DNA of 64,000 nt from Acidimicrobiaceae bacterium (GTDB taxonomy: Bacteria > Actinomycetota > Acidimicrobiia > Acidimicrobiales > RAAP-2), in contig PKYK01000034.1 of the NCBI GenBank assembly GCA_003133665.1, positions 1 through 64,000 of the forward strand, written 5' to 3'. The translations under genes were made by a program, and so were the position numbers. The notes under the pieces are model-generated. The model had not been told where the DNA came from and ran no database searches. It saw nothing but the letters and a program-made list of their open reading frames with translations. Each line of letters starts with the position of its first letter. Position 1 is the stretch's first letter. Below, in pieces: positions 1-64,000 of this stretch.

Positions 1-21
1 TAACCACTGAGCTACGGCCCT
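1..21 (-). tRNA. partial tRNA, 5' part only
   Basis: The reverse strand reads as the 5' acceptor strand followed by TAGCTCAG and the start of a D-loop, the canonical beginning of a tRNA. The anticodon lies outside the window, so identity cannot be given. It lies 22 bases downstream of tRNA-Asn on the same strand, so the two probably form one tRNA transcript. Confidence 0.75.
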
Positions 22-43
22 TCGGGTACTGACGAAAGTAAAG

Positions 44-116
44 CTCCCAGAGCAGGACTCGAACCTGCAACCTAGCGATTAACAGTCGCTTGCTCTGCCA
101 ATTGAGCTATCTGGGA
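44..116 (-). tRNA. tRNA-Asn (GTT)
   Basis: The reverse strand folds as a full cloverleaf. The 7-bp acceptor stem pairs TCCCAGA with TCTGGGA, the D-arm TAGCTC is canonical, the anticodon loop CTGTTAA gives anticodon GTT, and the T-arm has GGTTCGAGTCC. The discriminator base is G, as usual for Asn. No CCA is encoded. Confidence 0.95.
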
Positions 117-160
117 ATGCACCCGAGGGCAAGGGCCACGTTAGCACCCGCGGCCTGTCG

Positions 161-1006
161 CTACTGCTGATCAAACCACGCTTGCAGCCGCCGAGCCTCG
201 GGACTCTCACGAACGGCACGGCGGCATCGTTCAATGCGTTTAGTCATTCCTTGGCGTGAGATTCCGTGAGCCCGCGCGATCTCTTCGAGTGACATCGTGC
301 GAAACGTGTACTGCCAGAAGGCGTCAAAATCGTCGCCACAGAGGCGCCGCAGTTCGTCGATCACCCACGTAGGTGCGTCGGCCGGATTCGTCGGCTGCTT
401 CACGTCCGACATCTCGTTGAAGTCGGTCGGCTCGTAGCGGCGCGACGACAGATCGCGATTCATCTGCAGGACCTCGGACGCCTTCGCCTGCGAAATCCCG
501 AGACCCTGCGCGACGTCGCGCCTGGTAAGGCGCTTCGTGGGGTGGCTGCGTTCGAGCTTCTGCAACTCGAGTACGCGACGCATTTCGCTGTCGGAGAGTC
601 CGGCCTGCTGCTGGACCGCCTGGTTCACCAGCTTCATGATCCAGTAGTTGGCGTACGTCGAGAACCTGGTGCTCTTCTCGGGGTCGAAGCGACGCAGGGC
701 ATTGACGAGGCCCTCTATGCCGGCGGCCTCTAACTCCTCGTTCCCGAAGCGGTAGCCGCGCTCCATCACCCGGGTTCGAACCAACCCGCACGTGGCCCGC
801 AGCAGGAGCGACTCAGCCTCCTGACCGGCCTGGCGCAGACGCAGGAGGCGACGGCGCTCGGCGGGATCGGTCACGGCACCCTTCGCGAGAATGGCCGCGG
901 CTTCGCGCCCCCGAAGGATGACGGGATGCAGGCGACGCTCCTCTTCCGGACTGAGCGGCGCGATCATCTCGAGACCGCCGATCAAGCCGAGCGATTCGCG
1001 AGTCAC
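161..1006 (-). CDS. Sigma-70 family RNA polymerase sigma factor (divergent)
   Basis: 281 aa, predicted to direct RNA polymerase to promoters. Region 2 lies at about residues 64-134 and has the usual core, EAAGIEGL then RRFDPEKSTRFSTYANYWI. A region 3-like segment is at 137-185 and a region 4 helix-turn-helix at about 237-268 (SLEEIARAHGISRQGMTKRI). Start is GTG overlapping the dnaG stop (GTGA), so it is translationally coupled to primase, the position rpoD holds in the classical macromolecular-synthesis operon. It is much shorter and more divergent than a principal sigma factor, with no long N-terminal region 1. It may be an alternative sigma factor or a lineage-specific homologue. Confidence 0.85.
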   Translation of the reverse strand: MTRESLGLIGGLEMIAPLSPEEERRLHPVILRGREAAAILAKGAVTDPAERRRLLRLRQAGQEAESLLLRATCGLVRTRVMERGYRFGNEELEAAGIEGLVNALRRFDPEKSTRFSTYANYWIMKLVNQAVQQQAGLSDSEMRRVLELQKLERSHPTKRLTRRDVAQGLGISQAKASEVLQMNRDLSSRRYEPTDFNEMSDVKQPTNPADAPTWVIDELRRLCGDDFDAFWQYTFRTMSLEEIARAHGISRQGMTKRIERCRRAVRESPEARRLQAWFDQQ

Positions 1007-2850
1007 GAGTGGGGTGACGAAGTGCGCGCGAGGAGCCAGACACGCAAATCCTGCTCGGCGACGTCTCCGTAGGCGGAGCCCAGTAGTTGAACGCGCTCCT
1101 TGACGTCGCGGATGGTGGCCATCGCCAGGTCGGGGGCAATGGTGCCCTCACGCAACTCACGGTCGACATTCTTGAGCTCTTGGGCGACCGCGCTGCGCAC
1201 CAACTGCGACACGACGGCGGTGACGTCGTCGGCGGTGTAGTCACGGTCCAGCTCGTCGACGACCAGCTGGCTGAGCACCTGGGCGGCCTCGTCGTCGCCG
1301 TTTCGCTCGAATCGATCGATGACCTCAGAGATCGGACTTCCCGAGATGAGCCCCTCGAAGATCTCGCGTTGGACGTCGTTCACGAAGTACGCCGCAATCA
1401 GGCGGTCCCTCACGTCACCGGGAAAGTGCACGCAGAGGCGCAGCGCCTCCAGGCCGGGTCGTGGCATGGCGAGGCCGGTGTTGCGACCTCTCGGTGCATC
1501 GAGACCGGTCGGTGGCTCGTTGGGAATTGGACGCTGCACCCCGCCACGGGCGATCTCGGCGACTCGGGGGCGAAGTGAGGCCGATTCCAGTCGCAACCGA
1601 TCGGCCACCTGCATGATGTACTGGTCTCGCACCAGATCGCTCGGGTGTTCGGCGATCACCGCCAGGGCCGCTTCCGCCGCCCGCGCACGGCCTTCAGCCG
1701 TCGCGAGGTTGGCGCCCTCGAGCACACGCTCGAGTCGAAACTGGAGAAACGGCACGGCTTCGGCGACGGCTTGGCGTAGGGCGGCGGGGTCGCGCTGGGC
1801 CAGGTCGGCCGGGTCGCTCCCCCTGGGCAGTCGAGCCACCGCCACGTCGACCTCGTGTTGGCGTTCCCACTGGTAGACCGAGGCCGCCGCACTCTGGCCC
1901 GCTTGGTCGGCGTCGTACGCGAGCACGATCCGTTTCGCGAAGTTGCGCATCGTGCGAAAGTGCTCCTCACCGAGCGCCGTGCCACAGGTCGCCACCGCGC
2001 GGGGCATGCCGGCCATGAAGAACGCGATGACGTCGGTGTAGCCCTCGCACACGATGATCTCGCCCGTCTTGATGATGTCGTCCTTCGCCCAGTTGAGCGC
2101 GTAGAGCGTGCGGCGCTTCGAGTAGATCGTGGTCTCAGGGCTGTTCTTGTACTTGGGCTCCACTCGACCATCCGGCCGCTCCGGCGCACCGGGTCCCGGT
2201 GGCAGGATTCGCCCCCCCACGGCGATGGCCTTTCCCGAAGGATCGAAGATCGGGAAGATGATGCGGGCGCGCAGTGCGTCTTGACGGCGGTCACGTTTGT
2301 TGACGAAGCCGAGCCCCGTTCCCTCGAGGACCTTCGGACTGAGTTTTAGAGCGGTCGTGAGGGCATCCCACTCGTCGGGGGCCCATCCCAGTTTGAACTG
2401 GCGCGCAACCTCTCCACTGATCCCGCGGGTGCGCAGGTACTCTCGCGCCGGGCGGGCGTCGGGAGAATTGAGTAGGCGATCGTGATACCACTCCACCGCC
2501 TTCTCCATCGCCGCGAGGAACTCCTGGCGCTCCTTCCTAGCGGGCCCGGCGTTCGCGTCCTCGTGGAGCTCGATGCCGGCGCGATCGGCCAACAGACGCA
2601 GGGCGTCGATGAAATCAACGTGTTGCATCTCGCGGACGAAGGTGATCTGGTCACCCTTGGCGCGGCACCCAAAGCAGTAGTACCGTCCCTCTTCGGCATT
2701 CACGGAGAACGATGGGGTCTTCTCGCCGTGGAACGGGCAAAGCCCGCTCCAGCGCCGCCCGGTCTTCTTAAGGGCCACGTACTCACTGATAAGGGCCACG
2801 ATGTCAGTGGCCGCACGGACCTGTGCAATCTCACTGTCCGAAATAGCCAT
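1003..2850 (-). CDS. dnaG: DNA primase
   Basis: 615 aa. Makes RNA primers for replication with the DnaB helicase. The N-terminal zinc finger has C38, H41, C59 and C62 (LCPFHGEKTPSF, YYCFGC). The TOPRIM catalytic centre follows, with CEGYTDVIAF and the metal-binding AYDADQAG. The C-terminal part is the helicase-binding region. The ATG at 2850 starts MAISDSEI, typical for the family; an upstream in-frame start adds only nine unlikely residues. The sigma factor follows with a 4-nt overlap, and the ABC exporter is divergent across about 70 bp. Confidence 0.96.
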   Translation of the reverse strand: MAISDSEIAQVRAATDIVALISEYVALKKTGRRWSGLCPFHGEKTPSFSVNAEEGRYYCFGCRAKGDQITFVREMQHVDFIDALRLLADRAGIELHEDANAGPARKERQEFLAAMEKAVEWYHDRLLNSPDARPAREYLRTRGISGEVARQFKLGWAPDEWDALTTALKLSPKVLEGTGLGFVNKRDRRQDALRARIIFPIFDPSGKAIAVGGRILPPGPGAPERPDGRVEPKYKNSPETTIYSKRRTLYALNWAKDDIIKTGEIIVCEGYTDVIAFFMAGMPRAVATCGTALGEEHFRTMRNFAKRIVLAYDADQAGQSAAASVYQWERQHEVDVAVARLPRGSDPADLAQRDPAALRQAVAEAVPFLQFRLERVLEGANLATAEGRARAAEAALAVIAEHPSDLVRDQYIMQVADRLRLESASLRPRVAEIARGGVQRPIPNEPPTGLDAPRGRNTGLAMPRPGLEALRLCVHFPGDVRDRLIAAYFVNDVQREIFEGLISGSPISEVIDRFERNGDDEAAQVLSQLVVDELDRDYTADDVTAVVSQLVRSAVAQELKNVDRELREGTIAPDLAMATIRDVKERVQLLGSAYGDVAEQDLRVWLLARTSSPHS

Positions 2851-2920
2851 GCTCAGAAGGTACCGCCTCAGTCGCACGACCCAGGCGTTGGTTCAGTACT
2901 TTGTTCCTAAACTGCTCCCC

Positions 2921-3928
2921 ATGTCCGACTACGCCGTTGAGGCGCTGAATATCGTTCGCACCTTCAAAGACGGCGAGATCCTCGCCCTGAACGACGTAAC
3001 CCTGCAGGTGCCGCGCGGCGAGGTCTTCGGACTGCTCGGACCGAACGGTTCGGGCAAGACGACCATGATCCGAATCCTGTCCACCATCCTGAAGCCGACG
3101 TCCGGCACCGCCTCGGTGAACGGGTTCGACGTGACCGAGCACCCCCAATCCGTCCGCCGAAGCATCGGGCTCGCCGGCCAGTTCGCCACCGTCGATGAGA
3201 ATCTCACCGGATTTGAGAACCTGCGGATGGTCGGGCTGCTCAACCACATGGAGAAGTCCCGCGTCGTCAAACGCTCGCACGAGCTGCTCGAACGATTCGG
3301 TCTGAGCGGCGCCGCCAATCGCACCTGCAAGACGTACTCGGGAGGGATGCGCCGCCGACTCGACCTCGCCGCCGCGTTGGTCGCCAATCCGCCGCTCCTG
3401 TTCCTCGACGAGCCCACGACCGGACTCGACCCCCAGAGTCGCCAGGACCTCTGGTCCATCATCGAGGGCCTCGTCGAGGAGGGAACCAGCGTGCTGCTCA
3501 CCACGCAGTACCTGGAGGAGGCCGATCGCTTGGCCAAACAACTCGTGGTGCTCAATCACGGCAAGATAATCGCCGAAGGCACGTCGGATCAGTTGAAGGC
3601 GCGACTCGGCAATACCGTCCTGTCACTCAGTTTCGCCACTACCGACGACGCCCGTCGGGGCGCGGAACTGATCCAGCACGTGTCCACGAAACCGGCCAAC
3701 GTCGAGGGCACCGTCGTGGACATCACCGTAGAGAGCGGTCCCGCCTCCGCCGCCGAAGCCCTCCGTCGCATCGATGGCTCGGGAATCACCGTGGTCGGGT
3801 TGTCGCTTCGCGAGCCGAGCCTCGACGACGTCTTCTTGAGTCTCACGGGCCACAAAGTGGAAGACACCGATACCCCGACGACCGTCGAGGACGCCAAGGG
3901 GCGTCGCGCACGAAAGGCCCGCTCGTGA
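2921..3928 (+). CDS. ABC transporter ATP-binding protein, DrrA-like
   Basis: 335 aa. The ATPase half of a two-gene exporter of the daunorubicin-resistance (DrrAB) type. Walker A is GPNGSGKT (residues 40-47), the signature is YSGGMRRRLDLA, and Walker B is LLFLDEPTTGLD, followed by the switch region LLTTQYLEEAD. A C-terminal DrrA-type extension contains EPSLDDVFLSLTG. I chose the ATG of MSDYAVEAL because the domain begins there; an earlier in-frame start would overlap dnaG. The permease follows with a GTGA overlap. Substrate is unknown; lipids or hydrophobic drugs are usual for the family. Confidence 0.92.
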   Translation: MSDYAVEALNIVRTFKDGEILALNDVTLQVPRGEVFGLLGPNGSGKTTMIRILSTILKPTSGTASVNGFDVTEHPQSVRRSIGLAGQFATVDENLTGFENLRMVGLLNHMEKSRVVKRSHELLERFGLSGAANRTCKTYSGGMRRRLDLAAALVANPPLLFLDEPTTGLDPQSRQDLWSIIEGLVEEGTSVLLTTQYLEEADRLAKQLVVLNHGKIIAEGTSDQLKARLGNTVLSLSFATTDDARRGAELIQHVSTKPANVEGTVVDITVESGPASAAEALRRIDGSGITVVGLSLREPSLDDVFLSLTGHKVEDTDTPTTVEDAKGRRARKARS

Positions 3929-4725
3929 CTCTCACCTCGTCGACTGAACGACACCACCGGAGTTCGCTGCGATGGGCCGTGAGCGACATCTTGACGATGG
4001 CCCGGCGAAACCTGCTCGCGCTCTTTCGCATTCCTACCGCGATGGTCTTCGCGGTCATCCAGCCCGTGATGTTCGTGCTCTTGTTCCGCTACGTCTTTGG
4101 CGGGTCCATCCAGATTCGCGGCTTCGATTACGTCAATTTCCTCATCCCGGGAATCCTCGTCCAAACGACCATCTTTGGCGCGATTGGCACCGCGATCGGT
4201 CTCGCCGAAGACCTCCAGCGCGGGCTCATCGAGCGATTCCGTGCCCTGCCCATGGCCCGCATGGCCGTACTCGGTGGTCGTACCGTCTCGGACCTGGCCC
4301 GCAACGTCCTCGTCCTCGTGGTGATCACCGGCGTTGGCATGCTGGTCGGCTTTCGACCCCACGGCGGCGTCGGGGCCTACGTACAGGCGAGCCTCCTGAT
4401 GCTGCTGTTCGCCTACTGCATCTCGTGGGGGTTCGCCTACGTGGGTCTCGCGGCGCCGAATTCCGAGACCGCCCAGGCCATGACGTTCCCCCTGATCTTC
4501 CCCTTGACCTTCGCCTCGTCAATCTTCGTGCAGGTCGCCAAGCTGCCGAGCTGGTTGCGGCCCTTCGCGCGCAATCAGCCGGTCTCCCAGGCGGCCGAGG
4601 CCGTGCGCGGGCTCATGCTCGGCACGCCCCACGGTGAATCGACGTGGATCACGTTGATTTGGGCCGTTGGCTTGATTGCGGTGCTGGGACCACTGGCGAC
4701 GTCGCGCTACCGACGGGCCCTCTAG
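3925..4725 (+). CDS. ABC-2 type transporter permease, DrrB-like
   Basis: 266 aa integral membrane protein with about six hydrophobic helices. It has the ABC-2 permease pattern: an N-terminal cytoplasmic segment, then FRIPTAMVFAVIQPVMFVLLFRYVFGGSI, and late in the protein LPSWLRPFARNQPVSQAAEAVRGLMLG, a stretch typical of DrrB proteins. The GTG start overlaps the stop of the ATPase gene, so the two form one exporter unit. A hotdog-fold protein begins 7 nt downstream. Confidence 0.9.
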   Translation: MTLTSSTERHHRSSLRWAVSDILTMARRNLLALFRIPTAMVFAVIQPVMFVLLFRYVFGGSIQIRGFDYVNFLIPGILVQTTIFGAIGTAIGLAEDLQRGLIERFRALPMARMAVLGGRTVSDLARNVLVLVVITGVGMLVGFRPHGGVGAYVQASLLMLLFAYCISWGFAYVGLAAPNSETAQAMTFPLIFPLTFASSIFVQVAKLPSWLRPFARNQPVSQAAEAVRGLMLGTPHGESTWITLIWAVGLIAVLGPLATSRYRRAL

Positions 4726-4732
4726 GTCTTTC

Positions 4733-5149
4733 GTGGCGACGCTCGACATCGACGAACTGCAGGCGATTCTCACCGGGGCCTTCCCCGGCAGCGACGTCCC
4801 CCGGGTTGAGGCGGTCCAAGGCGACACCGTACTGATCTGCCAGCCGATCACGGATCGACACGGCCGGCCCGGCGGCACACTGTCGGGTCCGACGATGATG
4901 ATGCTCGCCGACACGGCCGCCTGGCTGGCCATCCTCGCCCAGATCGGTCCGGTGCTGCTCGCCGTGACGACGAGCCTGCACATTGACTTCCTGCGCAAGC
5001 CCCAGTTGAGCGATCTCATGGCCCGGGCTCGGGTGTTGAAGCTCGGTCGCAGATTGGCCGTGGTGGACATTGAACTTTTCTCAAGAGGTTCCGTCGAACT
5101 TGTCGCCAAAGCGCAGGTAACGTACTCGCTGCCGTCTCCATCGCAGTAG
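4733..5149 (+). CDS. PaaI-family hotdog-fold thioesterase
   Basis: 138 aa, the size of a single hotdog domain. The core GRPGGTLSGPTMMMLADTAAWLAI followed by VTTSLHIDFLRKP is the acyl-CoA thioesterase pattern of the PaaI/YigI group, with GxxxS/A before the long helix and the LHIDFLRP strand. I chose the GTG 7 nt after the permease stop; the longer frame overlaps the permease and reads as unlikely protein. It probably hydrolyses an acyl- or aryl-CoA and is co-transcribed with the exporter. Confidence 0.8.
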   Translation: MATLDIDELQAILTGAFPGSDVPRVEAVQGDTVLICQPITDRHGRPGGTLSGPTMMMLADTAAWLAILAQIGPVLLAVTTSLHIDFLRKPQLSDLMARARVLKLGRRLAVVDIELFSRGSVELVAKAQVTYSLPSPSQ

Positions 5150-5213
5150 ACCGCTCGCTGCTTCCGCCTTCCACCCTCGCCCGCTTCACCGGACGCATCA
5201 AAAAGGAAACGCC

Positions 5214-6395
5214 TTGACCGCTGCGCGAACGTCTCGCCCACCTTCGAGAACGCTGATCACCGTGATGGCGATGGCGATTGGCCTCATCGTCGCCAACCTC
5301 TACTACCTGCAACCACTGCTCCACCAGGTGAAGGGGGATTTTCGCATCAGCACCGCGAACGCGTCGCTGCTGTTGACGCTGACCCAGATCGGCTACGCCG
5401 CCGGACTGGCCTTCGTCGTCCCCCTGGGCGACCTCGTGCCGCGCCGGCGCCTCGTCGTCGCCATCTTCCTCGTGGCGGCACTCATGATGGTCGGCGGGGC
5501 ACTGCTGACCACGTTCGTTCCCTTCGCCGTCGTGACGCTGGTCATCGGCCTCGCCTCGGTCGGCGGCCAGGTGATCATCCCCTTCGCCGCTGACCTCGCG
5601 GAACCGGCCCAACGGGGTCGGGTCATCGCGCGCGTCATGACCGGTCTGCTGCTCGGCATCTTGTTGTCACGCACGGTGTCGGGGCTCGTCGCCCAGGTCG
5701 CCGGTTGGCGCACGGTCTACTGGGCCGCCGCGGTGCTGCTCGCGCTCATGGCCTTCGTGCTGCACCGCGTGTTGCCGGACGAGCCGGCGCGCAGTCACGT
5801 CCGCTACACGAAGCTCGTCGCCGGGTCGTTCTCCCTCCTCGCGACGCTGCCCGAGTTGCGCAGGCGGGCCTGGCTCGGCGCGCTGATCTTCGCGGCCTTC
5901 AACGCCCTGTGGACGACGCTGTCGTTCCACTTGTCGGCGGCGCCATTTCACTACTCCAACGGCGTTATCGGGCTCTTTGGACTCTTCGGCGTGGCCGGCG
6001 TCGTGGCGGCGAATCTCGCCGGCCATCACGCCGACAAGCAACGCAGCCACGTCGCGACCATCGTGGCCGCCCTGCTGATAACGGTCTCCTTCGTGATTCT
6101 CGCCGTCGGTCGGCACTCGTTCTGGGCGATCGCGGCGGGCATCATCGTTCTGGACGCGGGAATGCAGGGAATGCAGATCACCAACCAGTCGATCATCTAC
6201 TCGCTCTTGCCCGAGGCGCGCAGCCGCATCAACAGCGTGTACATGGTCTGCGGCTTCACCGGCGCGTCCGTCGGCTCCTTCGCCTCGGGGCAGCTCTACG
6301 CCGCCTACGGCTGGACGGGCGACTGCTGGCTCGGCGGAGCCTTGGGCCTGGGGCTCTTGGTGCCGGCACTCCTTTGGCGAAGACCGGCGCCCTAG
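5214..6395 (+). CDS. MFS transporter
   Basis: 393 aa, about 12 transmembrane helices. The loop between helices 2 and 3 carries VPLGDLVPRRRLV, the Major Facilitator signature with basic residues. The sequence resembles the sugar/drug efflux subgroup of 12-helix carriers. Start is TTG preceded by AAAAGGAAA. Its stop overlaps the stop of the convergent methyltransferase by four bases. Substrate cannot be read from sequence. Confidence 0.88.
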   Translation: MTAARTSRPPSRTLITVMAMAIGLIVANLYYLQPLLHQVKGDFRISTANASLLLTLTQIGYAAGLAFVVPLGDLVPRRRLVVAIFLVAALMMVGGALLTTFVPFAVVTLVIGLASVGGQVIIPFAADLAEPAQRGRVIARVMTGLLLGILLSRTVSGLVAQVAGWRTVYWAAAVLLALMAFVLHRVLPDEPARSHVRYTKLVAGSFSLLATLPELRRRAWLGALIFAAFNALWTTLSFHLSAAPFHYSNGVIGLFGLFGVAGVVAANLAGHHADKQRSHVATIVAALLITVSFVILAVGRHSFWAIAAGIIVLDAGMQGMQITNQSIIYSLLPEARSRINSVYMVCGFTGASVGSFASGQLYAAYGWTGDCWLGGALGLGLLVPALLWRRPAP

Positions 6396-7129
6396 CGGGG
6401 ACGACGCGTGGCGAGCACGCCGCGCAGCGTCATCGGCACGTCGATCGAACCGTTCGGCGCGAGCCGTTCCAGCTCCTCGCGCACCAGCGCCTCGAGTCGC
6501 TCCTTCTCCGGCGCGGGCCTCGTGATCACGCCCGAGTACGTGTGGAAGAGACCGACCAGCTGCTCGATGCTGCGCGTCCACGTCCAGTCGATGGTGATGG
6601 TGCGCACGTCGTCGAAGGGACCTTCCAGATCCGCCGCGGCCTCGTGGGCCCGCCGGGCGGACCACGACTGGTCGCCCGGTTCGCGCAGCGCCGCCAGGTC
6701 CTCGAGCCACTCGTGACTGCGGTCGAAGCCGTTGCCGAGCACGGCGAGGCGCCCACCGTCGCGCAGCACCCGGGCGATCTCCTGGGTCGCGTCGGGTTGG
6801 CGGAACCAGTGCCACGCCGACGACGTGACGACGAGGTCGAAGGTGCTGTCGCCGAGGGGGATCGCTTCGGCGGCGCCGGACAGGGCGGTCACGCCGGGGC
6901 TCTGGCGCTCGAGCACGGCCCTCATCTCGTCGTCCGGTTCGACGGCGCTCACGCGCGCCCCGCGCGCCAGCAGGTATCGGGTCACGATGCCGGTGCCGGC
7001 GGCGAGGTCGAGGACGTCGAGGCCCTCGACGGCTCCCAGCTCTCTCGCCAGCTCGGCCGGCGGGGCCGGACGGTAGCGGTCGTAGAGCCCGGCCACCGGA
7101 CCGAACGAGCGGGCTCGGCCCCGGGTCAT
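6392..7129 (-). CDS. Class I SAM-dependent methyltransferase
   Basis: 245 aa. Rossmann methyltransferase of the UbiE/Methyltransf_11 type: motif I VLDLAAGTGIVT, the acidic end of strand 2 (SAVEPDDEM), then the post-I region with FDLVVTSSAWHWF. Substrate is unknown; the small C-terminal domain resembles small-molecule methyltransferases. It directly follows the glycyl-tRNA synthetase gene with no gap, and is convergent with the MFS gene. Confidence 0.85.
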   Translation of the reverse strand: MTRGRARSFGPVAGLYDRYRPAPPAELARELGAVEGLDVLDLAAGTGIVTRYLLARGARVSAVEPDDEMRAVLERQSPGVTALSGAAEAIPLGDSTFDLVVTSSAWHWFRQPDATQEIARVLRDGGRLAVLGNGFDRSHEWLEDLAALREPGDQSWSARRAHEAAADLEGPFDDVRTITIDWTWTRSIEQLVGLFHTYSGVITRPAPEKERLEALVREELERLAPNGSIDVPMTLRGVLATRRPR

Positions 7130-8452
7130 CTACAGCGGTTGGGTTCGGCCGACGAGGTCCTGGACGAGGTCGTCGATCTTGACGCGCGTCTGGGCCGTCG
7201 TGTCGCGGTCGCGCACGGTCACGGCCCGGTCCTCGAGCGTGTCGAAGTCGACCGTCACGCAGTAGGGCGTGCCGACCTCGTCCTGGCGGCGGTAGCGCCG
7301 TCCGATCGACTGGGTGACGTCGTAGTCGCACATGAAGAATGGCTGCAGCTTCGCCAGCACCTCGCGCGAGACGCCCTCGAGTTCTGGCTTCTTCGAGAGC
7401 GGCAGCACCGCGATCTGGTAGGGAGCGAGCCGCCAGTCGAGGCGCAGCACCGTTCGGGTCTCGCCCTCGATCACGTCCTCGTGGTAGGCCGCCAGCAGGA
7501 ACGCCATCATCGCGCGCGTCGCGCCGGCCGCGGGCTCGATCACGTAGGGCGTGTAGCGCTCGTTCGTGCCCTGATCGAAGTACTCGAGCCGGGTGCCCGA
7601 CGCGTTGGAGTGCTGGGTCAGGTCGTAGTCACCGCGGTTGGCGATGCCTTCGAGTTCGTCCCAGCCCCACGGGTAGGCGAACTCCACGTCGGTGGTGCCG
7701 CGTGAGTAGTGCGAGAGGTCGGCCTGGGCGTGCTCGTGCAGTCGCAACATCTCCTTGGGGATGCCGAGGTCGAGGTACCAGTCGTAGCGGGCCTTCACCC
7801 AGTACCGGTACCACTGATCGGCGTCGGCCGGTGCCACGAAGTACTCCATCTCCATCTGCTCGAACTCGCGCGTGCGAAAGACGAAGTTCTGAGGGGTGAT
7901 CTCGTTGCGAAAGGACTTGCCGATCTGGGCGATGCCGAACGGGGGCTTGCGCCGGGTCGTGGCGAGCACGTTGGCGAAGTTGGTGAACATCCCCTGGGCG
8001 GTCTCGGGTCGCAGGTAGGCCGTGGCGCCGTCGCCCTCGACGGGGCCGGCCTGGGTCTTGAACATCAGGTTGAAGGCCCGCGGTTCGGTGAACTCCGTCG
8101 AGCCGCAGTTCGGGCAGACCCCGTCGATCTTGTCCTCCCGCCATCGTTCCTTGCACTTCTTGCAGTCCACGAGCGGGTCGGAGAAGGTCTCGAGGTGGCC
8201 CGAGGCCGCCCAGACGGCCGGTGGCCCGAGTATCGCCGCGTCCAGTCCCACGATGTCGTCGCGCATCTGGACCATCGAGCGCCACCAGGCCTGCTTGACG
8301 TTGCGCAGCATGTTCACGCCCAGCGGGCCGTAGTCGTAGGTCGAGCGAAATCCCCCGTAGATCTCGGCAGATTGGAAGATGAAGCCGCGCCGCTTGGCGA
8401 GATTCGTGACCTTGTCGAGCAGATCAGGGTCCAGGGCGGGGGTCGAATCCAT
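7130..8452 (-). CDS. glyQS: Glycine--tRNA ligase
   Basis: 440 aa, the single-chain dimeric class II type. It begins DLLDKVTNLAKRRGFIFQSAEIYGG, the usual start of this family. Motif 2 and motif 3 regions are visible (IAQIGKSFRNEITP; RRYRRQDEVGTPYCVTVD). A zinc-ribbon insertion has four cysteines in CKKCKERW and CPNCGS. Length is normal for the actinobacterial enzyme. It sits between hemW and the methyltransferase on the same strand. Confidence 0.96.
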   Translation of the reverse strand: MDSTPALDPDLLDKVTNLAKRRGFIFQSAEIYGGFRSTYDYGPLGVNMLRNVKQAWWRSMVQMRDDIVGLDAAILGPPAVWAASGHLETFSDPLVDCKKCKERWREDKIDGVCPNCGSTEFTEPRAFNLMFKTQAGPVEGDGATAYLRPETAQGMFTNFANVLATTRRKPPFGIAQIGKSFRNEITPQNFVFRTREFEQMEMEYFVAPADADQWYRYWVKARYDWYLDLGIPKEMLRLHEHAQADLSHYSRGTTDVEFAYPWGWDELEGIANRGDYDLTQHSNASGTRLEYFDQGTNERYTPYVIEPAAGATRAMMAFLLAAYHEDVIEGETRTVLRLDWRLAPYQIAVLPLSKKPELEGVSREVLAKLQPFFMCDYDVTQSIGRRYRRQDEVGTPYCVTVDFDTLEDRAVTVRDRDTTAQTRVKIDDLVQDLVGRTQPL

Positions 8453-8469
8453 GGCCCAAGGCTACCGGA

Positions 8470-9549
8470 CTACTCCGCGTTCCTCAGCCGGACGATCACC
8501 TGGTTGGCGAGCAGTCGACCCTGCGGCGCCAACGTCACGCGGCCGTTCTCGACGCGGACCAGGTGCGCGATCTCGTCGAGCGAATCGAACGCCTCAGCCG
8601 GCACGCCTCGACGGGTGCGCAGCGCCAACGAGTCGCGTTCGAACTGCTTCGTCGGTTCGTCGAGGCGCTCCTCGCCGCCCAGGGGCCGCTCGCCGCCGTT
8701 CACCATCGCGATGTAGCGCTCGGGTGTGCGCACGTTCCAGTAGCGACGGCCCTGCTGGTGCGAGTGCGCGGCCGATCCGAAGCCGAAGTAGTCGCCTTGA
8801 TCCCAGTAGACGTGGTTGTGGCGGCACTCGTGGCCGGGCTTCGCCCAGTTCGAGATCTCCTCCCACCCGTAGCCGTTCGATTCGAGCACCCGACTGACGA
8901 GGTCGTAGGCGTCGGCCGTCTCGTCCTCGTCGGGGTGGCGGCTCGGGTCCCGGCCCAACGGCGTCGCCGGTTCGGGCGTCAGGGCGTAGCAGCTGACGTG
9001 GGGCGGGGGGAACTCCAGGCTCAGCAGGTCGTCAAGCGTGTGTTGCACGTCGTCGAGGGTCTCGGCGCGCGAGCCGATGATGAGGTCCATGTTCCAGGTG
9101 GCGAAGCCCGCCTCGTGCACCGCTCGCGACACCTGCGCGTGCGCCATGGTGCCGTGGCGTCGTCCGAGGTCGGCGAGGACCGCGGGCTGGGTCGACTGGA
9201 CGCCGAAACTCATCCGGTTCACCCCGCCGGCGCGGTACGCAGCAAGCCGAGCGACATCGGCGTCTTCGGGGTTGCACTCGACCGTGACCTCGCAGTCGTC
9301 GGTGCGCACGATGGCGTCGAGAATCTCCAGCAGTTTCTCGGGCGCGAGACGCGACGGCGTGCCGCCCCCGAAGAAGACCGACGTCGCCGCGGGCATGCCC
9401 TCGGCGTTGCTCCACCGGATCTCCTGGACGACCGCGGCGACGTAGTCGTCCATCAGGTGGTCACGGTCGGCGTAGGTCGCAAAGGCGCAGTAGTCGCATC
9501 GATGCGCACAGAACGGCACGTGGACGTACACGCCAAAGGGCTCGCTCAC
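8470..9549 (-). CDS. hemW: HemW-like radical SAM protein (coproporphyrinogen III oxidase family)
   Basis: 359 aa. Radical SAM motif C14xxxC18xxC21 in HVPFCAHRCDYCAF. The residue after the third cysteine is Ala-Phe instead of the extra cysteine of true HemN, which marks HemW, a haem-binding chaperone that passes haem to respiratory proteins. FFGGGTPSRL, ECNPEDAD and FGVQS are typical SAM-binding stretches. The C-terminal HemN domain is present. The GTG start overlaps the stop of a short photolyase-like remnant upstream (GTGA), an unusual coupling. Confidence 0.9.
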   Translation of the reverse strand: MSEPFGVYVHVPFCAHRCDYCAFATYADRDHLMDDYVAAVVQEIRWSNAEGMPAATSVFFGGGTPSRLAPEKLLEILDAIVRTDDCEVTVECNPEDADVARLAAYRAGGVNRMSFGVQSTQPAVLADLGRRHGTMAHAQVSRAVHEAGFATWNMDLIIGSRAETLDDVQHTLDDLLSLEFPPPHVSCYALTPEPATPLGRDPSRHPDEDETADAYDLVSRVLESNGYGWEEISNWAKPGHECRHNHVYWDQGDYFGFGSAAHSHQQGRRYWNVRTPERYIAMVNGGERPLGGEERLDEPTKQFERDSLALRTRRGVPAEAFDSLDEIAHLVRVENGRVTLAPQGRLLANQVIVRLRNAE

Positions 9550-9692
9550 GAGTTCACCTTCACGAGCTGACGGGCCCCGGCGAAGCGCGTCCGGGCCTCT
9601 GGTCGCTCACCCGACGCGTCAACCATCGGAGCCGCGTTGTCGGCCAGGCGTAGATCACGTCGGAGCCAGTAAATGCTGTATGGGGATGACAC
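9546..9692 (-). pseudogene. DNA photolyase/cryptochrome N-terminal remnant
   Basis: A 48-codon frame starting at GTG reads MSSPYSIYWLRRDLRLADN. The stretch IYWLRRDLRLADNAA is the hallmark first strand and loop of the photolyase/cryptochrome alpha/beta domain. The similarity ends after about 25 residues, and the frame closes at a stop overlapping the hemW start. Photolyases have about 450 residues, so this is a fragment left after a deletion, or a new short leader peptide. The first codons are less GC-rich at third positions (TCA, CCA, ATT, CTA) than the neighbours. Confidence 0.65.
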
Positions 9693-9718
9693 GGTTCCTC
9701 GCAATGCTCGCAGGCACC

Positions 9719-10462
9719 TTACCGGTCGGCGCGCGGCGTCAGCGGCGCCGTCGACCGGGCCACGCGCAGACGCCGGCCGAAGTGCTGCTCGATCGAGTCC
9801 TGCGCGATCATCGCCACCTCGCCGGCCCCCGGCGGCGGCGCCTCTCGCAACACGTTGGCGAGGTCGCCACCCAGGATCCGTCGAATGAGGGCCAGCCCCT
9901 CGGGCGAGAGGGTGTGGCCCGATCGGCACGCGGCGCAGAGCGTTCCGCCCACTTGGGCGTCGAAGGCCACCAACGGACCCTCGCGACCGCAGTTCACGCA
10001 ACTGTCGACGACCGGTTCGGATCCGTCGAGCGCCAGCAGCCGGAAGAAGAACGAGGCGGGAACCAGCGTCGGGTCGAACGAAGCATCGTCGAGGGTCAAC
10101 AGCACGCGCGCCAACAGGTCGAAGATCCCTTCGTCGGCGACGTCGTCCGAGGGAATCGCGTCGACCACCTCCACGACCGCGTACCCGGCGTTGATCCGCT
10201 CGTAGGACGAGCGCAGCGTCGTCAGTCGTTCGCGGTGCTGCACCTGGCGAGCAATGTAGAACTCGCCGCGCGTCTTCACCAGGTGGACGCGCACGTAGGC
10301 GAGGGCCTCGAGCGTCCCGCCGAGTTTGCTGGTGATCTTTCGGATGCCCTTCGCCAGGACCCGGACCTTGCCGTGTTCGCGGGTCCAGAGCACCACCACA
10401 CGGTCGGACTCGCCGGACTTGTAGGTCCGAAGCACCACGGCGTCGTCCTCGACCTCTCTCAC
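9719..10462 (-). CDS. recO: DNA repair protein RecO
   Basis: 247 aa. RecO loads RecA on SSB-coated DNA with RecR (RecFOR pathway). The N-terminal OB-fold begins with DDAVVLRTYKSGESDRVVVLWTREHGKVRVLAKGIRK, typical of the family. A zinc-binding cluster is present at C155, C158, C176 and C179 (CVNCGR, CAACRSG). The GTG start overlaps the stop of the small membrane protein gene upstream. The uppS-recO proximity is a common actinobacterial arrangement. Confidence 0.93.
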   Translation of the reverse strand: MREVEDDAVVLRTYKSGESDRVVVLWTREHGKVRVLAKGIRKITSKLGGTLEALAYVRVHLVKTRGEFYIARQVQHRERLTTLRSSYERINAGYAVVEVVDAIPSDDVADEGIFDLLARVLLTLDDASFDPTLVPASFFFRLLALDGSEPVVDSCVNCGREGPLVAFDAQVGGTLCAACRSGHTLSPEGLALIRRILGGDLANVLREAPPPGAGEVAMIAQDSIEQHFGRRLRVARSTAPLTPRADR

Positions 10463-10674
10463 TTCTTGGTCTTGTCCCCGTGTTCATCAAAGTGCTGCTG
10501 GCGCGGTTTGATGCCGAGGTACTTGTTCAGTTGCAGGCCGAGCACGACGAGAACGCCGAGCACGACCGGGATGGTGAGCGGCGCCACCAGGCTCGACACC
10601 CCGTTGGCCGCCAGCACCCACAAGAAGGCGTAGAACGCGAGGCCGACCACCAGCATGATCCGGCGCAGGCTCAC
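10459..10674 (-). CDS. Small membrane protein between uppS and recO
   Basis: 71 aa. It starts at a GTG overlapping the uppS stop and ends in a TGA overlapping the recO GTG, so the three genes form one chain with 4-nt overlaps at both joints. Two hydrophobic helices (about residues 6-26 and 31-50) are followed by a charged tail ending GDKTKK. No family recognised. The coupling suggests it is a real expressed protein, perhaps acting at the membrane near undecaprenyl-phosphate synthesis (inference). Confidence 0.75.
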   Translation of the reverse strand: MSLRRIMLVVGLAFYAFLWVLAANGVSSLVAPLTIPVVLGVLVVLGLQLNKYLGIKPRQQHFDEHGDKTKK

Positions 10675-11411
10675 TTGTCGAGACCTCCGAAGCGACGTTC
10701 TCGCTGTTGGTACTCCTCGATGGCCCCAAAGAGGTCCTCGCGGCGAAAGTCGGGCCACAGCACGTCGGTGAACACCAGCTCGGAGTACGCCATCTCCCAG
10801 AGCAGGAAGTTCGATATCCGGTACTCGCCCGACGTTCGCACCACGAGGTCGGGGTCGGGAAGTTCGGGGTGGTAGAGCCGGGATCGCAGGGCCTTCTCGT
10901 CGATCTTCTTGACCGGGACCTTGTCGGCCACGAGCCGCTGGACGGCGTCGACGATCTCGGCCCGTCCGCCGTAGTTGAACGCGATATTGAGCGTGAGGAC
11001 CTTGTTCTGCTTGGTGAGCCCTTCGGCTTCGTCCATGCTCTGGAGCACCCGCTTGGGCACGCGCCAGTCGCGCCGACCCGAGAACGTGATGCGAACGCCC
11101 TCGGCGTGCAATTCGTGCTGGCGACGTTGCAGGAGCCCCCGGTTGAAGTTCATCAGGTACCGGACCTCGTCGACGGGCCGGCGCCAGTTCTCCGTCGAGA
11201 AGGCGTAGACGGTCAGTGTCTTCACACCAATGGCCAGGGCGCCGTAGGTGACGTCGACGAGCGCCTCCTCGCCGGCGGCGTGCCCTTCGGTGCGCGCGAG
11301 GCCCCGACGCTGGGCCCAACGGCCGTTGCCGTCCATCACCACGGCGACGTGGCTCGGCACGCTCCGTCGGTCAATCGACGCGGGAACCGCTGAGGGGCGT
11401 GGATCGGGCAC
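10671..11411 (-). CDS. uppS: Isoprenyl transferase (cis-prenyl diphosphate synthase)
   Basis: 246 aa. Condenses isopentenyl diphosphate onto an allylic diphosphate to make the long cis-prenyl carrier lipid for cell-wall synthesis. The catalytic motif VAVVMDGNGRWAQRRG holds the conserved Asp at 27. YAFSTENWRRP and the C-terminal region (DPDLVVRTSGEYRISNFLLWEMAYSEL) match the family. Length is normal. It is divergent from the helicase gene across about 60 bp and heads the uppS-small protein-recO chain. Confidence 0.95.
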   Translation of the reverse strand: MPDPRPSAVPASIDRRSVPSHVAVVMDGNGRWAQRRGLARTEGHAAGEEALVDVTYGALAIGVKTLTVYAFSTENWRRPVDEVRYLMNFNRGLLQRRQHELHAEGVRITFSGRRDWRVPKRVLQSMDEAEGLTKQNKVLTLNIAFNYGGRAEIVDAVQRLVADKVPVKKIDEKALRSRLYHPELPDPDLVVRTSGEYRISNFLLWEMAYSELVFTDVLWPDFRREDLFGAIEEYQQRERRFGGLDK

Positions 11412-11474
11412 GAATGAAACTTAGTTCGTCGACCTCGAAAAGAACTCGTCGCGGCCAGCCCCTAAGGTCGACGC

Positions 11475-13472
11475 GTGAAATCCTTCGACCCCGACGAGGA
11501 ACAGTCCTACGTCGAACCCGACGACGAAACCGGCATCCGACTGGACGACGACGTCGTCGCCATCGACGCCGAGCGCGCCCTGGCCCTGCTCGATCGGATC
11601 ACCCACGACCTGCCCGGCGGCGGGGAGAGTCGCGAGGGCCAGCGCCAGATGGTGCGCGCGGTGGCGACCTCGTTCTCGCGGCGCCAGCACACCGTGATCG
11701 AGGCGGGCACCGGCATCGGAAAGTCGCTCGCCTATCTCGTGCCCGCGGCGATGACCGCCAAGCGCGTCGTCATCGCGACGGCCACCAAGAACCTGCAGGA
11801 TCAGCTCGCCACCAAGGACGCACCCACGGTGGCCCAGCACACCGGCGGCGTCAAGGTCGCGGTCTTGAAGGGCAAGAACAACTACCTCTGTCGCAACCGG
11901 GCCCACGGCGTCGGCGGCGGCACCCAGATGAGTTTCGACGACGGCACCGAAGTGCCCAAGGGCGTCGCCGACCAGATGCGCCGCATCCTGCAGTGGTCCA
12001 ACGAGACCCAGACCGGCGACCGCGACGAGTTGCCGTTCGAAATCGACGCGCGCGCCTGGCGGGGGCTGTCGGTGACCCCCCAGGAGTGCCTCGGTCGGGT
12101 GCAGTGCCCCCAGGGCCAGGCCTGCTTCGCCGAACTGGCGAAGGATCGAGCCGCCGAGAGTTCGTTGCTCATCGTCAATACCCACCTCTACGCGGCGCAC
12201 CTGGCGTCGGGATCGATGCTGCTGCCCGCACACGAGTTCGTGGTCTTCGACGAGGCCCACGAGATACTCGACATCTTCGCGACGCTGCTCGGGACGTCGC
12301 TCAACGCGTCGAGGCTGCGCGCCCTCGCGGGCGTCGCGCGACCGCTCCTCGGCGCGGACCACCTCGAGCGCTGCGTCGAGCTCGTCGCGGTGGCCGATCG
12401 ATTCGCGGCGTCGCTGCAGGCCCAATTCGACGCCGAGCAGCTGACGGGGCTCAACGAGGACTGCGTTCGAGACCTCGGCCGGGCCAGCGAACTCGTCGTG
12501 CAGATCATCGAGGCGCTGCGCTCGTTCGCCACCAGCGGCGCCGAAGGCGAGGCCCGAAGGATCCGGGCCCTCGGACCGGCCGTCCACCTCGGCAACGACC
12601 TCGAGCGGGTCGCCAAGGTGCGCGACGGGGAGTTGCTCTATCTCACGAAACGCGATCGCGAGGTCGACATCGAGATCTCGCTCGTGGACGTCGGCCCCCG
12701 GCTTCGAGACGACCTCTGGGGCTCGGTGACGGCCGTTCTCACGAGTGCCACGATTCCCGACACGCTGCCCGCGAGTCTCGGACTGGCTGGCGACTGCGTC
12801 GTCGAGCACTTCGCCAGCCCCTTCGACTACCAGACGAACGCCCTGCTCTACGTTCCCGACAACTTCCCCGAGCGCAAGGCCGCCGGCGCCGAAGCGGCGA
12901 TCATCGACGAACTCGTGGAATTGATCGCCGCGGCCGGCGGACGCACGCTGGCGCTCTTCACCAACCGGTCGGTGATGAACCGGGTCGCCGAAGCAGTGTC
13001 GCCGCGCCTCGACACGCCGGTCCTGGTCCAGGGAACGTTGTCACGCCAACGAATCATCGAGGAGTTCCGCGACAGCGCCGAGGCCAGTCTCTTCGCGGTC
13101 ACGAGTTTCTGGCAGGGAATCGACGTGCCCGGACACTCGCTCAGCCTCGTGACCATCGACCGGCTGCCCTTCGCGGTGCCGACCGACCCCCTGGCCGAAG
13201 CCCGGCGCAGCCGATCCGAGAGGCCCTTCTACGAGGTCGATCTGCCCCGGGCCGCCATGCTGTTGGCCCAGGGGGTGGGACGACTGATCCGAAACAGCAC
13301 CGACCGCGGCGTCGTGGCGGTTCTCGACACCCGCCTCGCGGAGTCCAGCTACCGGTCGGCGCTCTTTCGCAAACTGCCGCCGATGAAGCGGACCCGCGAC
13401 AAGACCCAGGTCCACGCCTTCCTGCGCGAACTCCGGGGCGAACCACGCGACCTCAGCAGTCCACCCCAATAG
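11475..13472 (+). CDS. ATP-dependent DNA helicase, DinG/XPD type
   Basis: 665 aa superfamily 2 helicase with an iron-sulfur domain. Walker A AGTGIGKS is at residues 77-84, the four likely cluster ligands are C139, C205, C211 and C217, and the DEAH box is at 259-262. C-terminal motifs V-VI are visible (SFWQGIDVPG, LAQGVGRLIRNSTDRGVV). The enzyme should unwind 5'-to-3' and may resolve R-loops or forked DNA. It is flanked by a hairpin downstream and transcribed away from uppS. Confidence 0.9.
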   Translation: MKSFDPDEEQSYVEPDDETGIRLDDDVVAIDAERALALLDRITHDLPGGGESREGQRQMVRAVATSFSRRQHTVIEAGTGIGKSLAYLVPAAMTAKRVVIATATKNLQDQLATKDAPTVAQHTGGVKVAVLKGKNNYLCRNRAHGVGGGTQMSFDDGTEVPKGVADQMRRILQWSNETQTGDRDELPFEIDARAWRGLSVTPQECLGRVQCPQGQACFAELAKDRAAESSLLIVNTHLYAAHLASGSMLLPAHEFVVFDEAHEILDIFATLLGTSLNASRLRALAGVARPLLGADHLERCVELVAVADRFAASLQAQFDAEQLTGLNEDCVRDLGRASELVVQIIEALRSFATSGAEGEARRIRALGPAVHLGNDLERVAKVRDGELLYLTKRDREVDIEISLVDVGPRLRDDLWGSVTAVLTSATIPDTLPASLGLAGDCVVEHFASPFDYQTNALLYVPDNFPERKAAGAEAAIIDELVELIAAAGGRTLALFTNRSVMNRVAEAVSPRLDTPVLVQGTLSRQRIIEEFRDSAEASLFAVTSFWQGIDVPGHSLSLVTIDRLPFAVPTDPLAEARRSRSERPFYEVDLPRAAMLLAQGVGRLIRNSTDRGVVAVLDTRLAESSYRSALFRKLPPMKRTRDKTQVHAFLRELRGEPRDLSSPPQ

Positions 13473-13507
13473 GCCGGGAACAACGGTCTTGCCAGACCAT
13501 CGGTTCG

Positions 13508-13530
13508 ATCCGACCCTTTCGGGGTCGGAT
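13508..13530 (+). terminator. Perfect hairpin after the helicase gene
   Basis: A 9-bp perfect stem (ATCCGACCC paired with GGGTCGGAT, loop of five bases) lies 35 nt after the helicase stop. There is no strong T run, only TATACTACTATTT. It may act as a terminator or be part of the regulatory region of the next gene. Confidence 0.5.
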
Positions 13531-13539
13531 ATACTACTA

Positions 13540-13562
13540 TTTCACTAGATAATATGGTGAAA
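13540..13562 (+). promoter_or_regulatory. Operator-like palindrome overlapping a -10 sequence
   Basis: TTTCAC and GTGAAA form an inverted repeat with an 11-nt AT-rich spacer that includes GATAAT, a good -10 hexamer. It sits about 17 bp ahead of the TTG start of the TauE/SafE gene. A dimeric repressor binding here would block the promoter. The arrangement is seen directly; the regulator is unknown. Confidence 0.45.
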
Positions 13563-13578
13563 GCGAGAAGGAGTCCCC

Positions 13579-14496
13579 TTGCACATTGATACCTACCTCG
13601 TTCTCGGCAGCGCCGTGGTGGGACTTCTCGTCGGGATGACCGGTATGGGCGGAGGAGCCCTGATGACCCCGATGCTGGTGCTGGTCTTCGGCATCGCACC
13701 GTCCGCGGCCATCTCCTCGGACCTCGTGGCGGCCCTCTTCATGAAGCCGGCGGGCGTCGCGATTCACTGGCAGCGCAAGACGGTCCAAGGCCAAATAGTG
13801 AGGCTCCTCTGCATCGGCTCGGTGCCGGCGGCGTTCGTCGGCACGTACGCCATGCACCTGATGGGCCAGAGCGCCGGCGCCGAACGGCACCTGCAACTCC
13901 TCCTCGGCCTCGCGCTCGTGACCGGGGCCGCGGCCATGATCGTTCGTGCGCTGATCATGAAGCAGCGCACCGCGACGAGCGACGTGCTGGCGGTGCGAAC
14001 GCTGCCCACCGTCTTGGTCGGCATCGGCGGGGGCTTCATGGTCGGGCTCACGTCGGTGGGCGCCGGATCACTCATCCTGGTGCTCCTGCTGGCGCTCTAC
14101 CCCACCATCCGCAGCGACCAGCTCGTGGGCACGGACCTGGCCCAGTCGGTGCCGCTCACCCTGGGCGCCACCGCGGGCACCCTGCTCTTTGGCCACGTGG
14201 CCTTCGCGCTGACCACCTCGATCATCCTGGGCAGCGTGCCCGCGGTCATCATCGGCTCACTGATCTCCTCGCGCGGAACGAACCACCTGATTCGACCCGT
14301 CATCACCGGCGTCGTCCTGCTCAGCGGACTCAAGTACCTGGGGCTTCCCACGACCGCGCTCGGCATCGCGGCGCTGCCGACGATGCTCTTCGTGCTGGTC
14401 GCGATCCTGCGGGCGAAGAACGCTGTTCCAATGGACAATCTGGCGATGCCCTCGTCAGTGCGTCGACAGTTCGACGCGCTCGACCCGCAGTCCTAG
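13579..14496 (+). CDS. Sulfite exporter TauE/SafE family protein
   Basis: 305 aa, about eight transmembrane helices. The N-terminal repeat contains GLLVGMTGMGGGALMTPMLVLVFGI followed by AISSDLVAALFMKPAG, and the second repeat has GFMVGLTSVGAGSLILVLLLAL, the paired glycine-rich motifs of the TauE/SafE fold. Members export sulfite, sulfoacetate or other small organic anions. The TTG start is preceded by GAGAAGGAG. Its stop overlaps that of era on the other strand. Confidence 0.85.
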   Translation: MHIDTYLVLGSAVVGLLVGMTGMGGGALMTPMLVLVFGIAPSAAISSDLVAALFMKPAGVAIHWQRKTVQGQIVRLLCIGSVPAAFVGTYAMHLMGQSAGAERHLQLLLGLALVTGAAAMIVRALIMKQRTATSDVLAVRTLPTVLVGIGGGFMVGLTSVGAGSLILVLLLALYPTIRSDQLVGTDLAQSVPLTLGATAGTLLFGHVAFALTTSIILGSVPAVIIGSLISSRGTNHLIRPVITGVVLLSGLKYLGLPTTALGIAALPTMLFVLVAILRAKNAVPMDNLAMPSSVRRQFDALDPQS

Positions 14497-15398
14497 TAGC
14501 CGAGGCGGTCGAGGATGTCGTCGCGCTTCTGCCAGCCCGGCTCGACCGAGACGCGTAGCTCGAGAAAACAGCCCTCCGGCAACTGACGGCGTGCGGCGAT
14601 GCCCACGTCCTTCAACAGTTGGCCGCCCTTGCCGATCACCATGCCCTTCTGGCTCTCGCGCTCGACGAGGATCTCGACGGTGATATGGGGCCATTCGAAT
14701 TCGGTCACTCGACAGTGGATGGAGTGGGGAAGTTCCTGCTTGGTCTTTCGAACGAGCTGCTCGCGAACGAGTTCGGCCACCCACATCGCCTCGGGCACGT
14801 CGGACACCTCGTCCTCGGGGAACAGGTACGGGGACTCGGGCATGGCGTCTCTGACGTAGCGGACCAGCTCGGCCGTGCCCTCGCCCGTCTTGGCCGACAC
14901 CGGGAAGTACTCCACGCGGTCCACGACGTCGCCGAGCTGGCGATCCTCGGCGATCTCGCGCACCGCGTCGACCGCCGCCATCAGCTGCGCTGCGGTGGCC
15001 TCGCGTGACGTTCGGTCGATCTTGTTGACTACCACGCACGGCCGGGGTCCGGGCTCGTGGCGCGACGACTCGAGCAGAGTCGTCAGGACCATTCGGTCTC
15101 CCGGTCCGATCGAGGCGCCCGCCTCGATCACCGCCAGGATGACGTCGACGTCGTCGGCGGCGGCGCGTGCGGTGTCGTTCAGTCGCCCGCCGAGTGTCGT
15201 GCGGGGCCGGTGGATGCCCGGCGTGTCGACGAAGATCACCTGAATCCCGTCTTCGGTCAAGATCCCGCGGATGGCGTTGCGCGTCGTGTTGGGCGAGGGT
15301 GAGGTGATTGAGACCTTGGTGCCGATCACCTGGTTCAGCAGGGTTGATTTGCCGACGTTCGGTCGCCCGATGATGGCCGCGAACCCCGAACGCGTCAT
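14493..15398 (-). CDS. era: GTPase Era
   Basis: 301 aa. GTPase that binds the 3' end of 16S rRNA during small-subunit assembly. G1 GRPNVGKS is at residues 11-18, G3 is DTPG near 58-61, and G4 NKID is at 125-128. The C-terminal KH domain has the VIGKGGQLLKDVG loop. It follows the CorC-type gene with a 4-nt overlap, the usual ybeY-corC-era order. Confidence 0.96.
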   Translation of the reverse strand: MTRSGFAAIIGRPNVGKSTLLNQVIGTKVSITSPSPNTTRNAIRGILTEDGIQVIFVDTPGIHRPRTTLGGRLNDTARAAADDVDVILAVIEAGASIGPGDRMVLTTLLESSRHEPGPRPCVVVNKIDRTSREATAAQLMAAVDAVREIAEDRQLGDVVDRVEYFPVSAKTGEGTAELVRYVRDAMPESPYLFPEDEVSDVPEAMWVAELVREQLVRKTKQELPHSIHCRVTEFEWPHITVEILVERESQKGMVIGKGGQLLKDVGIAARRQLPEGCFLELRVSVEPGWQKRDDILDRLGY

Positions 15399-16675
15399 TC
15401 GCTCTCCAGTGGCTCGATGAGCACCTCTTCGATGCGCCGGCCATCCATGCGCACGACCGTCAGACGGTAGTGGTGCGTCGCGTAGACGTCACCGACGGCG
15501 GGCACGCCACCGGCCAGATCGAGCACGAGTCCTCCGACCGTGTCCCAGCCGTCCTTGGGCAACGCCAACCCGTAGTCCAGGTTCGCGTCGTCGATGTTCA
15601 ACCGACCGCTCAGCGTGATGCCGGCATCAATCGACTGGGCCGCGCTCTCCACTTCGACGGTCGGGTCGGACTCGTCAGTGATCTCGCCGACCAGCTCCTC
15701 GAGAATGTCCTCCAGGGTCACGAGCCCGGCCGTCCCGCCGTACTCGTCGACCACCACGAAGAGGTGGCTCTTGGCGCGGCGGATCTCCGTGAGCAGCGAC
15801 GCCACCCTCTTGGTCTCGGGGACGAACTGGGGCTCTCCCATGTGGTCGCGCACCAGCTCCTCGCCGTGACCGTTCGCCACGAGGCCCGCGAGGTGACGAA
15901 GATTGACGATGCCGACCACGTCGTCGACGCCCTCGCCCAACACGGGGATGCGCGAGCGGCCGGTCTCGATCGCGAGGTCGAGTGCGGCGCGAATCGTCGC
16001 ACTGTCGGCGATGTCGACCATGTCGATGCGCGGCACCATGACTTCGCGCACGATGGTGTCGCCGAACTCGATGACCGAGTGGATGAAGTTGCGCTCCTCC
16101 GAGGCAATCGCCTGGTCCTCGTGCGCCACGTCGGCCATCGCCAGGATCTCGGATTCGGTCATCCGCTGGGTCGCACCGGGCGAGCCGAACAGACCGTTCA
16201 CCGACTTAGCGATCGCGAGGAGCAGGCTGGAGATCCACTGGATTGGCCAGAACTTCAAGATCGCCCCGACGATCGGCGCGGCGGCCAGCGCGGCGCTGTC
16301 GGGGTACTGCACCGCGAAGTTCTTCGGGATGGCTTCGAAGATCACGAAGATGACGACGACTTCTCCGGCCGTGGCGACCAGCACCCCGGCGGCGCCAAAG
16401 AGGTGGCCCGCGAGCACGCCGACCATCGTCGCCGACACCAATTGGCAGATCAGGACCAGCAGCAGGAGCGGATTGAGGAACATCTCCGGCGTCTCGGCGA
16501 GTTCGACGAGTGCCCGCGCGCCGTGGCGTTCCTGGTCGCGCAGTGAACGGGCCCGGGACTTGTTCATCCGCACCAGTGACGTCTCGGCCATGGCGAAGAA
16601 TCCCGACAGGATGAGCAGCACGAGCACGCTGAGCGAGAGATACGTGTCGCCGCTCGACCACGTGGCGGCGATCAC
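15395..16675 (-). CDS. Hemolysin-family CBS-domain membrane protein (CorC/CNNM type)
   Basis: 426 aa. The N-terminal DUF21/CNNM membrane domain has about four helices (residues 10-135), then comes a CBS pair (about 205-330; HSVIEFGDTIVREVMVPRIDMV marks its start), then a C-terminal CorC/HlyC transporter-associated domain (about 345-425). Related proteins are linked to magnesium or cobalt efflux. Overlaps of 4 nt with ybeY upstream and era downstream indicate one operon. Confidence 0.9.
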   Translation of the reverse strand: MIAATWSSGDTYLSLSVLVLLILSGFFAMAETSLVRMNKSRARSLRDQERHGARALVELAETPEMFLNPLLLLVLICQLVSATMVGVLAGHLFGAAGVLVATAGEVVVIFVIFEAIPKNFAVQYPDSAALAAAPIVGAILKFWPIQWISSLLLAIAKSVNGLFGSPGATQRMTESEILAMADVAHEDQAIASEERNFIHSVIEFGDTIVREVMVPRIDMVDIADSATIRAALDLAIETGRSRIPVLGEGVDDVVGIVNLRHLAGLVANGHGEELVRDHMGEPQFVPETKRVASLLTEIRRAKSHLFVVVDEYGGTAGLVTLEDILEELVGEITDESDPTVEVESAAQSIDAGITLSGRLNIDDANLDYGLALPKDGWDTVGGLVLDLAGGVPAVGDVYATHHYRLTVVRMDGRRIEEVLIEPLESE

Positions 16676-17178
16676 GAGCCACCCGCCTTGTAGTGTCGGG
16701 CGAGCAGCTCGCGTTCACGGGCTTCCATGCGATCGGCCTCGTCATCGACCGCGTGGTCCCAGCCCAGCAGGTGCAGGACCCCGTGAACGACCAGGAGCGC
16801 GATCTCATCGTCAAGGGAGCACTCGTGCTCGATCGCGTTGCGCGCGGCCACGGCCGGACAGATCACGATGTCGCCGATCAGCTGGGGTATCTCGGGCGTC
16901 GGGGGCTCCCCCGGACCACTGCCCCCCGCGTCGGGTACCCGACCGGTGGGCTCGGGCTCGGAGTCGATGGGGAAGCTGAGGACGTCAGTCGGACCGTCCT
17001 TGCCCATGAACTGCTGATTGAGCGACGCGATCGTGAGCTCGTCGGCGAAGATCAGCGAGACCTCGGCGAGCCCGCGCACGCCCTCGTCGACCAGTGCGCC
17101 GTTCGCGAGGGCGATCCAGCGCTCGAGGTCGATGTAGTGGTCGTGCTGCTCGTCGGCGGCGTAGATGTCGATGGTCAT
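16672..17178 (-). CDS. ybeY: Endoribonuclease YbeY
   Basis: 168 aa. Single-strand-specific RNase for 16S rRNA 3' maturation and ribosome quality control. The zinc site HGVLHLLGWDH places His at 132, 136 and 142. The FMGKDGPTDVLSFP strand is present. An insertion rich in Gly and Pro (about residues 72-98) is longer than in E. coli. The start overlaps the phoH stop and the stop overlaps the corC-type gene. Confidence 0.95.
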   Translation of the reverse strand: MTIDIYAADEQHDHYIDLERWIALANGALVDEGVRGLAEVSLIFADELTIASLNQQFMGKDGPTDVLSFPIDSEPEPTGRVPDAGGSGPGEPPTPEIPQLIGDIVICPAVAARNAIEHECSLDDEIALLVVHGVLHLLGWDHAVDDEADRMEARERELLARHYKAGGS

Positions 17179-18140
17179 GGCGTTTGCTGCTCGTACGCGG
17201 CGACGATGTCCGCCACGATGCGGTGGCGCACCACGTCCTTCGCGCCCAGGTGCACGAAACTGATGCCCTCGACGTTCCAGAGGATCTTTTCGATAGGGCC
17301 GAGCCCGCTGTTCTTGCCGTTGAGGTCGATTTGGGTGACGTCACCGGTGACGACGGCCTTCGAATTGAAGCCGATGCGCGTCAGGAACATCTTCATCTGT
17401 TCGGGTGTGGTGTTCTGCGCCTCGTCCAAGATGATGAACGAGTCGTTCAACGTTCGCCCGCGCATGAACGCGAGCGGGGCGACCTCGATGGTGCCATTGG
17501 CGATGAGCCGCTGGGCCCCTTCGGGTCCGACCATGTCGTACAGCGCGTCGTAGAGCGGGCGCAGGTACGGGTCGACCTTGGCCATCAGGTCACCGGGCAG
17601 GAAGCCGAGGTGCTCGCCCGCTTCGACCGCCGGACGCGTCAGGACGATGCGCTGGACCTGGCGACGATGCAGGGCCTGCACCGCGGCGGCCACCGCCAGG
17701 TAGCTCTTCCCGGTGCCGGCCGGTCCGATGCCGAAGGTGATGATCGACGCCTCGATGGCGTCGGTGTAGCGCTTCTGTCCGGCGGTGGACGGACGTATTG
17801 GCTTGCCCTTGGCGCCGCGGACGACCTCGTGACGAAGCACCTCGCTCGGGCGCAGGTCGTCATCGACCATGTCGATCGTGCGAGAGATCTTGGTCGGGTC
17901 GAGCGCCTGACCGCTTTCGAGCACCAGCACCAGTTCGTCAAAGAGCCGCAGGACTTTGGCGGCGTCGGGGCCCGCCACCGAGATCTGGTTGCCCTGCACG
18001 CGAATCTTCGAATTCGGGAACGACCGTTCGACCACTCGCAGGTGCTCATCGCGCGGACCGAGGAGGCCGGCCATGAGATGCGTGTTGGGAACGAAGGTGG
18101 TCGCCGTCAGAGCCTCACCGGCCGAGGCATCAAAGGTCAT
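17175..18140 (-). CDS. phoH: PhoH family ATPase
   Basis: 321 aa from the ATG at 18140. Phosphate-starvation-type P-loop ATPase, regularly next to ybeY and implicated in RNA metabolism. Walker A GIGPAGTGKSYLA is near residues 137-149, Walker B is FIILDEAQNTTPEQM. The N-terminal part is KH-like. I prefer this start because it forms an ATGA overlap with the HIT gene stop; an in-frame start 12 nt upstream is possible. Confidence 0.93.
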   Translation of the reverse strand: MTFDASAGEALTATTFVPNTHLMAGLLGPRDEHLRVVERSFPNSKIRVQGNQISVAGPDAAKVLRLFDELVLVLESGQALDPTKISRTIDMVDDDLRPSEVLRHEVVRGAKGKPIRPSTAGQKRYTDAIEASIITFGIGPAGTGKSYLAVAAAVQALHRRQVQRIVLTRPAVEAGEHLGFLPGDLMAKVDPYLRPLYDALYDMVGPEGAQRLIANGTIEVAPLAFMRGRTLNDSFIILDEAQNTTPEQMKMFLTRIGFNSKAVVTGDVTQIDLNGKNSGLGPIEKILWNVEGISFVHLGAKDVVRHRIVADIVAAYEQQTP

Positions 18141-18481
18141 CCGGGGGGCCACTCCATTCGCCGTCCGCCGAGGACGTGCACGTGCAGGTGCGCCACGCTC
18201 ATCTGGGCGTCAGCTCCGACGTTGATCACGAGTCGATAGCCGCTCTCGCGAATGCCTTCGATCTCGGTCACGCGCTGCGCGAGCAGCACGAGATCGTCAA
18301 CGACGCCACCGTGGTCGCTCGCCACTTCGTCGGCACTCGTGATGTGCCGTTTGGGCACGACGAGGACGTGGACTGGCGCCTGGGGGGCGAGGTCGTGAAA
18401 CGCGTACGCCGTCTCGCTCTCGGCCACGGGCTTCGACGGAATCTCCCCCGCGACAATTTTGCAGAACAGGCAGTCACTCAT
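18137..18481 (-). CDS. HIT family protein (HinT-like purine nucleotide hydrolase)
   Basis: 114 aa. The histidine triad is HLHVHV (residues 98-103), and the N-terminus MSDCLFCKIVAGEIPSKPV is typical. HinT proteins hydrolyse nucleoside phosphoramidates and acyl-adenylates. C4 and C7 could bind zinc together with histidines, as in many family members. A GTG nine bases upstream is an alternative start. The gene lies 15 nt after rsmE and overlaps phoH. Confidence 0.93.
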   Translation of the reverse strand: MSDCLFCKIVAGEIPSKPVAESETAYAFHDLAPQAPVHVLVVPKRHITSADEVASDHGGVVDDLVLLAQRVTEIEGIRESGYRLVINVGADAQMSVAHLHVHVLGGRRMEWPPG

Positions 18482-18496
18482 GTGTTGCACTCATCA

Positions 18497-19210
18497 TTAC
18501 CCATCGCGCCGCCCGTCCAATGTAAATCCCCAGCCACCAGCACCGAAGGCCAGCAGCGACGCCGCGACCACGCCGGCGGTCTCGGCCCGCAGCACCGTCG
18601 GGCCCAGCGAGACCCGTCGCCGGTCGTTCGTCCATTCGTCGGGGGCCCAGCCGCCCTCGGGCCCGATGGCCACCGCCACCACCCCGGTCCAGTCCCCGTC
18701 GCCGTCGAAGTCCGCCACGGCCACGTTCACCGGCACGTCGCTCACGTTCACGGGCTCGTCAACCACCACGTCGTACGTGCGCCGAGACTGCCCGCCCGCC
18801 TCGGCGGCGATCCGCCGCCAGCGCGACACGACCTTGCGGCGCGTGTCGCCCTTGAACTTCACGGCGAGACGTCGCGTGATCAGGGGCACGATACGACTGA
18901 CGCCCAACTCGGTCGCCTTGGCGACTGCCCATTCGCTGCGATCCCCCTTCAGCGGCGCGAGGTACAGCGTCGTGGGTGGCGTCGACGGATCGACGCACAC
19001 CGGCGTCACGCGCGTCAGCGCGGCCGCACCGACTTCGCAGATCGACCACGAGCCCTTCCCGTTCGTCGCGACGATCTCCTCGCCGCTTCGCGCACGCAGC
19101 ACGGTGCGCAGGTGGTGCTCGTCATCCTCGGTGAGCTCGGGTCGCTGCGGGTCCTCGACGTGGAACTGTCCGAGGGCCGCGACGCGCCGGGGCCACTCCT
19201 CGTAGGTCAC
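18497..19210 (-). CDS. rsmE: 16S rRNA (uracil(1498)-N(3))-methyltransferase
   Basis: 237 aa. SPOUT-fold enzyme that methylates U1498 in 16S rRNA. The family is recognised from the PUA-like start, HHLRTVLRARSGEEIVATNGKG, and the knotted SAM-binding end VAIGPEGGWAPDEW followed by SLGPTVLRAETAGVVA. GTG start overlapping the dnaJ stop. The dnaJ-rsmE pair is conserved in many Gram-positive bacteria. Confidence 0.94.
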   Translation of the reverse strand: MTYEEWPRRVAALGQFHVEDPQRPELTEDDEHHLRTVLRARSGEEIVATNGKGSWSICEVGAAALTRVTPVCVDPSTPPTTLYLAPLKGDRSEWAVAKATELGVSRIVPLITRRLAVKFKGDTRRKVVSRWRRIAAEAGGQSRRTYDVVVDEPVNVSDVPVNVAVADFDGDGDWTGVVAVAIGPEGGWAPDEWTNDRRRVSLGPTVLRAETAGVVAASLLAFGAGGWGFTLDGRRDG

Positions 19211-20316
19211 CGCTTGGAACCGCGATGACGGGAGAACAACCCTCCGGTGGGCTCGTGGATCGGTTCGCCCCGGTGAGCGGCGAGTTGACGAAGGAGATCG
19301 GCCGAGGTGTCGTCGAGGCTGGTCGGCACGTCGACCACCAGGTGCACGTAGAGGTCGCCGCGACCGCGACCGTGCAGGTGTTCGACCCCTTCGTGGCGGA
19401 GCCGGTGCACGGTGCCATTCGCGCTGCCCGGTTCGACCTCAACGGCGGCCGTCGCTCTCAGGGTGGGCACTTCGATGGTGGTTCCGAGTGAGGCCTGCGT
19501 GAAGGCGATGTGGGCCTCGTGGTGCAGATCGTCACCGACCCGCTCGAAGCGTTCGTCGGGCAGCACCCGCAGGTGCACGAAGAGACGACCGTTCGGACCG
19601 CCGCGGGGTCCAGCCGGTCCGCGCTCGGCGAGTCGCATGGTCGAACCGTCCTCGACGCCGGCCGGGATCTGGAGCGTCAGGGTGGACGTGGCGTTGAGCC
19701 GGCCCTCCCCGCGGCAGTCACCGCAGGGCGACTCGATCCGAGAACCCGTGCCGTGGCAGCGCGAACAGGGCATCGAAGTGACCATCTGGCCGAGAATCGA
19801 GTTGCGCACGCGGCGCACTTCGCCGATGCCGTCGCACTCCTCGCACCGCGTGGGTGACGTCCCCGGCGCGCATCCCGAGCCGGCGCAGGTGTCGCAACGC
19901 TGGGGCAGGGTGACGGTCACTTCGTGGGTGGCCCCAAAGGCGGCGTCGTCGAGCGTGATGTCGACCGAGATCTCCGCGTCGGGGCCGGGCTGGGGGCCAC
20001 GACGCTGCGGGGTCCGGCCCCCCATCCCGCCGAAGAACATGTCGAAGATGTCCTGGACCGACCCGGCGCCGAATGGATTGGCGTCACCGACGTCAGCACC
20101 GAAACGGTCGTAGTTGGCCCGTCGATCCGGATCGGACAGGATCTCGTAGGCCTGCGAGACCTCCTTGAAACGGGCTTCGGTGCTGGGGTCCCCGGGATTC
20201 GCATCGGGATGGTACTGGCGCGCGAGTCGCCGGTAGGCCTTCTTCAGTTCGTCCGGCGAGGCGCTCGGGTCGACCTCGAGCACGGCGTAGAGATCCGGAC
20301 TAGCCACGCTCATCAT
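19207..20316 (-). CDS. dnaJ: Chaperone protein DnaJ
   Basis: 369 aa. Co-chaperone that stimulates DnaK. The J domain is at residues 5-70 with HPD in RQYHPDANPGD. A Gly/Phe-rich linker follows (about 72-110). Four zinc repeats are intact (CDTCAGSG, CEECDGIG, CSRCHGTG, CGDCRGEG), then the C-terminal substrate-binding domains. The start lies inside the end of hrcA (17-nt overlap), with a second ATG one codon later. As part of the hrcA operon it should be under CIRCE/HrcA control. Confidence 0.96.
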   Translation of the reverse strand: MMSVASPDLYAVLEVDPSASPDELKKAYRRLARQYHPDANPGDPSTEARFKEVSQAYEILSDPDRRANYDRFGADVGDANPFGAGSVQDIFDMFFGGMGGRTPQRRGPQPGPDAEISVDITLDDAAFGATHEVTVTLPQRCDTCAGSGCAPGTSPTRCEECDGIGEVRRVRNSILGQMVTSMPCSRCHGTGSRIESPCGDCRGEGRLNATSTLTLQIPAGVEDGSTMRLAERGPAGPRGGPNGRLFVHLRVLPDERFERVGDDLHHEAHIAFTQASLGTTIEVPTLRATAAVEVEPGSANGTVHRLRHEGVEHLHGRGRGDLYVHLVVDVPTSLDDTSADLLRQLAAHRGEPIHEPTGGLFSRHRGSKR

Positions 20317-21352
20317 CTCCCGCGTAGTGCCGGGTCAGTTGTTGGGAGACAACCTGCGCCGCGGCCATCGCTTCGCGGTACTTCATGCGCGTCGGGCCGA
20401 GCAGCCCGACGGCCCCGGCCGGCAGCCCGTCGATCGTGACCGGGGCGACGATCACCGCGCAGGACGAGAGGGGCTCGTAGCCGGTTTCGGCGCCGATCGC
20501 GACCGAGAGTCCCTGATCGAGGATGTCCTGGACCAACGAGACCACGAGCAGTTCCTGTTCCAGGATGCCCAGCACCTTGCGCACCGTCTCGACCCCGTCG
20601 AAGACCTCCGCCACTTTGGACGATCCACCGATGAAGACCTGCTCGCCGTCGGAGGTCGGTTGCTCGGCGTGCAGCACGCTCACCGCGTCGCGAACGAGGG
20701 TCGCCACGTGGTCGGCTCGTGAGGGCACCTGCACTCGGGTGTGCAGGGTCGTGCCGATCAGGAGGGCGTTGAGTTGGCGCGAGGCCTCGGCGACGTCGAC
20801 GTGCTTGACGTCGAATGCCGAGACGATGCTGTGCTTGACGACAGAACCGTCGGAGAAGACGGTGACCAGCAGTTGGTGGCGCGCGTCGAGATTCACGAGC
20901 TGCACGCTCAGCACCGTGCTATTCGAGTGACCGGCCCCGACCACGACCGACGTGTAACTGGTCAACTGGGTGAGCAACATCGACGTCTGTTCGAGGACGT
21001 CCTCGACCTCTCCTCGCACGTTGGCGAAGAACTCCTTCACCTGGTGCTGCTGGGCCGAACCGAGAACGCCGGACTGCAGATGGTCGACGAAGTAGCGGTA
21101 GCCCTTGTCCGTCGGCACACGCCCGGCCGACGTGTGGGGTTGAGCGAGGTAGCCCTCGCGCTCGAGCGCGACCATCTCCGAGCGGACCGTCGCGGGCGAC
21201 ACCACGACGTCGGCGTTGGACGCCACCGAGGACGAACCGACCGGCTGGGCGGTATCGACGTGCTCGTTGACGACGGCCTGGAGGATGGCCGCCTTGCGGG
21301 CGTCGAGGTCGTCGCGAGACGACGGTGGTGCCTTCGTGGCGCGACGAGCCAT
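20300..21352 (-). CDS. hrcA: Heat-inducible transcription repressor HrcA
   Basis: 350 aa. Represses the heat-shock genes by binding CIRCE. The N-terminal winged helix is DLDARKAAILQAVVNEHVDTAQPVGS with the recognition segment VSPATVRSEMVALEREGYL. The C-terminal dimerisation domain ends SVAIGAETGYEPLSSCAVIVAPVTIDG. I chose the ATG at 21352 because AAGGAGGA precedes it at ideal spacing and a CIRCE element lies just upstream; the open frame extends further but through the operator. Confidence 0.95.
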   Translation of the reverse strand: MARRATKAPPSSRDDLDARKAAILQAVVNEHVDTAQPVGSSSVASNADVVVSPATVRSEMVALEREGYLAQPHTSAGRVPTDKGYRYFVDHLQSGVLGSAQQHQVKEFFANVRGEVEDVLEQTSMLLTQLTSYTSVVVGAGHSNSTVLSVQLVNLDARHQLLVTVFSDGSVVKHSIVSAFDVKHVDVAEASRQLNALLIGTTLHTRVQVPSRADHVATLVRDAVSVLHAEQPTSDGEQVFIGGSSKVAEVFDGVETVRKVLGILEQELLVVSLVQDILDQGLSVAIGAETGYEPLSSCAVIVAPVTIDGLPAGAVGLLGPTRMKYREAMAAAQVVSQQLTRHYAGDDERG

Positions 21353-21365
21353 AACTTCCTCCTTA

Positions 21366-21392
21366 TTAGCAGTCAATTCTACCGAGTGCCAA
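21366..21392 (-). promoter_or_regulatory. CIRCE operator (HrcA binding site)
   Basis: On the reverse strand TTGGCACTC, nine bases, then GACTGCTAA. Compared with the consensus TTAGCACTC-N9-GAGTGCTAA, each arm has one mismatch. The spacer contains TAGAAT, a plausible -10, so HrcA bound here would block the promoter. It lies 14 nt ahead of the hrcA start and predicts autoregulation of hrcA-dnaJ. Confidence 0.85.
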
Positions 21393-21472
21393 CGAATCAC
21401 GGCACTTCTGCGACCGGCCCCCGTTTCGGCCGTCCCATTGCCCGAGAACCCCCGGTTCATTAAGGTTCGCCC

Positions 21473-21991
21473 ATGATCACAATCGAAGAGCCCCGGCGCG
21501 TTGCACCACCCGTGTCGGGCAAGGAGCGCCATCAGCTCGATTCGTGGCTCGACTTCTACCGTTCGACGCTGCTGAAGAAGTGCGCGGGCCTGAGCGTCGA
21601 GCAACTGTCACGTCGACCGGTGCCCACCTCGGACCTGACGTTGCTCGGACTGCTTCGCCACATGACGTTCGTGGAACAGGTCTGGTTCGAGATCACGTTC
21701 GCGGGCCTCACCGTCATCGAGTACTACAAGCGTGACGACGACCGCGACGCCGATTTTCACGACCTGGCGAGCGCCTCGCTCGAAGAAGTCGTGGAACGCT
21801 TCTACACCGCCTGCGGGCGCTCGCGTGAAATCGCGGCCGCCCACGACCTCGACGAGTTGGCGCTGGCGCCGCGGCGCGGCCGCGAGGTCGACCTTCGCTG
21901 GATCTACGTCCACATGATCGAGGAGTACGCGCGCCACTGCGGTCACGCCGACCTGCTGCGCGAGCTCATCGACGGCGCGACCGGATACTAG
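21473..21991 (+). CDS. DinB/DUF664 family protein
   Basis: 172 aa four-helix-bundle protein. Conserved His residues in LLGLLRHMTFVEQVWF and in the C-terminal HMIEEYARHCGHADLLRELIDG match DUF664, which in actinobacteria includes metal-dependent, mycothiol- or bacillithiol-using transferases. Substrate unknown. It is divergent from hrcA and convergent with lepA, directly abutting the lepA stop. Confidence 0.85.
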   Translation: MITIEEPRRVAPPVSGKERHQLDSWLDFYRSTLLKKCAGLSVEQLSRRPVPTSDLTLLGLLRHMTFVEQVWFEITFAGLTVIEYYKRDDDRDADFHDLASASLEEVVERFYTACGRSREIAAAHDLDELALAPRRGREVDLRWIYVHMIEEYARHCGHADLLRELIDGATGY

Positions 21992-23797
21992 TCAGTCCTC
22001 GAGTTTGAGGGCTGCGACGAAGGCCTCTTGGGGGACTTCCACGCGCCCCAGGTTCTTCATCCGCTTCTTGCCCTCCTTCTGCTTCTCGAGGAGTTTGCGC
22101 TTCCGGGTGATGTCGCCCCCGTAGCACTTCGCGAGCACGTCCTTGCGGCGGGCCTTCACGGTCTGACGGGCGATGACCCGGCCCCCGACGGTCGCCTGGA
22201 TCGGCACGTCGAACATCTGGCGCGGGATGAGCTCCTTCAGCCGCTCGGCCATCCTTCGCCCGTAGAAGTCGGCGTTGGATTTGTGCACGATCGTGGAGAA
22301 GGCGTCGACCGGTTCGTGGTTGATGAGCAGGTCGACGCGCACGAGCTGGGAGGTGATGTAGCCGCTCTGCTCGTAGTCCAGGCTCGCGTAACCCTTGGTG
22401 CGACTCTTCAGCGCGTCGAAGAAGTCAATGATGACCTCGGCGAGGGGGATCGAATAGCGCAGCTCCACGCGCTCGGTGGAGAGGTAGTCCATCTTCTTCA
22501 TCTCGGCTCGACGTGACTGGCAGAGGTCCATCACGGTTCCCAGGTACTCCGCCGGGGTAAGGATCGAGATGTCCAGCATCGGCTCGTCGATGTGGTTGAG
22601 CCGACTCGGGTCGGGCAGGTCCGTCGGGTTGTCGATGTCGATTTCGGTCCCGTCGGTCAGGAAGGCCCGGTAGACCACCGAAGGGGCCGTCGCGATGAGG
22701 GCGAGGTCGAATTCGCGCTCCAGGCGCTCGCGAACGATCTCCATGTGCAGCAGGCCCAGGAAGCCGCACCGGAAGCCGAAGCCCAGCGCCTTGGACGACT
22801 CGGGCTCGTAGGTGATCGAAGCGTCGTTGAGTTTCAGTTTGTCGAGCGAATCGCGCAGATCGGGCAGGTCGTCGCCATCGATCGGGTAGATGCCGCAAAA
22901 GACCATGGGCTTGGGGTCCAGGTACCCCTCGAGGGCCTTGGTCGCGGGACGGGCCGCTTCGGTGATGGTCTCGCCCGAACGCGCCCCGCCGACGTCCCTG
23001 ATGCTGGCGACAATGAAGCCCACCTCCCCGGGGCCCAGCTGCTTCACGCTGACCATGTCGGGGGTGCGCACGCCGATCTCTTCGATGTCGTGATTCGCCC
23101 CGGCCTGCATCATTCGAATCTTCACGTTGTCGCGCAACGTGCCGTCGACGATGCGGATCGAGCTGATGACCCCTCGGTACTGGTCGTAGTAGGAGTCGAA
23201 GATCAACGCGCGAAGCGGCGCGTCGGGATCGCCCGTGGGCGCGGGGATCCGCGCGATCACCGCGCGCAGCAGTTCGGGGACCCCCTCGCCGGTCTTAGCC
23301 GAAATCGACAGCACCTCGTTCGCCGGGAGCCCGAGCACGCGCTCGAGCTCCTCCTTGCACCGCTCGGGGTCGGCTGCCGGCAGGTCGATCTTGTTCAGCA
23401 CGGCGATGATCTCGAGGTTGTTCTCGATCGCCTGGTAGCAGTTGGCGAGTGTCTGGGCCTGGATGCCCTGGCTGGCGTCTACCAGCAGCAGCGCTCCCTC
23501 GCAGGCGGCCAGTGAGCGCGACACCTCGTAGCCGAAGTCCACGTGTCCCGGCGTGTCGATGAGCTGGAGGATATGACCCTCGAAGTGCACCCGCACGTTC
23601 TGGGCCTTGATCGTGATGCCCCGTTCGCGCTCGATATCCATCGAATCGAGGTACTGGGCCCGCATGAGACGCGGATCGACCGCCCCGGTGATCTCCAGGA
23701 TCCGGTCCGACAGGGTCGATTTGCCGTGGTCGACGTGCGAAATGATGGAAAAATTCCGGATTTTGCTGGTTTCGACAGTCGTCGGAGGAGTTGCCAC
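21992..23797 (-). CDS. lepA: Elongation factor 4 (LepA)
   Basis: 601 aa, normal length. Ribosome-dependent GTPase that back-translocates or assists ribosome biogenesis. The G1 loop is [10 protein letters not shown], switch II is [21 protein letters not shown], and [11 protein letters not shown] is G4. EF-G-like domains follow, and the LepA-specific C-terminal domain ends with [34 protein letters not shown]. Divergent from rpsT, a frequent neighbour of lepA and holA. Confidence 0.97.
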
Positions 23798-23915
23798 GGT
23801 GTAGAAAGGCTACCCGTCGTGGCGCGACTCGGGTCGAGTGGAGACCCTGGAGCCGCCCCTGCTAGCCTTATGCAGCCCGCCGGACAGTTTCGGCGCACTG
23901 ATAACGAGGTTTTTC

Positions 23916-24179
23916 GTGGCAAATATCAAAAGCCAGATCAAGCGCAACAAGCAGAACGTCGTTGCTCGCGATCGCAACAAGGCCGTGAAGTCCGAGTTGC
24001 GCACCCGCACCAAGAACGCGGTCGCCGCCGTCGGCACCGAGAACGAGGAAGCCGCCCTGCGCAGCGCCATCAAGCGCATCGACATGGCCGCCGCCAAGAA
24101 GGTCATCCACAAGAACCAGGCCGCCAACAAGAAGAGCGGCCTGATGCGTCGCATCAACGCGCTGCGCTCCAACGCCTAG
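23916..24179 (+). CDS. rpsT: 30S ribosomal protein S20
   Basis: 87 aa, basic and lysine/alanine rich, with the typical start MANIKSQIKRNKQN and helical repeats through KKVIHKNQAANKKSGLMRRINAL. GTG start preceded by ACGAGG. The longer frame upstream begins inside the promoter region and is unlikely. Located between divergent lepA and convergent holA. Confidence 0.97.
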   Translation: MANIKSQIKRNKQNVVARDRNKAVKSELRTRTKNAVAAVGTENEEAALRSAIKRIDMAAAKKVIHKNQAANKKSGLMRRINALRSNA

Positions 24180-24249
24180 GACGGCGTCCGCGCCCGTCCG
24201 AAACGACGTCGCTCGACCCTGAGCGGTCGCGATACCACTCACTGCGGCC

Positions 24250-25269
24250 CTATCGGCGCCGGGCACCCTGGGTCATTCGCGCCAAGCGGGCCACCAGCAC
24301 TTCAACGACCGTCAGGTCGGTCACGTCGAGATCGGTGTTCAGGTCCTTGCCCCCGAAACTCACGCCACCCTTCAGGTCGATGTCGGCCCTCGTGATCATG
24401 TGCACGGCTTCGCTGATCCTCTCGGCGCCCAGGCGTTGCGAGACGCGCAGCGCCTTGCCCGCGGGGTAACGGTTGATGCCGAGCAGTGCCGCGGCGTCGT
24501 CATCGCCGCGCGCGCCGCTCCCTTCCAGTCGGGCCATCCGCAGGTAGTGGCGCTGGAGGATGTTGATGATCTGCAGACCGGCCCGGCCCTTGGAGTCGAG
24601 CATGCGCCGGGCCGTGACAATCGCCTTCGTCGCGTCGCCGGCGTCGATGGCGTCGGTGAGGTCCCATTCGGGCACGTCGCCGGCGTCGCCGAGGTAGGGC
24701 TCGACCTGATGGAAATTGAGCGGCGCCGTACCGTAGATCGCGTGCAGCGTCCTCGCGAGGGCGTCCACGCGCGCGACGTCGTCACCCACTTGTTCGGTGA
24801 TCTGCTGGGCGGTCGCGCGGTCGGTACTCACGCGGTACTGCGCCAGCTTCGCCTCGACGAAGGAGACCCGGTCCGCGGGTCGCGAACCGACGTTCACCTC
24901 GACGACCTCGGCGGCGGCCTTCACCAACTTGTTCGCCTTGGTCCCCACCACGCACAGCACCAACACCGTCGCCGGCGACGGGCTGCCCATCCAGTCGACC
25001 AGGTCGGCCACCTCATCGGCGAGGAGCAGGTGCGCGTCTCGCACCACCACCACCCGGCGGTCCACCAGGAACGGCGGCGTGTTGAGCGCCTCCATCACCC
25101 GGGGCAGAATCGACTCACCGCCGATCGTCGTCACGTCCTTGGCGGTGAAGTCCTGCAGGGCGAACGACGGATCCAGGTCACCCAGGGCGGTCGCCACCAC
25201 GTTGTGCACGGCGTCGTAGACCATCGTGGCGTCGGTGCCCACGACCGCCACCGCGGGGCTACTCATCAC
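24250..25269 (-). CDS. holA: DNA polymerase III subunit delta
   Basis: 339 aa. Clamp-loader delta subunit that opens the beta clamp. The N-terminal part lacks a functional P-loop, as expected for delta. Recognisable stretches are RRVVVVRDAHLLLADEVADLVDWM, and in the C-terminal collar domain GRAGLQIINILQRHYLRMARLEG. Its start overlaps the stop of the folP2-like gene. The order holA opposite rpsT matches other actinobacteria. Confidence 0.9.
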   Translation of the reverse strand: MMSSPAVAVVGTDATMVYDAVHNVVATALGDLDPSFALQDFTAKDVTTIGGESILPRVMEALNTPPFLVDRRVVVVRDAHLLLADEVADLVDWMGSPSPATVLVLCVVGTKANKLVKAAAEVVEVNVGSRPADRVSFVEAKLAQYRVSTDRATAQQITEQVGDDVARVDALARTLHAIYGTAPLNFHQVEPYLGDAGDVPEWDLTDAIDAGDATKAIVTARRMLDSKGRAGLQIINILQRHYLRMARLEGSGARGDDDAAALLGINRYPAGKALRVSQRLGAERISEAVHMITRADIDLKGGVSFGGKDLNTDLDVTDLTVVEVLVARLARMTQGARRR

Positions 25270-26123
25270 GCCACTTCGAGGAGTCGGGCGATCGTGTCAC
25301 GCACGCGTACGGTGCCGGCGACGTCATGGACCCGAACGATACGACACCCGGCGCCGATGCCGAGCGCGGCGGCAGCGAGGGACGGCTCGCGTCGTTCGGT
25401 CACCGCGAGATCGAACATCACCCCGAGGAACGTCTTGTTCGAGGCGGAGAGCAGCAGCGGCGAACCGAGTTCGGCCAGTTGTGGAGAGTCGCGCAGGAGT
25501 TGCAGCGACTGGGCGGCGGTCTTGCCCAAGTCGAGGCCGGCGTCGAGGACGATGCGATCGCTGGCGATCCCCGCGTCCAACGCCCACTGGCGTCGTTCGA
25601 GGAGAAAGTCGCGCACCGAGGCGGTCACGTCGTCGTAGTGCGGATTCGGGTCGGCCACGCGGGGACGCAGGCGAATGTGCGTGGCGACCACCGTCGCGCC
25701 GGCCTTCGAGGCGACGCGCAGGTAGTCCGGATCGGCGAACCCGCTGATGTCATTGCCCACGCAGGCGCCTTCGGCGAAACAGGCCTCCGCGACCGAGGCG
25801 CGCCAGGTGTCGATACTGATGGGCACGTCGAAGCGACGGTGCAACTCGTCCACGACCGGCACGACGCGCTCGAGTTCCTCGGCTTCGCCTACCTCATCGC
25901 CCGGGCCCGCCTTCACGCCGCCGACGTCGAGCAGGTCCGCTCCCTCGCTCACCAACTGCTCGGCGCGCGCGAAGAGGGCGTCCAGGTCGTAGGTCGCCGC
26001 CGGTTCGAAGAATGAGTCCCGGGTGCGATTCAAGATCCCCATCACGAGGGCCCGGTTGGTGACGTCGTACGTGGACGCGCCCATCGCCAGGAAGATCGGC
26101 TCGGCGGGATGAAAGACCCGCAC
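25266..26123 (-). CDS. Dihydropteroate synthase family protein, FolP2-like
   Basis: 285 aa TIM-barrel protein. MGILNRTRDSFFE (residues 28-40) aligns with the DHPS start MGILNVTPDSF, and DVGGVKAGPG (66-75) replaces the canonical DVGGESTRPG. The Ser-Thr-Arg of that substrate loop is therefore Val-Lys-Ala, as in actinobacterial FolP2 proteins, whose mycobacterial member does not support sulfonamide-sensitive DHPS activity. Likely not the true folate enzyme. GTG start overlapping the thioredoxin gene stop by one base. Confidence 0.8.
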   Translation of the reverse strand: MRVFHPAEPIFLAMGASTYDVTNRALVMGILNRTRDSFFEPAATYDLDALFARAEQLVSEGADLLDVGGVKAGPGDEVGEAEELERVVPVVDELHRRFDVPISIDTWRASVAEACFAEGACVGNDISGFADPDYLRVASKAGATVVATHIRLRPRVADPNPHYDDVTASVRDFLLERRQWALDAGIASDRIVLDAGLDLGKTAAQSLQLLRDSPQLAELGSPLLLSASNKTFLGVMFDLAVTERREPSLAAAALGIGAGCRIVRVHDVAGTVRVRDTIARLLEVA

Positions 26124-26827
26124 TAGTAGAGGCGGCTCGCCAGACGACGACGGAACGTGACGTAGCGGGGGTCGTCGGGTCCGAGCGCGTCCAGCATCTC
26201 CAGAAGACTGGCCCTCGCCTGAGCATTGCCGCCGGACTGTTCCAGGAGGTGTTCGAGCGTGAGCTCGACGTCGGTGTCGAGACTCACGCCGCTTCGCTCG
26301 AGACGAATCCGCGCCAGCACCGTCTTGGCGGCCACCGTGTGTTCGAACGGCGCGAGTAACGATTCGGCCTCGTCGAGACGGTCGCTCGTGCGCAGCAGTT
26401 CGCCCAGGGCCACTGCCGCCTCGACGTTGGACTCGTCGAGTTCGAGGGCACTGCGCAGCGACGCCTCATCGCCTTCGGCGAGCAGGTGGTCCACCTGCGA
26501 CGCGCCGGGGGCGAGTTTCTCCACGAATTCACGCACCGCGGATTCGGGCAGGGCACCGACGAACGAATCGACGATCTTTCCCTCGCGCAACGCGAAGACT
26601 GCGGGAATCGACTGCACGCCAAAGGCCTGTGACACCTGCGGGTTGGCGTCGACGTCGACTTTGGCCAACTCCACCGCACCGTTGGTCTCGCCGACGACCT
26701 TCTCCAGGATCGGACCGAGGGTCTTGCAGGGACCGCACCATTCGGCCCAGAGATCAACCACCACCGGCACGCTCTTCGATCGCTCGATGACGGCGCTGGC
26801 GAATGTGGCATCGGTTACATCAATCAC
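26123..26827 (-). CDS. Thioredoxin-domain protein with TPR-like C-terminus
   Basis: 234 aa. Residues 1-105 form a thioredoxin domain with the intact active site WCGPC (C31, C34) and the cis-proline region QSIPAVF. Residues 115-230 are alpha-helical with tetratricopeptide character (HLLAEGDEASLRSALELDESNVEAAVALGELLRTS). The architecture equals CnoX/YbbN, a holdase that protects proteins during oxidative stress. GTG start. First gene of a chain with folP2-like and holA. Confidence 0.88.
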   Translation of the reverse strand: MIDVTDATFASAVIERSKSVPVVVDLWAEWCGPCKTLGPILEKVVGETNGAVELAKVDVDANPQVSQAFGVQSIPAVFALREGKIVDSFVGALPESAVREFVEKLAPGASQVDHLLAEGDEASLRSALELDESNVEAAVALGELLRTSDRLDEAESLLAPFEHTVAAKTVLARIRLERSGVSLDTDVELTLEHLLEQSGGNAQARASLLEMLDALGPDDPRYVTFRRRLASRLY

Positions 26828-26894
26828 GTGGTCCAGCCTAACGGCGTAGGCGGTTGACCGGGATGGTCACTGGCCACTGTTAGCCTCAGCGATT

Positions 26895-27935
26895 ATGGAC
26901 AGTGCGGCGACGGGAATTCACGAAGCCAACGTGACGGCGTGGATGGTCGAGCGGGTTGGTGCCGTCGCGCCGCTCGATTTCCAGTTGATCGCCGGTGGCC
27001 GGTCGAACCTGACATTCCGGGTCACCGACGCGACGGGGCGACGCTTCGCACTTCGCCGTCCGCCCACCAGCCACGTGCTGGCCACCGCGCACGACATGGT
27101 TCGCGAGCACACGATTATCTCGGCGCTCTACCCGCTCGGGATCCCCGTGGCCCAGCCCCTGGGCCTCTGCGTGGACGACGACGTCAATGAACGGCCCTTC
27201 TACGTCATGGAATTCGTCGACGGAGCGATCCTGCGTGACCGCGCCCACGCCGAGGCGAGCTTTGACGTGGCCACCCGGCGGGTCATCGGCGACCACCTCG
27301 CCCAGACCCTGGCCCAACTCCACGACGTGGACGTGGAGGCCGCCGGGCTGGGTGACTTCGCTCGCCACGACGGCTACATCGAGCGGCAACTCCGACGCTG
27401 GCGCACCCAGTACGAACAGATGCGCGTCGAGGGCGTCGACCACCACGGTCTGATCGAGGCGGTCGGCGATCAACTGGCCTCGTCGATCCCGACCCAGCAA
27501 CGCGTCGCCGTGGTCCACGGCGACTACCGACTGGACAACACCGTGCTGACGGATAATGGACGAGTGCGCGCCATCCTGGACTGGGAGATCTGCACCCTCG
27601 GCGATCCGATGGCCGACGTTGGACTCTTCCTCGACTACTGGGCCGAACCGTCCGATCTCATCGCGCCACTCCTCGGTGCCGCGCCGAGCACCGCCGAAGG
27701 CTTCGCGACCCGCCATCAGGTACTCGAGGCCTACGCTCGCCACTCGTCACTCGACGTCAGCCACGTCGCCTACTATCAAGCATTCGGTTACTGGAAGTTG
27801 GCCTGTATCCTGCAAGGTGTCTTCGCGCGCTACAGCGCGGGAGCCACGGCGGGAGACCAGGGCAGCGTCGCTGAGTTTCCAACCCATATCGCCATGCTGG
27901 CCGAGACGGCCAAGCAGACTTTGGAGCAAGACTGA
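26895..27935 (+). CDS. Phosphotransferase family protein (aminoglycoside phosphotransferase fold)
   Basis: 346 aa. Kinase-like fold with a glycine-rich start (IAGGRSNLTFRVTD), the catalytic loop VVHGDYRLDNTVL and metal-binding ILDWEICTLGDPMAD. This is the ACAD10/ACAD11 N-terminal type, often linked to 4-hydroxy acid or fatty acid breakdown rather than antibiotic resistance. Its stop shares one base with the start of the PAC2 gene. Substrate not determinable. Confidence 0.87.
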   Translation: MDSAATGIHEANVTAWMVERVGAVAPLDFQLIAGGRSNLTFRVTDATGRRFALRRPPTSHVLATAHDMVREHTIISALYPLGIPVAQPLGLCVDDDVNERPFYVMEFVDGAILRDRAHAEASFDVATRRVIGDHLAQTLAQLHDVDVEAAGLGDFARHDGYIERQLRRWRTQYEQMRVEGVDHHGLIEAVGDQLASSIPTQQRVAVVHGDYRLDNTVLTDNGRVRAILDWEICTLGDPMADVGLFLDYWAEPSDLIAPLLGAAPSTAEGFATRHQVLEAYARHSSLDVSHVAYYQAFGYWKLACILQGVFARYSAGATAGDQGSVAEFPTHIAMLAETAKQTLEQD

Positions 27936-28816
27936 TGGATGACGAGATCTACGACCGCATTATCTTTCTCGCGGACCCCGACCTGAGCGAGCCCGTCCTG
28001 GTCATCGGACTCGAAGGCTGGATCGACGCCGGACTGGGCGCCAGCACGGCCATGGGTGCGATGTTGAGCACGATCACCACCGAGGTGCTCGCCACCTTCG
28101 ACACCGAGTACTTCATCGACCAGCGGGCGCGTCGGCCAATTGCGCGCATCGTGAACGGCATCACCACCGAACTGACGTGGCCCGAGATTCAGCTTCGCTA
28201 CGGCCGCGACGGCGACGGGGCGGACATGATATTCCTCGTCGGGCCCGAGCCGGACTTTCACTGGAGCGATTTCGTCGATGTGGTCACTGACGCGGCCGGC
28301 CGTTTCGACGTGCGTCTCGTGGTCGGGCTGGGAGCCTTCCCCGCACCGACGCCGCACACTCGCCCGGTTCGCGTAATCGGCACGGTGCCCGAGGCCAGCG
28401 CCCACCTCTTGCCCCTCGTCGGCACCGTCACCGGTGAACTCGAAGTCCCGGCCGGAATCAGCGCCGCACTCGAGCTCGGGTTCGCCGAGGTCGACATGGA
28501 CATCATCACCTTGTGGGCCCGCGTTCCCCACTACGTCGCCTCCATGCCCTACCCTCAGGCGGCGGCGGCGCTCATCGACGGACTGGCCCGAATCGCCGGT
28601 CTGACCCTCGACGCCAGTCACCTTCGGGCCTCGGCCGACGAAGCCCGTCAACGGGTTGACGACCTCGTCACGAACAACCCCGAACACAGCTCGATGGTCG
28701 AGCAGCTCGAAGAGGCCGCCGACGAGACCGAGGGCACCTCACTGGGCGAGGAAGTGCCGAGCGGCGATCAACTCGCCGCCGAGCTGGAGCGGTTTCTGCG
28801 CGGCGAAGCGAGCTAA
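27935..28816 (+). CDS. PAC2 family protein
   Basis: 293 aa. Proteasome-assembly-chaperone 2 family, common in actinobacteria. LSEPVLVIGLEGWIDAGLGASTAMGAM is the diagnostic N-terminal stretch, and HYVASMPYPQAAAALIDGLARIAGL occurs late. The C-terminal 60 residues are acidic and helical. No enzyme activity is established for the bacterial family. Coupled to the phosphotransferase gene by a one-base overlap. Confidence 0.87.
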   Translation: MDDEIYDRIIFLADPDLSEPVLVIGLEGWIDAGLGASTAMGAMLSTITTEVLATFDTEYFIDQRARRPIARIVNGITTELTWPEIQLRYGRDGDGADMIFLVGPEPDFHWSDFVDVVTDAAGRFDVRLVVGLGAFPAPTPHTRPVRVIGTVPEASAHLLPLVGTVTGELEVPAGISAALELGFAEVDMDIITLWARVPHYVASMPYPQAAAALIDGLARIAGLTLDASHLRASADEARQRVDDLVTNNPEHSSMVEQLEEAADETEGTSLGEEVPSGDQLAAELERFLRGEAS

Positions 28817-28839
28817 CCCGTTCGTCTAACGTGCGCGTT

Positions 28840-29589
28840 ATGAACAAGAACGTCTTGATTACTGGCGCCGGATCGGGATTCGGGAAGCTGGCCGCACTCG
28901 CCCTCACCGAACGCGGCCATCACGTCATCGCGACCACCGAAACCTACGAACAGGCCCGCGCCCTGCAACTGGAGGCTCCCCAGTTGCAGGTTGAAAGAGT
29001 CGACATCACGACCAGTGACATCGACAAGGTCCTGGCCTGGGACCTCGACGTGCTCATCAACAACGCGGGTGCGGGCGAAACCGGCCCCCTGGCCGACGTT
29101 CCACTGAGTCGGGTCCGACGCCTCTTCGAGGTGAACGTCTTCGGCACGCTCGCCGTGACCCAGGTCGCCCTGAAGGGTATGGTGGCGCGCAAGAGTGGCC
29201 GGGTCATCATCATGTCCTCGATCGCGGGCGTCGTGTCGGCGCCAGCCTTTGGCCCCTACTCGATGACCAAGTTCGCCCTCGAAGCGATGGGCAAGGCCAT
29301 GCGGGCCGAACTCGCACCGCTGGGAATCGACGTCACGCTGCTGAATCCGGGACCGTATCTCACGGGTTTCAACGACCGCATGGTCGACTCGATGTGGGAG
29401 TGGTTCGGCGACCAGTCGCTCAACGGCTCCGAGGCCGAACTCTTCCGCATGATCGGCCAGTTCGTCACCACCGACCAGCGCGATCCCGCCGAAGTGGTCC
29501 AACGGATGGTCGAACTCACCGAGGCGGACACGACGACGGAGAACAACTTTGTCCCAGTCGACATCAAGGCCCAGCTCGGCCTCGCCTAG
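28840..29589 (+). CDS. SDR family oxidoreductase
   Basis: 249 aa classical short-chain dehydrogenase. Cofactor loop TGAGSGFG near the N-terminus, NNAGAGETG after strand 4, catalytic Ser in IIMSSIAG and YxxxK in GPYSMTKFALEAM, all intact. A GTG nine bases upstream is an alternative start; ATG is preferred because the fold starts right after it. Substrate unknown. Confidence 0.88.
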   Translation: MNKNVLITGAGSGFGKLAALALTERGHHVIATTETYEQARALQLEAPQLQVERVDITTSDIDKVLAWDLDVLINNAGAGETGPLADVPLSRVRRLFEVNVFGTLAVTQVALKGMVARKSGRVIIMSSIAGVVSAPAFGPYSMTKFALEAMGKAMRAELAPLGIDVTLLNPGPYLTGFNDRMVDSMWEWFGDQSLNGSEAELFRMIGQFVTTDQRDPAEVVQRMVELTEADTTTENNFVPVDIKAQLGLA

Positions 29590-29598
29590 CGGCGGCGC

Positions 29599-30189
29599 CT
29601 AGTCCGTCGACCGGTCGACGTCCCCCTCCTCGATCCGCAGTCCCAGGCCGAGGGCGTAGCCCTCGAGGAACAGGGCCGATTCGTTCTGACGGGGATGGCG
29701 GTTCGCGATCTCGTAGAACTCCGCCGAGTGATCCGCTTCGTGCAGGTGGGCCAGTTCGTGCACCAGCACGGCGTCAATCACCCACTCGGGGCATTGGCGC
29801 AGACGGCTCGATACTCGGATCTCACGAGAGCCCGGCGAGCACGAAGCCCAGCGGGCTTGTTGGTTGCTGACCCAGCGCACCGAGGTGGGGATGACGCCGT
29901 CGTTGTAGAGCTCGGCGAGCACCCGGGCGCGCTCCTCGAGCGACGCATCACCGGCCGAGCTCTGCGGTCGCTGGGTGAGCAGTCGAACCACCAGGTCGTC
30001 GACGAACGCCGCGCGCTCGCGTCCGCGCAGCCGGGCCGGAATCTGCACGACGATCCGACTGCCCGACCAGTGGGCGGTGCCCGTCTTCTTGCGACGCGGC
30101 GATGCCCGGATCTCCACCTCGGGTCGGTCAAATCGCGGGGGCTCGATCAGCACCGTGGTATCGGTCGAGGGAGTCGAACGTCGCGCCAT
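29599..30189 (-). CDS. YgjP/WLM-like zinc metallopeptidase (DUF45)
   Basis: 196 aa. The zinc motif HELAHLHEADHSAEFY supplies H144, E145 and H148, with H154 as likely third ligand. YNDGVIPTSVRWVSNQQARWASCSP is the conserved DUF45 stretch before it. Intracellular; substrate unknown. The start overlaps the leuS stop by one base, so it is expressed after leuS. Confidence 0.87.
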   Translation of the reverse strand: MARRSTPSTDTTVLIEPPRFDRPEVEIRASPRRKKTGTAHWSGSRIVVQIPARLRGRERAAFVDDLVVRLLTQRPQSSAGDASLEERARVLAELYNDGVIPTSVRWVSNQQARWASCSPGSREIRVSSRLRQCPEWVIDAVLVHELAHLHEADHSAEFYEIANRHPRQNESALFLEGYALGLGLRIEEGDVDRSTD

Positions 30190-32657
30190 CAGACAATGAT
30201 GTTGACCAGGCGAGGGGGTCGAGCCACGACTCGCTTCGGTGTCGCGCCGGCCAGGACGGCGACGATGGTCGGGTCCGCCAGGGCCGCCGACTGCGCCCCG
30301 TCCTCGCTCAACCCCGGCGCCACTTCGAGTCGAGCGCGCACCTTGCCGTTGATCTCCACGACCATGGTGACCGTCGCCTCTCGCACCAGCGCGGGATCGG
30401 CCACCGGCCACTGGTGGAGGTGCACCGACGCGTCGCCCGGGTGGCGTGACTCCCAGAGTTCTGCCGTGAGGTGCGGGGCCATGGGCGCCAGCAGCAGCAG
30501 CATCGTGTCGATGGCCTCATCGAGGGCCGCTCGCTCGGCGCCGTGGTCGCTGCGCGCCCACTTCGAGATCGTGTTCAACATCTCCATCAGCGCCGCCACG
30601 GCGGTGTTGTAACTCCAGCGCTCCAGGCCATCGGTCACCTTCACGATGGTGCGGTGCAACGCCTGGCGAACGGCGAGGTCGGCATCATCGGGCGTCTCGT
30701 GGTAATTGACCTCGTCGTACTGCGCGAGACGGTAGACCCGGTCGAGGAACCGTCCGCAGCCCTCGATCACCTCCTCGGTCTGGTCGGTCCAGTCGACGTC
30801 GTCGGCGGGCGGGCCGACGAAGAGGTGGAAGATTCGCAGCCCGTCCGCGCCCACGGTCTCGTAGTACTTCTCGGGAGCGATCAGGTTGCCCTTGGATTTG
30901 GACATCTTCGAGCCCGACAGGCGGATCATGCCCTGGGTGAAGAGTCGGCGGAACGGCTCGCGCGGAAGCCCGGTGGCCAGGCCGATGTCGACGAAGGCCT
31001 TCAGGTAGAAGCGGGCGTAGAGCAGGTGCAGGATCGCGTGCTCGATGCCACCGATGTACTGGTCGACCGGCATCCACTTGGCCGCCTCCACCGGGTCGAA
31101 GGGCACGTTCGGGGTGAAGGGATCGGCGTAGCGAAGGTAGTACCACGCCGAGTCGGTGAAGGTGTCCATCGTGTCGGCTTCGCGACGGGCCGGCCCCCCG
31201 CACACCGGACAGGTCGTGTTGCGAAAGCCCTCGTGGGTGGCGAGCGGTGACTGCCCGCTCTTGTCCATCGTCACGTCGTCGGGGGCGAGGACCGGCAACT
31301 GGTCCGCGGGGACGGGCACCATTCCGTGGACGTCGCAGTAGATGATCGGGATCGGACAGCCCCAGAAGCGCTGGCGCGATACCAGCCAGTCGCGCAATCG
31401 ATAGTTGACCTTGACGACGCCGGCGGCGTGCTCGGCGAGATACTCGGTCGCCTTCCGCTTGGCGTCGATGACGTTGAGCCCGTTCATGAAGCCCGAGTTG
31501 ATGTGCGCGCCGTCGCCGGAGTAGGCCCCGCCATCGAAGTCAACCGGCGGCTGCGTGGTGCGCACGATCGGAAGACCGTGCACCGTGGCGAATGCGAAGT
31601 CGCGCTCATCCTCGGCGGGCACCGCCATGATCGCCCCCGTGCCGTAGGTCCCGAGCACGTAGTCGGCTACGTAGACCGGCACCGGCTGGTTGGTGAAGGG
31701 ATTGATGACGAAGCTGCCCGTGAAGGCCCCGCGCTTTTCGAGACCGGCGCCACTGTCGGACGATGCGGTGCGTTCGAGCTCGCTCGCCGACGTCGCCCGT
31801 TCGACCAGAGCAGCCACGTGGGCGCGCTCCCCGTCGGTGGTCAGTTCTGCGAGCAAAGGATGCTCGGGCGCGACCACGGCGTAGGTCATCCCGAAGCCAG
31901 TGTCGGGTCGGGTGGTGAAGACGCGCAGCGCCTTGGCGCCGTCGTCGGCGAGCGGAAGATCGAACTCCACGCCCTCGGAGCGACCGATCCAGTTGCGCTG
32001 CATGGTCTTGACGCGTTCGGGCCACTCGAGGGCGTCGATGTCGTTCAGGAGTTCCTCGGCGTAGTCGGTGATCTTGAAGAACCACTGCTCGAGGTTCTTG
32101 CGCTCGACGAGGTCGCCGGAGCGTTCGCACGTGCCGTCCGCGAGCACCTGCTCGTTGGCGAGCACCGTCGCGCACCCGGGGCACCAGTTGACCGGCGCCT
32201 CGGCGCGGTACGCGAGTCCGGCCTTCAGGAAGGCGAGGAAGATCGTCTGGGCGTACTTCATGTACTGCGGGTCGTGACTGTGCACCTCTCGACGCCAGTC
32301 GTAGACCGCGCCGAGACGTCGCACCGATGACTTCAGCTCGGCCATGCGCGCATCGGTGAAGAGTCGCGGGTGGCTCCCGGCCTTGATGGCGGCGTTCTCC
32401 GCGGGCAGGCCGAACGAGTCGAACCCGAATGGCGACAGCACGGCCTTGCCGCGCATGGTCTGGTAGCGAACCACCAGGTCGCCGAAGGTGTAGTTGCGGA
32501 TATGGCCCTGGTGGGCGGTGCCCGAGGGGTAGGGATACATGCACAGCGCGTAGAAGCGATCTCGGGGATCGTCGTTGTCGACCTCGTAGGTACCCTCGTC
32601 CAGCCAGCGCGCCTGCCACTTGGCTTCGACTTGGGCGACATTGAATGGGCGGGCCAT
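30189..32657 (-). CDS. leuS: Leucine--tRNA ligase
   Basis: 822 aa class I synthetase. The HIGH-equivalent is HQGH (residues 49-52) in [20 protein letters not shown], a Gln replacing the more usual Met/Leu. The KMSKS loop is SKMSKSKGN. The CP1 editing domain includes the Thr-rich region [21 protein letters not shown] zinc-ribbon-like [13 protein letters not shown] and [11 protein letters not shown] are present. Length is normal for the bacterial type. Confidence 0.97.
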
Positions 32658-32711
32658 TGCGACATTCTAGGGAACGCGCGTCGTAGTCTCGTTCTGAAAG
32701 CAGAGGTCGCG

Positions 32712-33413
32712 ATGTCCGAGCCCACCCTCATCCTCGTACACGGCGCCTGGCACGGCGCCTGGTGCTGGCGCGACCTGGGCGCCGAACTCGATCGGCGCGG
32801 GGTCGCGTGGCGCGCTTTGGACCTACCGAGCGCACACGACATTGGCGCGGGAACGAACGATCTCGAGTCCGATGCCGATGCGGTCGCCTCGGTCGCCGAT
32901 GTCGAGGGCCCGGTCGTGCTCGTCGGGCACAGCTACGGTGGTGCGGTCATCAGCGAAGCCGCGTCGCGCGTGAACCAGCTCGCGGGCCTGGTCTACGTCG
33001 CCGCCCTCGTGCCCGGCCCCGGCCAGAGTGCCAGCCAAGCCTCGCGGGTGGTGAGGGTCCGAACGGTGTTGGACGAAGCCATGGAGGTGGACGGGCCGTT
33101 CCTGCGACTCGACAGCGATCGGGCCATCGCGGGGCTCTACCACGAGTGCTCGCCGGAGCAACAACAGTGGGCCGCTGGACTGCTCGGGCGGCAGACCCTG
33201 GCCAGTTTTCGAGGTGTACGCCGCGCTCCCGACACCGGAGCGCCGAGTCGCTATCTCCTCTGCCAACATGACCGAGCGCTTGATCCATCGCTCCAGGAGC
33301 GCATGGCCGAGAACTGCGATGAAGTCACCGAACTCTCCAGTGATCACTCCCCGTTTCTGTCCCATCCGGCTGAATGCGCCGACGCAATTCTGGACTTCGC
33401 TAGAAAGGCCTGA
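32712..33413 (+). CDS. Alpha/beta hydrolase
   Basis: 233 aa. Begins LILVHGAWHGAWCWRDL, with the oxyanion HG; the nucleophile is S74 in VLVGHSYGG, and the catalytic His is likely in SSDHSPFLSHP. It resembles the salicylate-esterase/methylesterase-like (MES/hydroxynitrile lyase) group. Divergent from leuS; tRNA-Ala follows 30 nt after the stop. Confidence 0.88.
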   Translation: MSEPTLILVHGAWHGAWCWRDLGAELDRRGVAWRALDLPSAHDIGAGTNDLESDADAVASVADVEGPVVLVGHSYGGAVISEAASRVNQLAGLVYVAALVPGPGQSASQASRVVRVRTVLDEAMEVDGPFLRLDSDRAIAGLYHECSPEQQQWAAGLLGRQTLASFRGVRRAPDTGAPSRYLLCQHDRALDPSLQERMAENCDEVTELSSDHSPFLSHPAECADAILDFARKA

Positions 33414-33443
33414 CGACCCAACTGCTAACATCGAGAAGCCTTT

Positions 33444-33519
33444 GGGGGTATAGCTCAGCTGGTAGAGCGCTTGACTGGCAGTCAAGAGGTCAGGGGTTCG
33501 AATCCCCTTACCTCCACCA
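33444..33519 (+). tRNA. tRNA-Ala (GGC)
   Basis: Complete cloverleaf with encoded CCA. The acceptor stem contains a G3-T70 wobble pair, the alanine identity element. The anticodon loop CTGGCAG gives GGC, and the T-arm is AGGGGTTCGAATCCCCT. The 3' 46 nt of this gene are part of the 47-bp repeat that is duplicated at 43909, so the gene is the chromosomal attachment site of the adjacent element. The whole tRNA is kept at the left end. Confidence 0.96.
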
Positions 33520-33520
33520 A
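33474..33520 (+). repeat. Left attachment site (attL)
   Basis: 47-bp direct repeat identical to 43909-43955. It runs from the tRNA-Ala anticodon loop to one base past CCA. The bases next to it differ from those at the right copy, so the identity ends sharply on both sides. Confidence 0.93.
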
Positions 33521-33542
33521 AGTTGGACCTAATTAGAGGCAT

Positions 33543-33572
33543 CGGGGAACGAAACGGGAACGGAATTCCCCG
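33543..33572 (-). terminator. Inverted repeat after the integrase gene
   Basis: CGGGGAA (33543-33549) pairs with TTCCCCG (33566-33572) across a 16-nt loop. It lies just beyond the integrase stop, so it could end that transcript or be an arm-type integrase site near attL. There is no T run. Confidence 0.3.
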
Positions 33573-33577
33573 CGCGG

Positions 33578-34717
33578 CTAGTTGAGCAGGCTCGCCGACA
33601 ACGCCGCGCCGGCCTCTTCGGCCATTCCCGGCATCGTGTGCGCGTAAATCGCCAGCGTGATCGTCGGGGACGCGTGACCGAGCATCTCTGACACGACCTT
33701 GACCGGGACGTTGGACGCCAGCATCAGAGACGCGGCCGTGTGCCTGCAGTCGTGCAATCGAATCCGTGGCAGTCCTGACGCCTTCACGGCGTCGTCGAAC
33801 CAACCCGAAACGCTGTCGGGGTGAGAGGGGCGCCCGAGCTCGTCGGCCACCAGGTAGCCGGTCTCTTCGTACGCTCCGCCGGCCGACAGCTTCTCACGGC
33901 CCTGGCGGGCCTTGTGAGCTCGCAGGATCGGCGACAGGGACTCATCCAGGGGTACGGCCCGACGACCGGCCGCCGTCTTGGGCACACCGTCAACAGCCTT
34001 GCCTGCCACTGTGACACGAGTTCGGTTGATTGTGATCGAACCGGTGTCGAGTCCCACGTCCTGCCACCGCAGTCCGCACAGCTCGCCGCGACGAAGGCCT
34101 CGAGTGAGCAACAGGGTCCACGCGAACGCCCTACGGTCGTCCTTGGTGAACTCGAGGAACTGGCGCGCCTCATCAGTTGTCCAGGCTCGCATGACCCGCG
34201 ACGCCCCGCGGGGACGCTTCACGCCCGACACCGGGTTACGCGCGAGCAGATCGTTCTCGACGCCCCAGGCGCACGCGGCCTTCAAGATTCCGATCGTCAA
34301 CTGGATTGACCTCGAGGAGAGACCGTCCCGGCCCGTCGACGTGGGAGTGGTCCGCAACGTGCGCACGAGTTCGTTGACTCGCTTCGCTGTCAACGACGAC
34401 ACCTTCACCGCGCCAATGTACGGGTTGATCCACGCTCTGACGACATTGCGGTATTGGTGTATTGTCGACGGCCGCAGATCTCTCGCCTCCATGGCCTCGA
34501 GCCAGTGCTCGACGAGCAGCTCGCTGACGGTGAGCGGCTTGTCTGCTCTCCACGACCCGTCCGCCATTCGTCCAAGGACGGTGTTCAGGTGTTCTCTCGC
34601 GTCCTTTTGCCTGCGAAAACCACCCTTGGAGAACTGACGCCGCTCCCCCGTTGCCGGATCGTCGATCGACCAGCGGGCGCACCACGCGCCACCTCGCTTG
34701 AATGTTGAACCCTTCAT
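33578..34717 (-). CDS. int: Tyrosine-type site-specific recombinase (integrase)
   Basis: 379 aa. An N-terminal arm-binding domain is followed by a core-binding domain (about residues 60-150; TVSELLVEHWLEAMEARDLRPSTIHQY). The catalytic domain has Arg in LLLTRGLRRGELCGLRW, HDCRH with the His and second Arg, LGHAS, and the nucleophile Tyr in AIYAHTMPGM. It should integrate and excise the element at tRNA-Ala. The start overlaps the stop of the upstream HTH gene by one base. Confidence 0.95.
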   Translation of the reverse strand: MKGSTFKRGGAWCARWSIDDPATGERRQFSKGGFRRQKDAREHLNTVLGRMADGSWRADKPLTVSELLVEHWLEAMEARDLRPSTIHQYRNVVRAWINPYIGAVKVSSLTAKRVNELVRTLRTTPTSTGRDGLSSRSIQLTIGILKAACAWGVENDLLARNPVSGVKRPRGASRVMRAWTTDEARQFLEFTKDDRRAFAWTLLLTRGLRRGELCGLRWQDVGLDTGSITINRTRVTVAGKAVDGVPKTAAGRRAVPLDESLSPILRAHKARQGREKLSAGGAYEETGYLVADELGRPSHPDSVSGWFDDAVKASGLPRIRLHDCRHTAASLMLASNVPVKVVSEMLGHASPTITLAIYAHTMPGMAEEAGAALSASLLN

Positions 34718-35280
34718 CAGCCCCCCGCTCTTCCTGGTCCTTCAGAAGCGCCAAGAAAGCCCTTCTCCCTCGCGAGCGACACCCAGCGTCCCGCCGTCGA
34801 TCTCGAAAGTCCTACCGCCGACTCAATGGACTTGGTTGGCGATTCGCCGAGAACAAGAGCCGTCCGGTATGCACGAGCGACCCATTCGAGTGCTTCGTCA
34901 GTAGGCCCGCTCGATCGAAGTTTCTCCGCCGTTGCTTTGGTGAGACGGCGATCGCTAAGACCGATGCTCGTTCCAGAGCTGTTGTCGATCGAAAGGCAAC
35001 TTTGCGCCGCGATGAATCGAATAAGACGCGCAACCGGGACACCTCGAATTGCCTCGCTGGTCACAGGTGCACCGCCGGCGCGCTGAGTGACCTTCAACGA
35101 TTCGCACACGAACCGTCCAGCGCTATTTCGAGTCGCCGGAAGTGCGACGATCTCGATCTCGACATCGAAACCGCTCACATCCTCGACGATCCATTTGGAC
35201 GGTGACATTGCGGCGATGCCCGGCGCAATCTTCACTGGCAGCGACGCACCAAGGACTTCGACGGTTCGAAACTTGGTCAT
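34717..35280 (-). CDS. Element protein with C-terminal helix-turn-helix
   Basis: 187 aa. The last 40 residues read SPTKSIESAVGLSRSTAGRWVSLAREKGFL, a clear DNA-binding helix-turn-helix also seen in small proteins of actinobacterial prophages and integrative elements. The N-terminal 110 residues are beta-rich and not recognised. I prefer the ATG at 35280 because AGGA lies six bases before it; another ATG is 15 bases upstream. It is transcribed with the integrase and faces the excisionase genes, the position of a repressor (inference). Confidence 0.75.
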   Translation of the reverse strand: MTKFRTVEVLGASLPVKIAPGIAAMSPSKWIVEDVSGFDVEIEIVALPATRNSAGRFVCESLKVTQRAGGAPVTSEAIRGVPVARLIRFIAAQSCLSIDNSSGTSIGLSDRRLTKATAEKLRSSGPTDEALEWVARAYRTALVLGESPTKSIESAVGLSRSTAGRWVSLAREKGFLGASEGPGRAGG

Positions 35281-35330
35281 CAAGCATCCTGTCATGAATC
35301 GGTTTTCTCTGTCAAGACTATGCTATGGTA

Positions 35331-35346
35331 TGGTTCAGCAGAACCA
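35331..35346. promoter_or_regulatory. Palindrome in the divergent control region
   Basis: TGGTTC-AGCA-GAACCA is a perfect 6-bp inverted repeat located 50 bp ahead of the minus-strand HTH gene and about 25 bp ahead of the first excisionase-like gene. TATGCT/TATGGT just to its left could be a -10. It looks like an operator that switches between the two transcripts. Confidence 0.5.
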
Positions 35347-35371
35347 ACCGACTAAGAGCAAAGGAATCCTG

Positions 35372-35551
35372 GTGACACTCATTGCAAGCGAAAAGTGGCT
35401 CACACCAATTGAGCTCTCCGAGATGCTTCAGATTCCCCTCGACACGCTCTATCAGTGGCGAAACCGTAAATTCGGGCCGCGCGCCTACAAGATTGGCCGG
35501 CACCTTCGATACCGAGAGAGCCAGGTGATCGCATGGGCGGAGTCTCAGTGA
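35372..35551 (+). CDS. Excisionase-like helix-turn-helix protein 1
   Basis: 59 aa. KWLTPIELSEMLQIPLDTLYQWRNRKFGPRAYKIGRHLRYRESQVIAW is the MerR/excisionase-type winged helix (HTH_17), usual for Xis-like directionality factors. The GTG start has AAAGGA at good spacing; an upstream extension through the operator is unlikely. The next HTH gene overlaps the stop. Confidence 0.85.
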   Translation: MTLIASEKWLTPIELSEMLQIPLDTLYQWRNRKFGPRAYKIGRHLRYRESQVIAWAESQ

Positions 35552-35727
35552 CCTGCCGGACCTACACGGTCGCTGAAGTCAGCGAACTCTCGGGCCTGTC
35601 AAGTTGGAGCGTTTACGCCCACCTAAAAGATAAATCGTTCCCCGTCGCGCCAATTCGCGTCGGGGCGCGGATCCTCTTTTCAAGAGTCTTGATCGACGCG
35701 GCCTTCCCAATTGAACGCGTGTCATGA
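35548..35727 (+). CDS. Excisionase-like helix-turn-helix protein 2
   Basis: 59 aa from GTG at 35548, or 64 aa from ATG at 35533. TCRTYTVAEVSELSGLSSWSVYAHLKDKSFPVAPIRVGARILFSRVLIDAAF is a second HTH_17-type domain. The GTG forms a GTGA overlap with the first HTH gene. Two consecutive Xis-like proteins may act together or one may regulate the early operon. Confidence 0.8.
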   Translation: MTCRTYTVAEVSELSGLSSWSVYAHLKDKSFPVAPIRVGARILFSRVLIDAAFPIERVS

Positions 35728-36014
35728 TCACGCCGCTCACGATCGAAGAAGCGCGCGCCACGCTCAAGAGCACGCCCGTGCCCGACCAGTTCGCTCACTC
35801 ATGGGCGAGCGAGGCCCATCGCGCCAGGGCCGCAGCGGCCTACCTGATTTCCGAATTCGGATTTAGCGCCGAGCAGATCGTCGACGCGATGACGGCGGCG
35901 GCGGTTGAAACTTGCCCGCGTCTGACGAACCCTCGCGCGTCGGTCGAGGCTGGAATCGCAGATGGCCTCGAGCGATGCCTGCACGCAGAGTCGATTGTCA
36001 AGGGGGTCTCATGA
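35724..36014 (+). CDS. Hypothetical element protein
   Basis: 96 aa, alpha-helical, no recognised domain. The start overlaps the upstream stop (ATGA) and the stop overlaps the next start (ATGA), so it is part of the early operon. It has no signal peptide or membrane segment. It lies between the Xis-like genes and the replication-like gene, so a DNA-metabolism accessory role is possible (inference). Confidence 0.7.
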   Translation: MITPLTIEEARATLKSTPVPDQFAHSWASEAHRARAAAAYLISEFGFSAEQIVDAMTAAAVETCPRLTNPRASVEAGIADGLERCLHAESIVKGVS

Positions 36015-36871
36015 GTGTTCACGTGATGGTCGCCATCTTCGACGCTACCGGGTTAACTTCGACAGAGAAACTCGTCGCGCTGGCGTACGCAGAACACGGC
36101 CATGATGACGGGACTGAGGCGCGCGCCGGAATCGCCCGAATTTGCCAGTACACGGCGTTGACAAGGCGCACTGTCCAAACAACACTCCGCTCGCTCGTCA
36201 AGAAGGGGGTGCTGGAAGTTGAAAAGCCAGCGACGAATAAGTGGCCCACTGTCTACCGGTTTCTGCTCTCGCCGGATAGGAAGTCACTGGCGATTAGTGG
36301 GGGCGCAATCACTGCGCCTCAAGAATCTGGAGGTGCAACTGACGACGCTGGAGGTGCAACTGACGACGCTGGAGGCGCAACTGACGACATCTTGGGGCGC
36401 GAGAGCTTCGCCCAAACCGTTAAAGAACCGTCATATGAACCGTCAGTAAGAACCGTGTCCAACGTCGACGTGTCGACGACGCTCATCGAAGCCGAAAAGC
36501 TCTGCTCGATCCTCCAGGGCCATGTCATCGCCAATGGCTTCAAACCATTCACCGAGGGGAAGTCATCACTCGGTGCGATGGAGCGCCTTCTTCGCATTGA
36601 TGATCGAACGTTCGCTCAGGTGAAATACATCATCGAGTGGTGTCAGAAGGATGAATTCTGGCTCGTCAACATTCGCTCGCCCCAGAAGCTCCGGGACAAG
36701 TTCGACACACTGCTCGGTCAGGCCCTCAAGGGCAAGCGCGGTGTGATCAAGTTTCTGGACAACGACTTCGAAGCGTCACCACTATGGGACGGTCCAATCG
36801 AAGATTTGAAGCCGCTTAGTGATGACGAAAAGATGGCGGCAGTTCATGCGACCTTTGCGAGCGCCTCCTGA
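36011..36871 (+). CDS. Helix-turn-helix replication-initiator-like protein
   Basis: 286 aa. Residues 1-100 hold a winged helix of the phage replisome-organiser type (LTSTEKLVALAYAEHG, ARICQYTALTRRTVQTTLRSLVKKGVLEV). Then comes a Gly/Asp-rich linker with three copies of GGATDDA encoded by a 21-bp tandem repeat. The C-terminal half (about 160-270) has IIEWCQKDEFWLVNIRSPQKLRDKF, as in O/DnaD-like replication proteins. Probably recruits host helicase to an origin in the element. ATGA overlap with the upstream gene. Confidence 0.72.
   Translation: MSVHVMVAIFDATGLTSTEKLVALAYAEHGHDDGTEARAGIARICQYTALTRRTVQTTLRSLVKKGVLEVEKPATNKWPTVYRFLLSPDRKSLAISGGAITAPQESGGATDDAGGATDDAGGATDDILGRESFAQTVKEPSYEPSVRTVSNVDVSTTLIEAEKLCSILQGHVIANGFKPFTEGKSSLGAMERLLRIDDRTFAQVKYIIEWCQKDEFWLVNIRSPQKLRDKFDTLLGQALKGKRGVIKFLDNDFEASPLWDGPIEDLKPLSDDEKMAAVHATFASAS
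36327..36389 (+). repeat. Three tandem copies of a 21-bp unit in the replication-like gene
   Basis: Copies at 36327-36347, 36348-36368 and 36369-36389. The third differs by GGTG to GGCG and at its final base. In frame they encode GGATDD-containing repeats. Initiator genes of some lambdoid phages carry their origin iterons inside the coding sequence, so these could be origin iterons as well as linker codons (inference). Confidence 0.85.
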
Positions 36872-37049
36872 TGAAGCGAGGTCTCTTCGTGAGCAAGTCA
36901 AGTGTCAATAGTTCTCGAGGCGGCGTCAGCGCGTTCCTCGCGTTGTCGTCCTGCGCCCTGTCATCGCGGCGGTCGTTAAACGGCGTACTGAGCGCCGAAG
37001 GTCGACCGACGCCGCCTCGATTCACTACAACAACGAAAGAGGCACTGAC
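36872..37049. other. Non-coding interval with a long perfect inverted repeat
   Basis: A 13-bp arm at 36915-36927 (TCGAGGCGGCGTC) is perfectly complementary to 37008-37020, separated by 80 nt. The 178-bp interval directly follows the replication-like gene and precedes a GTG-started gene. A 60-codon frame passes through it (36871-37053) but reads as Ser/Arg-rich filler. It could be a replication origin, a structured RNA or a long hairpin terminator. Confidence 0.55.
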
Positions 37050-37538
37050 GTGAGTTCAGAGGACAAGTACACCTACGCGAACGTTCGCTCGAGGATCGCC
37101 GAGAAGATGAGAGAGAACGCGCGCATGGTTCTAAGCCAAGGCGTCGACGAGCAAGGAATGCCTCGGAACGTGGGACAGGCCCCAAACGTCACCGCATTGG
37201 CCGACGGGACGACGCTCGAGCAGCCGACGATGGCCGAAGCACTATTTGCAGCGACTTCAACTCTCGGGGTCAATCTCGAGGGATTGATGGACAGTCGGAA
37301 GTTCGTCGAGCAGCTCGTGGCGATCGATGAATCTGACACCGCCTCAGTGTCGACCTTGGTCAGTGAAACTCTGGCGGCAAATCCTCACCTGGCGATTGCG
37401 GTGCCACGGATGAAGCCCAACCGAGCCCAGGGATCGTCGGCGATTCCAGTTCCAGCGAAGCCCAAGACAATGAAGGAACAGCTGAGCGACATGCTGAATC
37501 GGTCGTCGCCCGTCGACCGCGCTTCACGAATTATCTAG
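37050..37538 (+). CDS. Hypothetical element protein
   Basis: 162 aa, GTG start. Soluble, mostly helical; the C-terminal part (about 115-160) is Pro-rich and basic, NPHLAIAVPRMKPNRAQGSSAIP then a short helix TMKEQLSDMLNR. Such an N-terminal helical body with a Gly/Gln/Ser tail is seen in small phage head-assembly or unknown structural proteins, but the resemblance is weak. No function assigned. Confidence 0.65.
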   Translation: MSSEDKYTYANVRSRIAEKMRENARMVLSQGVDEQGMPRNVGQAPNVTALADGTTLEQPTMAEALFAATSTLGVNLEGLMDSRKFVEQLVAIDESDTASVSTLVSETLAANPHLAIAVPRMKPNRAQGSSAIPVPAKPKTMKEQLSDMLNRSSPVDRASRII

Positions 37539-37568
37539 TCCAACATCAATTCACAGAAAAGGAAATTT

Positions 37569-38126
37569 ATGGACAACAGCAACCAAACGCAAGACACGAC
37601 TCTAAGTCGCGATATCGGCGAGCTCATCGACGGCGGAGTCGCACGGCGCGAAGCAGAGCGAGCCGCATTGCGTCCGCACGTAGAACCGGTCATTGAGCCA
37701 GGTCCGACACCAGAGGAACTCGCCGCCCGAGACCTGAAGGAACGCCGTGAGGCGGCTGGCGTTGAGGCGTACAAGGCGACTATCAGCACCGCGTGCGAGA
37801 AGTTGAGCGAGGACTACAGCAAGACGGATGAGGCATTCAAGGTCTGCGCCGCCGATCCCGGTTCGACCCTCGACGAGCTGTTTGCGGGGTGGTCGGCGCT
37901 GCGAGATGCCCGAGCGTCGTACGCGCAGGCCTGCGAGCTGCGCAACGCCACCAACCCGAATGACCACCCAATCGGCGCCGGAACTCCAATCCCCCTGCTT
38001 TTTAGCGAGGTTGAAGAACAGGTTCTATCGTTCCGCGCCAAGAACGTCGCCAACGCCACGGTGAACGCGGCAGCGCAGACCGCCGAGGACGCGCGCGCCG
38101 ATGCGGCGAGAAAGATCACGAAGTAG
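37569..38126 (+). CDS. Hypothetical coiled-coil element protein
   Basis: 185 aa. ATG preceded by AAAAGGAAA. Charged N-terminal helices (SRDIGELIDGGVARREAERAALR), a middle helical region and an alanine-rich C-terminal helix (FRAKNVANATVNAAAQTAEDARADAARKITK) with coiled-coil character. It begins 30 nt after the previous gene. A scaffold-like role would fit the composition but cannot be shown. Confidence 0.65.
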   Translation: MDNSNQTQDTTLSRDIGELIDGGVARREAERAALRPHVEPVIEPGPTPEELAARDLKERREAAGVEAYKATISTACEKLSEDYSKTDEAFKVCAADPGSTLDELFAGWSALRDARASYAQACELRNATNPNDHPIGAGTPIPLLFSEVEEQVLSFRAKNVANATVNAAAQTAEDARADAARKITK

Positions 38127-38162
38127 TCGCGATTGCCTCGTCGACAACTTCCGGGACCACTC

Positions 38163-38276
38163 ATGAAGACTCGTTACTACCTCACCAAGTGCGCCCTCTG
38201 CAACCACCGCGAACGGCTCCGCAACAACGGCTACCTCTGGGCCTACATCTGCAGCGACTGTCGAGACGACCAATGA
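38163..38276 (+). CDS. 37-residue zinc-ribbon protein
   Basis: MKTRYYLTKCALCNHRERLR followed by a short linker and ICSDCRDDQ. The four cysteines (C10, C13, C30, C33) form a classic CxxC-N16-CxxC zinc ribbon. The stop overlaps the start of the next gene (ATGA). Small proteins of this kind are common in actinophage genomes; function unknown. Confidence 0.7.
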   Translation: MKTRYYLTKCALCNHRERLRNNGYLWAYICSDCRDDQ

Positions 38277-38572
38277 GCAGCACCACCACCGTCATAATCG
38301 GCAGCAACGGCGACGGCAAGGTTCTAGCGGACGCGCCGAACCAGTCACCCAGTCAATGGGGGGAGGGAGCGGCTCAGGTCGTTCGCCCTCGCGCAGCGGG
38401 GCGCCGTGGTGCCGGCGTGTCACACCCCACAACTACGTTCGCCAATACGCGATCGAAGCAGAGTCGAGGCCTCGATATCTCCCCCACCCCCATCGAAACT
38501 TCTCGCGTACGGTATTGCGAACGACAAGCGCGCATATCTGAAACGCTCCTTAGGGGGCGGGGCTACGAATGA
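38273..38572 (+). CDS. Hypothetical element protein
   Basis: 99 aa. Starts MSSTTTVIIGSNGDGK and continues with a low-complexity, basic, probably disordered sequence. Coupled by ATGA overlaps to the zinc-ribbon gene before it and the small terminase gene after it. That coupling is the main support for its being real; no family recognised. Confidence 0.5.
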   Translation: MSSTTTVIIGSNGDGKVLADAPNQSPSQWGEGAAQVVRPRAAGRRGAGVSHPTTTFANTRSKQSRGLDISPTPIETSRVRYCERQARISETLLRGRGYE

Positions 38573-38961
38573 CCCTCAAAACGGCCAGGGCGCCCCGTAA
38601 ATCGCCGCGAACGGTCGCTGCACCGGTCGGACTTTCAACCAGCGGAAAGCGTCTATGGAAGTCAATTTCCTCGGTGTTCGGGCTCGAAGAGTATGAAAAG
38701 GTCGTGCTTTTGCAGGCGTGCCGTTGCGCAGATCGGCTCGACTTCATGGCCAAGGAGCTCGTGGCGTCGACGTTGACCGTCACGAATCACAAGGGCGACG
38801 AAGTCGCTCATCCTCTCATCGCCGAGAGCCGACAACAGAGTCTGACGCTGGCTCGACTTCTCGCTTCTCTGCGCGTGCCGAGTGGCGAGACGGTTGGCGA
38901 CCACCGACTACAGCGACGCGGCGCGGTTCGCGGCACCTACGGCGGCGGAGCATCATCGTGA
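38569..38961 (+). CDS. Phage terminase small subunit (P27-like)
   Basis: 130 aa. The helical core GKRLWKSISSVFGLEEYEKVVLLQACRCADRLDFMAKEL followed by HPLIAESRQQSLTLARLLASLRVP and a final QRRGAVRGTYG is the pattern of actinophage small terminase proteins. Small terminase recognises the packaging site and passes DNA to the large subunit. No large terminase gene follows; the next genes are an unknown and a glycosyltransferase-like gene, so packaging would need a helper's large subunit. Confidence 0.78.
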   Translation: MTLKTARAPRKSPRTVAAPVGLSTSGKRLWKSISSVFGLEEYEKVVLLQACRCADRLDFMAKELVASTLTVTNHKGDEVAHPLIAESRQQSLTLARLLASLRVPSGETVGDHRLQRRGAVRGTYGGGASS

Positions 38962-39260
38962 GACGCCTGACACCGACAGCGAGCACCGTGCCGGCTGATC
39001 TAAAGACGTACGCCTGGCGTCGATGGGAAAGCGAAGCAATCGCCGCACGGGCTGAAAGCGACAGGTCCGGCCCCTCTCCCTGTGCATTCGTGGCCAACAT
39101 TCACGCGCCCGTGCGCTATCGCGCAGCACTCACTGAAGCCGTTGGCCAGGTCGCAGGCGACCGTCATTTCTACGCTCAGATGGAGACGCCAAGAGTCCGA
39201 AAGCACCAACTTGACGCCATCGCATCTGGCGTCGCGTCAACTCCCGAGATCGGCGTCTAA
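38958..39260 (+). CDS. Hypothetical element protein
   Basis: 100 aa, GTG start in a GTGA overlap with the terminase stop. Basic N-terminus, soluble, with AWRRWESEAIAARAESDRSGPSPCAFVANIHAPVRYRAAL in the middle. No recognised domain. Its stop shares a base with the next start (TAATG). Confidence 0.6.
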   Translation: MRRLTPTASTVPADLKTYAWRRWESEAIAARAESDRSGPSPCAFVANIHAPVRYRAALTEAVGQVAGDRHFYAQMETPRVRKHQLDAIASGVASTPEIGV

Positions 39261-39877
39261 TGTCGGAGACACGGGGCTTGCCCGTCCACGTTGCGCCTCC
39301 ACTTCTCTCGCGGACAAGCCCGGCACTCGCACGAATCGTCGTGCCGTTCACCAGTGTCCACCGTGACACTCGCGCCGCCCTCGAGCCCTACGGGCCGCGA
39401 GTGAAGTACTGCGACGTGAGTGAAGTCGGCGCGTACTGGCGTCTCTTCAGCGATCTTTGGGCCGCTGGCGAAGATTTCATTCTGATCGAGCATGACATCG
39501 TTGTTCGACCTGGCACCATTGACGGCTTCGATCGATGTCCTTCGTCGTGGTGCTCGTGCTCGTACACCTGGAATTGGAAGCCGGCGTACTCCTGGCTCGC
39601 CGACCGAAGCGCCAAGGTGCTTGAGAACTCGCTCGGCTGCACGCGCTTCCGGGCCGAGTTTCTCAAGGCTTCACCGGACCTTGGAACTGACGCCGTGCTC
39701 GAAAGGTTCGCTCGGCAGTCGAAGCTTGGATCCTTGGTGGAAGCGCGCCGGCGATTTACACCGAGACTTGCGCCGCCGATCCCCCACTACCTCGTCGATC
39801 AGCTCTTCCTGGCGGTCGTCGCTGATGGCGGCACCGTGTCGTTTTGCGCCCACGAGCGGGTAGGTCACCGCCAATGA
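39260..39877 (+). CDS. Glycosyltransferase-like protein of the element
   Basis: 205 aa. It has a compact GT-A-like layout: ARIVVPFTSVHRDTRAALEPY, then FILIEHDIVVRPGTIDGFDRCP where EHD takes the place of a metal-binding DxD, then an unusual Trp/Cys-rich segment SSWCSCSYTWNWK, and LGCTRFRAEFL. Similar small proteins occur in actinobacteria and their phages. A role in modifying a virion, host surface or DNA is possible. Assignment is tentative. Confidence 0.45.
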   Translation: MSETRGLPVHVAPPLLSRTSPALARIVVPFTSVHRDTRAALEPYGPRVKYCDVSEVGAYWRLFSDLWAAGEDFILIEHDIVVRPGTIDGFDRCPSSWCSCSYTWNWKPAYSWLADRSAKVLENSLGCTRFRAEFLKASPDLGTDAVLERFARQSKLGSLVEARRRFTPRLAPPIPHYLVDQLFLAVVADGGTVSFCAHERVGHRQ

Positions 39878-39910
39878 TTTCGTCCGAATCCAACAAGAAA
39901 AGAGTCAATC

Positions 39911-42715
39911 ATGTCGTATGAAGTGGGCTCGGCGTTCCTTCAAATCTTGCCGTCCTTCTCAGGCGTCGTCGAAGCGATCAGCGCGGAAGCTGAGAAGTGG
40001 GGCGACACGGCCGCCCAGGTCTTCGCCGAGACGTTCAAGGGGATCGTCAACGGCGAACTGAAGAACCTCTCGCCGGTCAAGGTCACTGCCGACATCTCCG
40101 AAGCCGAGGCGAAACTCGCGGAGATCCGAGCGTCGCTCGATGGTCTTGGCAACGAGAGAATCGGCGTCACCCTCAGTGAAGCCGACGCTCTCGCAAAGAT
40201 CGAAACCCTGCGAGTTGACCTCGACGAACTGGCGCTGAAAAGTCCGAACATTCGCGTTGACATTGACGCCGCCCGAGCCGAAGTGGAGCTCGCCGCGCTC
40301 AGTCTCGAGGCCGGAACTCTCGGGTCGGGTCTGAACGACGTTGAAGGAGCCGCCGGTGGCGCCGGCGCCGGCGTCAGCGGCCTCGGAGCCGACGCAGAGT
40401 CCTCGATGCCCGAAGTGTCGGGTCTCGTCGCCGGGGTTGTCGCATTGGGCGTCGCCCTGGTGCCTATAGGGGGGCTCGCTTTGGGTGCACTGGCCGCTCT
40501 CCCCGCTTTGATCGCCGGGGCCACGGCGGGCCTCGGAGGCCTCGTTCTAGGGTTCTCAGGAATCTTTGGCACTCTTTCAGCCTTCAACAAGTCCCAAACG
40601 ACCGGTGGAAGCGCTGGCAGTTCAGGGGCGTCGTCGGCACTGAGCAACGCCGACGCTGAACGAAACGCCGCCAACAGCGTCCAGACCGCCGAGGAGGCGC
40701 TCACCAATTCTCGCGTCAACGGTGCACGCTCAGTGGCCGCAGCGCAAGCAGCAGCGGCTCAGGCGACCGTCTCAGCCAACCAGGCCGTCATCACCGCGGA
40801 GAACAACCTGGTCAACGCCGAACGCGCCGTGACGCAGGCGCAGTGGAACGAGCAACAGGCGCAAGAAGCCGTCATCACCGCCCGCCAGAACGCTCAGAAC
40901 CAGCTCGAGAACTACACCAACCAGCTCGCCGACGGCGCGATCGCCCAACAGCAGGCCGCGCTCAACCTCGTCGAAGCCAAGCAGGCCCTCGACGCCGCCA
41001 ACGCCCCTGGATCCACCGCGACGGACAACCAGAAGACCCAGGCGCAGATCTCCTTCGAGCAGGCCACTCAGGCGGTCACCGATCTCAATACCCAGCAGTC
41101 CCAGCTCGCGGTCACGGCAACCGCGGCCGCGGCTGCCGGCGTCGACGGGAACAACCAGGTCCTCGCCGCCGAGCACAACCTCCAGCAGGCGACCCAGGCC
41201 GTCACTGATGCCGTCACTGCCCAGGGGACCGCTCAGCAGAACGTCGCCGACGCCACCGCGGCCGCGGCCGCGCAACAGATCACGAACCAGGACAACATCG
41301 CCCAGGCGCAGAAGAAGAGCGCGCAGACCGTCGCCGACGCCGAACGCGCTTTGACCATGGCCCTCGACAACCAGAAGTCTGCCTTCGAGCGAGCGGCGAT
41401 CCCCGTCTCGAGCGGATCGTCGGCGATCAACACCTACGCCAATGACCTCAAGAAGCTCACGCCGGCCGGCCGGGAGTTCGTCGAGTTCGTCACCGGCACC
41501 ATGTACCCGGTCTTCGAGGGCCTCAAGGCCCAGGTGCAAGACGCCTTCCTGCCGAAGATTCAGGGTGGGCTGATGGATCTCCTCCCCTTCTTCCGCGACC
41601 TGGGCCCGATCATCGTGCAAGCGGCCTCGGGCATCGGCCAGACGTTCGAAGAACTCGCCAAGTTCATCGGATCCAAGACCGGACTCTCCGAGGTCATGAC
41701 GATTTTCAAAGAGGGCAACGGCTTCATGGCCGCGATGGGCGGCAACTTCGTCACCCTGTTCGAGGCCTTCACCGGCGTCGGCGCTCAAGCGGGCCCGATC
41801 GTCACCGCGCTCTCGGACGGCATCACGCACCTGGTGGACTCGTTCGCCAAGTGGGCAGAGGACGGCGGCTTTCAGAAGTTCCTCGTCTGGTTGAAAGAGA
41901 ATGGTCCGAGCATCGTCTCGGATATCGGAGATCTCCTCAAGTCAGCAGGTGGACTCGTTGTCGCACTCACGCCGATCGGATTGGTACTCGACAAGGTGAT
42001 CGGGGGACTTTCCCAGTTTGTAGGTTGGCTCGTCAAGAGCGACCCGATCCTCTTGACGGTCACGGCGCAGCTCGGCGCCCTGGCGCTCGCGGTGCTGGCC
42101 GTCTCGTCGCCCGTCGTGCTGATAACGGCCGGCATCGCTCTTCTCGTCATTGGCGTCACGGAGCTCGTCGTACATTGGCGCGCCGTCTGGGGCGACATCA
42201 AGAATTGGGCGCTCGACGCCTGGCGCTTCCTCGACGGGCAGGTCTTCAGTCCGATCGTCAACTTCTTCACGGCACTCCCCGATGAGATTGCGAAAGGTCT
42301 CGTCGGCCTGGCTGACACTATCGCGAGGCCGTTCGAAGATGCTCTGGGTCCGATTAAGGCTGTCATCGACACCATCAAGGGATGGATCGGTGGTCTCAGC
42401 ACTGCAATAGGTCTCACCACTGTGAAACTCGACGCAACACAGGCGGGTTCGATTCTGGGTGTGACGATACCGAAGCACCATGACGGCGGCGTTGTCCAGG
42501 GCACGCCCGGCGTCGAGACGTTGGCGTGGCTGATGCCTGGTGAGATCGTGACGCCGGCAGGGATGAAACTTCCCTCCCACTCTGATGCGCGCGTCATCAC
42601 CTTCGCACCGGTCTTCAATGGCGTCGACCTGTCCAACGTGAACATGGTTCAAAGGGAGATCACTTCAGCTTTTGCACAGTTCGCCGAAGAAATTCAACCA
42701 ATGAAGATCTTTTGA
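39911..42715 (+). CDS. Phage tail tape-measure protein
   Basis: 934 aa. The N-terminus SAFLQILPSFSGVVEAISAEAEKW is typical of actinophage tape-measure proteins. A Gly/Ala hydrophobic segment (about 165-225) is followed by a long Ala/Gln-rich coiled coil (about 250-495), the domain LTPAGREFVEFVTGTMYPVF, further hydrophobic helices (about 690-760), and a C-terminal GGVVQGTPGVETLAWLMPGEIVTPAG. Family proteins set siphophage tail length. Start ATG with AAAAGAG before it. No tail-tube, chaperone or baseplate genes are beside it, which is unusual. Confidence 0.88.
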   Translation: MSYEVGSAFLQILPSFSGVVEAISAEAEKWGDTAAQVFAETFKGIVNGELKNLSPVKVTADISEAEAKLAEIRASLDGLGNERIGVTLSEADALAKIETLRVDLDELALKSPNIRVDIDAARAEVELAALSLEAGTLGSGLNDVEGAAGGAGAGVSGLGADAESSMPEVSGLVAGVVALGVALVPIGGLALGALAALPALIAGATAGLGGLVLGFSGIFGTLSAFNKSQTTGGSAGSSGASSALSNADAERNAANSVQTAEEALTNSRVNGARSVAAAQAAAAQATVSANQAVITAENNLVNAERAVTQAQWNEQQAQEAVITARQNAQNQLENYTNQLADGAIAQQQAALNLVEAKQALDAANAPGSTATDNQKTQAQISFEQATQAVTDLNTQQSQLAVTATAAAAAGVDGNNQVLAAEHNLQQATQAVTDAVTAQGTAQQNVADATAAAAAQQITNQDNIAQAQKKSAQTVADAERALTMALDNQKSAFERAAIPVSSGSSAINTYANDLKKLTPAGREFVEFVTGTMYPVFEGLKAQVQDAFLPKIQGGLMDLLPFFRDLGPIIVQAASGIGQTFEELAKFIGSKTGLSEVMTIFKEGNGFMAAMGGNFVTLFEAFTGVGAQAGPIVTALSDGITHLVDSFAKWAEDGGFQKFLVWLKENGPSIVSDIGDLLKSAGGLVVALTPIGLVLDKVIGGLSQFVGWLVKSDPILLTVTAQLGALALAVLAVSSPVVLITAGIALLVIGVTELVVHWRAVWGDIKNWALDAWRFLDGQVFSPIVNFFTALPDEIAKGLVGLADTIARPFEDALGPIKAVIDTIKGWIGGLSTAIGLTTVKLDATQAGSILGVTIPKHHDGGVVQGTPGVETLAWLMPGEIVTPAGMKLPSHSDARVITFAPVFNGVDLSNVNMVQREITSAFAQFAEEIQPMKIF

Positions 42716-42981
42716 CGACCGCGTCGAACTCGTCAACCGCCCTGGCGCCACGCACGGGGTTCGTCAACCCCTACTCGCACGGCGGGGTCCGTCGGATGAG
42801 TAACGCTTCGAACTTGTCAGCCAACGGGGCATTCTTCAACTCCTGCCACAACGGGCCCGCGATGGTCTCAGAGAGCTGGCTTGAGGAGATGGTGACGAAG
42901 GCGATGCTCAGGGTGCTGATGAATACGCCCTTGGCACAACTCGAAGCGATCCTCGAGCGGCGCCGGCGTGAGGACTTCTAG
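42712..42981 (+). CDS. Small protein after the tape-measure gene
   Basis: 89 aa from TTG at 42712, which overlaps the tape-measure stop; ATG at 42796 would give 61 aa. The second half NLSANGAFFNSCHNGPAMVSESWLEEMVTKAMLRVLMNTPLAQLEAILERRRREDF is helical and charged. Position behind the tape measure suggests a virion-related or late protein; no family recognised. Its stop overlaps that of the convergent small gene. Confidence 0.6.
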   Translation: MTTASNSSTALAPRTGFVNPYSHGGVRRMSNASNLSANGAFFNSCHNGPAMVSESWLEEMVTKAMLRVLMNTPLAQLEAILERRRREDF

Positions 42982-43202
42982 ACCTCCTGCGTGTACGCCT
43001 TCAGCATGGCTTCGAAGTGCTCGTCGCTCATGTCACGCTCGAGGAGCTCGCCTGGCGGAAAGGGTCCGTCCAGAAGATATCGCTCAACGAGTTCCATGAG
43101 CAGAGTTCCGGCAACGGGGCTCTCGCGCAGAGTTGCGAACGCTTCATCACTCAGCGAGTGCAAGTAGACCACGGCTTGCTCGTTGACCTTGGTTTTTGAC
43201 AT
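42978..43202 (-). CDS. Small hypothetical protein, convergent
   Basis: 74 aa, MSKTKVNEQAVVYLHSLSDE at the start, acidic and helical, with no membrane segment. The ATG has GGGGG about five bases before it. It is read towards the late operon, the only minus-strand gene besides the integrase unit, and ends in a 4-nt stop overlap. Could be a separately controlled gene such as a fitness or immunity factor; no evidence beyond position. Confidence 0.55.
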   Translation of the reverse strand: MSKTKVNEQAVVYLHSLSDEAFATLRESPVAGTLLMELVERYLLDGPFPPGELLERDMSDEHFEAMLKAYTQEV

Positions 43203-43908
43203 CGAACCCCCTTCGATTTGAGAGAACGCCTTTTGACGGTCTCACTTTGAATCTTCGGCGAGAGTACCTGAAGAGCGCCGTCGATCGGGGATCCGCACCC
43301 TGTCCGCAGGGGCAGAAACAATGCGAAAAGGTGAGGGCAGATGAAGAGTGAAGTTCTAGATCAACGTTGGTTTTGCTCACGTGATAAACGGCACGCATCA
43401 TTTCTTGATGAACCTGTCGGCGAAGCGAATTCGCCGAAGAGCAGCGCCCTAACGCCAAGCAATCACCAGGTTTTCGAGTTTCTGTAAATTTCTTTGCTTA
43501 CGATTTAAAACCCGCTGTCCGCGAGATGTCTGAAGGAGGCGAGACCGGCGGACCCATGGTTCGTCCATGGGAATGCTCTGGCGACTCGTCGCGCCACGAT
43601 CGCTTCGAAGGGCACGTAGGGCCGCTCATCCGGTCAGACTGCTCACACCACGCCCTGTGCGCCGCGTGAGGGCCACGGCGTGGTCACTTCGCCACCCAGC
43701 ACGTCGCGCAGAGACGAAGGTGCGGAGTCGGCTCTACAGCAAACGCAAGAGCTGGTAGCAGTCGCAACGCTCGGGGAACGGTTTGTGAACACAACTCGCG
43801 CCAAGCGTCCTCTTGAGAGCCAACAGCACCACACGACGAGCGGAGCATTAGCCCTCGTGACCTGCCTAAACATAATCAGAGCAAATCAGCGCAAACAACC
43901 TTTGAGGA
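43203..43908. other. Right end of the element, no convincing gene
   Basis: 706 bp of lower GC than the flanks. I see two clear hairpins: TCGGCGAA/TTCGCCGA at 43417-43437 (8-bp stem, 5-nt loop) and CCCATGG/CCATGGG at 43553-43571 (7-bp stem, 5-nt loop). Short open frames (43567-43758, 43680-43988) run into or near attR and read as non-protein. The first hairpin may be a terminator. Integrase or Xis sites, or a packaging site, could lie here. Confidence 0.5.
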
Positions 43909-43955
43909 ACTGGCAGTCAAGAGGTCAGGGGTTCGAATCCCCTTACCTCCACCAA
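43909..43955 (+). repeat. Right attachment site (attR)
   Basis: Perfect 47-bp copy of the tRNA-Ala 3' part at 33474-33520. It has the anticodon loop, variable and T-arm and CCA, but no 5' acceptor strand or D-arm, so it is not a tRNA gene. The following 43956-44226 is chromosomal DNA without a recognisable gene. Confidence 0.93.
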
Positions 43956-44226
43956 GGGAACTCAGTGAGATTAGGTTCAACCACCTAGCGGAATCACAGC
44001 CGGGGTTCCGACCGGCCTCAAATCTGATGCCGCGGCGCCCGCTCGCATCATCAACAGTTCATTGGAGCAGTACCGATGCCACCAGCCGAGCCGACTTCAT
44101 CATGTCCATTGTGGAGGCGAAGAGGCTGCGCCTGCGTAGCCCACGCCCTGAACCGGCCGGGGTCGCCGTCACCTCGATCGCCAAACGTCAACAGCGCTGC
44201 CGCAGACCCGCGGTACCGACGACCTG

Positions 44227-45201
44227 CTACGCGCCCCAGGTGGGATCAGCGGTGAACTCGACGGTGAGCCACAGGTCGAGCGCGAGCGAGTCGAGCTTGG
44301 TTGCGAGCAAGTGACGTACCGCGTCGGACTGGGCGACGTTCCACGACGGATCCACGACGAAGTCGATCTCCACGTAGAACTTCCGGCCGATCTTGGTCAT
44401 GCGCAGACGTTGATCACCGAGTCCGAAGGTGGCGGCTACTTCGTCGACGGCTTCTCGAGCGGGCAGCGCCAACTCAGTGTCGGGGCTGCCCTCGACGAGC
44501 TCGATGAACGTCGTGCGGATCATCTGCACCGGCGGCACGACGAAGGCGAGGCACGTCACGATCACGAGCGAGGGATCGACGTAGCGCGCGGCGGGCGCCC
44601 AGGCGGTCCCGACGATGAGTCGCGCGAAGATGAACGCGAGCAACATCCCGAGTCCCAGGATCCCGCCGGCGAGCCACTGCGTGGCTTCAGCGGAGACGAG
44701 CTCGAACTCACGGGCGCTGCGACGCATCCACGACCAAAGTCCGATCGGCAGCACCAGCGCGACGACCGCATAGGCGAGACTCCACCCGGACGGGATACGC
44801 GCTCCCCCGTGCACGATGGTGAGCACCGCGTTGAACGTCGCGTAACTGCACGTGGCGAGCAGGGCCACACCCTCGACGCCGATGATGAGCGGGGTTAGCG
44901 CTTCGCGCCCGAAGGGGTAGCGCACGGTCGGGCCGGTCGCCACGAGGTGCGAGACCCGCAGCGCCATCCACGAGAGTCCGATTCCGAGGAAGGTGTAGAA
45001 CCCGTCGAAGAGGATGATCTGCGAGCCGGTGATGACCCCGATGATGATGCCGACCGCCGCGAGAACGAAGCCCGTCGCGATGGAGAGCGCCAGGGCCCGT
45101 CGCTCCAGCAGGAACTCACGTCGGCGCCGCCGGCTTCGGTGCGTCGCGCGCTGCCTCGCCGCCTTTCGGGCGCGGTCCTGCTCGTTCTGCTCGCGGTTCA
45201 T
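44227..45201 (-). CDS. Cation diffusion facilitator-like transporter, atypical
   Basis: 324 aa from the ATG at 45201. A basic N-terminus is followed by about six transmembrane helices and a C-terminal cytoplasmic domain with KIGRKFYVEIDFVVDPSWNVAQSDAVRHLLATKL, the ferredoxin-like CDF end. The usual zinc-site pattern HxxxD in helices 2 and 5 is not present: helix 2 reads LFDGFYTFLGIGLSW and helix 5 SAEATQWLAGG. It may carry another ion or be an inactive paralogue. Confidence 0.78.
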   Translation of the reverse strand: MNREQNEQDRARKAARQRATHRSRRRRREFLLERRALALSIATGFVLAAVGIIIGVITGSQIILFDGFYTFLGIGLSWMALRVSHLVATGPTVRYPFGREALTPLIIGVEGVALLATCSYATFNAVLTIVHGGARIPSGWSLAYAVVALVLPIGLWSWMRRSAREFELVSAEATQWLAGGILGLGMLLAFIFARLIVGTAWAPAARYVDPSLVIVTCLAFVVPPVQMIRTTFIELVEGSPDTELALPAREAVDEVAATFGLGDQRLRMTKIGRKFYVEIDFVVDPSWNVAQSDAVRHLLATKLDSLALDLWLTVEFTADPTWGA

Positions 45202-45377
45202 GGTTCCTACAGTTTCTACCGGCATTTTCGCCGAACTTGAGCGATGGCGTCCTGATTGGTTTGGAGGGATACGTACGGTGCGGCGAATCGATTAGGGGCG
45301 CGGCAACGTCACACTGGTCTTCGCCCGAACCCGGTGCTACGCTTCGCCCGCAATCAGCCTCGAGCAACGGAGACGTC

Positions 45378-45650
45378 ATGCCAGCAGTCCTTATTGTCAA
45401 AGCGAACGTCGCGAGTTACGACCCTTGGAGAACCGCCTACGACTCCTTCCACGCCTTTCGCCGTGAGAATGGCGTGACTGGTGACGAGGTCTACTGCTCG
45501 CCGGAGGACATGACGTCGATCCTGGTGCTGCAGTTCTTTGACACGGTAGAGGCTGCGCAAGCATTCGCATCAAATCCTGGTCTTGCGGAGGCCATGAGAT
45601 CAAGCGGCGTCATTGGCGCTCCTCGCCTGACAATCACGGAAACGGTCTAG
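45378..45650 (+). CDS. Small ABM-like (dimeric alpha+beta barrel) protein
   Basis: 90 aa. It starts AVLIVKANVASYDPWRTAYDSF and continues through SPEDMTSILVLQFFDTVEAAQAFASNPGLAEAM, the strand-helix pattern of antibiotic-biosynthesis-monooxygenase or heme-degrading-like domains. ATG with GGAGA before it. Function unknown. Stands alone between the CDF gene and a 500-bp stretch without genes. Confidence 0.72.
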   Translation: MPAVLIVKANVASYDPWRTAYDSFHAFRRENGVTGDEVYCSPEDMTSILVLQFFDTVEAAQAFASNPGLAEAMRSSGVIGAPRLTITETV

Positions 45651-46162
45651 CCCGCCGACTCAGCCAGGTAGTTGACGCCAACGGCCACCCGTATTCAAGG
45701 ACTCGCACGTCTCTTGGCATGACCCGGGTGTGTAGACGTGCCACGCTCGAATCAGGTCTTGCCCCTGCGCAACGTCTGCCGCCCGAGAGACACTCGATAC
45801 AGCGATGGGGGTACCCGGATGGCACCCGCCCGTGGCTCGGCGAGCGTGGGCTCCGGCACCGGGCGACTTGCCGTGCCTCCGGCGAGTCGAGTCACCAATG
45901 CAATCCGGGCTCTGGCGACTTCGTATTCGCCTCGAGCGAGACCGACGACGCACCTTCGGCGAACTCGGGACCCGATGGGCCGCGGTGTTCGGTGCGGTTC
46001 ACATCAGGGGCCCGACGACCTGGGCCTGCAGTCAAGCCTTGGCAACCCATTGCGTGAGCCGGTCTGGTGACGAAGGACCATTCTCGACAACCCCCGATGG
46101 CGAAACTCATTTTGGGAGCATCCGTCGTCCCTCCCAGGAGTTTCCGCCGTCACCTCCCTAGG
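45651..46162. other. Intergenic stretch without a convincing gene
   Basis: 512 bp. Several overlapping short frames exist on both strands (for example 45805-46161 on plus and 45660-45953 on minus), but their translations are Arg/Pro/Ser-rich and no start has a good ribosome site. I see no tRNA, riboswitch or repeat. Confidence 0.5.
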
Positions 46163-47704
46163 TCAGGCAACTCTCGAAGGATCCGAGCCCCGATCGACGA
46201 CCTGAGGAGCATTCCCCGCGAACACGTTAAGGCAGGCCTCAACGACGACGGGGTCGTACAACGTCCCCGCACCTCGCTTCACCTCGGCGAGGGCCATTTC
46301 GATGCCCAGTCCAGGTCGGTAGGGGCGATGTTGCGTCATAGCCTCAACCACGTCGGCCACCGCAATGATCCGCGCGGGCAGGATTATTTCGTGTCCGAGA
46401 ATCCCACCGGGGTAGCCCGAGCCGTCCATCCGTTCGTGGTGTTGCAGGGCAACTTCCGCGATTGGCCAAGGCAGCGACGCCTTGGTCAAGATATCGGCGC
46501 CGACGACGGTGTGGCGCTTGACCATCTCAAACTCGAGAGCGCTGAGTCGGCCAGGGCGAGTGAGGATCTCAGCGGGCACGGCGATCTTGCCAATGTCATG
46601 CACCTCCCCGCTTTGTCGAACCAGCTCAACCATCGTGGCGTCGAGGCCAAGTTGAGTGGCGATGGCTGCGCCGAGGGCGGCCACGTGGACTTGGTGGCCT
46701 GCCGTGTAGGGGTCGCGGGTCTCGGTCATCTGGCCGAGGGCGGCGAGAGTCCCGTCGAGTGCTTCCGCCAACCGGCTTGTTGACTGTATGTGGGCGATGC
46801 CGAACTCGACCTCTTTCGCAATCACTTCGAGTCCCTCCACCGCCGTCTCGTCGAATGAGAAGACGTGCTCGTCGTAGACGGCGAGCACCGCCCTATGCCC
46901 ACCGGGGGCGATGGGAATGGCGATACACGAGCCGAGTCCGAATTCGCGGGCCCGTTCCCGCCACGGCTCGAACAGAGAGTTGGTGGCCATATCGTTGACC
47001 ACCTGGGTGGTGCCGGTTCGCAGCGCCGTTCCGACTGGGCCCAGCCCGGCCTCCTTCGACCCCGACCAGGAGACCATGCCCGCGTAGGGGTAGTCGGTGA
47101 CTCCAGATGAGAAGGCGATGTCGATGCCACCTTCCTCGACGGGGGAAGGAGTTCCGATCCATGCGAGTGCGTAGGGGCCGTACTCGACGAGGGAATCACA
47201 CAGACGTTGCAGGGGTTCGGTGTCGTCGGTGGCGAACATCACGATTCGGTTGACTTCGGTGAGCAACTGCAGTGAGCGCCGGTGCTTCATTTGAGTTGTG
47301 ATGTCATCGAACCAGACGACGGCCCCCTTGATCTCGTTGTCAACTATGAGCGGATAACCATCTACCCATAGCCATCGGCGCGACTTACCAGGATTATCGA
47401 TTCCCGTGATCACGCCGTAGCAGGGCTCGCCCGTTCGCAACACGCGTGATGAAACGTACTCGCCGTCGGCAAGTCTTGAGCCATCCTCGTGCACGGCGCC
47501 CAGAGGCAAATCGAAAATGGTCTTGCCTTCGATCTGGTCGGTTGTGGCGCCGAGCAGTCTGGAAGCGGCACTGTTGCAGTCGATGACTACACCTTCGACG
47601 TCATAGAGCACGACACCGGTACGAATGTTGTCAAGGAATTCATTGGAGTAGACCCGCGCGTAGAGACCTGCGTTGGGGTCAGCCAGTGAATTGATTACGT
47701 TCAT
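46163..47704 (-). CDS. PAS-GAF-HD-GYP protein, likely cyclic-di-GMP phosphodiesterase
   Basis: 513 aa from the ATG at 47704, which has GGTGAGG before it; the open frame continues upstream without a good start. PAS domain about residues 22-135 (IRTGVVLYDVEGVVIDCNSAASRLLGAT), GAF about 148-305, HD-GYP about 325-495 with EVHDIGKI (H369, D370), a later HTVVGADIL, and HHERMDGSGYPGG. The catalytic residues of HD-GYP enzymes are intact, so it should hydrolyse c-di-GMP in response to signals sensed by PAS/GAF. No membrane anchor. Flanked on both sides by long non-coding stretches. Confidence 0.88.
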   Translation of the reverse strand: MNVINSLADPNAGLYARVYSNEFLDNIRTGVVLYDVEGVVIDCNSAASRLLGATTDQIEGKTIFDLPLGAVHEDGSRLADGEYVSSRVLRTGEPCYGVITGIDNPGKSRRWLWVDGYPLIVDNEIKGAVVWFDDITTQMKHRRSLQLLTEVNRIVMFATDDTEPLQRLCDSLVEYGPYALAWIGTPSPVEEGGIDIAFSSGVTDYPYAGMVSWSGSKEAGLGPVGTALRTGTTQVVNDMATNSLFEPWRERAREFGLGSCIAIPIAPGGHRAVLAVYDEHVFSFDETAVEGLEVIAKEVEFGIAHIQSTSRLAEALDGTLAALGQMTETRDPYTAGHQVHVAALGAAIATQLGLDATMVELVRQSGEVHDIGKIAVPAEILTRPGRLSALEFEMVKRHTVVGADILTKASLPWPIAEVALQHHERMDGSGYPGGILGHEIILPARIIAVADVVEAMTQHRPYRPGLGIEMALAEVKRGAGTLYDPVVVEACLNVFAGNAPQVVDRGSDPSRVA

Positions 47705-48544
47705 GTTCAGCCTCACCTTGGTAGGTCCGACAATCCGGCCAATTGAACGATCCAGAGGGCTGATCAGTGACTCCGCCACCAATAATCGTGACGGCTTAAC
47801 CAGCCAAAGGGATAGTTCCATTCAGTAACTGAAGGGCTTTCTACAGATTAGTAGTGAATTTAGGAATTCAAGGGCGCGAATCCAGTTTCATAACACCAGT
47901 CAACTGAGAAGTTGTTCTCTGGTTGTTTCATTGTTGAGCAAGAGTTGAGAGACGTGTTGCTCTTCTCATCGGGTAGACGGCAAAGAGCGAATGTCAAGTT
48001 GGCAATCGATGCGCGATCAACAGACATTTCCGGGACTGATTCACGCGGGTCTGGCGTTCACTGATTCTCTTCTGTGGTCCCTCCCTTTGGACCCGAAACG
48101 CCTCACCGTGAATCCCGCGATGCTGAGCGATGGCAACTCCTTCAGACGATTCTTCGGCCAGGCAGTTTGTCAGCCCCGAAGTCAAATCATGGAGAACTCG
48201 CGAGAACGCCGATATGCGGCGTACTTCGTTGTGCGGGCAAATCGGAGCCCCCGGCGACCCCCAAGATTGGGGTGCGACCTACGCAGTTAGTTGCTCACAT
48301 GCGCAGGTGTTGTCCATGTCGCTCGGAACGCCGAGAGACCCTGCGAGCCCCTGAACCAACTCGTGCGATGGAGTCATCCAATGGGTTCGCGCTAGCCACG
48401 AGATCTTCCCAGACATCACCCAATCAGCTTCCACGTCTGGCAGGCCATCGTCAATCTGACGTTGCAGCGAGGTCGCGGACGCTGGAGTCAGCTTCGCGCT
48501 GCGAATCCCCATCCATCGACTACCTCCCACGACAGACTTCGCCT
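47705..48544. other. Long intergenic stretch, possibly decayed coding DNA
   Basis: 840 bp ahead of the HD-GYP gene and the small membrane protein gene. Lower GC near 47830-48000 (promoter side of the HD-GYP gene). Frames such as 47991-48290 on plus and 48279-48530 on minus are open, but have no good start context and no recognisable family. No RNA gene seen. Confidence 0.45.
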
Positions 48545-48838
48545 ATGCAGCGCCGTCAGTTGAACCTGCCTCAGCGCGTCGTTCTGGTTGTTGGACTCGG
48601 GGCCGCGCTCTACTTCTTTGGTGGCTGGGCGACGACGTGGGGATCCGGCGCCAGTTGGAACGGTTACGCCCCTCTCCAGAGCAGCGCCTCCTTCAGCCCC
48701 TTCATCGCCGGGCTTTTTCCATGGGTGCGCCTTTGCGTGTGGTTCATACTCGTTGCGGTATGGGTCGGAGTCTCACTGGTAGTCCTTCGCTCACCCGCCG
48801 CAACCGACGTCGGTGACCGGAGTTCGCCGCAAGCGTGA
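48545..48838 (+). CDS. Small two-helix membrane protein
   Basis: 97 aa. Hydrophobic segments at about residues 11-30 (RVVLVVGLGAALYFFGGW) and 60-82 (WVRLCVWFILVAVWVGVSLVV) with a Ser/Gly-rich loop between them. The ATG of MQRRQLNLPQ is chosen because the hydrophobic part starts just after it and the upstream frame looks non-coding. No family recognised; downstream is a 229-bp gap. Confidence 0.6.
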   Translation: MQRRQLNLPQRVVLVVGLGAALYFFGGWATTWGSGASWNGYAPLQSSASFSPFIAGLFPWVRLCVWFILVAVWVGVSLVVLRSPAATDVGDRSSPQA

Positions 48839-49067
48839 CCGTTTGATATCAAAGGTGTCACGTCGATCCCTTCGTCGAATTCGCCCGCAGCACCGCCACT
48901 GATAAGGGACACTCGATTCGCCCTGCGGACTCGACGAATGGGACCGAATTCGAAGATTAACAACACGTGAACTTCGAGGTCACGTGGCATGTCTCCCCTT
49001 GGAAGTTCACGCCGCTCGGGTAAGGTCGATGGCAGAGGTCGAGTCATTCGAAGAGAAGAGACACTGC

Positions 49068-49889
49068 ATGGCTGTCGCAAAGAACTCCCCGACGTGGCCC
49101 CACGTAACGAGCGCATCGGAAATCGGTAGTTGGCTCATCGACATGGACGGTGTCCTCGTTCGAGAAGATCACCCCATCGAGGGCGCGAACCGTTTTCTCG
49201 AACTACTGCGAAGCGCGAACACGCCGTTTCTGGTTCTCACCAACAACTCGATGTTCACGCGCCGTGACCTCAGCGCTCGTCTCAAGTGGAGCGGGATCGA
49301 GGTCCCCGAGGATCACATTTGGACGTCCGCCCTCGCCACCGCGGTCTTTCTCGATGCCCAACGTCCGAAGGGGTCGGCGTTCGTCATTGGCGAGGTCGGC
49401 CTGACCACCGCCCTTCACGAAGTGGGCTACACCCTGTCGGAGAACGACCCCGACTACGTGGTCATCGGCGAAACTCGTAGCTACAGTTTCGACCGCATCA
49501 CGAAAGCAGTCCGGCTGGTGGGCGCGGGGACGAGGTTCATCGCGACCAATCCCGACCCCACCGGGCCGAGCGTCAACGGGCCATTGCCCGCGACGGGTGC
49601 CGTGGCCGCGCTGATAAGCAAGGCCACGGGAAAGGTGCCCTACTTCGTTGGAAAACCCAATCCGTTGATGATTCGTTCCGCCATGCGTGAACTCAACGCT
49701 CACTCCGAATCAACTGCGATGGTCGGTGACCGCATGGACACCGACATCGTCGCCGGGCTCGAAGCAGGTTTGCACACCGTCCTCGTCCTCTCGGGCGTCT
49801 CCGACGCTGAGGCGGCCCACCACTACCCGTATAAGCCATCGCGTGTTGTCTCGTCTGTCGAGGTGCTGGCAAATGAGCTCGAGCAGTAA
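49068..49889 (+). CDS. HAD-IIA family hydrolase (NagD-like phosphatase)
   Basis: 273 aa. Motif I is WLIDMDGVL (D25, D27), motif II FLVLTNNS, Lys in VGKPNPLM, and motif IV AMVGDRMDTDIVAG. The cap domain between motifs II and III is the IIA type of NagD/phosphoglycolate-type phosphatases. ATG with AGAGAAGAG before it; a start 39 nt upstream is also open. Substrate is probably a sugar or nucleotide phosphate. Confidence 0.87.
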   Translation: MAVAKNSPTWPHVTSASEIGSWLIDMDGVLVREDHPIEGANRFLELLRSANTPFLVLTNNSMFTRRDLSARLKWSGIEVPEDHIWTSALATAVFLDAQRPKGSAFVIGEVGLTTALHEVGYTLSENDPDYVVIGETRSYSFDRITKAVRLVGAGTRFIATNPDPTGPSVNGPLPATGAVAALISKATGKVPYFVGKPNPLMIRSAMRELNAHSESTAMVGDRMDTDIVAGLEAGLHTVLVLSGVSDAEAAHHYPYKPSRVVSSVEVLANELEQ

Positions 49890-50217
49890 CAATCAGCCGG
49901 GAAGGGCGTAGAGAATCCGAGTGATCTCAGGATTCTAAGATTCGCCCGCACTTCATCTGCGAATCTCCAAAGGATGGTGGATGTCTCGATTTCCTGTGGA
50001 AATCGCCAACCACGTGGTCAGACTGGCAACTGACCAGGGCGGCAAAGCGTTCAATGAATGAAGTGCCGGTTCAAAAGCAAGACAACCACTCGGCTTACGT
50101 TGATTGGCCAGCCAGTCTGCAGAGAATCAAGGAGTTCTGCCGAGCGTCAGTGGTTGCCGCCCTGAATTCGGATGTTTGCGTCCAAGACCTGCGATCCTCA
50201 TGGTTCTCAAGACGGAT
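49890..50217. other. Intergenic stretch
   Basis: 328 bp between the HAD gene and the convergent methyltransferase. One frame, 50054-50272 (72 codons), starts MNEVPVQKQDNHSAYVDWPA and overlaps the end of the methyltransferase gene; it lacks a ribosome site and is not supported. Nothing else seen. Confidence 0.4.
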
Positions 50218-50964
50218 TCAGCGAGAAGAACTGGTTTCGCCTTGTCGACCGCGAAGGCGATACGCGAAATAGGCCCGTGCTGACTCGTCGTCGGGAGGGT
50301 TCCCGTCCGGGTCGGTTTCCTCGAGAAGCTCGAAGTCCATGGCGAGAGCCTCTCGCACGTGCTGAAGCGGGACCCCTAGCTCGACTATTTGTTCGTGGCA
50401 TAGAACGAACTGGTCGTTGGTTCGCTGCTCGAAGACCCGGATATCCCACATCGAGAGAGCGTCAGCGTCGAACTCGACGTCCAAGATCAGGGTGTTCCCG
50501 TCGAAATGGTGAACCCAAGGCGGCGCTTCACCGAGCCGACGAAGCCGGCCCAGCGTGTTGAGGTCGAAGACGAAGAGCCCTCCCTCGGCGAGGTGTTCGC
50601 GCACCCGATCGAATGCCTTGAGCCAGCCGTCGAAACTCTGCACATGATTTAACGTGTCGTACACGCACAGGACAACATCGAAACGCTCCCGCAGGGAAAA
50701 GTCGGTGATGTCGGCCTGGAGCAGGCGCGCCGACGGGCACCTGCGCCGAGCGATCGCCAACATCTCGGGTGAACGGTCGATGCCGGTCAAGGAGAGCCCG
50801 GATCCGAGTCCGGCCAGGATGGCCCCGGTGCCGCATCCGAGCTCGAGCACCGACGATGCGTTCGGATGATACCGCTCGATGTAGTGGAGCATCTTGCGGC
50901 TCCGCGACTCAGACTCGTCGTTGATCGCGTCGTAGAATCGGGCGAACTCTCGGTACTCGGGCAT
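50218..50964 (-). CDS. Class I SAM-dependent methyltransferase
   Basis: 248 aa. Motif I is SVLELGCGTGAILAGL, then TGIDRSPEMLAIARRR (acidic residue after strand 2), LLQADITDF and FDVVLCVYDTLNHV. The C-terminal part with WVHHFDGNTLILDVEFD is the Methyltransf_25-type substrate lid. Substrate unknown. Followed on the same strand, with a 32-bp gap, from the SDR gene upstream. Confidence 0.86.
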   Translation of the reverse strand: MPEYREFARFYDAINDESESRSRKMLHYIERYHPNASSVLELGCGTGAILAGLGSGLSLTGIDRSPEMLAIARRRCPSARLLQADITDFSLRERFDVVLCVYDTLNHVQSFDGWLKAFDRVREHLAEGGLFVFDLNTLGRLRRLGEAPPWVHHFDGNTLILDVEFDADALSMWDIRVFEQRTNDQFVLCHEQIVELGVPLQHVREALAMDFELLEETDPDGNPPDDESARAYFAYRLRGRQGETSSSR

Positions 50965-50996
50965 TGGCCTAACGTACTTCGGCGCGGGTCGAGCGA

Positions 50997-51764
50997 CTAG
51001 ATGACGGGCGACAGTCCCCCATCAATGCTCACGCCGACACCGGTGATGTAACTGGCTCGTGGCGACAAGAGGAACGCGGCGAGATCAGCGAACTCCTCAG
51101 CGCGGCCGACACGTCCCAGGGGGATGTTCGACCCCTCGGCCATCGACGCGTAGAGGTCCGAAAGACTCATGTCGGCATCCTTCGCGCGACGCGCCCACTG
51201 GCCGGACTCGATGAGACCAATCAATATGGCATTCACGCGAACGCCGCGCGGGCCCACCTCGTTCGCCATCGCCTTGGTCAGCGCGAGTCCGGCCGCTCGC
51301 GAGGCCGTCGTCGGCGTGGAGTTCGCCTGGGGGGATCGGGCCATGATGGCGAGGACATTCACGATGGCTCCCTTGGTCGCCTCAAGAGCCGGAAGGACAC
51401 GCCGTGCGACGTGCAGCGCCGAGATGACCTTCAGCTCATAGTCCTCGCGCCACGCACTGTCGTCCGAGGTCGCGACGGATGAAGCCGCTGACCGGCCAGC
51501 GTTGTTCACCGCCCCGTCGAGGCGGCCAAAACGCGCAAGGGTCAAATCGATGAATGCGTCCAGCTCGGACGCCTTCGTGACATCGGCCTCGACACAGAGG
51601 GCTTCGGCTCCGAGAACTTCCTGGGCTCGATTCAACCGATTGATGTCGCGCCCGCAGACCGCCACCCGCGCCCCTTCGCCGACCAACGTCCGGGCCAGCG
51701 CGAGACCCAGGCCATCGGTCCCCCCGGTGATGAGAAACGCACGATCATTCAGTTCAAGATTCAC
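50997..51764 (-). CDS. SDR family protein with altered active site
   Basis: 255 aa. The cofactor motif TGGTDGLGLA and NNAGRSAAS are normal, and the C-terminus SYITGVGVSIDGG is typical of the FabG-like group. At the catalytic positions, however, the usual Ser strand reads NVLAIMARS and the YxxxK motif is replaced by TASR in TPTTASRAAGLALTKAM. The protein may be a non-catalytic or differently working member. It precedes the methyltransferase gene on the same strand. Confidence 0.82.
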   Translation of the reverse strand: MNLELNDRAFLITGGTDGLGLALARTLVGEGARVAVCGRDINRLNRAQEVLGAEALCVEADVTKASELDAFIDLTLARFGRLDGAVNNAGRSAASSVATSDDSAWREDYELKVISALHVARRVLPALEATKGAIVNVLAIMARSPQANSTPTTASRAAGLALTKAMANEVGPRGVRVNAILIGLIESGQWARRAKDADMSLSDLYASMAEGSNIPLGRVGRAEEFADLAAFLLSPRASYITGVGVSIDGGLSPVI

Positions 51765-51911
51765 GTGCTCATCCTACGGATGCTCGCCGCACGTGCCAAA
51801 GAATGGGAAAACGAAGAGATTCACCGATTCCGCAAGACATCGCTCACCATGAATCTCCATGAGCAGATCGCGCGGTAGACCTGAGTGCACTGATCTACGA
51901 AAGGCAGAGCA

Positions 51912-52184
51912 ATGAGACTCACACGATCCACCTTGGGCGCAGCGGCGTTGGTCATCGCCTCGCTCAGCTTCTACGCCGGCACCCTCACGTCGCCCGCGTC
52001 GGCCGGCACTTCGTACGCCACCCAGGCGCAAGTGACCGCCGCACAGGCCGCCGCGACGAAGGCGCTCTTGGTCGCCAATCACGCTTTGGCAACTGCCAAG
52101 AGTGACGCGACCAATCTCACCAACGTGGTCACGCAGATCAAGGCCTGCGTCGCCCAGTGGCCCGCCAGCCCTCCTTGTCCCTGA
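51912..52184 (+). CDS. Small secreted protein
   Basis: 90 aa. Signal peptide MRLTRSTLGAAALVIASLSF with likely cleavage after SPASA (about residue 31). The mature part is Ala/Thr-rich and helical (TQAQVTAAQAAATKALLVANHALATAK) and ends CVAQWPASPPCP, with two cysteines that may pair. AAAGG lies about seven bases ahead of the ATG. No family recognised; it precedes the polysaccharide genes. Confidence 0.65.
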   Translation: MRLTRSTLGAAALVIASLSFYAGTLTSPASAGTSYATQAQVTAAQAAATKALLVANHALATAKSDATNLTNVVTQIKACVAQWPASPPCP

Positions 52185-52217
52185 TATCCGGATTCATCCA
52201 GCCTTCCGCCTCAATGA

Positions 52218-54158
52218 GTGCTGAAGTGCTCGTGCCATTCGGGCCGCGGTTCGAACCGAGGTCGTCCACCTGACCGCCGGCGCCTCGTTCGCGCAGGAGC
52301 GACGGGATTCTCTTGGTCGACGGTCGCGCCCAGTGACCAGGACGGGCCCGCTGGGGCGGCCCCCCAATTCGACGGCCTTGACGCGTCACTAAAGTTGGAG
52401 GTAACCAACGGTGCGTTCACCTTCGTACCGCCTAGTGAAAGACGTCACCGCGTGCCTGGCTTCCAGCGATTTGACCTTGAGGAAGGGCCTCCCCTGACCG
52501 AACGTGAATTGAAGCGACGATGGTCCCAATTCCACGATTCCATCCGCATCAGGTCCGGAAAGCCCTTCCAGCAGATCATCGGGCGAATGCTCGGTGAGAG
52601 AACCTTGCGCTACAAGGTCGCCCGCTTCTTCGGTCGCCCGGTGCTCAAGATCGTTCGAGGGCTGACGGGACAGGAAGCCAGGGTTGCGCCAGTGACGGCC
52701 ATCTCCAAGACCAGCACCTTCTTTCCGACGAACTACCGGCCTCGCGACACACCACCGGCATCGAAGTTGGCGGCGCTCGAGCGGCAGTTGGCCGACGTAG
52801 CCATCGCCGCCGTCAACGAAACCGCCGACACGTCTTCGTCCGCCATTGACGCACTCAACGAGACGATTGCGAACACCGCAGCGTCGTGGCTCTTCCTCCA
52901 CGACACCTCGGCCACTCGCGGTGAGTGGATCGGTGTGCTGTCGGCCCTCCTGGAACACGCGAACGAACACGACGACGTCGTCTTCGCCGACGAAACCGGA
53001 CCCCAGCCCCTGTCTCCGATACTGAAGAGTCCCGCGGTCGGGCCGCACACGCTGCTGAGCTACAACGTGGTGGGCCGACCGGCGCTGTTGCGCGTGGCCA
53101 CGCTTCGCGCCATCGGCGGCTTCTCACCCGACGCGGGCTGGGCATTCGAGCATGACGCCTACCTGCGGCTCAGCGAATCGCGAGCGAGATTCCACCACAT
53201 CCCCCTCGTCGTCGGCGCCGGACGTCCGGTGATTGCCTTCTCTCGCGAGCACATTGACGAAGACAGTTGTCGCGTCGTGAGGAGTGCGTTGGACCGTCGT
53301 GGGTGGCGCGGATCGGTCACACCTGGGGTGCTCGGCGGTCTCGTGCAGTGGAAGCTCGATCCACCGTCACCTCAGCCCTCCATTGACATCATCATCCCCA
53401 CGCGGGACCGCCTGGACCTCGTGCGCCAATGCATTGACGCCATCGAGGCCAAGACGACCTACTCGAACTTCGACATCGTCATCCTGGACAACGACTCGAA
53501 GGACCCCGAGACGCTCGCGTTCTTCGCGACGACGAAGTACCGGGTCATTCCTTGCCCCGGTCCCTTCAACTACGCCCACATCGTGAATCGCGGCATCAGC
53601 CACAGCAGCGCGGAGTACGTGGTGACCCTGAACAACGACACCATCGTGATCACCCCGGACTGGCTGGAACGCATGGTGAGTTTGGCCTCGCTTCCCGACG
53701 TCGGCATCGTCGGCGGATGCCTGATCGACCAGGAGGGGCGCTACGAGCACGAGAGCATCGTCATCTCGCCCTACCCGCAGCACTTGCGCACGGACTCGAA
53801 CTACCCGCATCAAGACATGTTCGTGTCCTCAACTCGTGACGTGGCCGCCGTGACCGGTGCGGTGCAGATGATCCAGCGTGAGTTCTGGGAGTCGCTCGGC
53901 GGCATGGACGAACAACTCAAGGTCGTGATGAACGACGTCGACATCTGCCTGCGTAGCCAGCTGGAGGGTCGCCACGTCGTCTACACGCCCGACGTGAGAC
54001 TTTTTCACCACGTCAGCTCCTCTCGAGGCAAATTGGATCCGCTCGAGGACCGCAACCTGTTCATCCGTCGCTGGGACATCTTCGGTTCCTTCCAGGACCC
54101 CTACTTCCCGGAATCGATCCTCTTGCTGGGCGAACAGGTCTACTTCCGCCATCGTTGA
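52218..54158 (+). CDS. Tandem-domain GT2 family glycosyltransferase
   Basis: Up to 646 aa; the true start is uncertain (GTG at 52218, or TTG at 52395 giving 587 aa). Residues about 220-345 are a shortened GT2 half (FLHDTSA, DDVVFADE, LLSYNVVGRPALLRVATLRAIGGF). A full GT2 domain begins at SIDIIIPTRDRLDLVRQC (about 388), with LDNDSKDPETL, a metal-binding NNDT and NDVDICLRSQ. Such proteins build O-antigen-like or cell-wall glycans at the inner membrane. The first half appears truncated compared with usual tandem enzymes. Confidence 0.82.
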   Translation: MLKCSCHSGRGSNRGRPPDRRRLVRAGATGFSWSTVAPSDQDGPAGAAPQFDGLDASLKLEVTNGAFTFVPPSERRHRVPGFQRFDLEEGPPLTERELKRRWSQFHDSIRIRSGKPFQQIIGRMLGERTLRYKVARFFGRPVLKIVRGLTGQEARVAPVTAISKTSTFFPTNYRPRDTPPASKLAALERQLADVAIAAVNETADTSSSAIDALNETIANTAASWLFLHDTSATRGEWIGVLSALLEHANEHDDVVFADETGPQPLSPILKSPAVGPHTLLSYNVVGRPALLRVATLRAIGGFSPDAGWAFEHDAYLRLSESRARFHHIPLVVGAGRPVIAFSREHIDEDSCRVVRSALDRRGWRGSVTPGVLGGLVQWKLDPPSPQPSIDIIIPTRDRLDLVRQCIDAIEAKTTYSNFDIVILDNDSKDPETLAFFATTKYRVIPCPGPFNYAHIVNRGISHSSAEYVVTLNNDTIVITPDWLERMVSLASLPDVGIVGGCLIDQEGRYEHESIVISPYPQHLRTDSNYPHQDMFVSSTRDVAAVTGAVQMIQREFWESLGGMDEQLKVVMNDVDICLRSQLEGRHVVYTPDVRLFHHVSSSRGKLDPLEDRNLFIRRWDIFGSFQDPYFPESILLLGEQVYFRHR

Positions 54159-54207
54159 AGGCCGGCAAAGTTGGATTCGGCTCTTGGCGCCCTTGTAACC
54201 TGAGTGG

Positions 54208-56472
54208 GTGAACACTACGAGGGCCAAGTTAGTAGCGTTCTACCAGCGCCTTCCGGCGCCGACGATGCCGGTGCTGCTCATCATCCTCGCGGTCGTCGCG
54301 GGCAACATCATGTACATCTCGGGCCTCGCCTCGGACGACCCGATCGCCTGGACCGCGAACATCTCGCACCACCTGTGTCGGGTGGCGTGCGGTCGTCCGG
54401 CCATCGATCCCAATGTCGGTTATCTCACTCAGGCCCTCGGTCACCTCGCCGCCTTGGACATCCTTCACGGTCACCTGCCCTGGTGGAACTACTTCGAGGG
54501 ACTCGGTCAGCCACTCGCCGGCGAAATGCAGAGTGCGGCCCTCTTCCCTTTGACGCTCTTGTTCGCGACGTCCAATGGCCTGCTGTGGTTCCACGTCTCA
54601 CTTGAAGTGATTGCCGGAGTCTCCACGTACTTCCTGGCCAAGCGACTCGCAATGCCCACATTCCTCGCGACCGGCATCGGCGTGGTCTTCGCGCTGAACG
54701 GCACATTCGCCTGGCTCGGGAACTCAGTCCTCAATCCGGTCGCCTTCCTGCCCATGTTGCTGCTCGGCATCGAGATGATTTTTGACGGTGCCCGGTCCGG
54801 CGCTCGACGGGGTTGGTACGTCGCCGCGATCGCCCTCGCGCTGTCGATTTACGCGGGATTCCCCGAGGTCGCGTTCCTCGACGGCGTCTTCGCGGGCGGT
54901 TGGGCCGTTGTACGCCTCTACATGCTGCCCAAGGACGTCCGTTTCACGGCCGCCCTTCGCCTGGGCATCGCCGGGATCGCGGGCACCTTCCTCGCGATGC
55001 CCATCCTCATCCCCTTCTACGACTTCATGAAAGTCGCCTTCGTCGGTAACCACCTCGCCAGCGTGGAAGGAATGACGCAACTCTCCGACCACGGCGCGTC
55101 GATGTTGCTGGACCCGTACGTTTTTGGCACCCTCTTTTCGAACCACAACGCCTTCCCGTTCTGGGGCGGCATTGGCGGCTACTTCGGTGCCAGTGTGAGC
55201 GCACTCGCGCTCCTCGGACTCTTCGGGAAACGTCTCCGTCCCTTGCGGCTCTACCTCGCGGGATGGACTTCGCTCGCCGTACTCGGCGTCTTCAACATCC
55301 TCCAAATCCGAGTGTTCTGGAACCTCATCCCCCTCGTCAAGACAATGGCGTTCTCCCGCTACGTGATGCCCAGTTGCGAGATGGCCCTCGTCGTGCTCGC
55401 CGCGCTCGGCATCATGGACTTCGCAACCAATGCGCGGGCCAAGCGAGTCTTCACCCTGACGACGCTGGTGGCTCTGGCCCTCGTCGTCTGGAGCGTCCTG
55501 GCCGCCCGCACGATCAACCACGGAGTGGTCTTGACTCCCACGACTCGCATCATCTTCATCGGGCTGGACGCAATCCCCTTTCTCTCCATCGGCGCACTGC
55601 TGGTCCTGGGACGTTTCTCGAAAGTCCGCGTCGTGCCGCTGTTGATCACCATCGTCCTCGTGGCTGAGTCGCTGCTTCTGTACTTCGTGCCCACCGCCGA
55701 GGCACCCAAGCAGATCACGGTCGACCAAGCACCGATTGAGTTCTTGCAGAACAACCAGGGACAAGAGCGATTCCTCGACTTCGGCGTCCTGAACGCCAAC
55801 TGGGGAACGCAGTTCGGCCTGAATTCACTCAGTGCCATCGACCTGCCCTTCCCCAAGGCCTTCTCGCGATTCCTCGCAACCCGAATGTTCCCCTCGCTCA
55901 CGCCGCTCAATCAGTTCGTCATTCACGGCGGCATCACCGGCATCATCGCCCAGGAGAACGCGGTGCTGACTCACTTCTCCGTCTACCAGGCGGCCTCGGT
56001 GAAATACCTGCTACTCCCGAACTCCATCGTGCTTCTGCCGGGTCTGACGAAACTAGGCGTCCACCGTGTCTTCGAGGACGCCATCGCCGGTATCTACGAG
56101 ATGCCCAATCCGAGGCCGTTCTACTCCACCACGTCGAGCACGTGCACGGTGAAGAGCGCGTCGGTCGGTGCGGCCACCGTGACCTGCCCGAAAGGCGCTT
56201 CGACCCTGATCCGAACCGAGCTCTCCATGGCCGGCTGGCAGGCCACCGTGAATGGCAAGGCCGTCCCGATCACCACCGTTGACGGCGTCTACCAGAGCGT
56301 GACCGTTCCCCAAGGGACGTCAACGGTCACCTTCAACTTCTTGCCCCCGCACGAGAAGTTCGCCTTCCTCGCCGCGCTCGCGGCTGCCTTCTTTCTCATC
56401 GGATCGTGGATCTTCGAGCGTCGACGACCAGCCCGTCCCGCGCGACACGCACGGCCCCGTGGCCAGCGCTAG
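54208..56472 (+). CDS. YfhO-family-like multi-pass membrane protein
   Basis: 754 aa, GTG start. About a dozen transmembrane helices from residue 15 to about 490, then a large extracytoplasmic domain (about 500-710) and a final helix (FAFLAALAAAFFLIGSWIFERRR). EMQSAALFPLTLLF, and late RTELSMAGWQATVNGKAVPITTVDGVYQSVTVP are characteristic of the YfhO group, GT-C-like proteins linked to glycosylation of teichoic acids or other envelope polymers. Acts in the membrane, probably with the GT2 protein upstream. Confidence 0.8.
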   Translation: MNTTRAKLVAFYQRLPAPTMPVLLIILAVVAGNIMYISGLASDDPIAWTANISHHLCRVACGRPAIDPNVGYLTQALGHLAALDILHGHLPWWNYFEGLGQPLAGEMQSAALFPLTLLFATSNGLLWFHVSLEVIAGVSTYFLAKRLAMPTFLATGIGVVFALNGTFAWLGNSVLNPVAFLPMLLLGIEMIFDGARSGARRGWYVAAIALALSIYAGFPEVAFLDGVFAGGWAVVRLYMLPKDVRFTAALRLGIAGIAGTFLAMPILIPFYDFMKVAFVGNHLASVEGMTQLSDHGASMLLDPYVFGTLFSNHNAFPFWGGIGGYFGASVSALALLGLFGKRLRPLRLYLAGWTSLAVLGVFNILQIRVFWNLIPLVKTMAFSRYVMPSCEMALVVLAALGIMDFATNARAKRVFTLTTLVALALVVWSVLAARTINHGVVLTPTTRIIFIGLDAIPFLSIGALLVLGRFSKVRVVPLLITIVLVAESLLLYFVPTAEAPKQITVDQAPIEFLQNNQGQERFLDFGVLNANWGTQFGLNSLSAIDLPFPKAFSRFLATRMFPSLTPLNQFVIHGGITGIIAQENAVLTHFSVYQAASVKYLLLPNSIVLLPGLTKLGVHRVFEDAIAGIYEMPNPRPFYSTTSSTCTVKSASVGAATVTCPKGASTLIRTELSMAGWQATVNGKAVPITTVDGVYQSVTVPQGTSTVTFNFLPPHEKFAFLAALAAAFFLIGSWIFERRRPARPARHARPRGQR

Positions 56473-57130
56473 AGGTCGACGAGTACGGGTCGTCTCGCAC
56501 TGGATTGGCGCCCTGACCCTCGTCGCGTGCACGAGCGGCGGCATCGTCACCGTTGGCGTGGGTCCGCTCGCCGCGGCACCGACCGCGACGACCATCGATC
56601 CCGGTCGCCTGGCGCCCACCAGTTCCGAACCGGCGACGGGAGCGGCACTGGCGAGTCGAATGCGTGTGCTGTTCGCCGCCCTGACGGCGAACGACGTCAC
56701 CCGCGCGGACACCGTCTTCTTCCCCCGCACGGCGTATCTTCGAATGAAGTCGGGGCTCCTCGCGAGTCCCGGTGCCGACTACGCCAATCGGCTACTCGCC
56801 TTCTTCCACCTCGACGTGGCGAGCTACCACCGACGGATCGACACCGGTGGCGCCCCGACGCTGCTGCGCGTGACGGCCAACCCCGCCGATGCCGCGTGGA
56901 TCGCCCCCGGACACTGCGAGAACCTGATCGGCTACTGGCACCTGCCCGGGGTCCGCCTGGTCTACCGCCAAGGTACGAGGGTCTGGTCGGTGCGCGTGGC
57001 GTCGCTCATTTCGTGGCGCGGGGTCTGGTACGTCGTGCACCTGGGCCCGAATCCCCGTCCCCGCGACGTCGGCACCGTCGATGACTTCCGAGCCGGAGCG
57101 GGGACGCCGGGTCCGGCCGGCGGCTGTTAG
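56459..57130 (+). CDS. Secreted protein of unknown function
   Basis: 223 aa, GTG start inside the end of the YfhO-like gene (14-nt overlap). N-terminal hydrophobic segment WIGALTLVACTSGGIVTVGVGPLAAAP looks like a signal peptide; a cysteine in VACTSG could be a lipobox-like site but the spacing is not convincing. The mature domain (about 60-200) has repeated Arg and Trp residues, RVWSVRVASLISWRGVWYVVHLG. Convergent with the CapA-like gene, with a 4-nt stop overlap. Confidence 0.65.
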   Translation: MASARGRRVRVVSHWIGALTLVACTSGGIVTVGVGPLAAAPTATTIDPGRLAPTSSEPATGAALASRMRVLFAALTANDVTRADTVFFPRTAYLRMKSGLLASPGADYANRLLAFFHLDVASYHRRIDTGGAPTLLRVTANPADAAWIAPGHCENLIGYWHLPGVRLVYRQGTRVWSVRVASLISWRGVWYVVHLGPNPRPRDVGTVDDFRAGAGTPGPAGGC

Positions 57131-58278
57131 CCAGCGGGGGGCCGCAGCGCTCCACTGGCGCCGATCAGCGCGGCGTTCGCCCCAAAGTCCTGCGTGGAGA
57201 GTTGGTTGACGAAGGCGGCCGACGCCCGGGACGGATCGACCGTTGGCTGGCCCGCCGCGCTGAGCACGACTGACGTGAACCGCGCGCCGACAAACGAGCC
57301 CGACGGCGTGAGCGTGACGTGCAAGATGGCGGAGAGCCTCAACGGGCCGACGGACGCGAAGTCGTAGTAGTTGGCGAAGTCGCCCAGGCTGTAGTCGATG
57401 AGGTGGCCGCGGTACCACTCCATGCCGCGCAGCACGTGGGGGCCACTGGCGATCACCAGGTCGGCACCGGCGCTGATTGCCGCGTGAGCGAAGGCGTACG
57501 GGTTGCCCCGGTCCTCACCGACGTAGGTCTCGCTGGCGCGCGTCACGTGATCGGCGGAGGTGCCCTCGGCGCCGGCGTGCATGTACACCACGACGACGTT
57601 GGCCGTCTTCTTCGCCTGCCCGATGAGCTGGGCGGCGGCCGCGAAGTTCAAGAGGTTATTGGTGTTGTAGTACGGCGCGAAGTCGACGAAGGCAACCTTG
57701 GTGGCGCCATCTCGCACGACGCCGATCTGGCCGGGCAGGCCCGCCTGGGTGATCCCCGCCGCGTGCAGGGCCGCGGTGGTGTCGAGCACGCCCGTGCCGC
57801 CAAAGTCGTGCGAGTGGTTGTTGGCACTGTTCATCACGGTGATGCCCGCGGCACGGTACGCCGAGGCGAACGACGTCGGCACGTGGAAGGCGTAGCACTC
57901 GGTCGAGGTCGGCGAACACTTCGACGTGGCCGCGCTGGTGATGGTTCCCTCGAGGTTGGCGAAGACTATCGGGGCGGCGAGCGCCGCCTTGATGGGCGCC
58001 AGGTACTCGGCGGGATCGGCTGGCAGTTGGGGCGTGTTGCCGAGTTCGGTGTCGCCAACGGCCGAGAGGGTCACGTTCGCCACCGGGACCGTGGTGGTGG
58101 TCGTTGTTGTCGCCGATTCCAGGGTCGTCGACGTGGTGACGGTGGGACTGAGGATGTTGACCGCCCCGAGCGCGACCACGGGCACCACCACGAGCACGGG
58201 TACGGCCATCAACGTAAATCGCCTCATCGATGTACGGGGCAGCATTCGGCGGCCGGGGGCCCTGTGTTTTCCTACCAT
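57127..58278 (-). CDS. CapA family protein (metallophosphatase fold)
   Basis: 383 aa. Membrane anchor at residues 20-42, then a Thr-rich linker (47-64), then the CapA domain: VGDTELG (74-80), FANLEGTI, NSANNHSHDFGGTG, VYMHAGAEG and ASGPHVLRGMEWYRGHLIDYSLGDFANY. These provide metal ligands of a calcineurin-like phosphoesterase. The founding member helps poly-gamma-glutamate synthesis, but many CapA proteins have other envelope roles. The start overlaps the end of the phosphodiester glycosidase gene by seven bases. Confidence 0.86.
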   Translation of the reverse strand: MVGKHRAPGRRMLPRTSMRRFTLMAVPVLVVVPVVALGAVNILSPTVTTSTTLESATTTTTTTVPVANVTLSAVGDTELGNTPQLPADPAEYLAPIKAALAAPIVFANLEGTITSAATSKCSPTSTECYAFHVPTSFASAYRAAGITVMNSANNHSHDFGGTGVLDTTAALHAAGITQAGLPGQIGVVRDGATKVAFVDFAPYYNTNNLLNFAAAAQLIGQAKKTANVVVVYMHAGAEGTSADHVTRASETYVGEDRGNPYAFAHAAISAGADLVIASGPHVLRGMEWYRGHLIDYSLGDFANYYDFASVGPLRLSAILHVTLTPSGSFVGARFTSVVLSAAGQPTVDPSRASAAFVNQLSTQDFGANAALIGASGALRPPAG

Positions 58279-59261
58279 GGCTGAGGTGCACTCGGGCTGT
58301 TCGAAGTGAAGACCGCGAAGAAGTCCTTGGTGCTCGGATAGAGAAACCGGCCGGGGATCTGATTAGGGTTCGGCACGAAGAGCGAAGGCCCCTTGGCGCC
58401 CGGGGCCGCGTAGGTCACGAAGATGGGCCACTCGGGATTGATGTCGAGCTCCATGGCCCGCACGCAGTGAAGCTCCACCATCACGTGCGCCATTCCGGCG
58501 GCGGTCTGCGCCGCCGCCGCCGCATAGATCAGATCACCTTGCTTGGTGATGCCAATCGCGGTGCGCCACACGGCGGGGACGCCGTGCAGGGTCAGTCCCC
58601 AGAGTGAGTTGATCGCCGATCGCGGCGTGGGCGCACCGTTGCTCACCAACAGCGGAAGGTTCTGTCGGGCCATCGCGATGGTTGGACCCGGGCGGGCCGG
58701 TCCGGTCCAGGTGATGATGTTGACGGTGCCGTTGGTGTAGCGCACCGCCGTGGCGAGGCCGTCGATCATCGGGAAGTACAGCGTGTGATGCACGTAGAAG
58801 CCGGCGGCTCCGTCGGCTTCGTAGAATCCCGAGTTGAACGCGGCGAGCAGCCGTGGGTACGCCGAAGGTGGGACCATCTCGGGACCCCGCGGCAACGCCG
58901 TCGGCCCGGGGCCCTTGTAACCGGGGTAGAGCGCGAGAACGGTCGTCGACGTTCGAATCCACGCCGCGTAGGCGAGCACGGTTGGTTGGGTGGGATCGGG
59001 GGCGAACGTCGTGGTGTACACCGAAGGTGCGGGCTTGGCCCACGCGTCTTTCGCGAGCCATCGTGGACAGACTTCCTTCGGCGTGCTCGCGGTGCCCGCT
59101 GCGGGCGGGGGCCCGACCCTGATACACACCTTCACGGGCGTGTCGAGTTGACGGGCGACATTCGTGGTGGTGGTGCTCGACGAGGCCGTCTGGGGTCGCA
59201 GCAACATCACTCCCGCGACCATCAGGGCACCGGCAACCACAACTGACGCGACTCTACGCAT
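58272..59261 (-). CDS. Phosphodiester glycosidase (NAGPA domain) protein
   Basis: 329 aa. Signal peptide or anchor at 1-28 (VASVVVAGALMVAGVMLL) followed by a Ser/Thr linker. The catalytic domain has LLAAFNSGFYEADGAAGFYVHH, LPLLVSNGAPTPRSAINSLWG and VMVELHCVRAMELDINPEWPIFVTYA, matching the NAGPA family that cleaves sugar-phosphate phosphodiesters in envelope polymers. It is transcribed together with the CapA-like gene, suggesting both work on extracellular polymers. Confidence 0.8.
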   Translation of the reverse strand: MRRVASVVVAGALMVAGVMLLRPQTASSSTTTTNVARQLDTPVKVCIRVGPPPAAGTASTPKEVCPRWLAKDAWAKPAPSVYTTTFAPDPTQPTVLAYAAWIRTSTTVLALYPGYKGPGPTALPRGPEMVPPSAYPRLLAAFNSGFYEADGAAGFYVHHTLYFPMIDGLATAVRYTNGTVNIITWTGPARPGPTIAMARQNLPLLVSNGAPTPRSAINSLWGLTLHGVPAVWRTAIGITKQGDLIYAAAAAQTAAGMAHVMVELHCVRAMELDINPEWPIFVTYAAPGAKGPSLFVPNPNQIPGRFLYPSTKDFFAVFTSNSPSAPQPW

Positions 59262-59425
59262 GACCTTCTCTCGCGACGGTGCCTCTACCCATCTTAGGTA
59301 AGGGCGGGGCCGATTGAACCGCCACCCCGTGCCCGCGTCGCCGTACGATAACGGTGAAACGATCGCCAGAGGAGCACCGTGTCAGCGCACCGAGCAGCCC
59401 GCAGAACTTCGATCCCGGAGGTCCG

Positions 59426-60208
59426 ATGACCAGTCGCATCGATCAACTCGATCTCTCCCCGAAGCTTTCCCACGAGGAGTCGGAACGGCGGATCATCGCC
59501 GCCCAGCTGCGACTCGTCCAGTTGCGCCTCTTCACCGCAGGGCTCCTCGAGCCCCACGCGGTCGGTCCGGGCCTGCTCGTGCTCTTCGAAGGCGTCGACG
59601 CCGCGGGCAAGGGAGGCGCGATTCGCCGTCTCGTCAGCGGGCTCGATCCGCGCCACGTCCTCGTCGTGCCCATCGGCACACCCGACGAGCAAGCGATGCG
59701 TCATCACTTCCTCTGGCGATTCCAACCCTCCATTCCCGGCCGGGGCCAGATGACGGTCTACGACCGGTCCTGGTACGGGCGACTGCTGGTCGAGCGGGTC
59801 GAGAAGTTGATCGACGACGTGGACGTCAAGCGGTCGGCACAGCAGATCATGGAGTTCGAGAGGTCGCTCGTCGACGACGGCATGATCCTCGTGAAGTTGT
59901 GGCTGCACATCTCAGAGCAAGAGCAGCTGAGACGGTTCAACGACCGGGCCAATGACCCTCTCAAACAGTGGAAGCTCACCCCCGAGGACTGGCGCAATCG
60001 AGAGAAGCGGCCGGCGTACCTCGAGGCCCTCGGCTACGTCCTCGACACCACTGACCAACACCACGCGCACTGGGACCTCATCGCGGCCGAAGACAAGCAC
60101 TTTGCCCGGGTCGCGGTTCTCGAAACGATAATCAAGCGTTGGGTCCGCGGCCTCGAGCGCAGGGGCATCGCCGTCCCCGAAGGCCGGGGCGAGGACTACC
60201 TTCGCTAG
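59426..60208 (+). CDS. Polyphosphate kinase 2 family protein
   Basis: 260 aa. Single-domain PPK2: Walker A FEGVDAAGKGG (54-64), GTPDEQAMRHHFLWRF, then YDRSWYGRLLVERV (112-125) and the lid WRNREKRPAYLEALGYVLDTT. Enzymes of this type transfer phosphate between polyphosphate and nucleotides; direction and nucleotide cannot be fixed. The ATG at 59426 has GGAGG at good spacing. Confidence 0.9.
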   Translation: MTSRIDQLDLSPKLSHEESERRIIAAQLRLVQLRLFTAGLLEPHAVGPGLLVLFEGVDAAGKGGAIRRLVSGLDPRHVLVVPIGTPDEQAMRHHFLWRFQPSIPGRGQMTVYDRSWYGRLLVERVEKLIDDVDVKRSAQQIMEFERSLVDDGMILVKLWLHISEQEQLRRFNDRANDPLKQWKLTPEDWRNREKRPAYLEALGYVLDTTDQHHAHWDLIAAEDKHFARVAVLETIIKRWVRGLERRGIAVPEGRGEDYLR

Positions 60209-60247
60209 GAGCCTCCCTCGGCTCGAATTATCTGGAACACTGAGTCC

Positions 60248-61201
60248 ATGACCTCGCGCTACGGCATCACCATCCCCTTTGATGGCGTCACCCTGTTAGA
60301 GCACCGGGAGTGGTTCCACCGTCTGGCCGATCTGGGCTACACCGACGTCTGGTCCGCCGAGGTCGACGGGGCCGACGGCTTCACACCCCTCGCCCTGGCC
60401 GCGGCGTGGGAGCCCCGTCTCAATCTCGGCGTTGCGGTCACCCCGGTCTTCACCCGTGGCCCCGGCCTGCTGGCGATGAGCATCGCGTCCCTCGCCGAAG
60501 TCGCTGGCGGTCGCTTCACCATGGGTCTTGGAGCGTCGAGCGAGCCCGTGGTGCAGCGCTGGAACGGCATCGCCTACGAGAAGCCCTACGCGCGGACCCG
60601 AGACGTCCTGCGATTCGTCAAGCGAGCGCTCGACGGTGAGAAGATCGACCACGTCTTCGATACCTTCGAGGTCCACGGCTTCAGACTCTCGCGTCCGGTC
60701 ATCAATCGCCCACCGATACTGCTCGGCGCACTGCGTCCGGGCATGTTGCGCCTGGCCGGCCTGGAGGCCGACGGCGCCATCTTGAACTGGCTGGCGGCGA
60801 GCGACGTCGCCCAGTGTCGCGCCGAGGTCGGCAGCGGCAAGACCATCGCCGCCCGGCTCTTCGTCATACCTACCGAAGACGCCGACGCGGCTCGCTACAT
60901 CGGCCGACGGATGATCTCGTCGTATCTCACCGTGAACGCCTACGCCGAGTTCCACCGTTGGCTGGGCCGTGGGGAGTTGCTCACTCCGATGTGGGAGGCC
61001 TGGGCCGCCGGTGACCGCAAGCGGGCCAACGAGGTCATCCCCGACTCGGTCGTCGATGAACTGATCATTCACGGTTCCTACGACCAGTGTCGCGATCACG
61101 TGGCGCAGTACGTGGAGGCGGGCGTCCAGATACCCACCATTGCCATCGTGCCCTTCGGCATCGACATCAGTCAAGCCGTCGAGGGCCTCGCCCCGCGTTA
61201 G
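60248..61201 (+). CDS. LLM class (F420/FMN-dependent) oxidoreductase
   Basis: 317 aa TIM-barrel protein of the bacterial luciferase family. It shows LADLGYTDVWSAEVDGADGFTPLALAAAWEPRLNLGVAVTPVFTRGPGLLAM and GRFTMGLGASSEP, typical of the F420-dependent actinobacterial branch. The C-terminus has GSYDQCRDHVAQYVEAGVQIPTIAIVPFG. Substrate unknown. Its stop overlaps that of the convergent acyl-CoA dehydrogenase. Confidence 0.88.
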   Translation: MTSRYGITIPFDGVTLLEHREWFHRLADLGYTDVWSAEVDGADGFTPLALAAAWEPRLNLGVAVTPVFTRGPGLLAMSIASLAEVAGGRFTMGLGASSEPVVQRWNGIAYEKPYARTRDVLRFVKRALDGEKIDHVFDTFEVHGFRLSRPVINRPPILLGALRPGMLRLAGLEADGAILNWLAASDVAQCRAEVGSGKTIAARLFVIPTEDADAARYIGRRMISSYLTVNAYAEFHRWLGRGELLTPMWEAWAAGDRKRANEVIPDSVVDELIIHGSYDQCRDHVAQYVEAGVQIPTIAIVPFGIDISQAVEGLAPR

Positions 61202-62502
61202 GCCGAATCGGCTTCGAGGAACTCGAGGATCCCGGCGAACTTCTCGCGCGCCGCGACGCTGCGAGTGGGAATGAAGTCGGTGGGGATCTCACTGGCCGTG
61301 TAGTTCTTCAGCGCGTGGCGCGCCACGGTCTGGCGGTGCACCTCGTCGGGTCCGTCATAGATGCGAGCCGCGCGGGCCCAGCGGTACATCGCCTCCAGAG
61401 GCATGTCGGCCGAGTAGCCCAGCGCGCCATAGGTCTGAATCGCGCGGTCGATGACGTTGTGGAGCACCGTGGCGCCGTAGTACTTGATCATGGCGATCTC
61501 GTCGCGCGACGCCGACGCCCCGACCTGGTCCATCTTCCACGCGGCGTGCAGCGTCATCAGTCGCGCCGCGTGCATCTCGGCGCGCGAGTCGGCGATCCAG
61601 TTCTGCACCGTCTGCTTCTCCGCCAGCAGCGAGCCGTGCGTGAAGCGGCTGAGTGCTCGCTCGCACATCATGTCAAAGGCCCGCTGCGACTGGCCCAGCC
61701 AGCGCATGCAGTGGTGGATCCGTCCCGGTCCGAGGCGTGTCTGGGCGAGCAGGAACCCAGATCCCTCGGGACCGATGAGGTGGTCGGCGGGGATGCGTAC
61801 GTCTTCGTACAGAATCTCCGCGTGGTTCCCAAAGCGGCCGTAGGTCACCTGGGGATCGTCCATGGAGCCCACGTCGCGAACGATGGTGACGCCGGGGGTG
61901 CCGACCGGCACGACGAACATCGACGAACCCTGGTACGGGTGCACGTCGGGATTCGTCACGGCCATCACGATCAAGATGTCCGCGACCGAACCGTTGGTCG
62001 TGTACCACTTGCGCCCGTTGACGATCCACTCGTCACCGTCGCGCACGGCGCGCGACTGGAGCAGCCGCGGGTCGCTGCCCGCAGTGTTCGGCTCGGTCAT
62101 CGAGAACCCGGACCGCATCGTGCCGTCGAGGAGCGGCTGCAACCAGCGCGAGCGGATGTCCTCGCGCCCGGTCATCTCCATCCCGGCGGCCAGGAGCTCG
62201 GCGTTGCCGCTGTCCGGGGCGTTATTGCCGAACACCACCGGTCCGTACGGAGTCTGACCGAGGATCTCGTGCATCAAGCCGAGTTGCACCTGGCCGAATC
62301 CCATTCCGCCAAGTTGCGCGGGCAGATGCGCGGCCCACAGACCTCGGGACCGCACCTCATCCTGCAGGGGCTTGATGAGTTGGATCATGGAATCGTGCGA
62401 AATATGGAGGGTCTCGATCGGGAATATCTCTTCGCGCACGAACTGGCGCATCCACACCAGTTTCTCTTCGAACTCCGGTTCGGTCGCAAAGTCCCACGCC
62501 AT
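61198..62502 (-). CDS. Acyl-CoA dehydrogenase family protein
   Basis: 434 aa from the ATG at 62502; AAAGGG lies at better spacing for this start than for the ATG three codons upstream. FAD-dependent dehydrogenase: N-terminal helical domain, GFSMTEPNTAGSDPRLLQS in the middle barrel, and the C-terminal helices with QTYGALGYSADMPLEAMYRWARAARIYDGPDEVHRQ. This end matches the ACAD10/11-like group. Role: beta-oxidation of fatty or branched acids. Confidence 0.91.
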   Translation of the reverse strand: MAWDFATEPEFEEKLVWMRQFVREEIFPIETLHISHDSMIQLIKPLQDEVRSRGLWAAHLPAQLGGMGFGQVQLGLMHEILGQTPYGPVVFGNNAPDSGNAELLAAGMEMTGREDIRSRWLQPLLDGTMRSGFSMTEPNTAGSDPRLLQSRAVRDGDEWIVNGRKWYTTNGSVADILIVMAVTNPDVHPYQGSSMFVVPVGTPGVTIVRDVGSMDDPQVTYGRFGNHAEILYEDVRIPADHLIGPEGSGFLLAQTRLGPGRIHHCMRWLGQSQRAFDMMCERALSRFTHGSLLAEKQTVQNWIADSRAEMHAARLMTLHAAWKMDQVGASASRDEIAMIKYYGATVLHNVIDRAIQTYGALGYSADMPLEAMYRWARAARIYDGPDEVHRQTVARHALKNYTASEIPTDFIPTRSVAAREKFAGILEFLEADSA

Positions 62503-62605
62503 GGTCACCATCCCTTTCAGCGCAACTCTACGCCCCGGAAAAACCTACGAACGCCGACCACGTCGCCGCGCTCTCTACACTGTGGTCCTTAACGATCGGA
62601 GCATC

Positions 62606-63112
62606 ATGGCCAAGAAATCCAAGTCCCCGAAGAAGGTCAAGATCGGCGTGGTCGACACGATGTTCGCCCGCTACGACATGGGCGCGGCCGCGGTGGCCGA
62701 ATTGGCCGAGTGTCCGGGTTACGGCGAGACGTTCACCGTGGTCACCCGGACCGTTCCCGGCTTCAAGGACCTCGCCGTCGCGGCGAAGAACCTGATCGAA
62801 CGGGACGGCTGCTCGATCGTCGTCGCGCTCGGCATGCCGGGCCGGGCTCCGATCGACAAGCAGTGCGCCCACGAAGCCGCCCTCGGCATAATGCAGGCGC
62901 AACTCATGACCTCGACGCCGATACTCGAGGTGTTCGTGCACGAGGACGAGGCCGACGACCCCCAGGTGCTGGCCTCGGTCTTCGAGAACCGGTCGCGCAA
63001 GCACGCGCGCAACGCCTACTGGATGCTGTTCGAACCCGAACAGCTTCGCCTGCGCGCCGGTCAGGGCATCCGCCAGGGCTTTGATGACGCGGGTCCCCTG
63101 GTAGCGAGCTGA
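62606..63112 (+). CDS. ribC: Riboflavin synthase, archaeal type
   Basis: 168 aa. Catalyses dismutation of two 6,7-dimethyl-8-ribityllumazine molecules to riboflavin. The sequence has VGVVDTMFARYDMGAAAVAEL-like strand 1, VTRTVPGFKDLAVAAKNLIE, VALGMPG, CAHEAALGIMQAQLMT, LEVFVHEDEADDP and FEPEQLRLRAGQGIRQGFDDAGP, the signature of the archaeal riboflavin synthase (a lumazine-synthase-related pentamer). It is unrelated to the usual bacterial RibE trimer. ATG with CGGAG before it. No FMN riboswitch is seen upstream. Confidence 0.87.
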   Translation: MAKKSKSPKKVKIGVVDTMFARYDMGAAAVAELAECPGYGETFTVVTRTVPGFKDLAVAAKNLIERDGCSIVVALGMPGRAPIDKQCAHEAALGIMQAQLMTSTPILEVFVHEDEADDPQVLASVFENRSRKHARNAYWMLFEPEQLRLRAGQGIRQGFDDAGPLVAS

Positions 63113-63149
63113 GTCTCCTGACGTCGCTCACGGTTACTATGCTCGCCAA

Positions 63150-63167
63150 GGTTACGCTGCGGTAACC
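63150..63167. promoter_or_regulatory. Palindromic operator ahead of the thiolase gene
   Basis: GGTTAC (63150-63155) and GTAACC (63162-63167) form an inverted repeat with a 6-bp spacer, 15 bp ahead of the thiolase ATG. A further GGTTAC half-site lies 18 bp upstream at 63132. A TetR-type fatty-acid or steroid regulator would fit, but no regulator gene is in the window. Confidence 0.5.
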
Positions 63168-63181
63168 ACGAGGAGGAACCC

Positions 63182-64000
63182 ATGACCGAAGCCGTCATTG
63201 TCGCAACTGGTCGCACCCCAATTGGCCGGGCCTTCAAGGGTTCGCTCGTGGACATGCGTCCCGACGACCTCACTGCGCACGTCGTGCGCGAGGTGCTCGA
63301 GAAGGTCCCCCAGTTGGACCCCCACATGGTCGAGGACCTCATGGTGGGCTGCGGTCAGCCCGCCGGCGAGTCCGGCTTCAACGTGGCGCGCGTCGTCGCG
63401 GTGCTCGCGGGACTCGACGACGTGCCCGGCGTCACGGTCAATCGCTACTGCTCGTCGTCCCTGCAGACCATCCGCATGGCCGCCCACGCCATTCGCGCCG
63501 GCGAGGGTGACGTGTTCATCGCCGCGGGCGTCGAGACGGTGTCGCGCTTCGCCTCGGGAGCCTCCGACACCGGTAAGGCCATGAACCCCAAGTTCGCTGA
63601 CGCTCTGGCGCGCACCGCGCGACGCTCGGAGAAGGTCACCGATCCGTGGACTCCGACCCCCGGTCTGCCCGACGTCTACATCGCCATGGGCCAGACCGCC
63701 GAGAACGTAGCCGAGTTCGAAAACGTGTCGCGCGCCGAGATGGACGAGTTCGCACTGCGCAGCCAGGAACTCGCCGTCGCGAGCCAGAACAACGGATTCT
63801 TCGAACGCGAGATCATCCCCGTCACGTTGCCCGACGGCACCGTCATCTCAAAGGATGACGGGCCTCGCGCTGGCACCACCCTGGAGAAGCTCGCGAGCCT
63901 GCTGCCGGTGTTTCGCGAAGGTGGCGCGATCACGGCCGGCAACGCGTGTCCGCTCAACGACGGGGCCGCGGCGGTGATCGTGATGAGCGACACGCGCGCC
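63182..64000 (+). CDS. Acetyl-CoA C-acetyltransferase/thiolase, 3' end outside window
   Basis: First 273 residues. Thiolase with the nucleophilic C90 in VNRYCSSSLQT, ARVVAVLAGLDDVPG before it and AAGVETVSRF after it. ITAGNACPLNDGAAAVIVMS is the later conserved GN region; the second catalytic Cys and the His motif lie beyond the window. GAGGAGGAA precedes the ATG. Functions in fatty-acid breakdown, fitting the acyl-CoA dehydrogenase nearby. Confidence 0.93.
   Translation, partial: MTEAVIVATGRTPIGRAFKGSLVDMRPDDLTAHVVREVLEKVPQLDPHMVEDLMVGCGQPAGESGFNVARVVAVLAGLDDVPGVTVNRYCSSSLQTIRMAAHAIRAGEGDVFIAAGVETVSRFASGASDTGKAMNPKFADALARTARRSEKVTDPWTPTPGLPDVYIAMGQTAENVAEFENVSRAEMDEFALRSQELAVASQNNGFFEREIIPVTLPDGTVISKDDGPRAGTTLEKLASLLPVFREGGAITAGNACPLNDGAAAVIVMSDTRA

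Follow-up and report, generated by a model that had tools for sequence, protein, structure and literature searches.

A tRNA-Ala element with small terminase, scaffold-domain and tape measure genes as a candidate phage satellite in Acidimicrobiaceae

Is a compact integrated element that carries a small terminase and a tail tape measure gene, and no recognised capsid gene, a phage satellite, a prophage remnant or an island of another kind? We addressed this question in a 64,000-nucleotide stretch of DNA (the whole of which is called the window here) from a soil actinobacterium, for which an earlier note, made from the letters alone, had proposed a satellite. The features of the element are collected in Table 1.

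An att-bounded element at tRNA-Ala

The element comprises 10,482 bp bordered by perfect 47-bp repeats at a tRNA-Ala. As the earlier note had claimed, the two repeat copies are 100% identical, with attL lying within an intact tRNA-Ala(ggc); the best second match to the att region in the same genome reached 78% over 95 bp. The main frames are intact. The claim that nearly every gene joint has a 1–4 nt overlap did not survive counting, which gave 10 of 15. The integrase, two Xis-like proteins, initiator-like protein, small terminase and 934-residue tape measure listed in the note were borne out by profile matches, that of the second Xis-like protein being below the cut-off, but the list had overlooked a structured RNA and a scaffold-domain protein (Table 1).

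Table 1. Features of the element, in coordinates of the window
Feature	Position	Strand	Evidence
tRNA-Ala(ggc), integration target, intact	33444..33519	+	ARAGORN
attL, 47 bp, 3' part of tRNA-Ala	33474..33520	+	perfect direct repeat
Tyrosine integrase, 379 aa	33578..34717	-	Pfam PF00589, E 1.9e-22; 65% identity with the G093 element integrase (blast)
DUF6214-like HTH protein, putative regulator, divergent from right-hand genes	34717..35280	-	PF19720 1.7e-5
HTH_17/excisionase type protein A	35330..35551	+	PF12728 1.9e-12
HTH_17 type protein B	35548..35727	+	PF12728 2.8e-5, below cut-off; homologue in L019
96-aa protein, no assigned function	35724..36014	+	open frame, 4-nt overlaps; homologue in L017
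O-like/DnaD-like replication initiator	36011..36871	+	phrog_391 2.8e-21, phrog_2514 2.6e-16
Three 21-bp tandem repeats, candidate iterons/origin, inside initiator gene	36327..36388	+	codon shuffles
Conserved structured RNA, model R1	36914..37020	+	covariation; CM match spans 36914-37028
Scaffold-domain protein, 162 aa, C-terminal domain of phage scaffolds	37050..37538	+	hhalign 99.5%, E 2e-22; hmmsearch 5e-17
Conserved satellite protein, 185 aa, no assigned function	37569..38126	+	homologues in L016, L017, L018
Short cysteine-pair protein, 37 aa	38163..38276	+	open frame
99-aa open frame, 4-nt overlap each side	38273..38572	+	sequence; no family match
Terminase small subunit (TerS)	38569..38961	+	phrog_1496 4.6e-22; tblastn
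100-aa protein	38958..39260	+	homologue between TerS and TMP in G099 element
205-aa orphan protein, candidate accessory gene	39260..39877	+	database searches
Tail tape measure protein (TMP), 934 aa	39911..42715	+	phrog_4197 3.1e-34; relatives
89-aa protein, TTG start	42712..42981	+	60% identical to G099 element gene
74-aa protein, possibly shortened tail assembly chaperone	42978..43202	-	weak alignment; no PHROGs support
attR, same 47 bp	43909..43955	+	perfect direct repeat

The DUF6214-like protein, whose match to PF19720 scores 25.4 bits against a cut-off of 26.6, may be a repressor; weakly similar genes adjoin the integrase gene at three other loci (L018, L019 and L020). Alternative longer starts exist for its gene (at 35295) and for that of HTH_17 type protein B (at 35533). 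PHROGs gave no primase match for the initiator or elsewhere in the element, and the score of the tandem repeats inside the initiator gene was reached by none of 100 codon shuffles. TerS matched 140 phage records by tblastn (best E 8e-12), and among the matches listed 14 of 15 are annotated as small terminase. The 185-aa protein has a short weak match at locus L015, phage records gave no match to it at E 0.1, and the 37-aa protein, judged by eye from its cysteine pairs, may bind zinc. Searches of Pfam, PHROGs, PADLOC, NCBIfam, phage records and viral contigs returned nothing for the 205-aa protein; a by-eye reading of it as a sugar transferase is not claimed here. Its AlphaFold model (pLDDT 38) and that of the scaffold-domain protein (pLDDT 62) are too weak for structure search. 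Scans of viral contigs with the TMP, TerS and the 205-aa protein, each singly, returned no matches.

Missing virion genes and related elements

Consistent with the earlier note, which had reported no capsid, portal or large terminase, PHROGs searches of 17 window frames found no match to a portal, major capsid, large terminase (TerL), tail-tube or lysis gene, and six-frame profile searches of the window detected neither portal nor capsid. The element therefore lacks recognisable forms of the genes that mark a siphoprophage, those for portal, capsid, the major tail protein and lysis. We compared it with L051, a full siphophage in which PHROGs confirmed TerL, portal, protease, scaffold, capsid and major tail protein. 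The order in L051 is TerL-portal-protease-scaffold-capsid-...-TMP, whereas that in the window, scaffold-...-TerS-...-TMP, is permuted, an arrangement that a single deletion in a prophage of this type could not produce. The L051 record yielded no TerS of the satellite type, so the helper may be a phage other than L051; the gene before its TerL may be a TerS by a chain of similarity to the G064 TerS, but PHROGs names that gene family 'minor tail protein' (phrog_226). No L051-type capsid was found in the window's own assembly, which is 85.8% complete. The contig G093:C47, which is phage and whose capsid is distant, was not retained as a helper.

Related loci number ten, in 9 of 172 genomes of the family, which two named relatives place as Acidimicrobiaceae: nine places were found by TerS search (window included) and one, G064:C14, by TMP search. 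Seven of the ten are bounded by att at both ends and together occupy six different tRNA genes (Ala, Val(cac), Leu twice, Val(tac), Gly and Ile), and these att-bounded elements measure 9,172–17,073 bp. The G064 repeat, at tRNA-Ile, lies in the 5' part of the tRNA, in which the other elements differ. When all six frames were searched with profiles, none of the ten showed a portal or a credible capsid, a capsid match at L015 (12.4 bits, E 0.007) being taken as chance; at phage loci, portal was detected in 10/10, capsid in 9/10 and scaffold in 10/10. Recurrence at other tRNA genes, always with no recognised portal or capsid and with an order unlike that of L051, upholds the view of the earlier note that this is a candidate phage satellite.

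A scaffold domain occurs at six of the ten loci (one weak) and a TMP at four (one, by N-terminal similarity only). Among the seven att-bounded elements, three (G093, G037 and G064) yielded no scaffold gene and three (G078, G097 and G037) no TMP, which leaves TerS as the sole universal hijack gene. The G064 TMP lacks PHROGs confirmation. Additional genes in relatives encode TerL, a RecT-like protein or a chaperone; a tail assembly chaperone was matched in the G093 relative (phrog_2624 7e-4), none was matched by PHROGs in G099, and G037 carries a gene resembling a primase. All four TMP-positive genomes of the family carry the TMP in elements without portal or capsid. Two order-wide TMP matches were set aside as full phages or prophages, G310 having a portal and G344 a portal, TerL and capsid.

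These data bear on whether the element is a decayed or internally deleted siphoprophage, that is, a tRNA-Ala phage that lost its head and most of its tail genes. All three hijack genes descend from phage, and the window TMP is equally near to that of L051 (55% identity) and that of the G099 satellite (55%), which speaks for such a history. However, the same genes recur in different genomes and at different tRNA genes, never with a recognised portal or capsid, their order is permuted relative to the phage, no main frame is broken and the TMP shows a low dN/dS (0.265 against G093 and 0.267 against G099), and we regard this origin as very improbable. The earlier note had named related full prophages at the same site, differing only by the structural block, or broken versions in other strains as what would overturn the satellite reading. 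No copy of the element with a head-tail block was found, a partial result because the tRNA-Ala site was covered by short stretches only in five relatives, one of which stops inside the tRNA; the right flank was located in two relatives and lacked synteny in both.

Virion-assembly proteins are commonly used by satellites to block helpers (PMC12987554, PMC12409344), and the element might likewise be a chromosomal anti-phage island whose scaffold domain, TerS and TMP serve as dominant-negative decoys against the assembly of incoming phages, and which is itself seldom or never transferred in particles. We consider this unlikely: integrases and intact att ends recur at several tRNA genes, which indicates mobility, and a full-length conserved TMP exceeds what a poison would need. 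PADLOC matched none of eight window proteins, a weak hit being in any case uninformative on decoys.

Tape measure, scaffold domain and structured RNA

By sequence comparison, the scaffold domain, TerS and the TMP are homologous to phage genes. The scaffold-domain protein is short and joins the C-terminal domain of phage scaffolds to a differing N-terminus; in two Streptomyces phages, a related protein is encoded immediately upstream of the capsid gene. Because the element carries this protein, redirection of capsid size is probable.

The earlier note had suggested that the element sets or redirects the tail length of a helper. The TMP measures 934 aa in the window and 979 aa in L051, so replacement of the ruler is likelier than a large change in tail length, and a strong length change is not indicated. 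It is also conceivable, at rather low probability, that the TMP is kept for a property other than length, such as DNA ejection, host entry or helper exclusion, and that the scaffold-domain protein has no effect on capsid size. Consistent with this, the TMP is near the phage length, it diverges most in its C-terminal part when the window is compared with other satellites (36–43% amino-acid identity, against 57% between G099 and G093), and the benefit of tail replacement by PLEs is described as unsettled (PMC12987554). Such a role would be compatible with a satellite, but the shortened scaffold resembles known size switchers, which act in competition with the scaffold of the helper (PMC12409344).

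Upstream of the late module in six elements lies an RNA of ∼107 nt with strong covariation; it belongs to no Rfam family, and the phage loci tested gave chance-level matches only. A viral pattern match (L110) proved to be coding sequence in which the partner stem was not seen, and a match in G002, within a called coding gene, was dropped and the pair counts redone without it. Whether the block acts as RNA or as a DNA structure, such as a replication origin or packaging site, deserves weighing, and the latter is a serious if less favoured possibility. In 5/6 elements the block lies 12–42 nt downstream of the preceding gene, the origin follows rep in PICIs (PMC6092414), and in G093 the opposite strand also folds (-5.50 against -4.58). 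Against this, on the plus strand 15 paired cells are G-T and only 4 A-C (in an alignment fitted to the model), the plus strand folds more strongly in the window and in G037 (both strands were tested in three elements), the block is 67% GC and is kept in G097 despite an unrelated replication gene, and candidate iterons already sit inside rep.

A possible route to particles and its place among satellites

We think it likely that the element, known here from its sequence, is an integrated SaPI-like satellite in which TerS would redirect packaging, the scaffold domain would probably alter capsid size and the TMP would give chimeric tails. At rest it would sit in tRNA-Ala, silenced by the divergent regulator adjoining the integrase gene. 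Infection by a helper siphophage, or induction of a helper prophage, would trigger excision, followed by replication from a putative origin inside the initiator gene. The late module, whose first gene the structured RNA precedes, would then be turned on and could commandeer helper particles in as many as three ways: TerS would steer the helper large terminase onto satellite DNA, the scaffold-domain protein would compete with the helper scaffold and probably yield small capsids for ∼10 kb, and the satellite tape measure would displace that of the helper.

The att-flanked integrase, size within about 7–20 kb, regulation and replication genes and lack of a self-sufficient virion set accord with satellites as described in PMC13376191. 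That definition also bars structural genes, which a TMP would violate, PLEs being an exception. The statement in the earlier note that no known satellite class has exactly such genes must be qualified, because a satellite TMP now has a precedent in Vibrio cholerae PLEs (PMC12987554). PLE1, PLE4 and PLE11 are described there as satellites that integrate, encode a TMP and a tail assembly chaperone of their own and draw on phage capsid proteins; the PLE TMP replaces that of the helper in chimeric tails, its loss lowers transduction, and tmp genes occur in other putative satellites. In the window the TMP is present and the chaperone is a weak alignment only. The PLE helper, however, is contractile-tailed, some PLEs add a baseplate hub, and capsids are remodelled by TcaP (PMC12409344), whereas the present family has TerS, a scaffold domain and an actinobacterial host; the likeness is drawn with the published description of PLEs.

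Gram-positive PICIs and SaPIs, according to PMC6092414 and PMC12409344, carry int and a regulator leftward and xis, rep, a capsid-morphogenesis gene and terS rightward, with a scaffold-like size switcher (PMC12409344). The element has this layout, including the interference/capsid position (PMC6092414), but differs in its TMP, the structured RNA before the late module and the lack of a primase match; an O/DnaD-like initiator with in-gene candidate iterons stands in place of primase-type replication with an origin 3' of rep. Capsid-forming PICIs and Mulch/Flayer of Streptomyces are similar in host (actinobacterial, for Mulch/Flayer) and, for some of the former, in putative tmp genes (PMC12987554), but they encode a portal and major capsid (PMC10690885), neither of which was found in the family, and a large terminase, unmatched in the window element. 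Candidate Mycobacterium PICIs are likewise small phage-like actinobacterial islands, three with tyrosine integrases at tRNA genes, but are defined in PMC10654092 by an integrase and major capsid gene, and by this definition the present family would be missed.

We put forward more tentatively that these elements form a separate actinobacterial satellite lineage, independent of PLEs but convergent with them, in which single elements reprogram packaging (TerS), head size (truncated scaffold) and tail (replacement tape measure), and in which a structured RNA of their own may gate the late module by responding to the helper or tune helper gene expression. A satellite TMP was reported as new only in 2026, in Vibrio PLEs, with its benefit still open (PMC12987554). 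A further TMP-bearing family, in Actinobacteria, together with a full phage whose TMP and scaffold match, would point to tail takeover as a strategy of satellites in general. Searches keyed to capsid genes would overlook such elements. Members with and without the TMP, TerL and scaffold offer natural variation for testing tail takeover, and the structured RNA provides a new handle on how satellites may time a hijack.

Related elements at tRNA genes

Identical 47-bp repeats delimit the window element, and the first of them is the 3' part of an intact tRNA-Ala(ggc). The GC content of the element is 61.0%, with ∼66-68% in the last 5 kb of the left flank and 59-65% in the first 4 kb of the right flank, and 10 of its 15 gene joints have a 1-4 nt overlap. 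Beyond the att sites, some 2 kb past the right end of the element, GC content drops to 57-62% over 46000-52000, a possible second island. The source assembly (2.49 Mb in 80 contigs, 85.8% complete) is probably a MAG.

A search with the small terminase (TerS) returned nine places in 8 of the 172 genomes of the family, the window among them, all of which were read, and a search with the tape measure protein (TMP), matched in 4 of the 172, added one further locus, in genome G064. Both ends are present in seven of the ten loci; those of G086 and two G013 contigs are short and do not have both ends. As shown in the table, gene content differs among the elements. In G093, a chaperone-like gene (phrog_2624, 7e-4) precedes the TMP gene. 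The G064 element encodes a TerS (Pfam Terminase_7, 3e-37) and a 1,206-aa protein, immediately 5' of which lies a small gene; this protein is TMP-like at the N terminus alone (31% over 166 aa, E 2e-17), and PHROGs made no TMP call for it. This 17-kb element may consist of two elements joined together.

Elements with both ends present, and features of the window element (TerL, large terminase)
Element or feature	Position	tRNA gene	Repeat	Length	Content
Window element	33474-43955	tRNA-Ala	47-bp repeats	10,482 bp	scaffold, TerS, TMP
Left arm, leftward					integrase, DUF6214-like HTH protein
Right arm, rightward, start					two HTH_17 proteins, 96-aa protein, O/DnaD-like initiator, structured RNA
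Right arm, rightward, middle					scaffold-domain protein, 185-aa conserved protein, two small frames, TerS
Right arm, rightward, end					100-aa protein, 205-aa protein, tape measure, 89-aa protein
Right end, opposite orientation					74-aa gene
Structured RNA	36914-37020 (+), model match to 37028			∼107 nt	
Scaffold-domain protein	37050-37538			162 aa	evidence: PHROGs, tblastn, hhalign
TMP coil region	40595-41410				TMP residues 229-500
G099 element		tRNA Val-cac	33-bp repeat, one mismatch	9,833 bp	scaffold, TerS, TMP
G078 element		tRNA-Leu	63-bp repeat	9,172 bp	scaffold, RecT-like protein (PHROGs), TerS, TerL; no TMP
G097 element		tRNA-Leu	68-bp repeat	9,598 bp	scaffold, RecT-like protein (similarity), TerS, TerL; no TMP
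G093 element		tRNA Val-tac	∼44-bp repeat, two N	14,454 bp	RecT-like, TerS, TerL (431 aa as called), TMP; scaffold not found
G037 element		tRNA-Gly	51-bp repeat	10,045 bp	TerS; scaffold, TerL, TMP not found
G064 element	G064:C14 6349-23421	tRNA-Ile	43-bp repeat in 5' part of tRNA	17,073 bp	TerS; scaffold looked for, not found
G064, second integrase-like gene	10264-11121				

We read the counterpart tRNA-Ala neighbourhood in five relatives. G099 has a different integrase there, G093 has an integrase and no intact tRNA-Ala called, and in G078 the site contains an excisionase-like gene together with larger genes resembling another element; in G097, no integrase was called within ∼10 kb after the tRNA-Ala, and the G088 contig stops inside it. 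Because different integrases or elements occupy the site in three relatives and none was called in G097, the neighbourhood (stretches L105, L107, L108 and L109) looks like an integration hotspot. The right flank of the window element lies elsewhere in G097 and G078, not at the tRNA-Ala site. Right after attR, 43956-44050 resembles 8403-8497 of the G078 stretch L090, which follows a tRNA-Pro; in this relative the flank thus adjoins another tRNA gene, and rearrangement at tRNA genes is possible.

Head genes of the elements and of related phages

Head-gene profiles were built from six phages and run over six frames of the ten loci. With these profiles, which represent one capsid and portal type (other types being covered by PHROGs for 17 window frames), a portal was found in 0 of 10 loci and the single capsid match (12.4 bits, E 0.007) was taken as chance. 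The scaffold was found in 6 of 10, the sixth weakly (17.8 bits); this count leaves out a 42-aa tblastn fragment in G086 (E 2e-4). The same profiles recovered portal, capsid and scaffold in 10, 9 and 10 of 10 phage loci, six of which had trained profiles, and in 4, 3 and 4 of the four loci outside training (L044, L045, L046 and L048).

The best PHROGs matches of the 162-aa window product are families without assigned function (4e-7), the scaffold family appearing at 0.09 only. By tblastn, it matched eight Streptomyces phage records (E 0.01-0.07), six of them annotated "scaffolding protein," and in phages Vondra and Mojorita the homologous gene lies immediately 5' of the major capsid gene. Further, hhalign of six satellite copies, one incomplete (alignment A1), with six environmental siphophage scaffolds (A6) gave 99.5% (E 2e-22), the alignment covering 82 columns of the C-terminal half. 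The satellite copies diverge from the phage scaffolds in the N-terminal part, and their called lengths are 153-162 aa, excluding the incomplete copy and with true starts in G078 and G097 possibly further upstream, versus 195-226 aa in the phages. This short form with another N terminus is reminiscent of the SaPI proteins CpmB and Rcm, proposed competitors of the helper scaffold (PMC12409344).

The full siphophage contig L051, a 38.2-kb viral contig, encodes TerL, portal, protease, scaffold (phrog_15003 "head scaffolding protein," 3.6e-15), capsid and major tail protein by PHROGs, and its 979-aa TMP aligns at full length with the satellite TMPs (A9), with 55% identity to that of the window. Its gene order is TerL-portal-protease-scaffold-capsid-...-TMP, whereas that of the satellites is scaffold-185 aa-...-TerS-...-TMP; a single deletion therefore cannot turn one into the other. 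The L051 record yielded no satellite-type TerS, and relatives of it are present in stretches L040-L043. L051 represents the kind of phage that TMP and scaffold derive from and is not a proven helper. With ParA/ParB-like genes seen by eye in its record (L059 and L060) and its pieces giving no integrase call, L051 may be virulent or a phage-plasmid. An L051-type capsid was found in 1 of 172 family genomes, as a distant match (G093:C47, E 8e-8); none was found in the assembly that contains the window. G093:C47 (L055 and L056) is 41 kb long and includes large phage genes of structural appearance; the G093 genome has a satellite as well.

Structured RNA and replication module

Comparison of the elements by blastn revealed a conserved block that separates the replication and late modules, 21-93 nt upstream of the start of the next gene. 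Single-base indels in its alignment show that the conservation is not that of a reading frame. Folding z-scores were -4.68 (window), -5.45 (G099), -4.87 (G078), -2.75 (G097), -4.58 (G093) and -1.92 (G037). A covariance model built from the first four, with G093 and G037 held out, gave seven matches in the 172 genomes: the four model elements, G093 (E 5e-11), G037 (E 9e-5) and one that was dropped because it sits inside a coding gene. In a 36-source search, the model had no match in the other four element loci and none better than E 0.7 in phage loci.

In the six-element alignment, which was fitted to the structure, 15 of 32 pairs have both-side changes (shuffles average 6.0, 0 of 500 as high); paired cells amount to 93.6%, and shifting the partner leaves at most 5 such pairs. 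With the six aligned by MAFFT, RNAalifold gave 30 pairs, 11 with both-side changes, and agrees on the outer stem and next helix; the first hairpin is missing from its prediction and the inner arm is paired otherwise, so the inner part of the fold is uncertain. The excess of G-T (15) over A-C (4) in paired cells on the + strand favours an RNA; in G093, the other strand folds somewhat better. Rfam had no family for the block, the tRNA ends alone being matched, and across 50,697 phage records the matches were limited to two records, over 37 bp at E 0.5. Most likely, the block is a leader or small RNA of the late module.

The window initiator gene contains three 21-bp tandem repeats, whose score was reached by 0 of 100 codon shuffles, compared with 4 to 38 of 50 for five other window genes. 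Mid-gene repeats also occur in the initiator genes of G078 and G093 (phrog_3926) and the rep-like gene of G064 (0/100 each), and were found neither in the G099 initiator gene (33/100) nor in the other-type replication genes of G037 and G097. Iterons inside the initiator gene are the arrangement of lambda, and by analogy the window repeats may be iterons in a lambda-like arrangement.

Tape measure and comparison with known satellites

TMP dN/dS was 0.27 for window-G099, 0.27 for window-G093 and 0.35 for window-L051, rough values because synonymous sites are close to saturation; together with the intact frames, the low ratios argue for use and against decay. Residues 229-500 are 94.5% identical to those of the G093 element (L019), with 55% identity before and 75% just after, and dS is 0.55 in this region versus 1.18 before and 0.99 just after. 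The high identity and lower dS point to a probable exchange of the coil region by recombination between satellites.

According to PMC12987554, the PLE11 TMP takes the place of the ICP1 TMP, giving tails ∼10 nm shorter, tmp deletion lowers transduction by 96% (PLE1), 99% (PLE4) and ∼99.9% (PLE11), and putative tmp genes occur in PLE-like elements and some cf-PICIs. Gram-positive PICIs resemble the window element in gene layout and TerS but differ in initiator type (PMC6092414); cf-PICIs and Streptomyces satellites differ from it in that portal and capsid were not found in the window element (PMC10690885), and a survey expects satellites among small actinobacterial prophage-like elements (PMC10023795). 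In the portions consulted of open-licence literature that links satellites to tape measures, scaffolds, chaperones, Acidimicrobiia or Actinobacteria, we recognised no description of the family, nor was its RNA described among the best 12 of 571 papers on satellite RNAs.

Overall, comparative genomics gives good support to the reading, raised in the earlier note, that the window element would be a phage satellite. Phage satellites as such are an already known kind; new here are the combination of scaffold domain, TerS and TMP in one element and the family-specific RNA.
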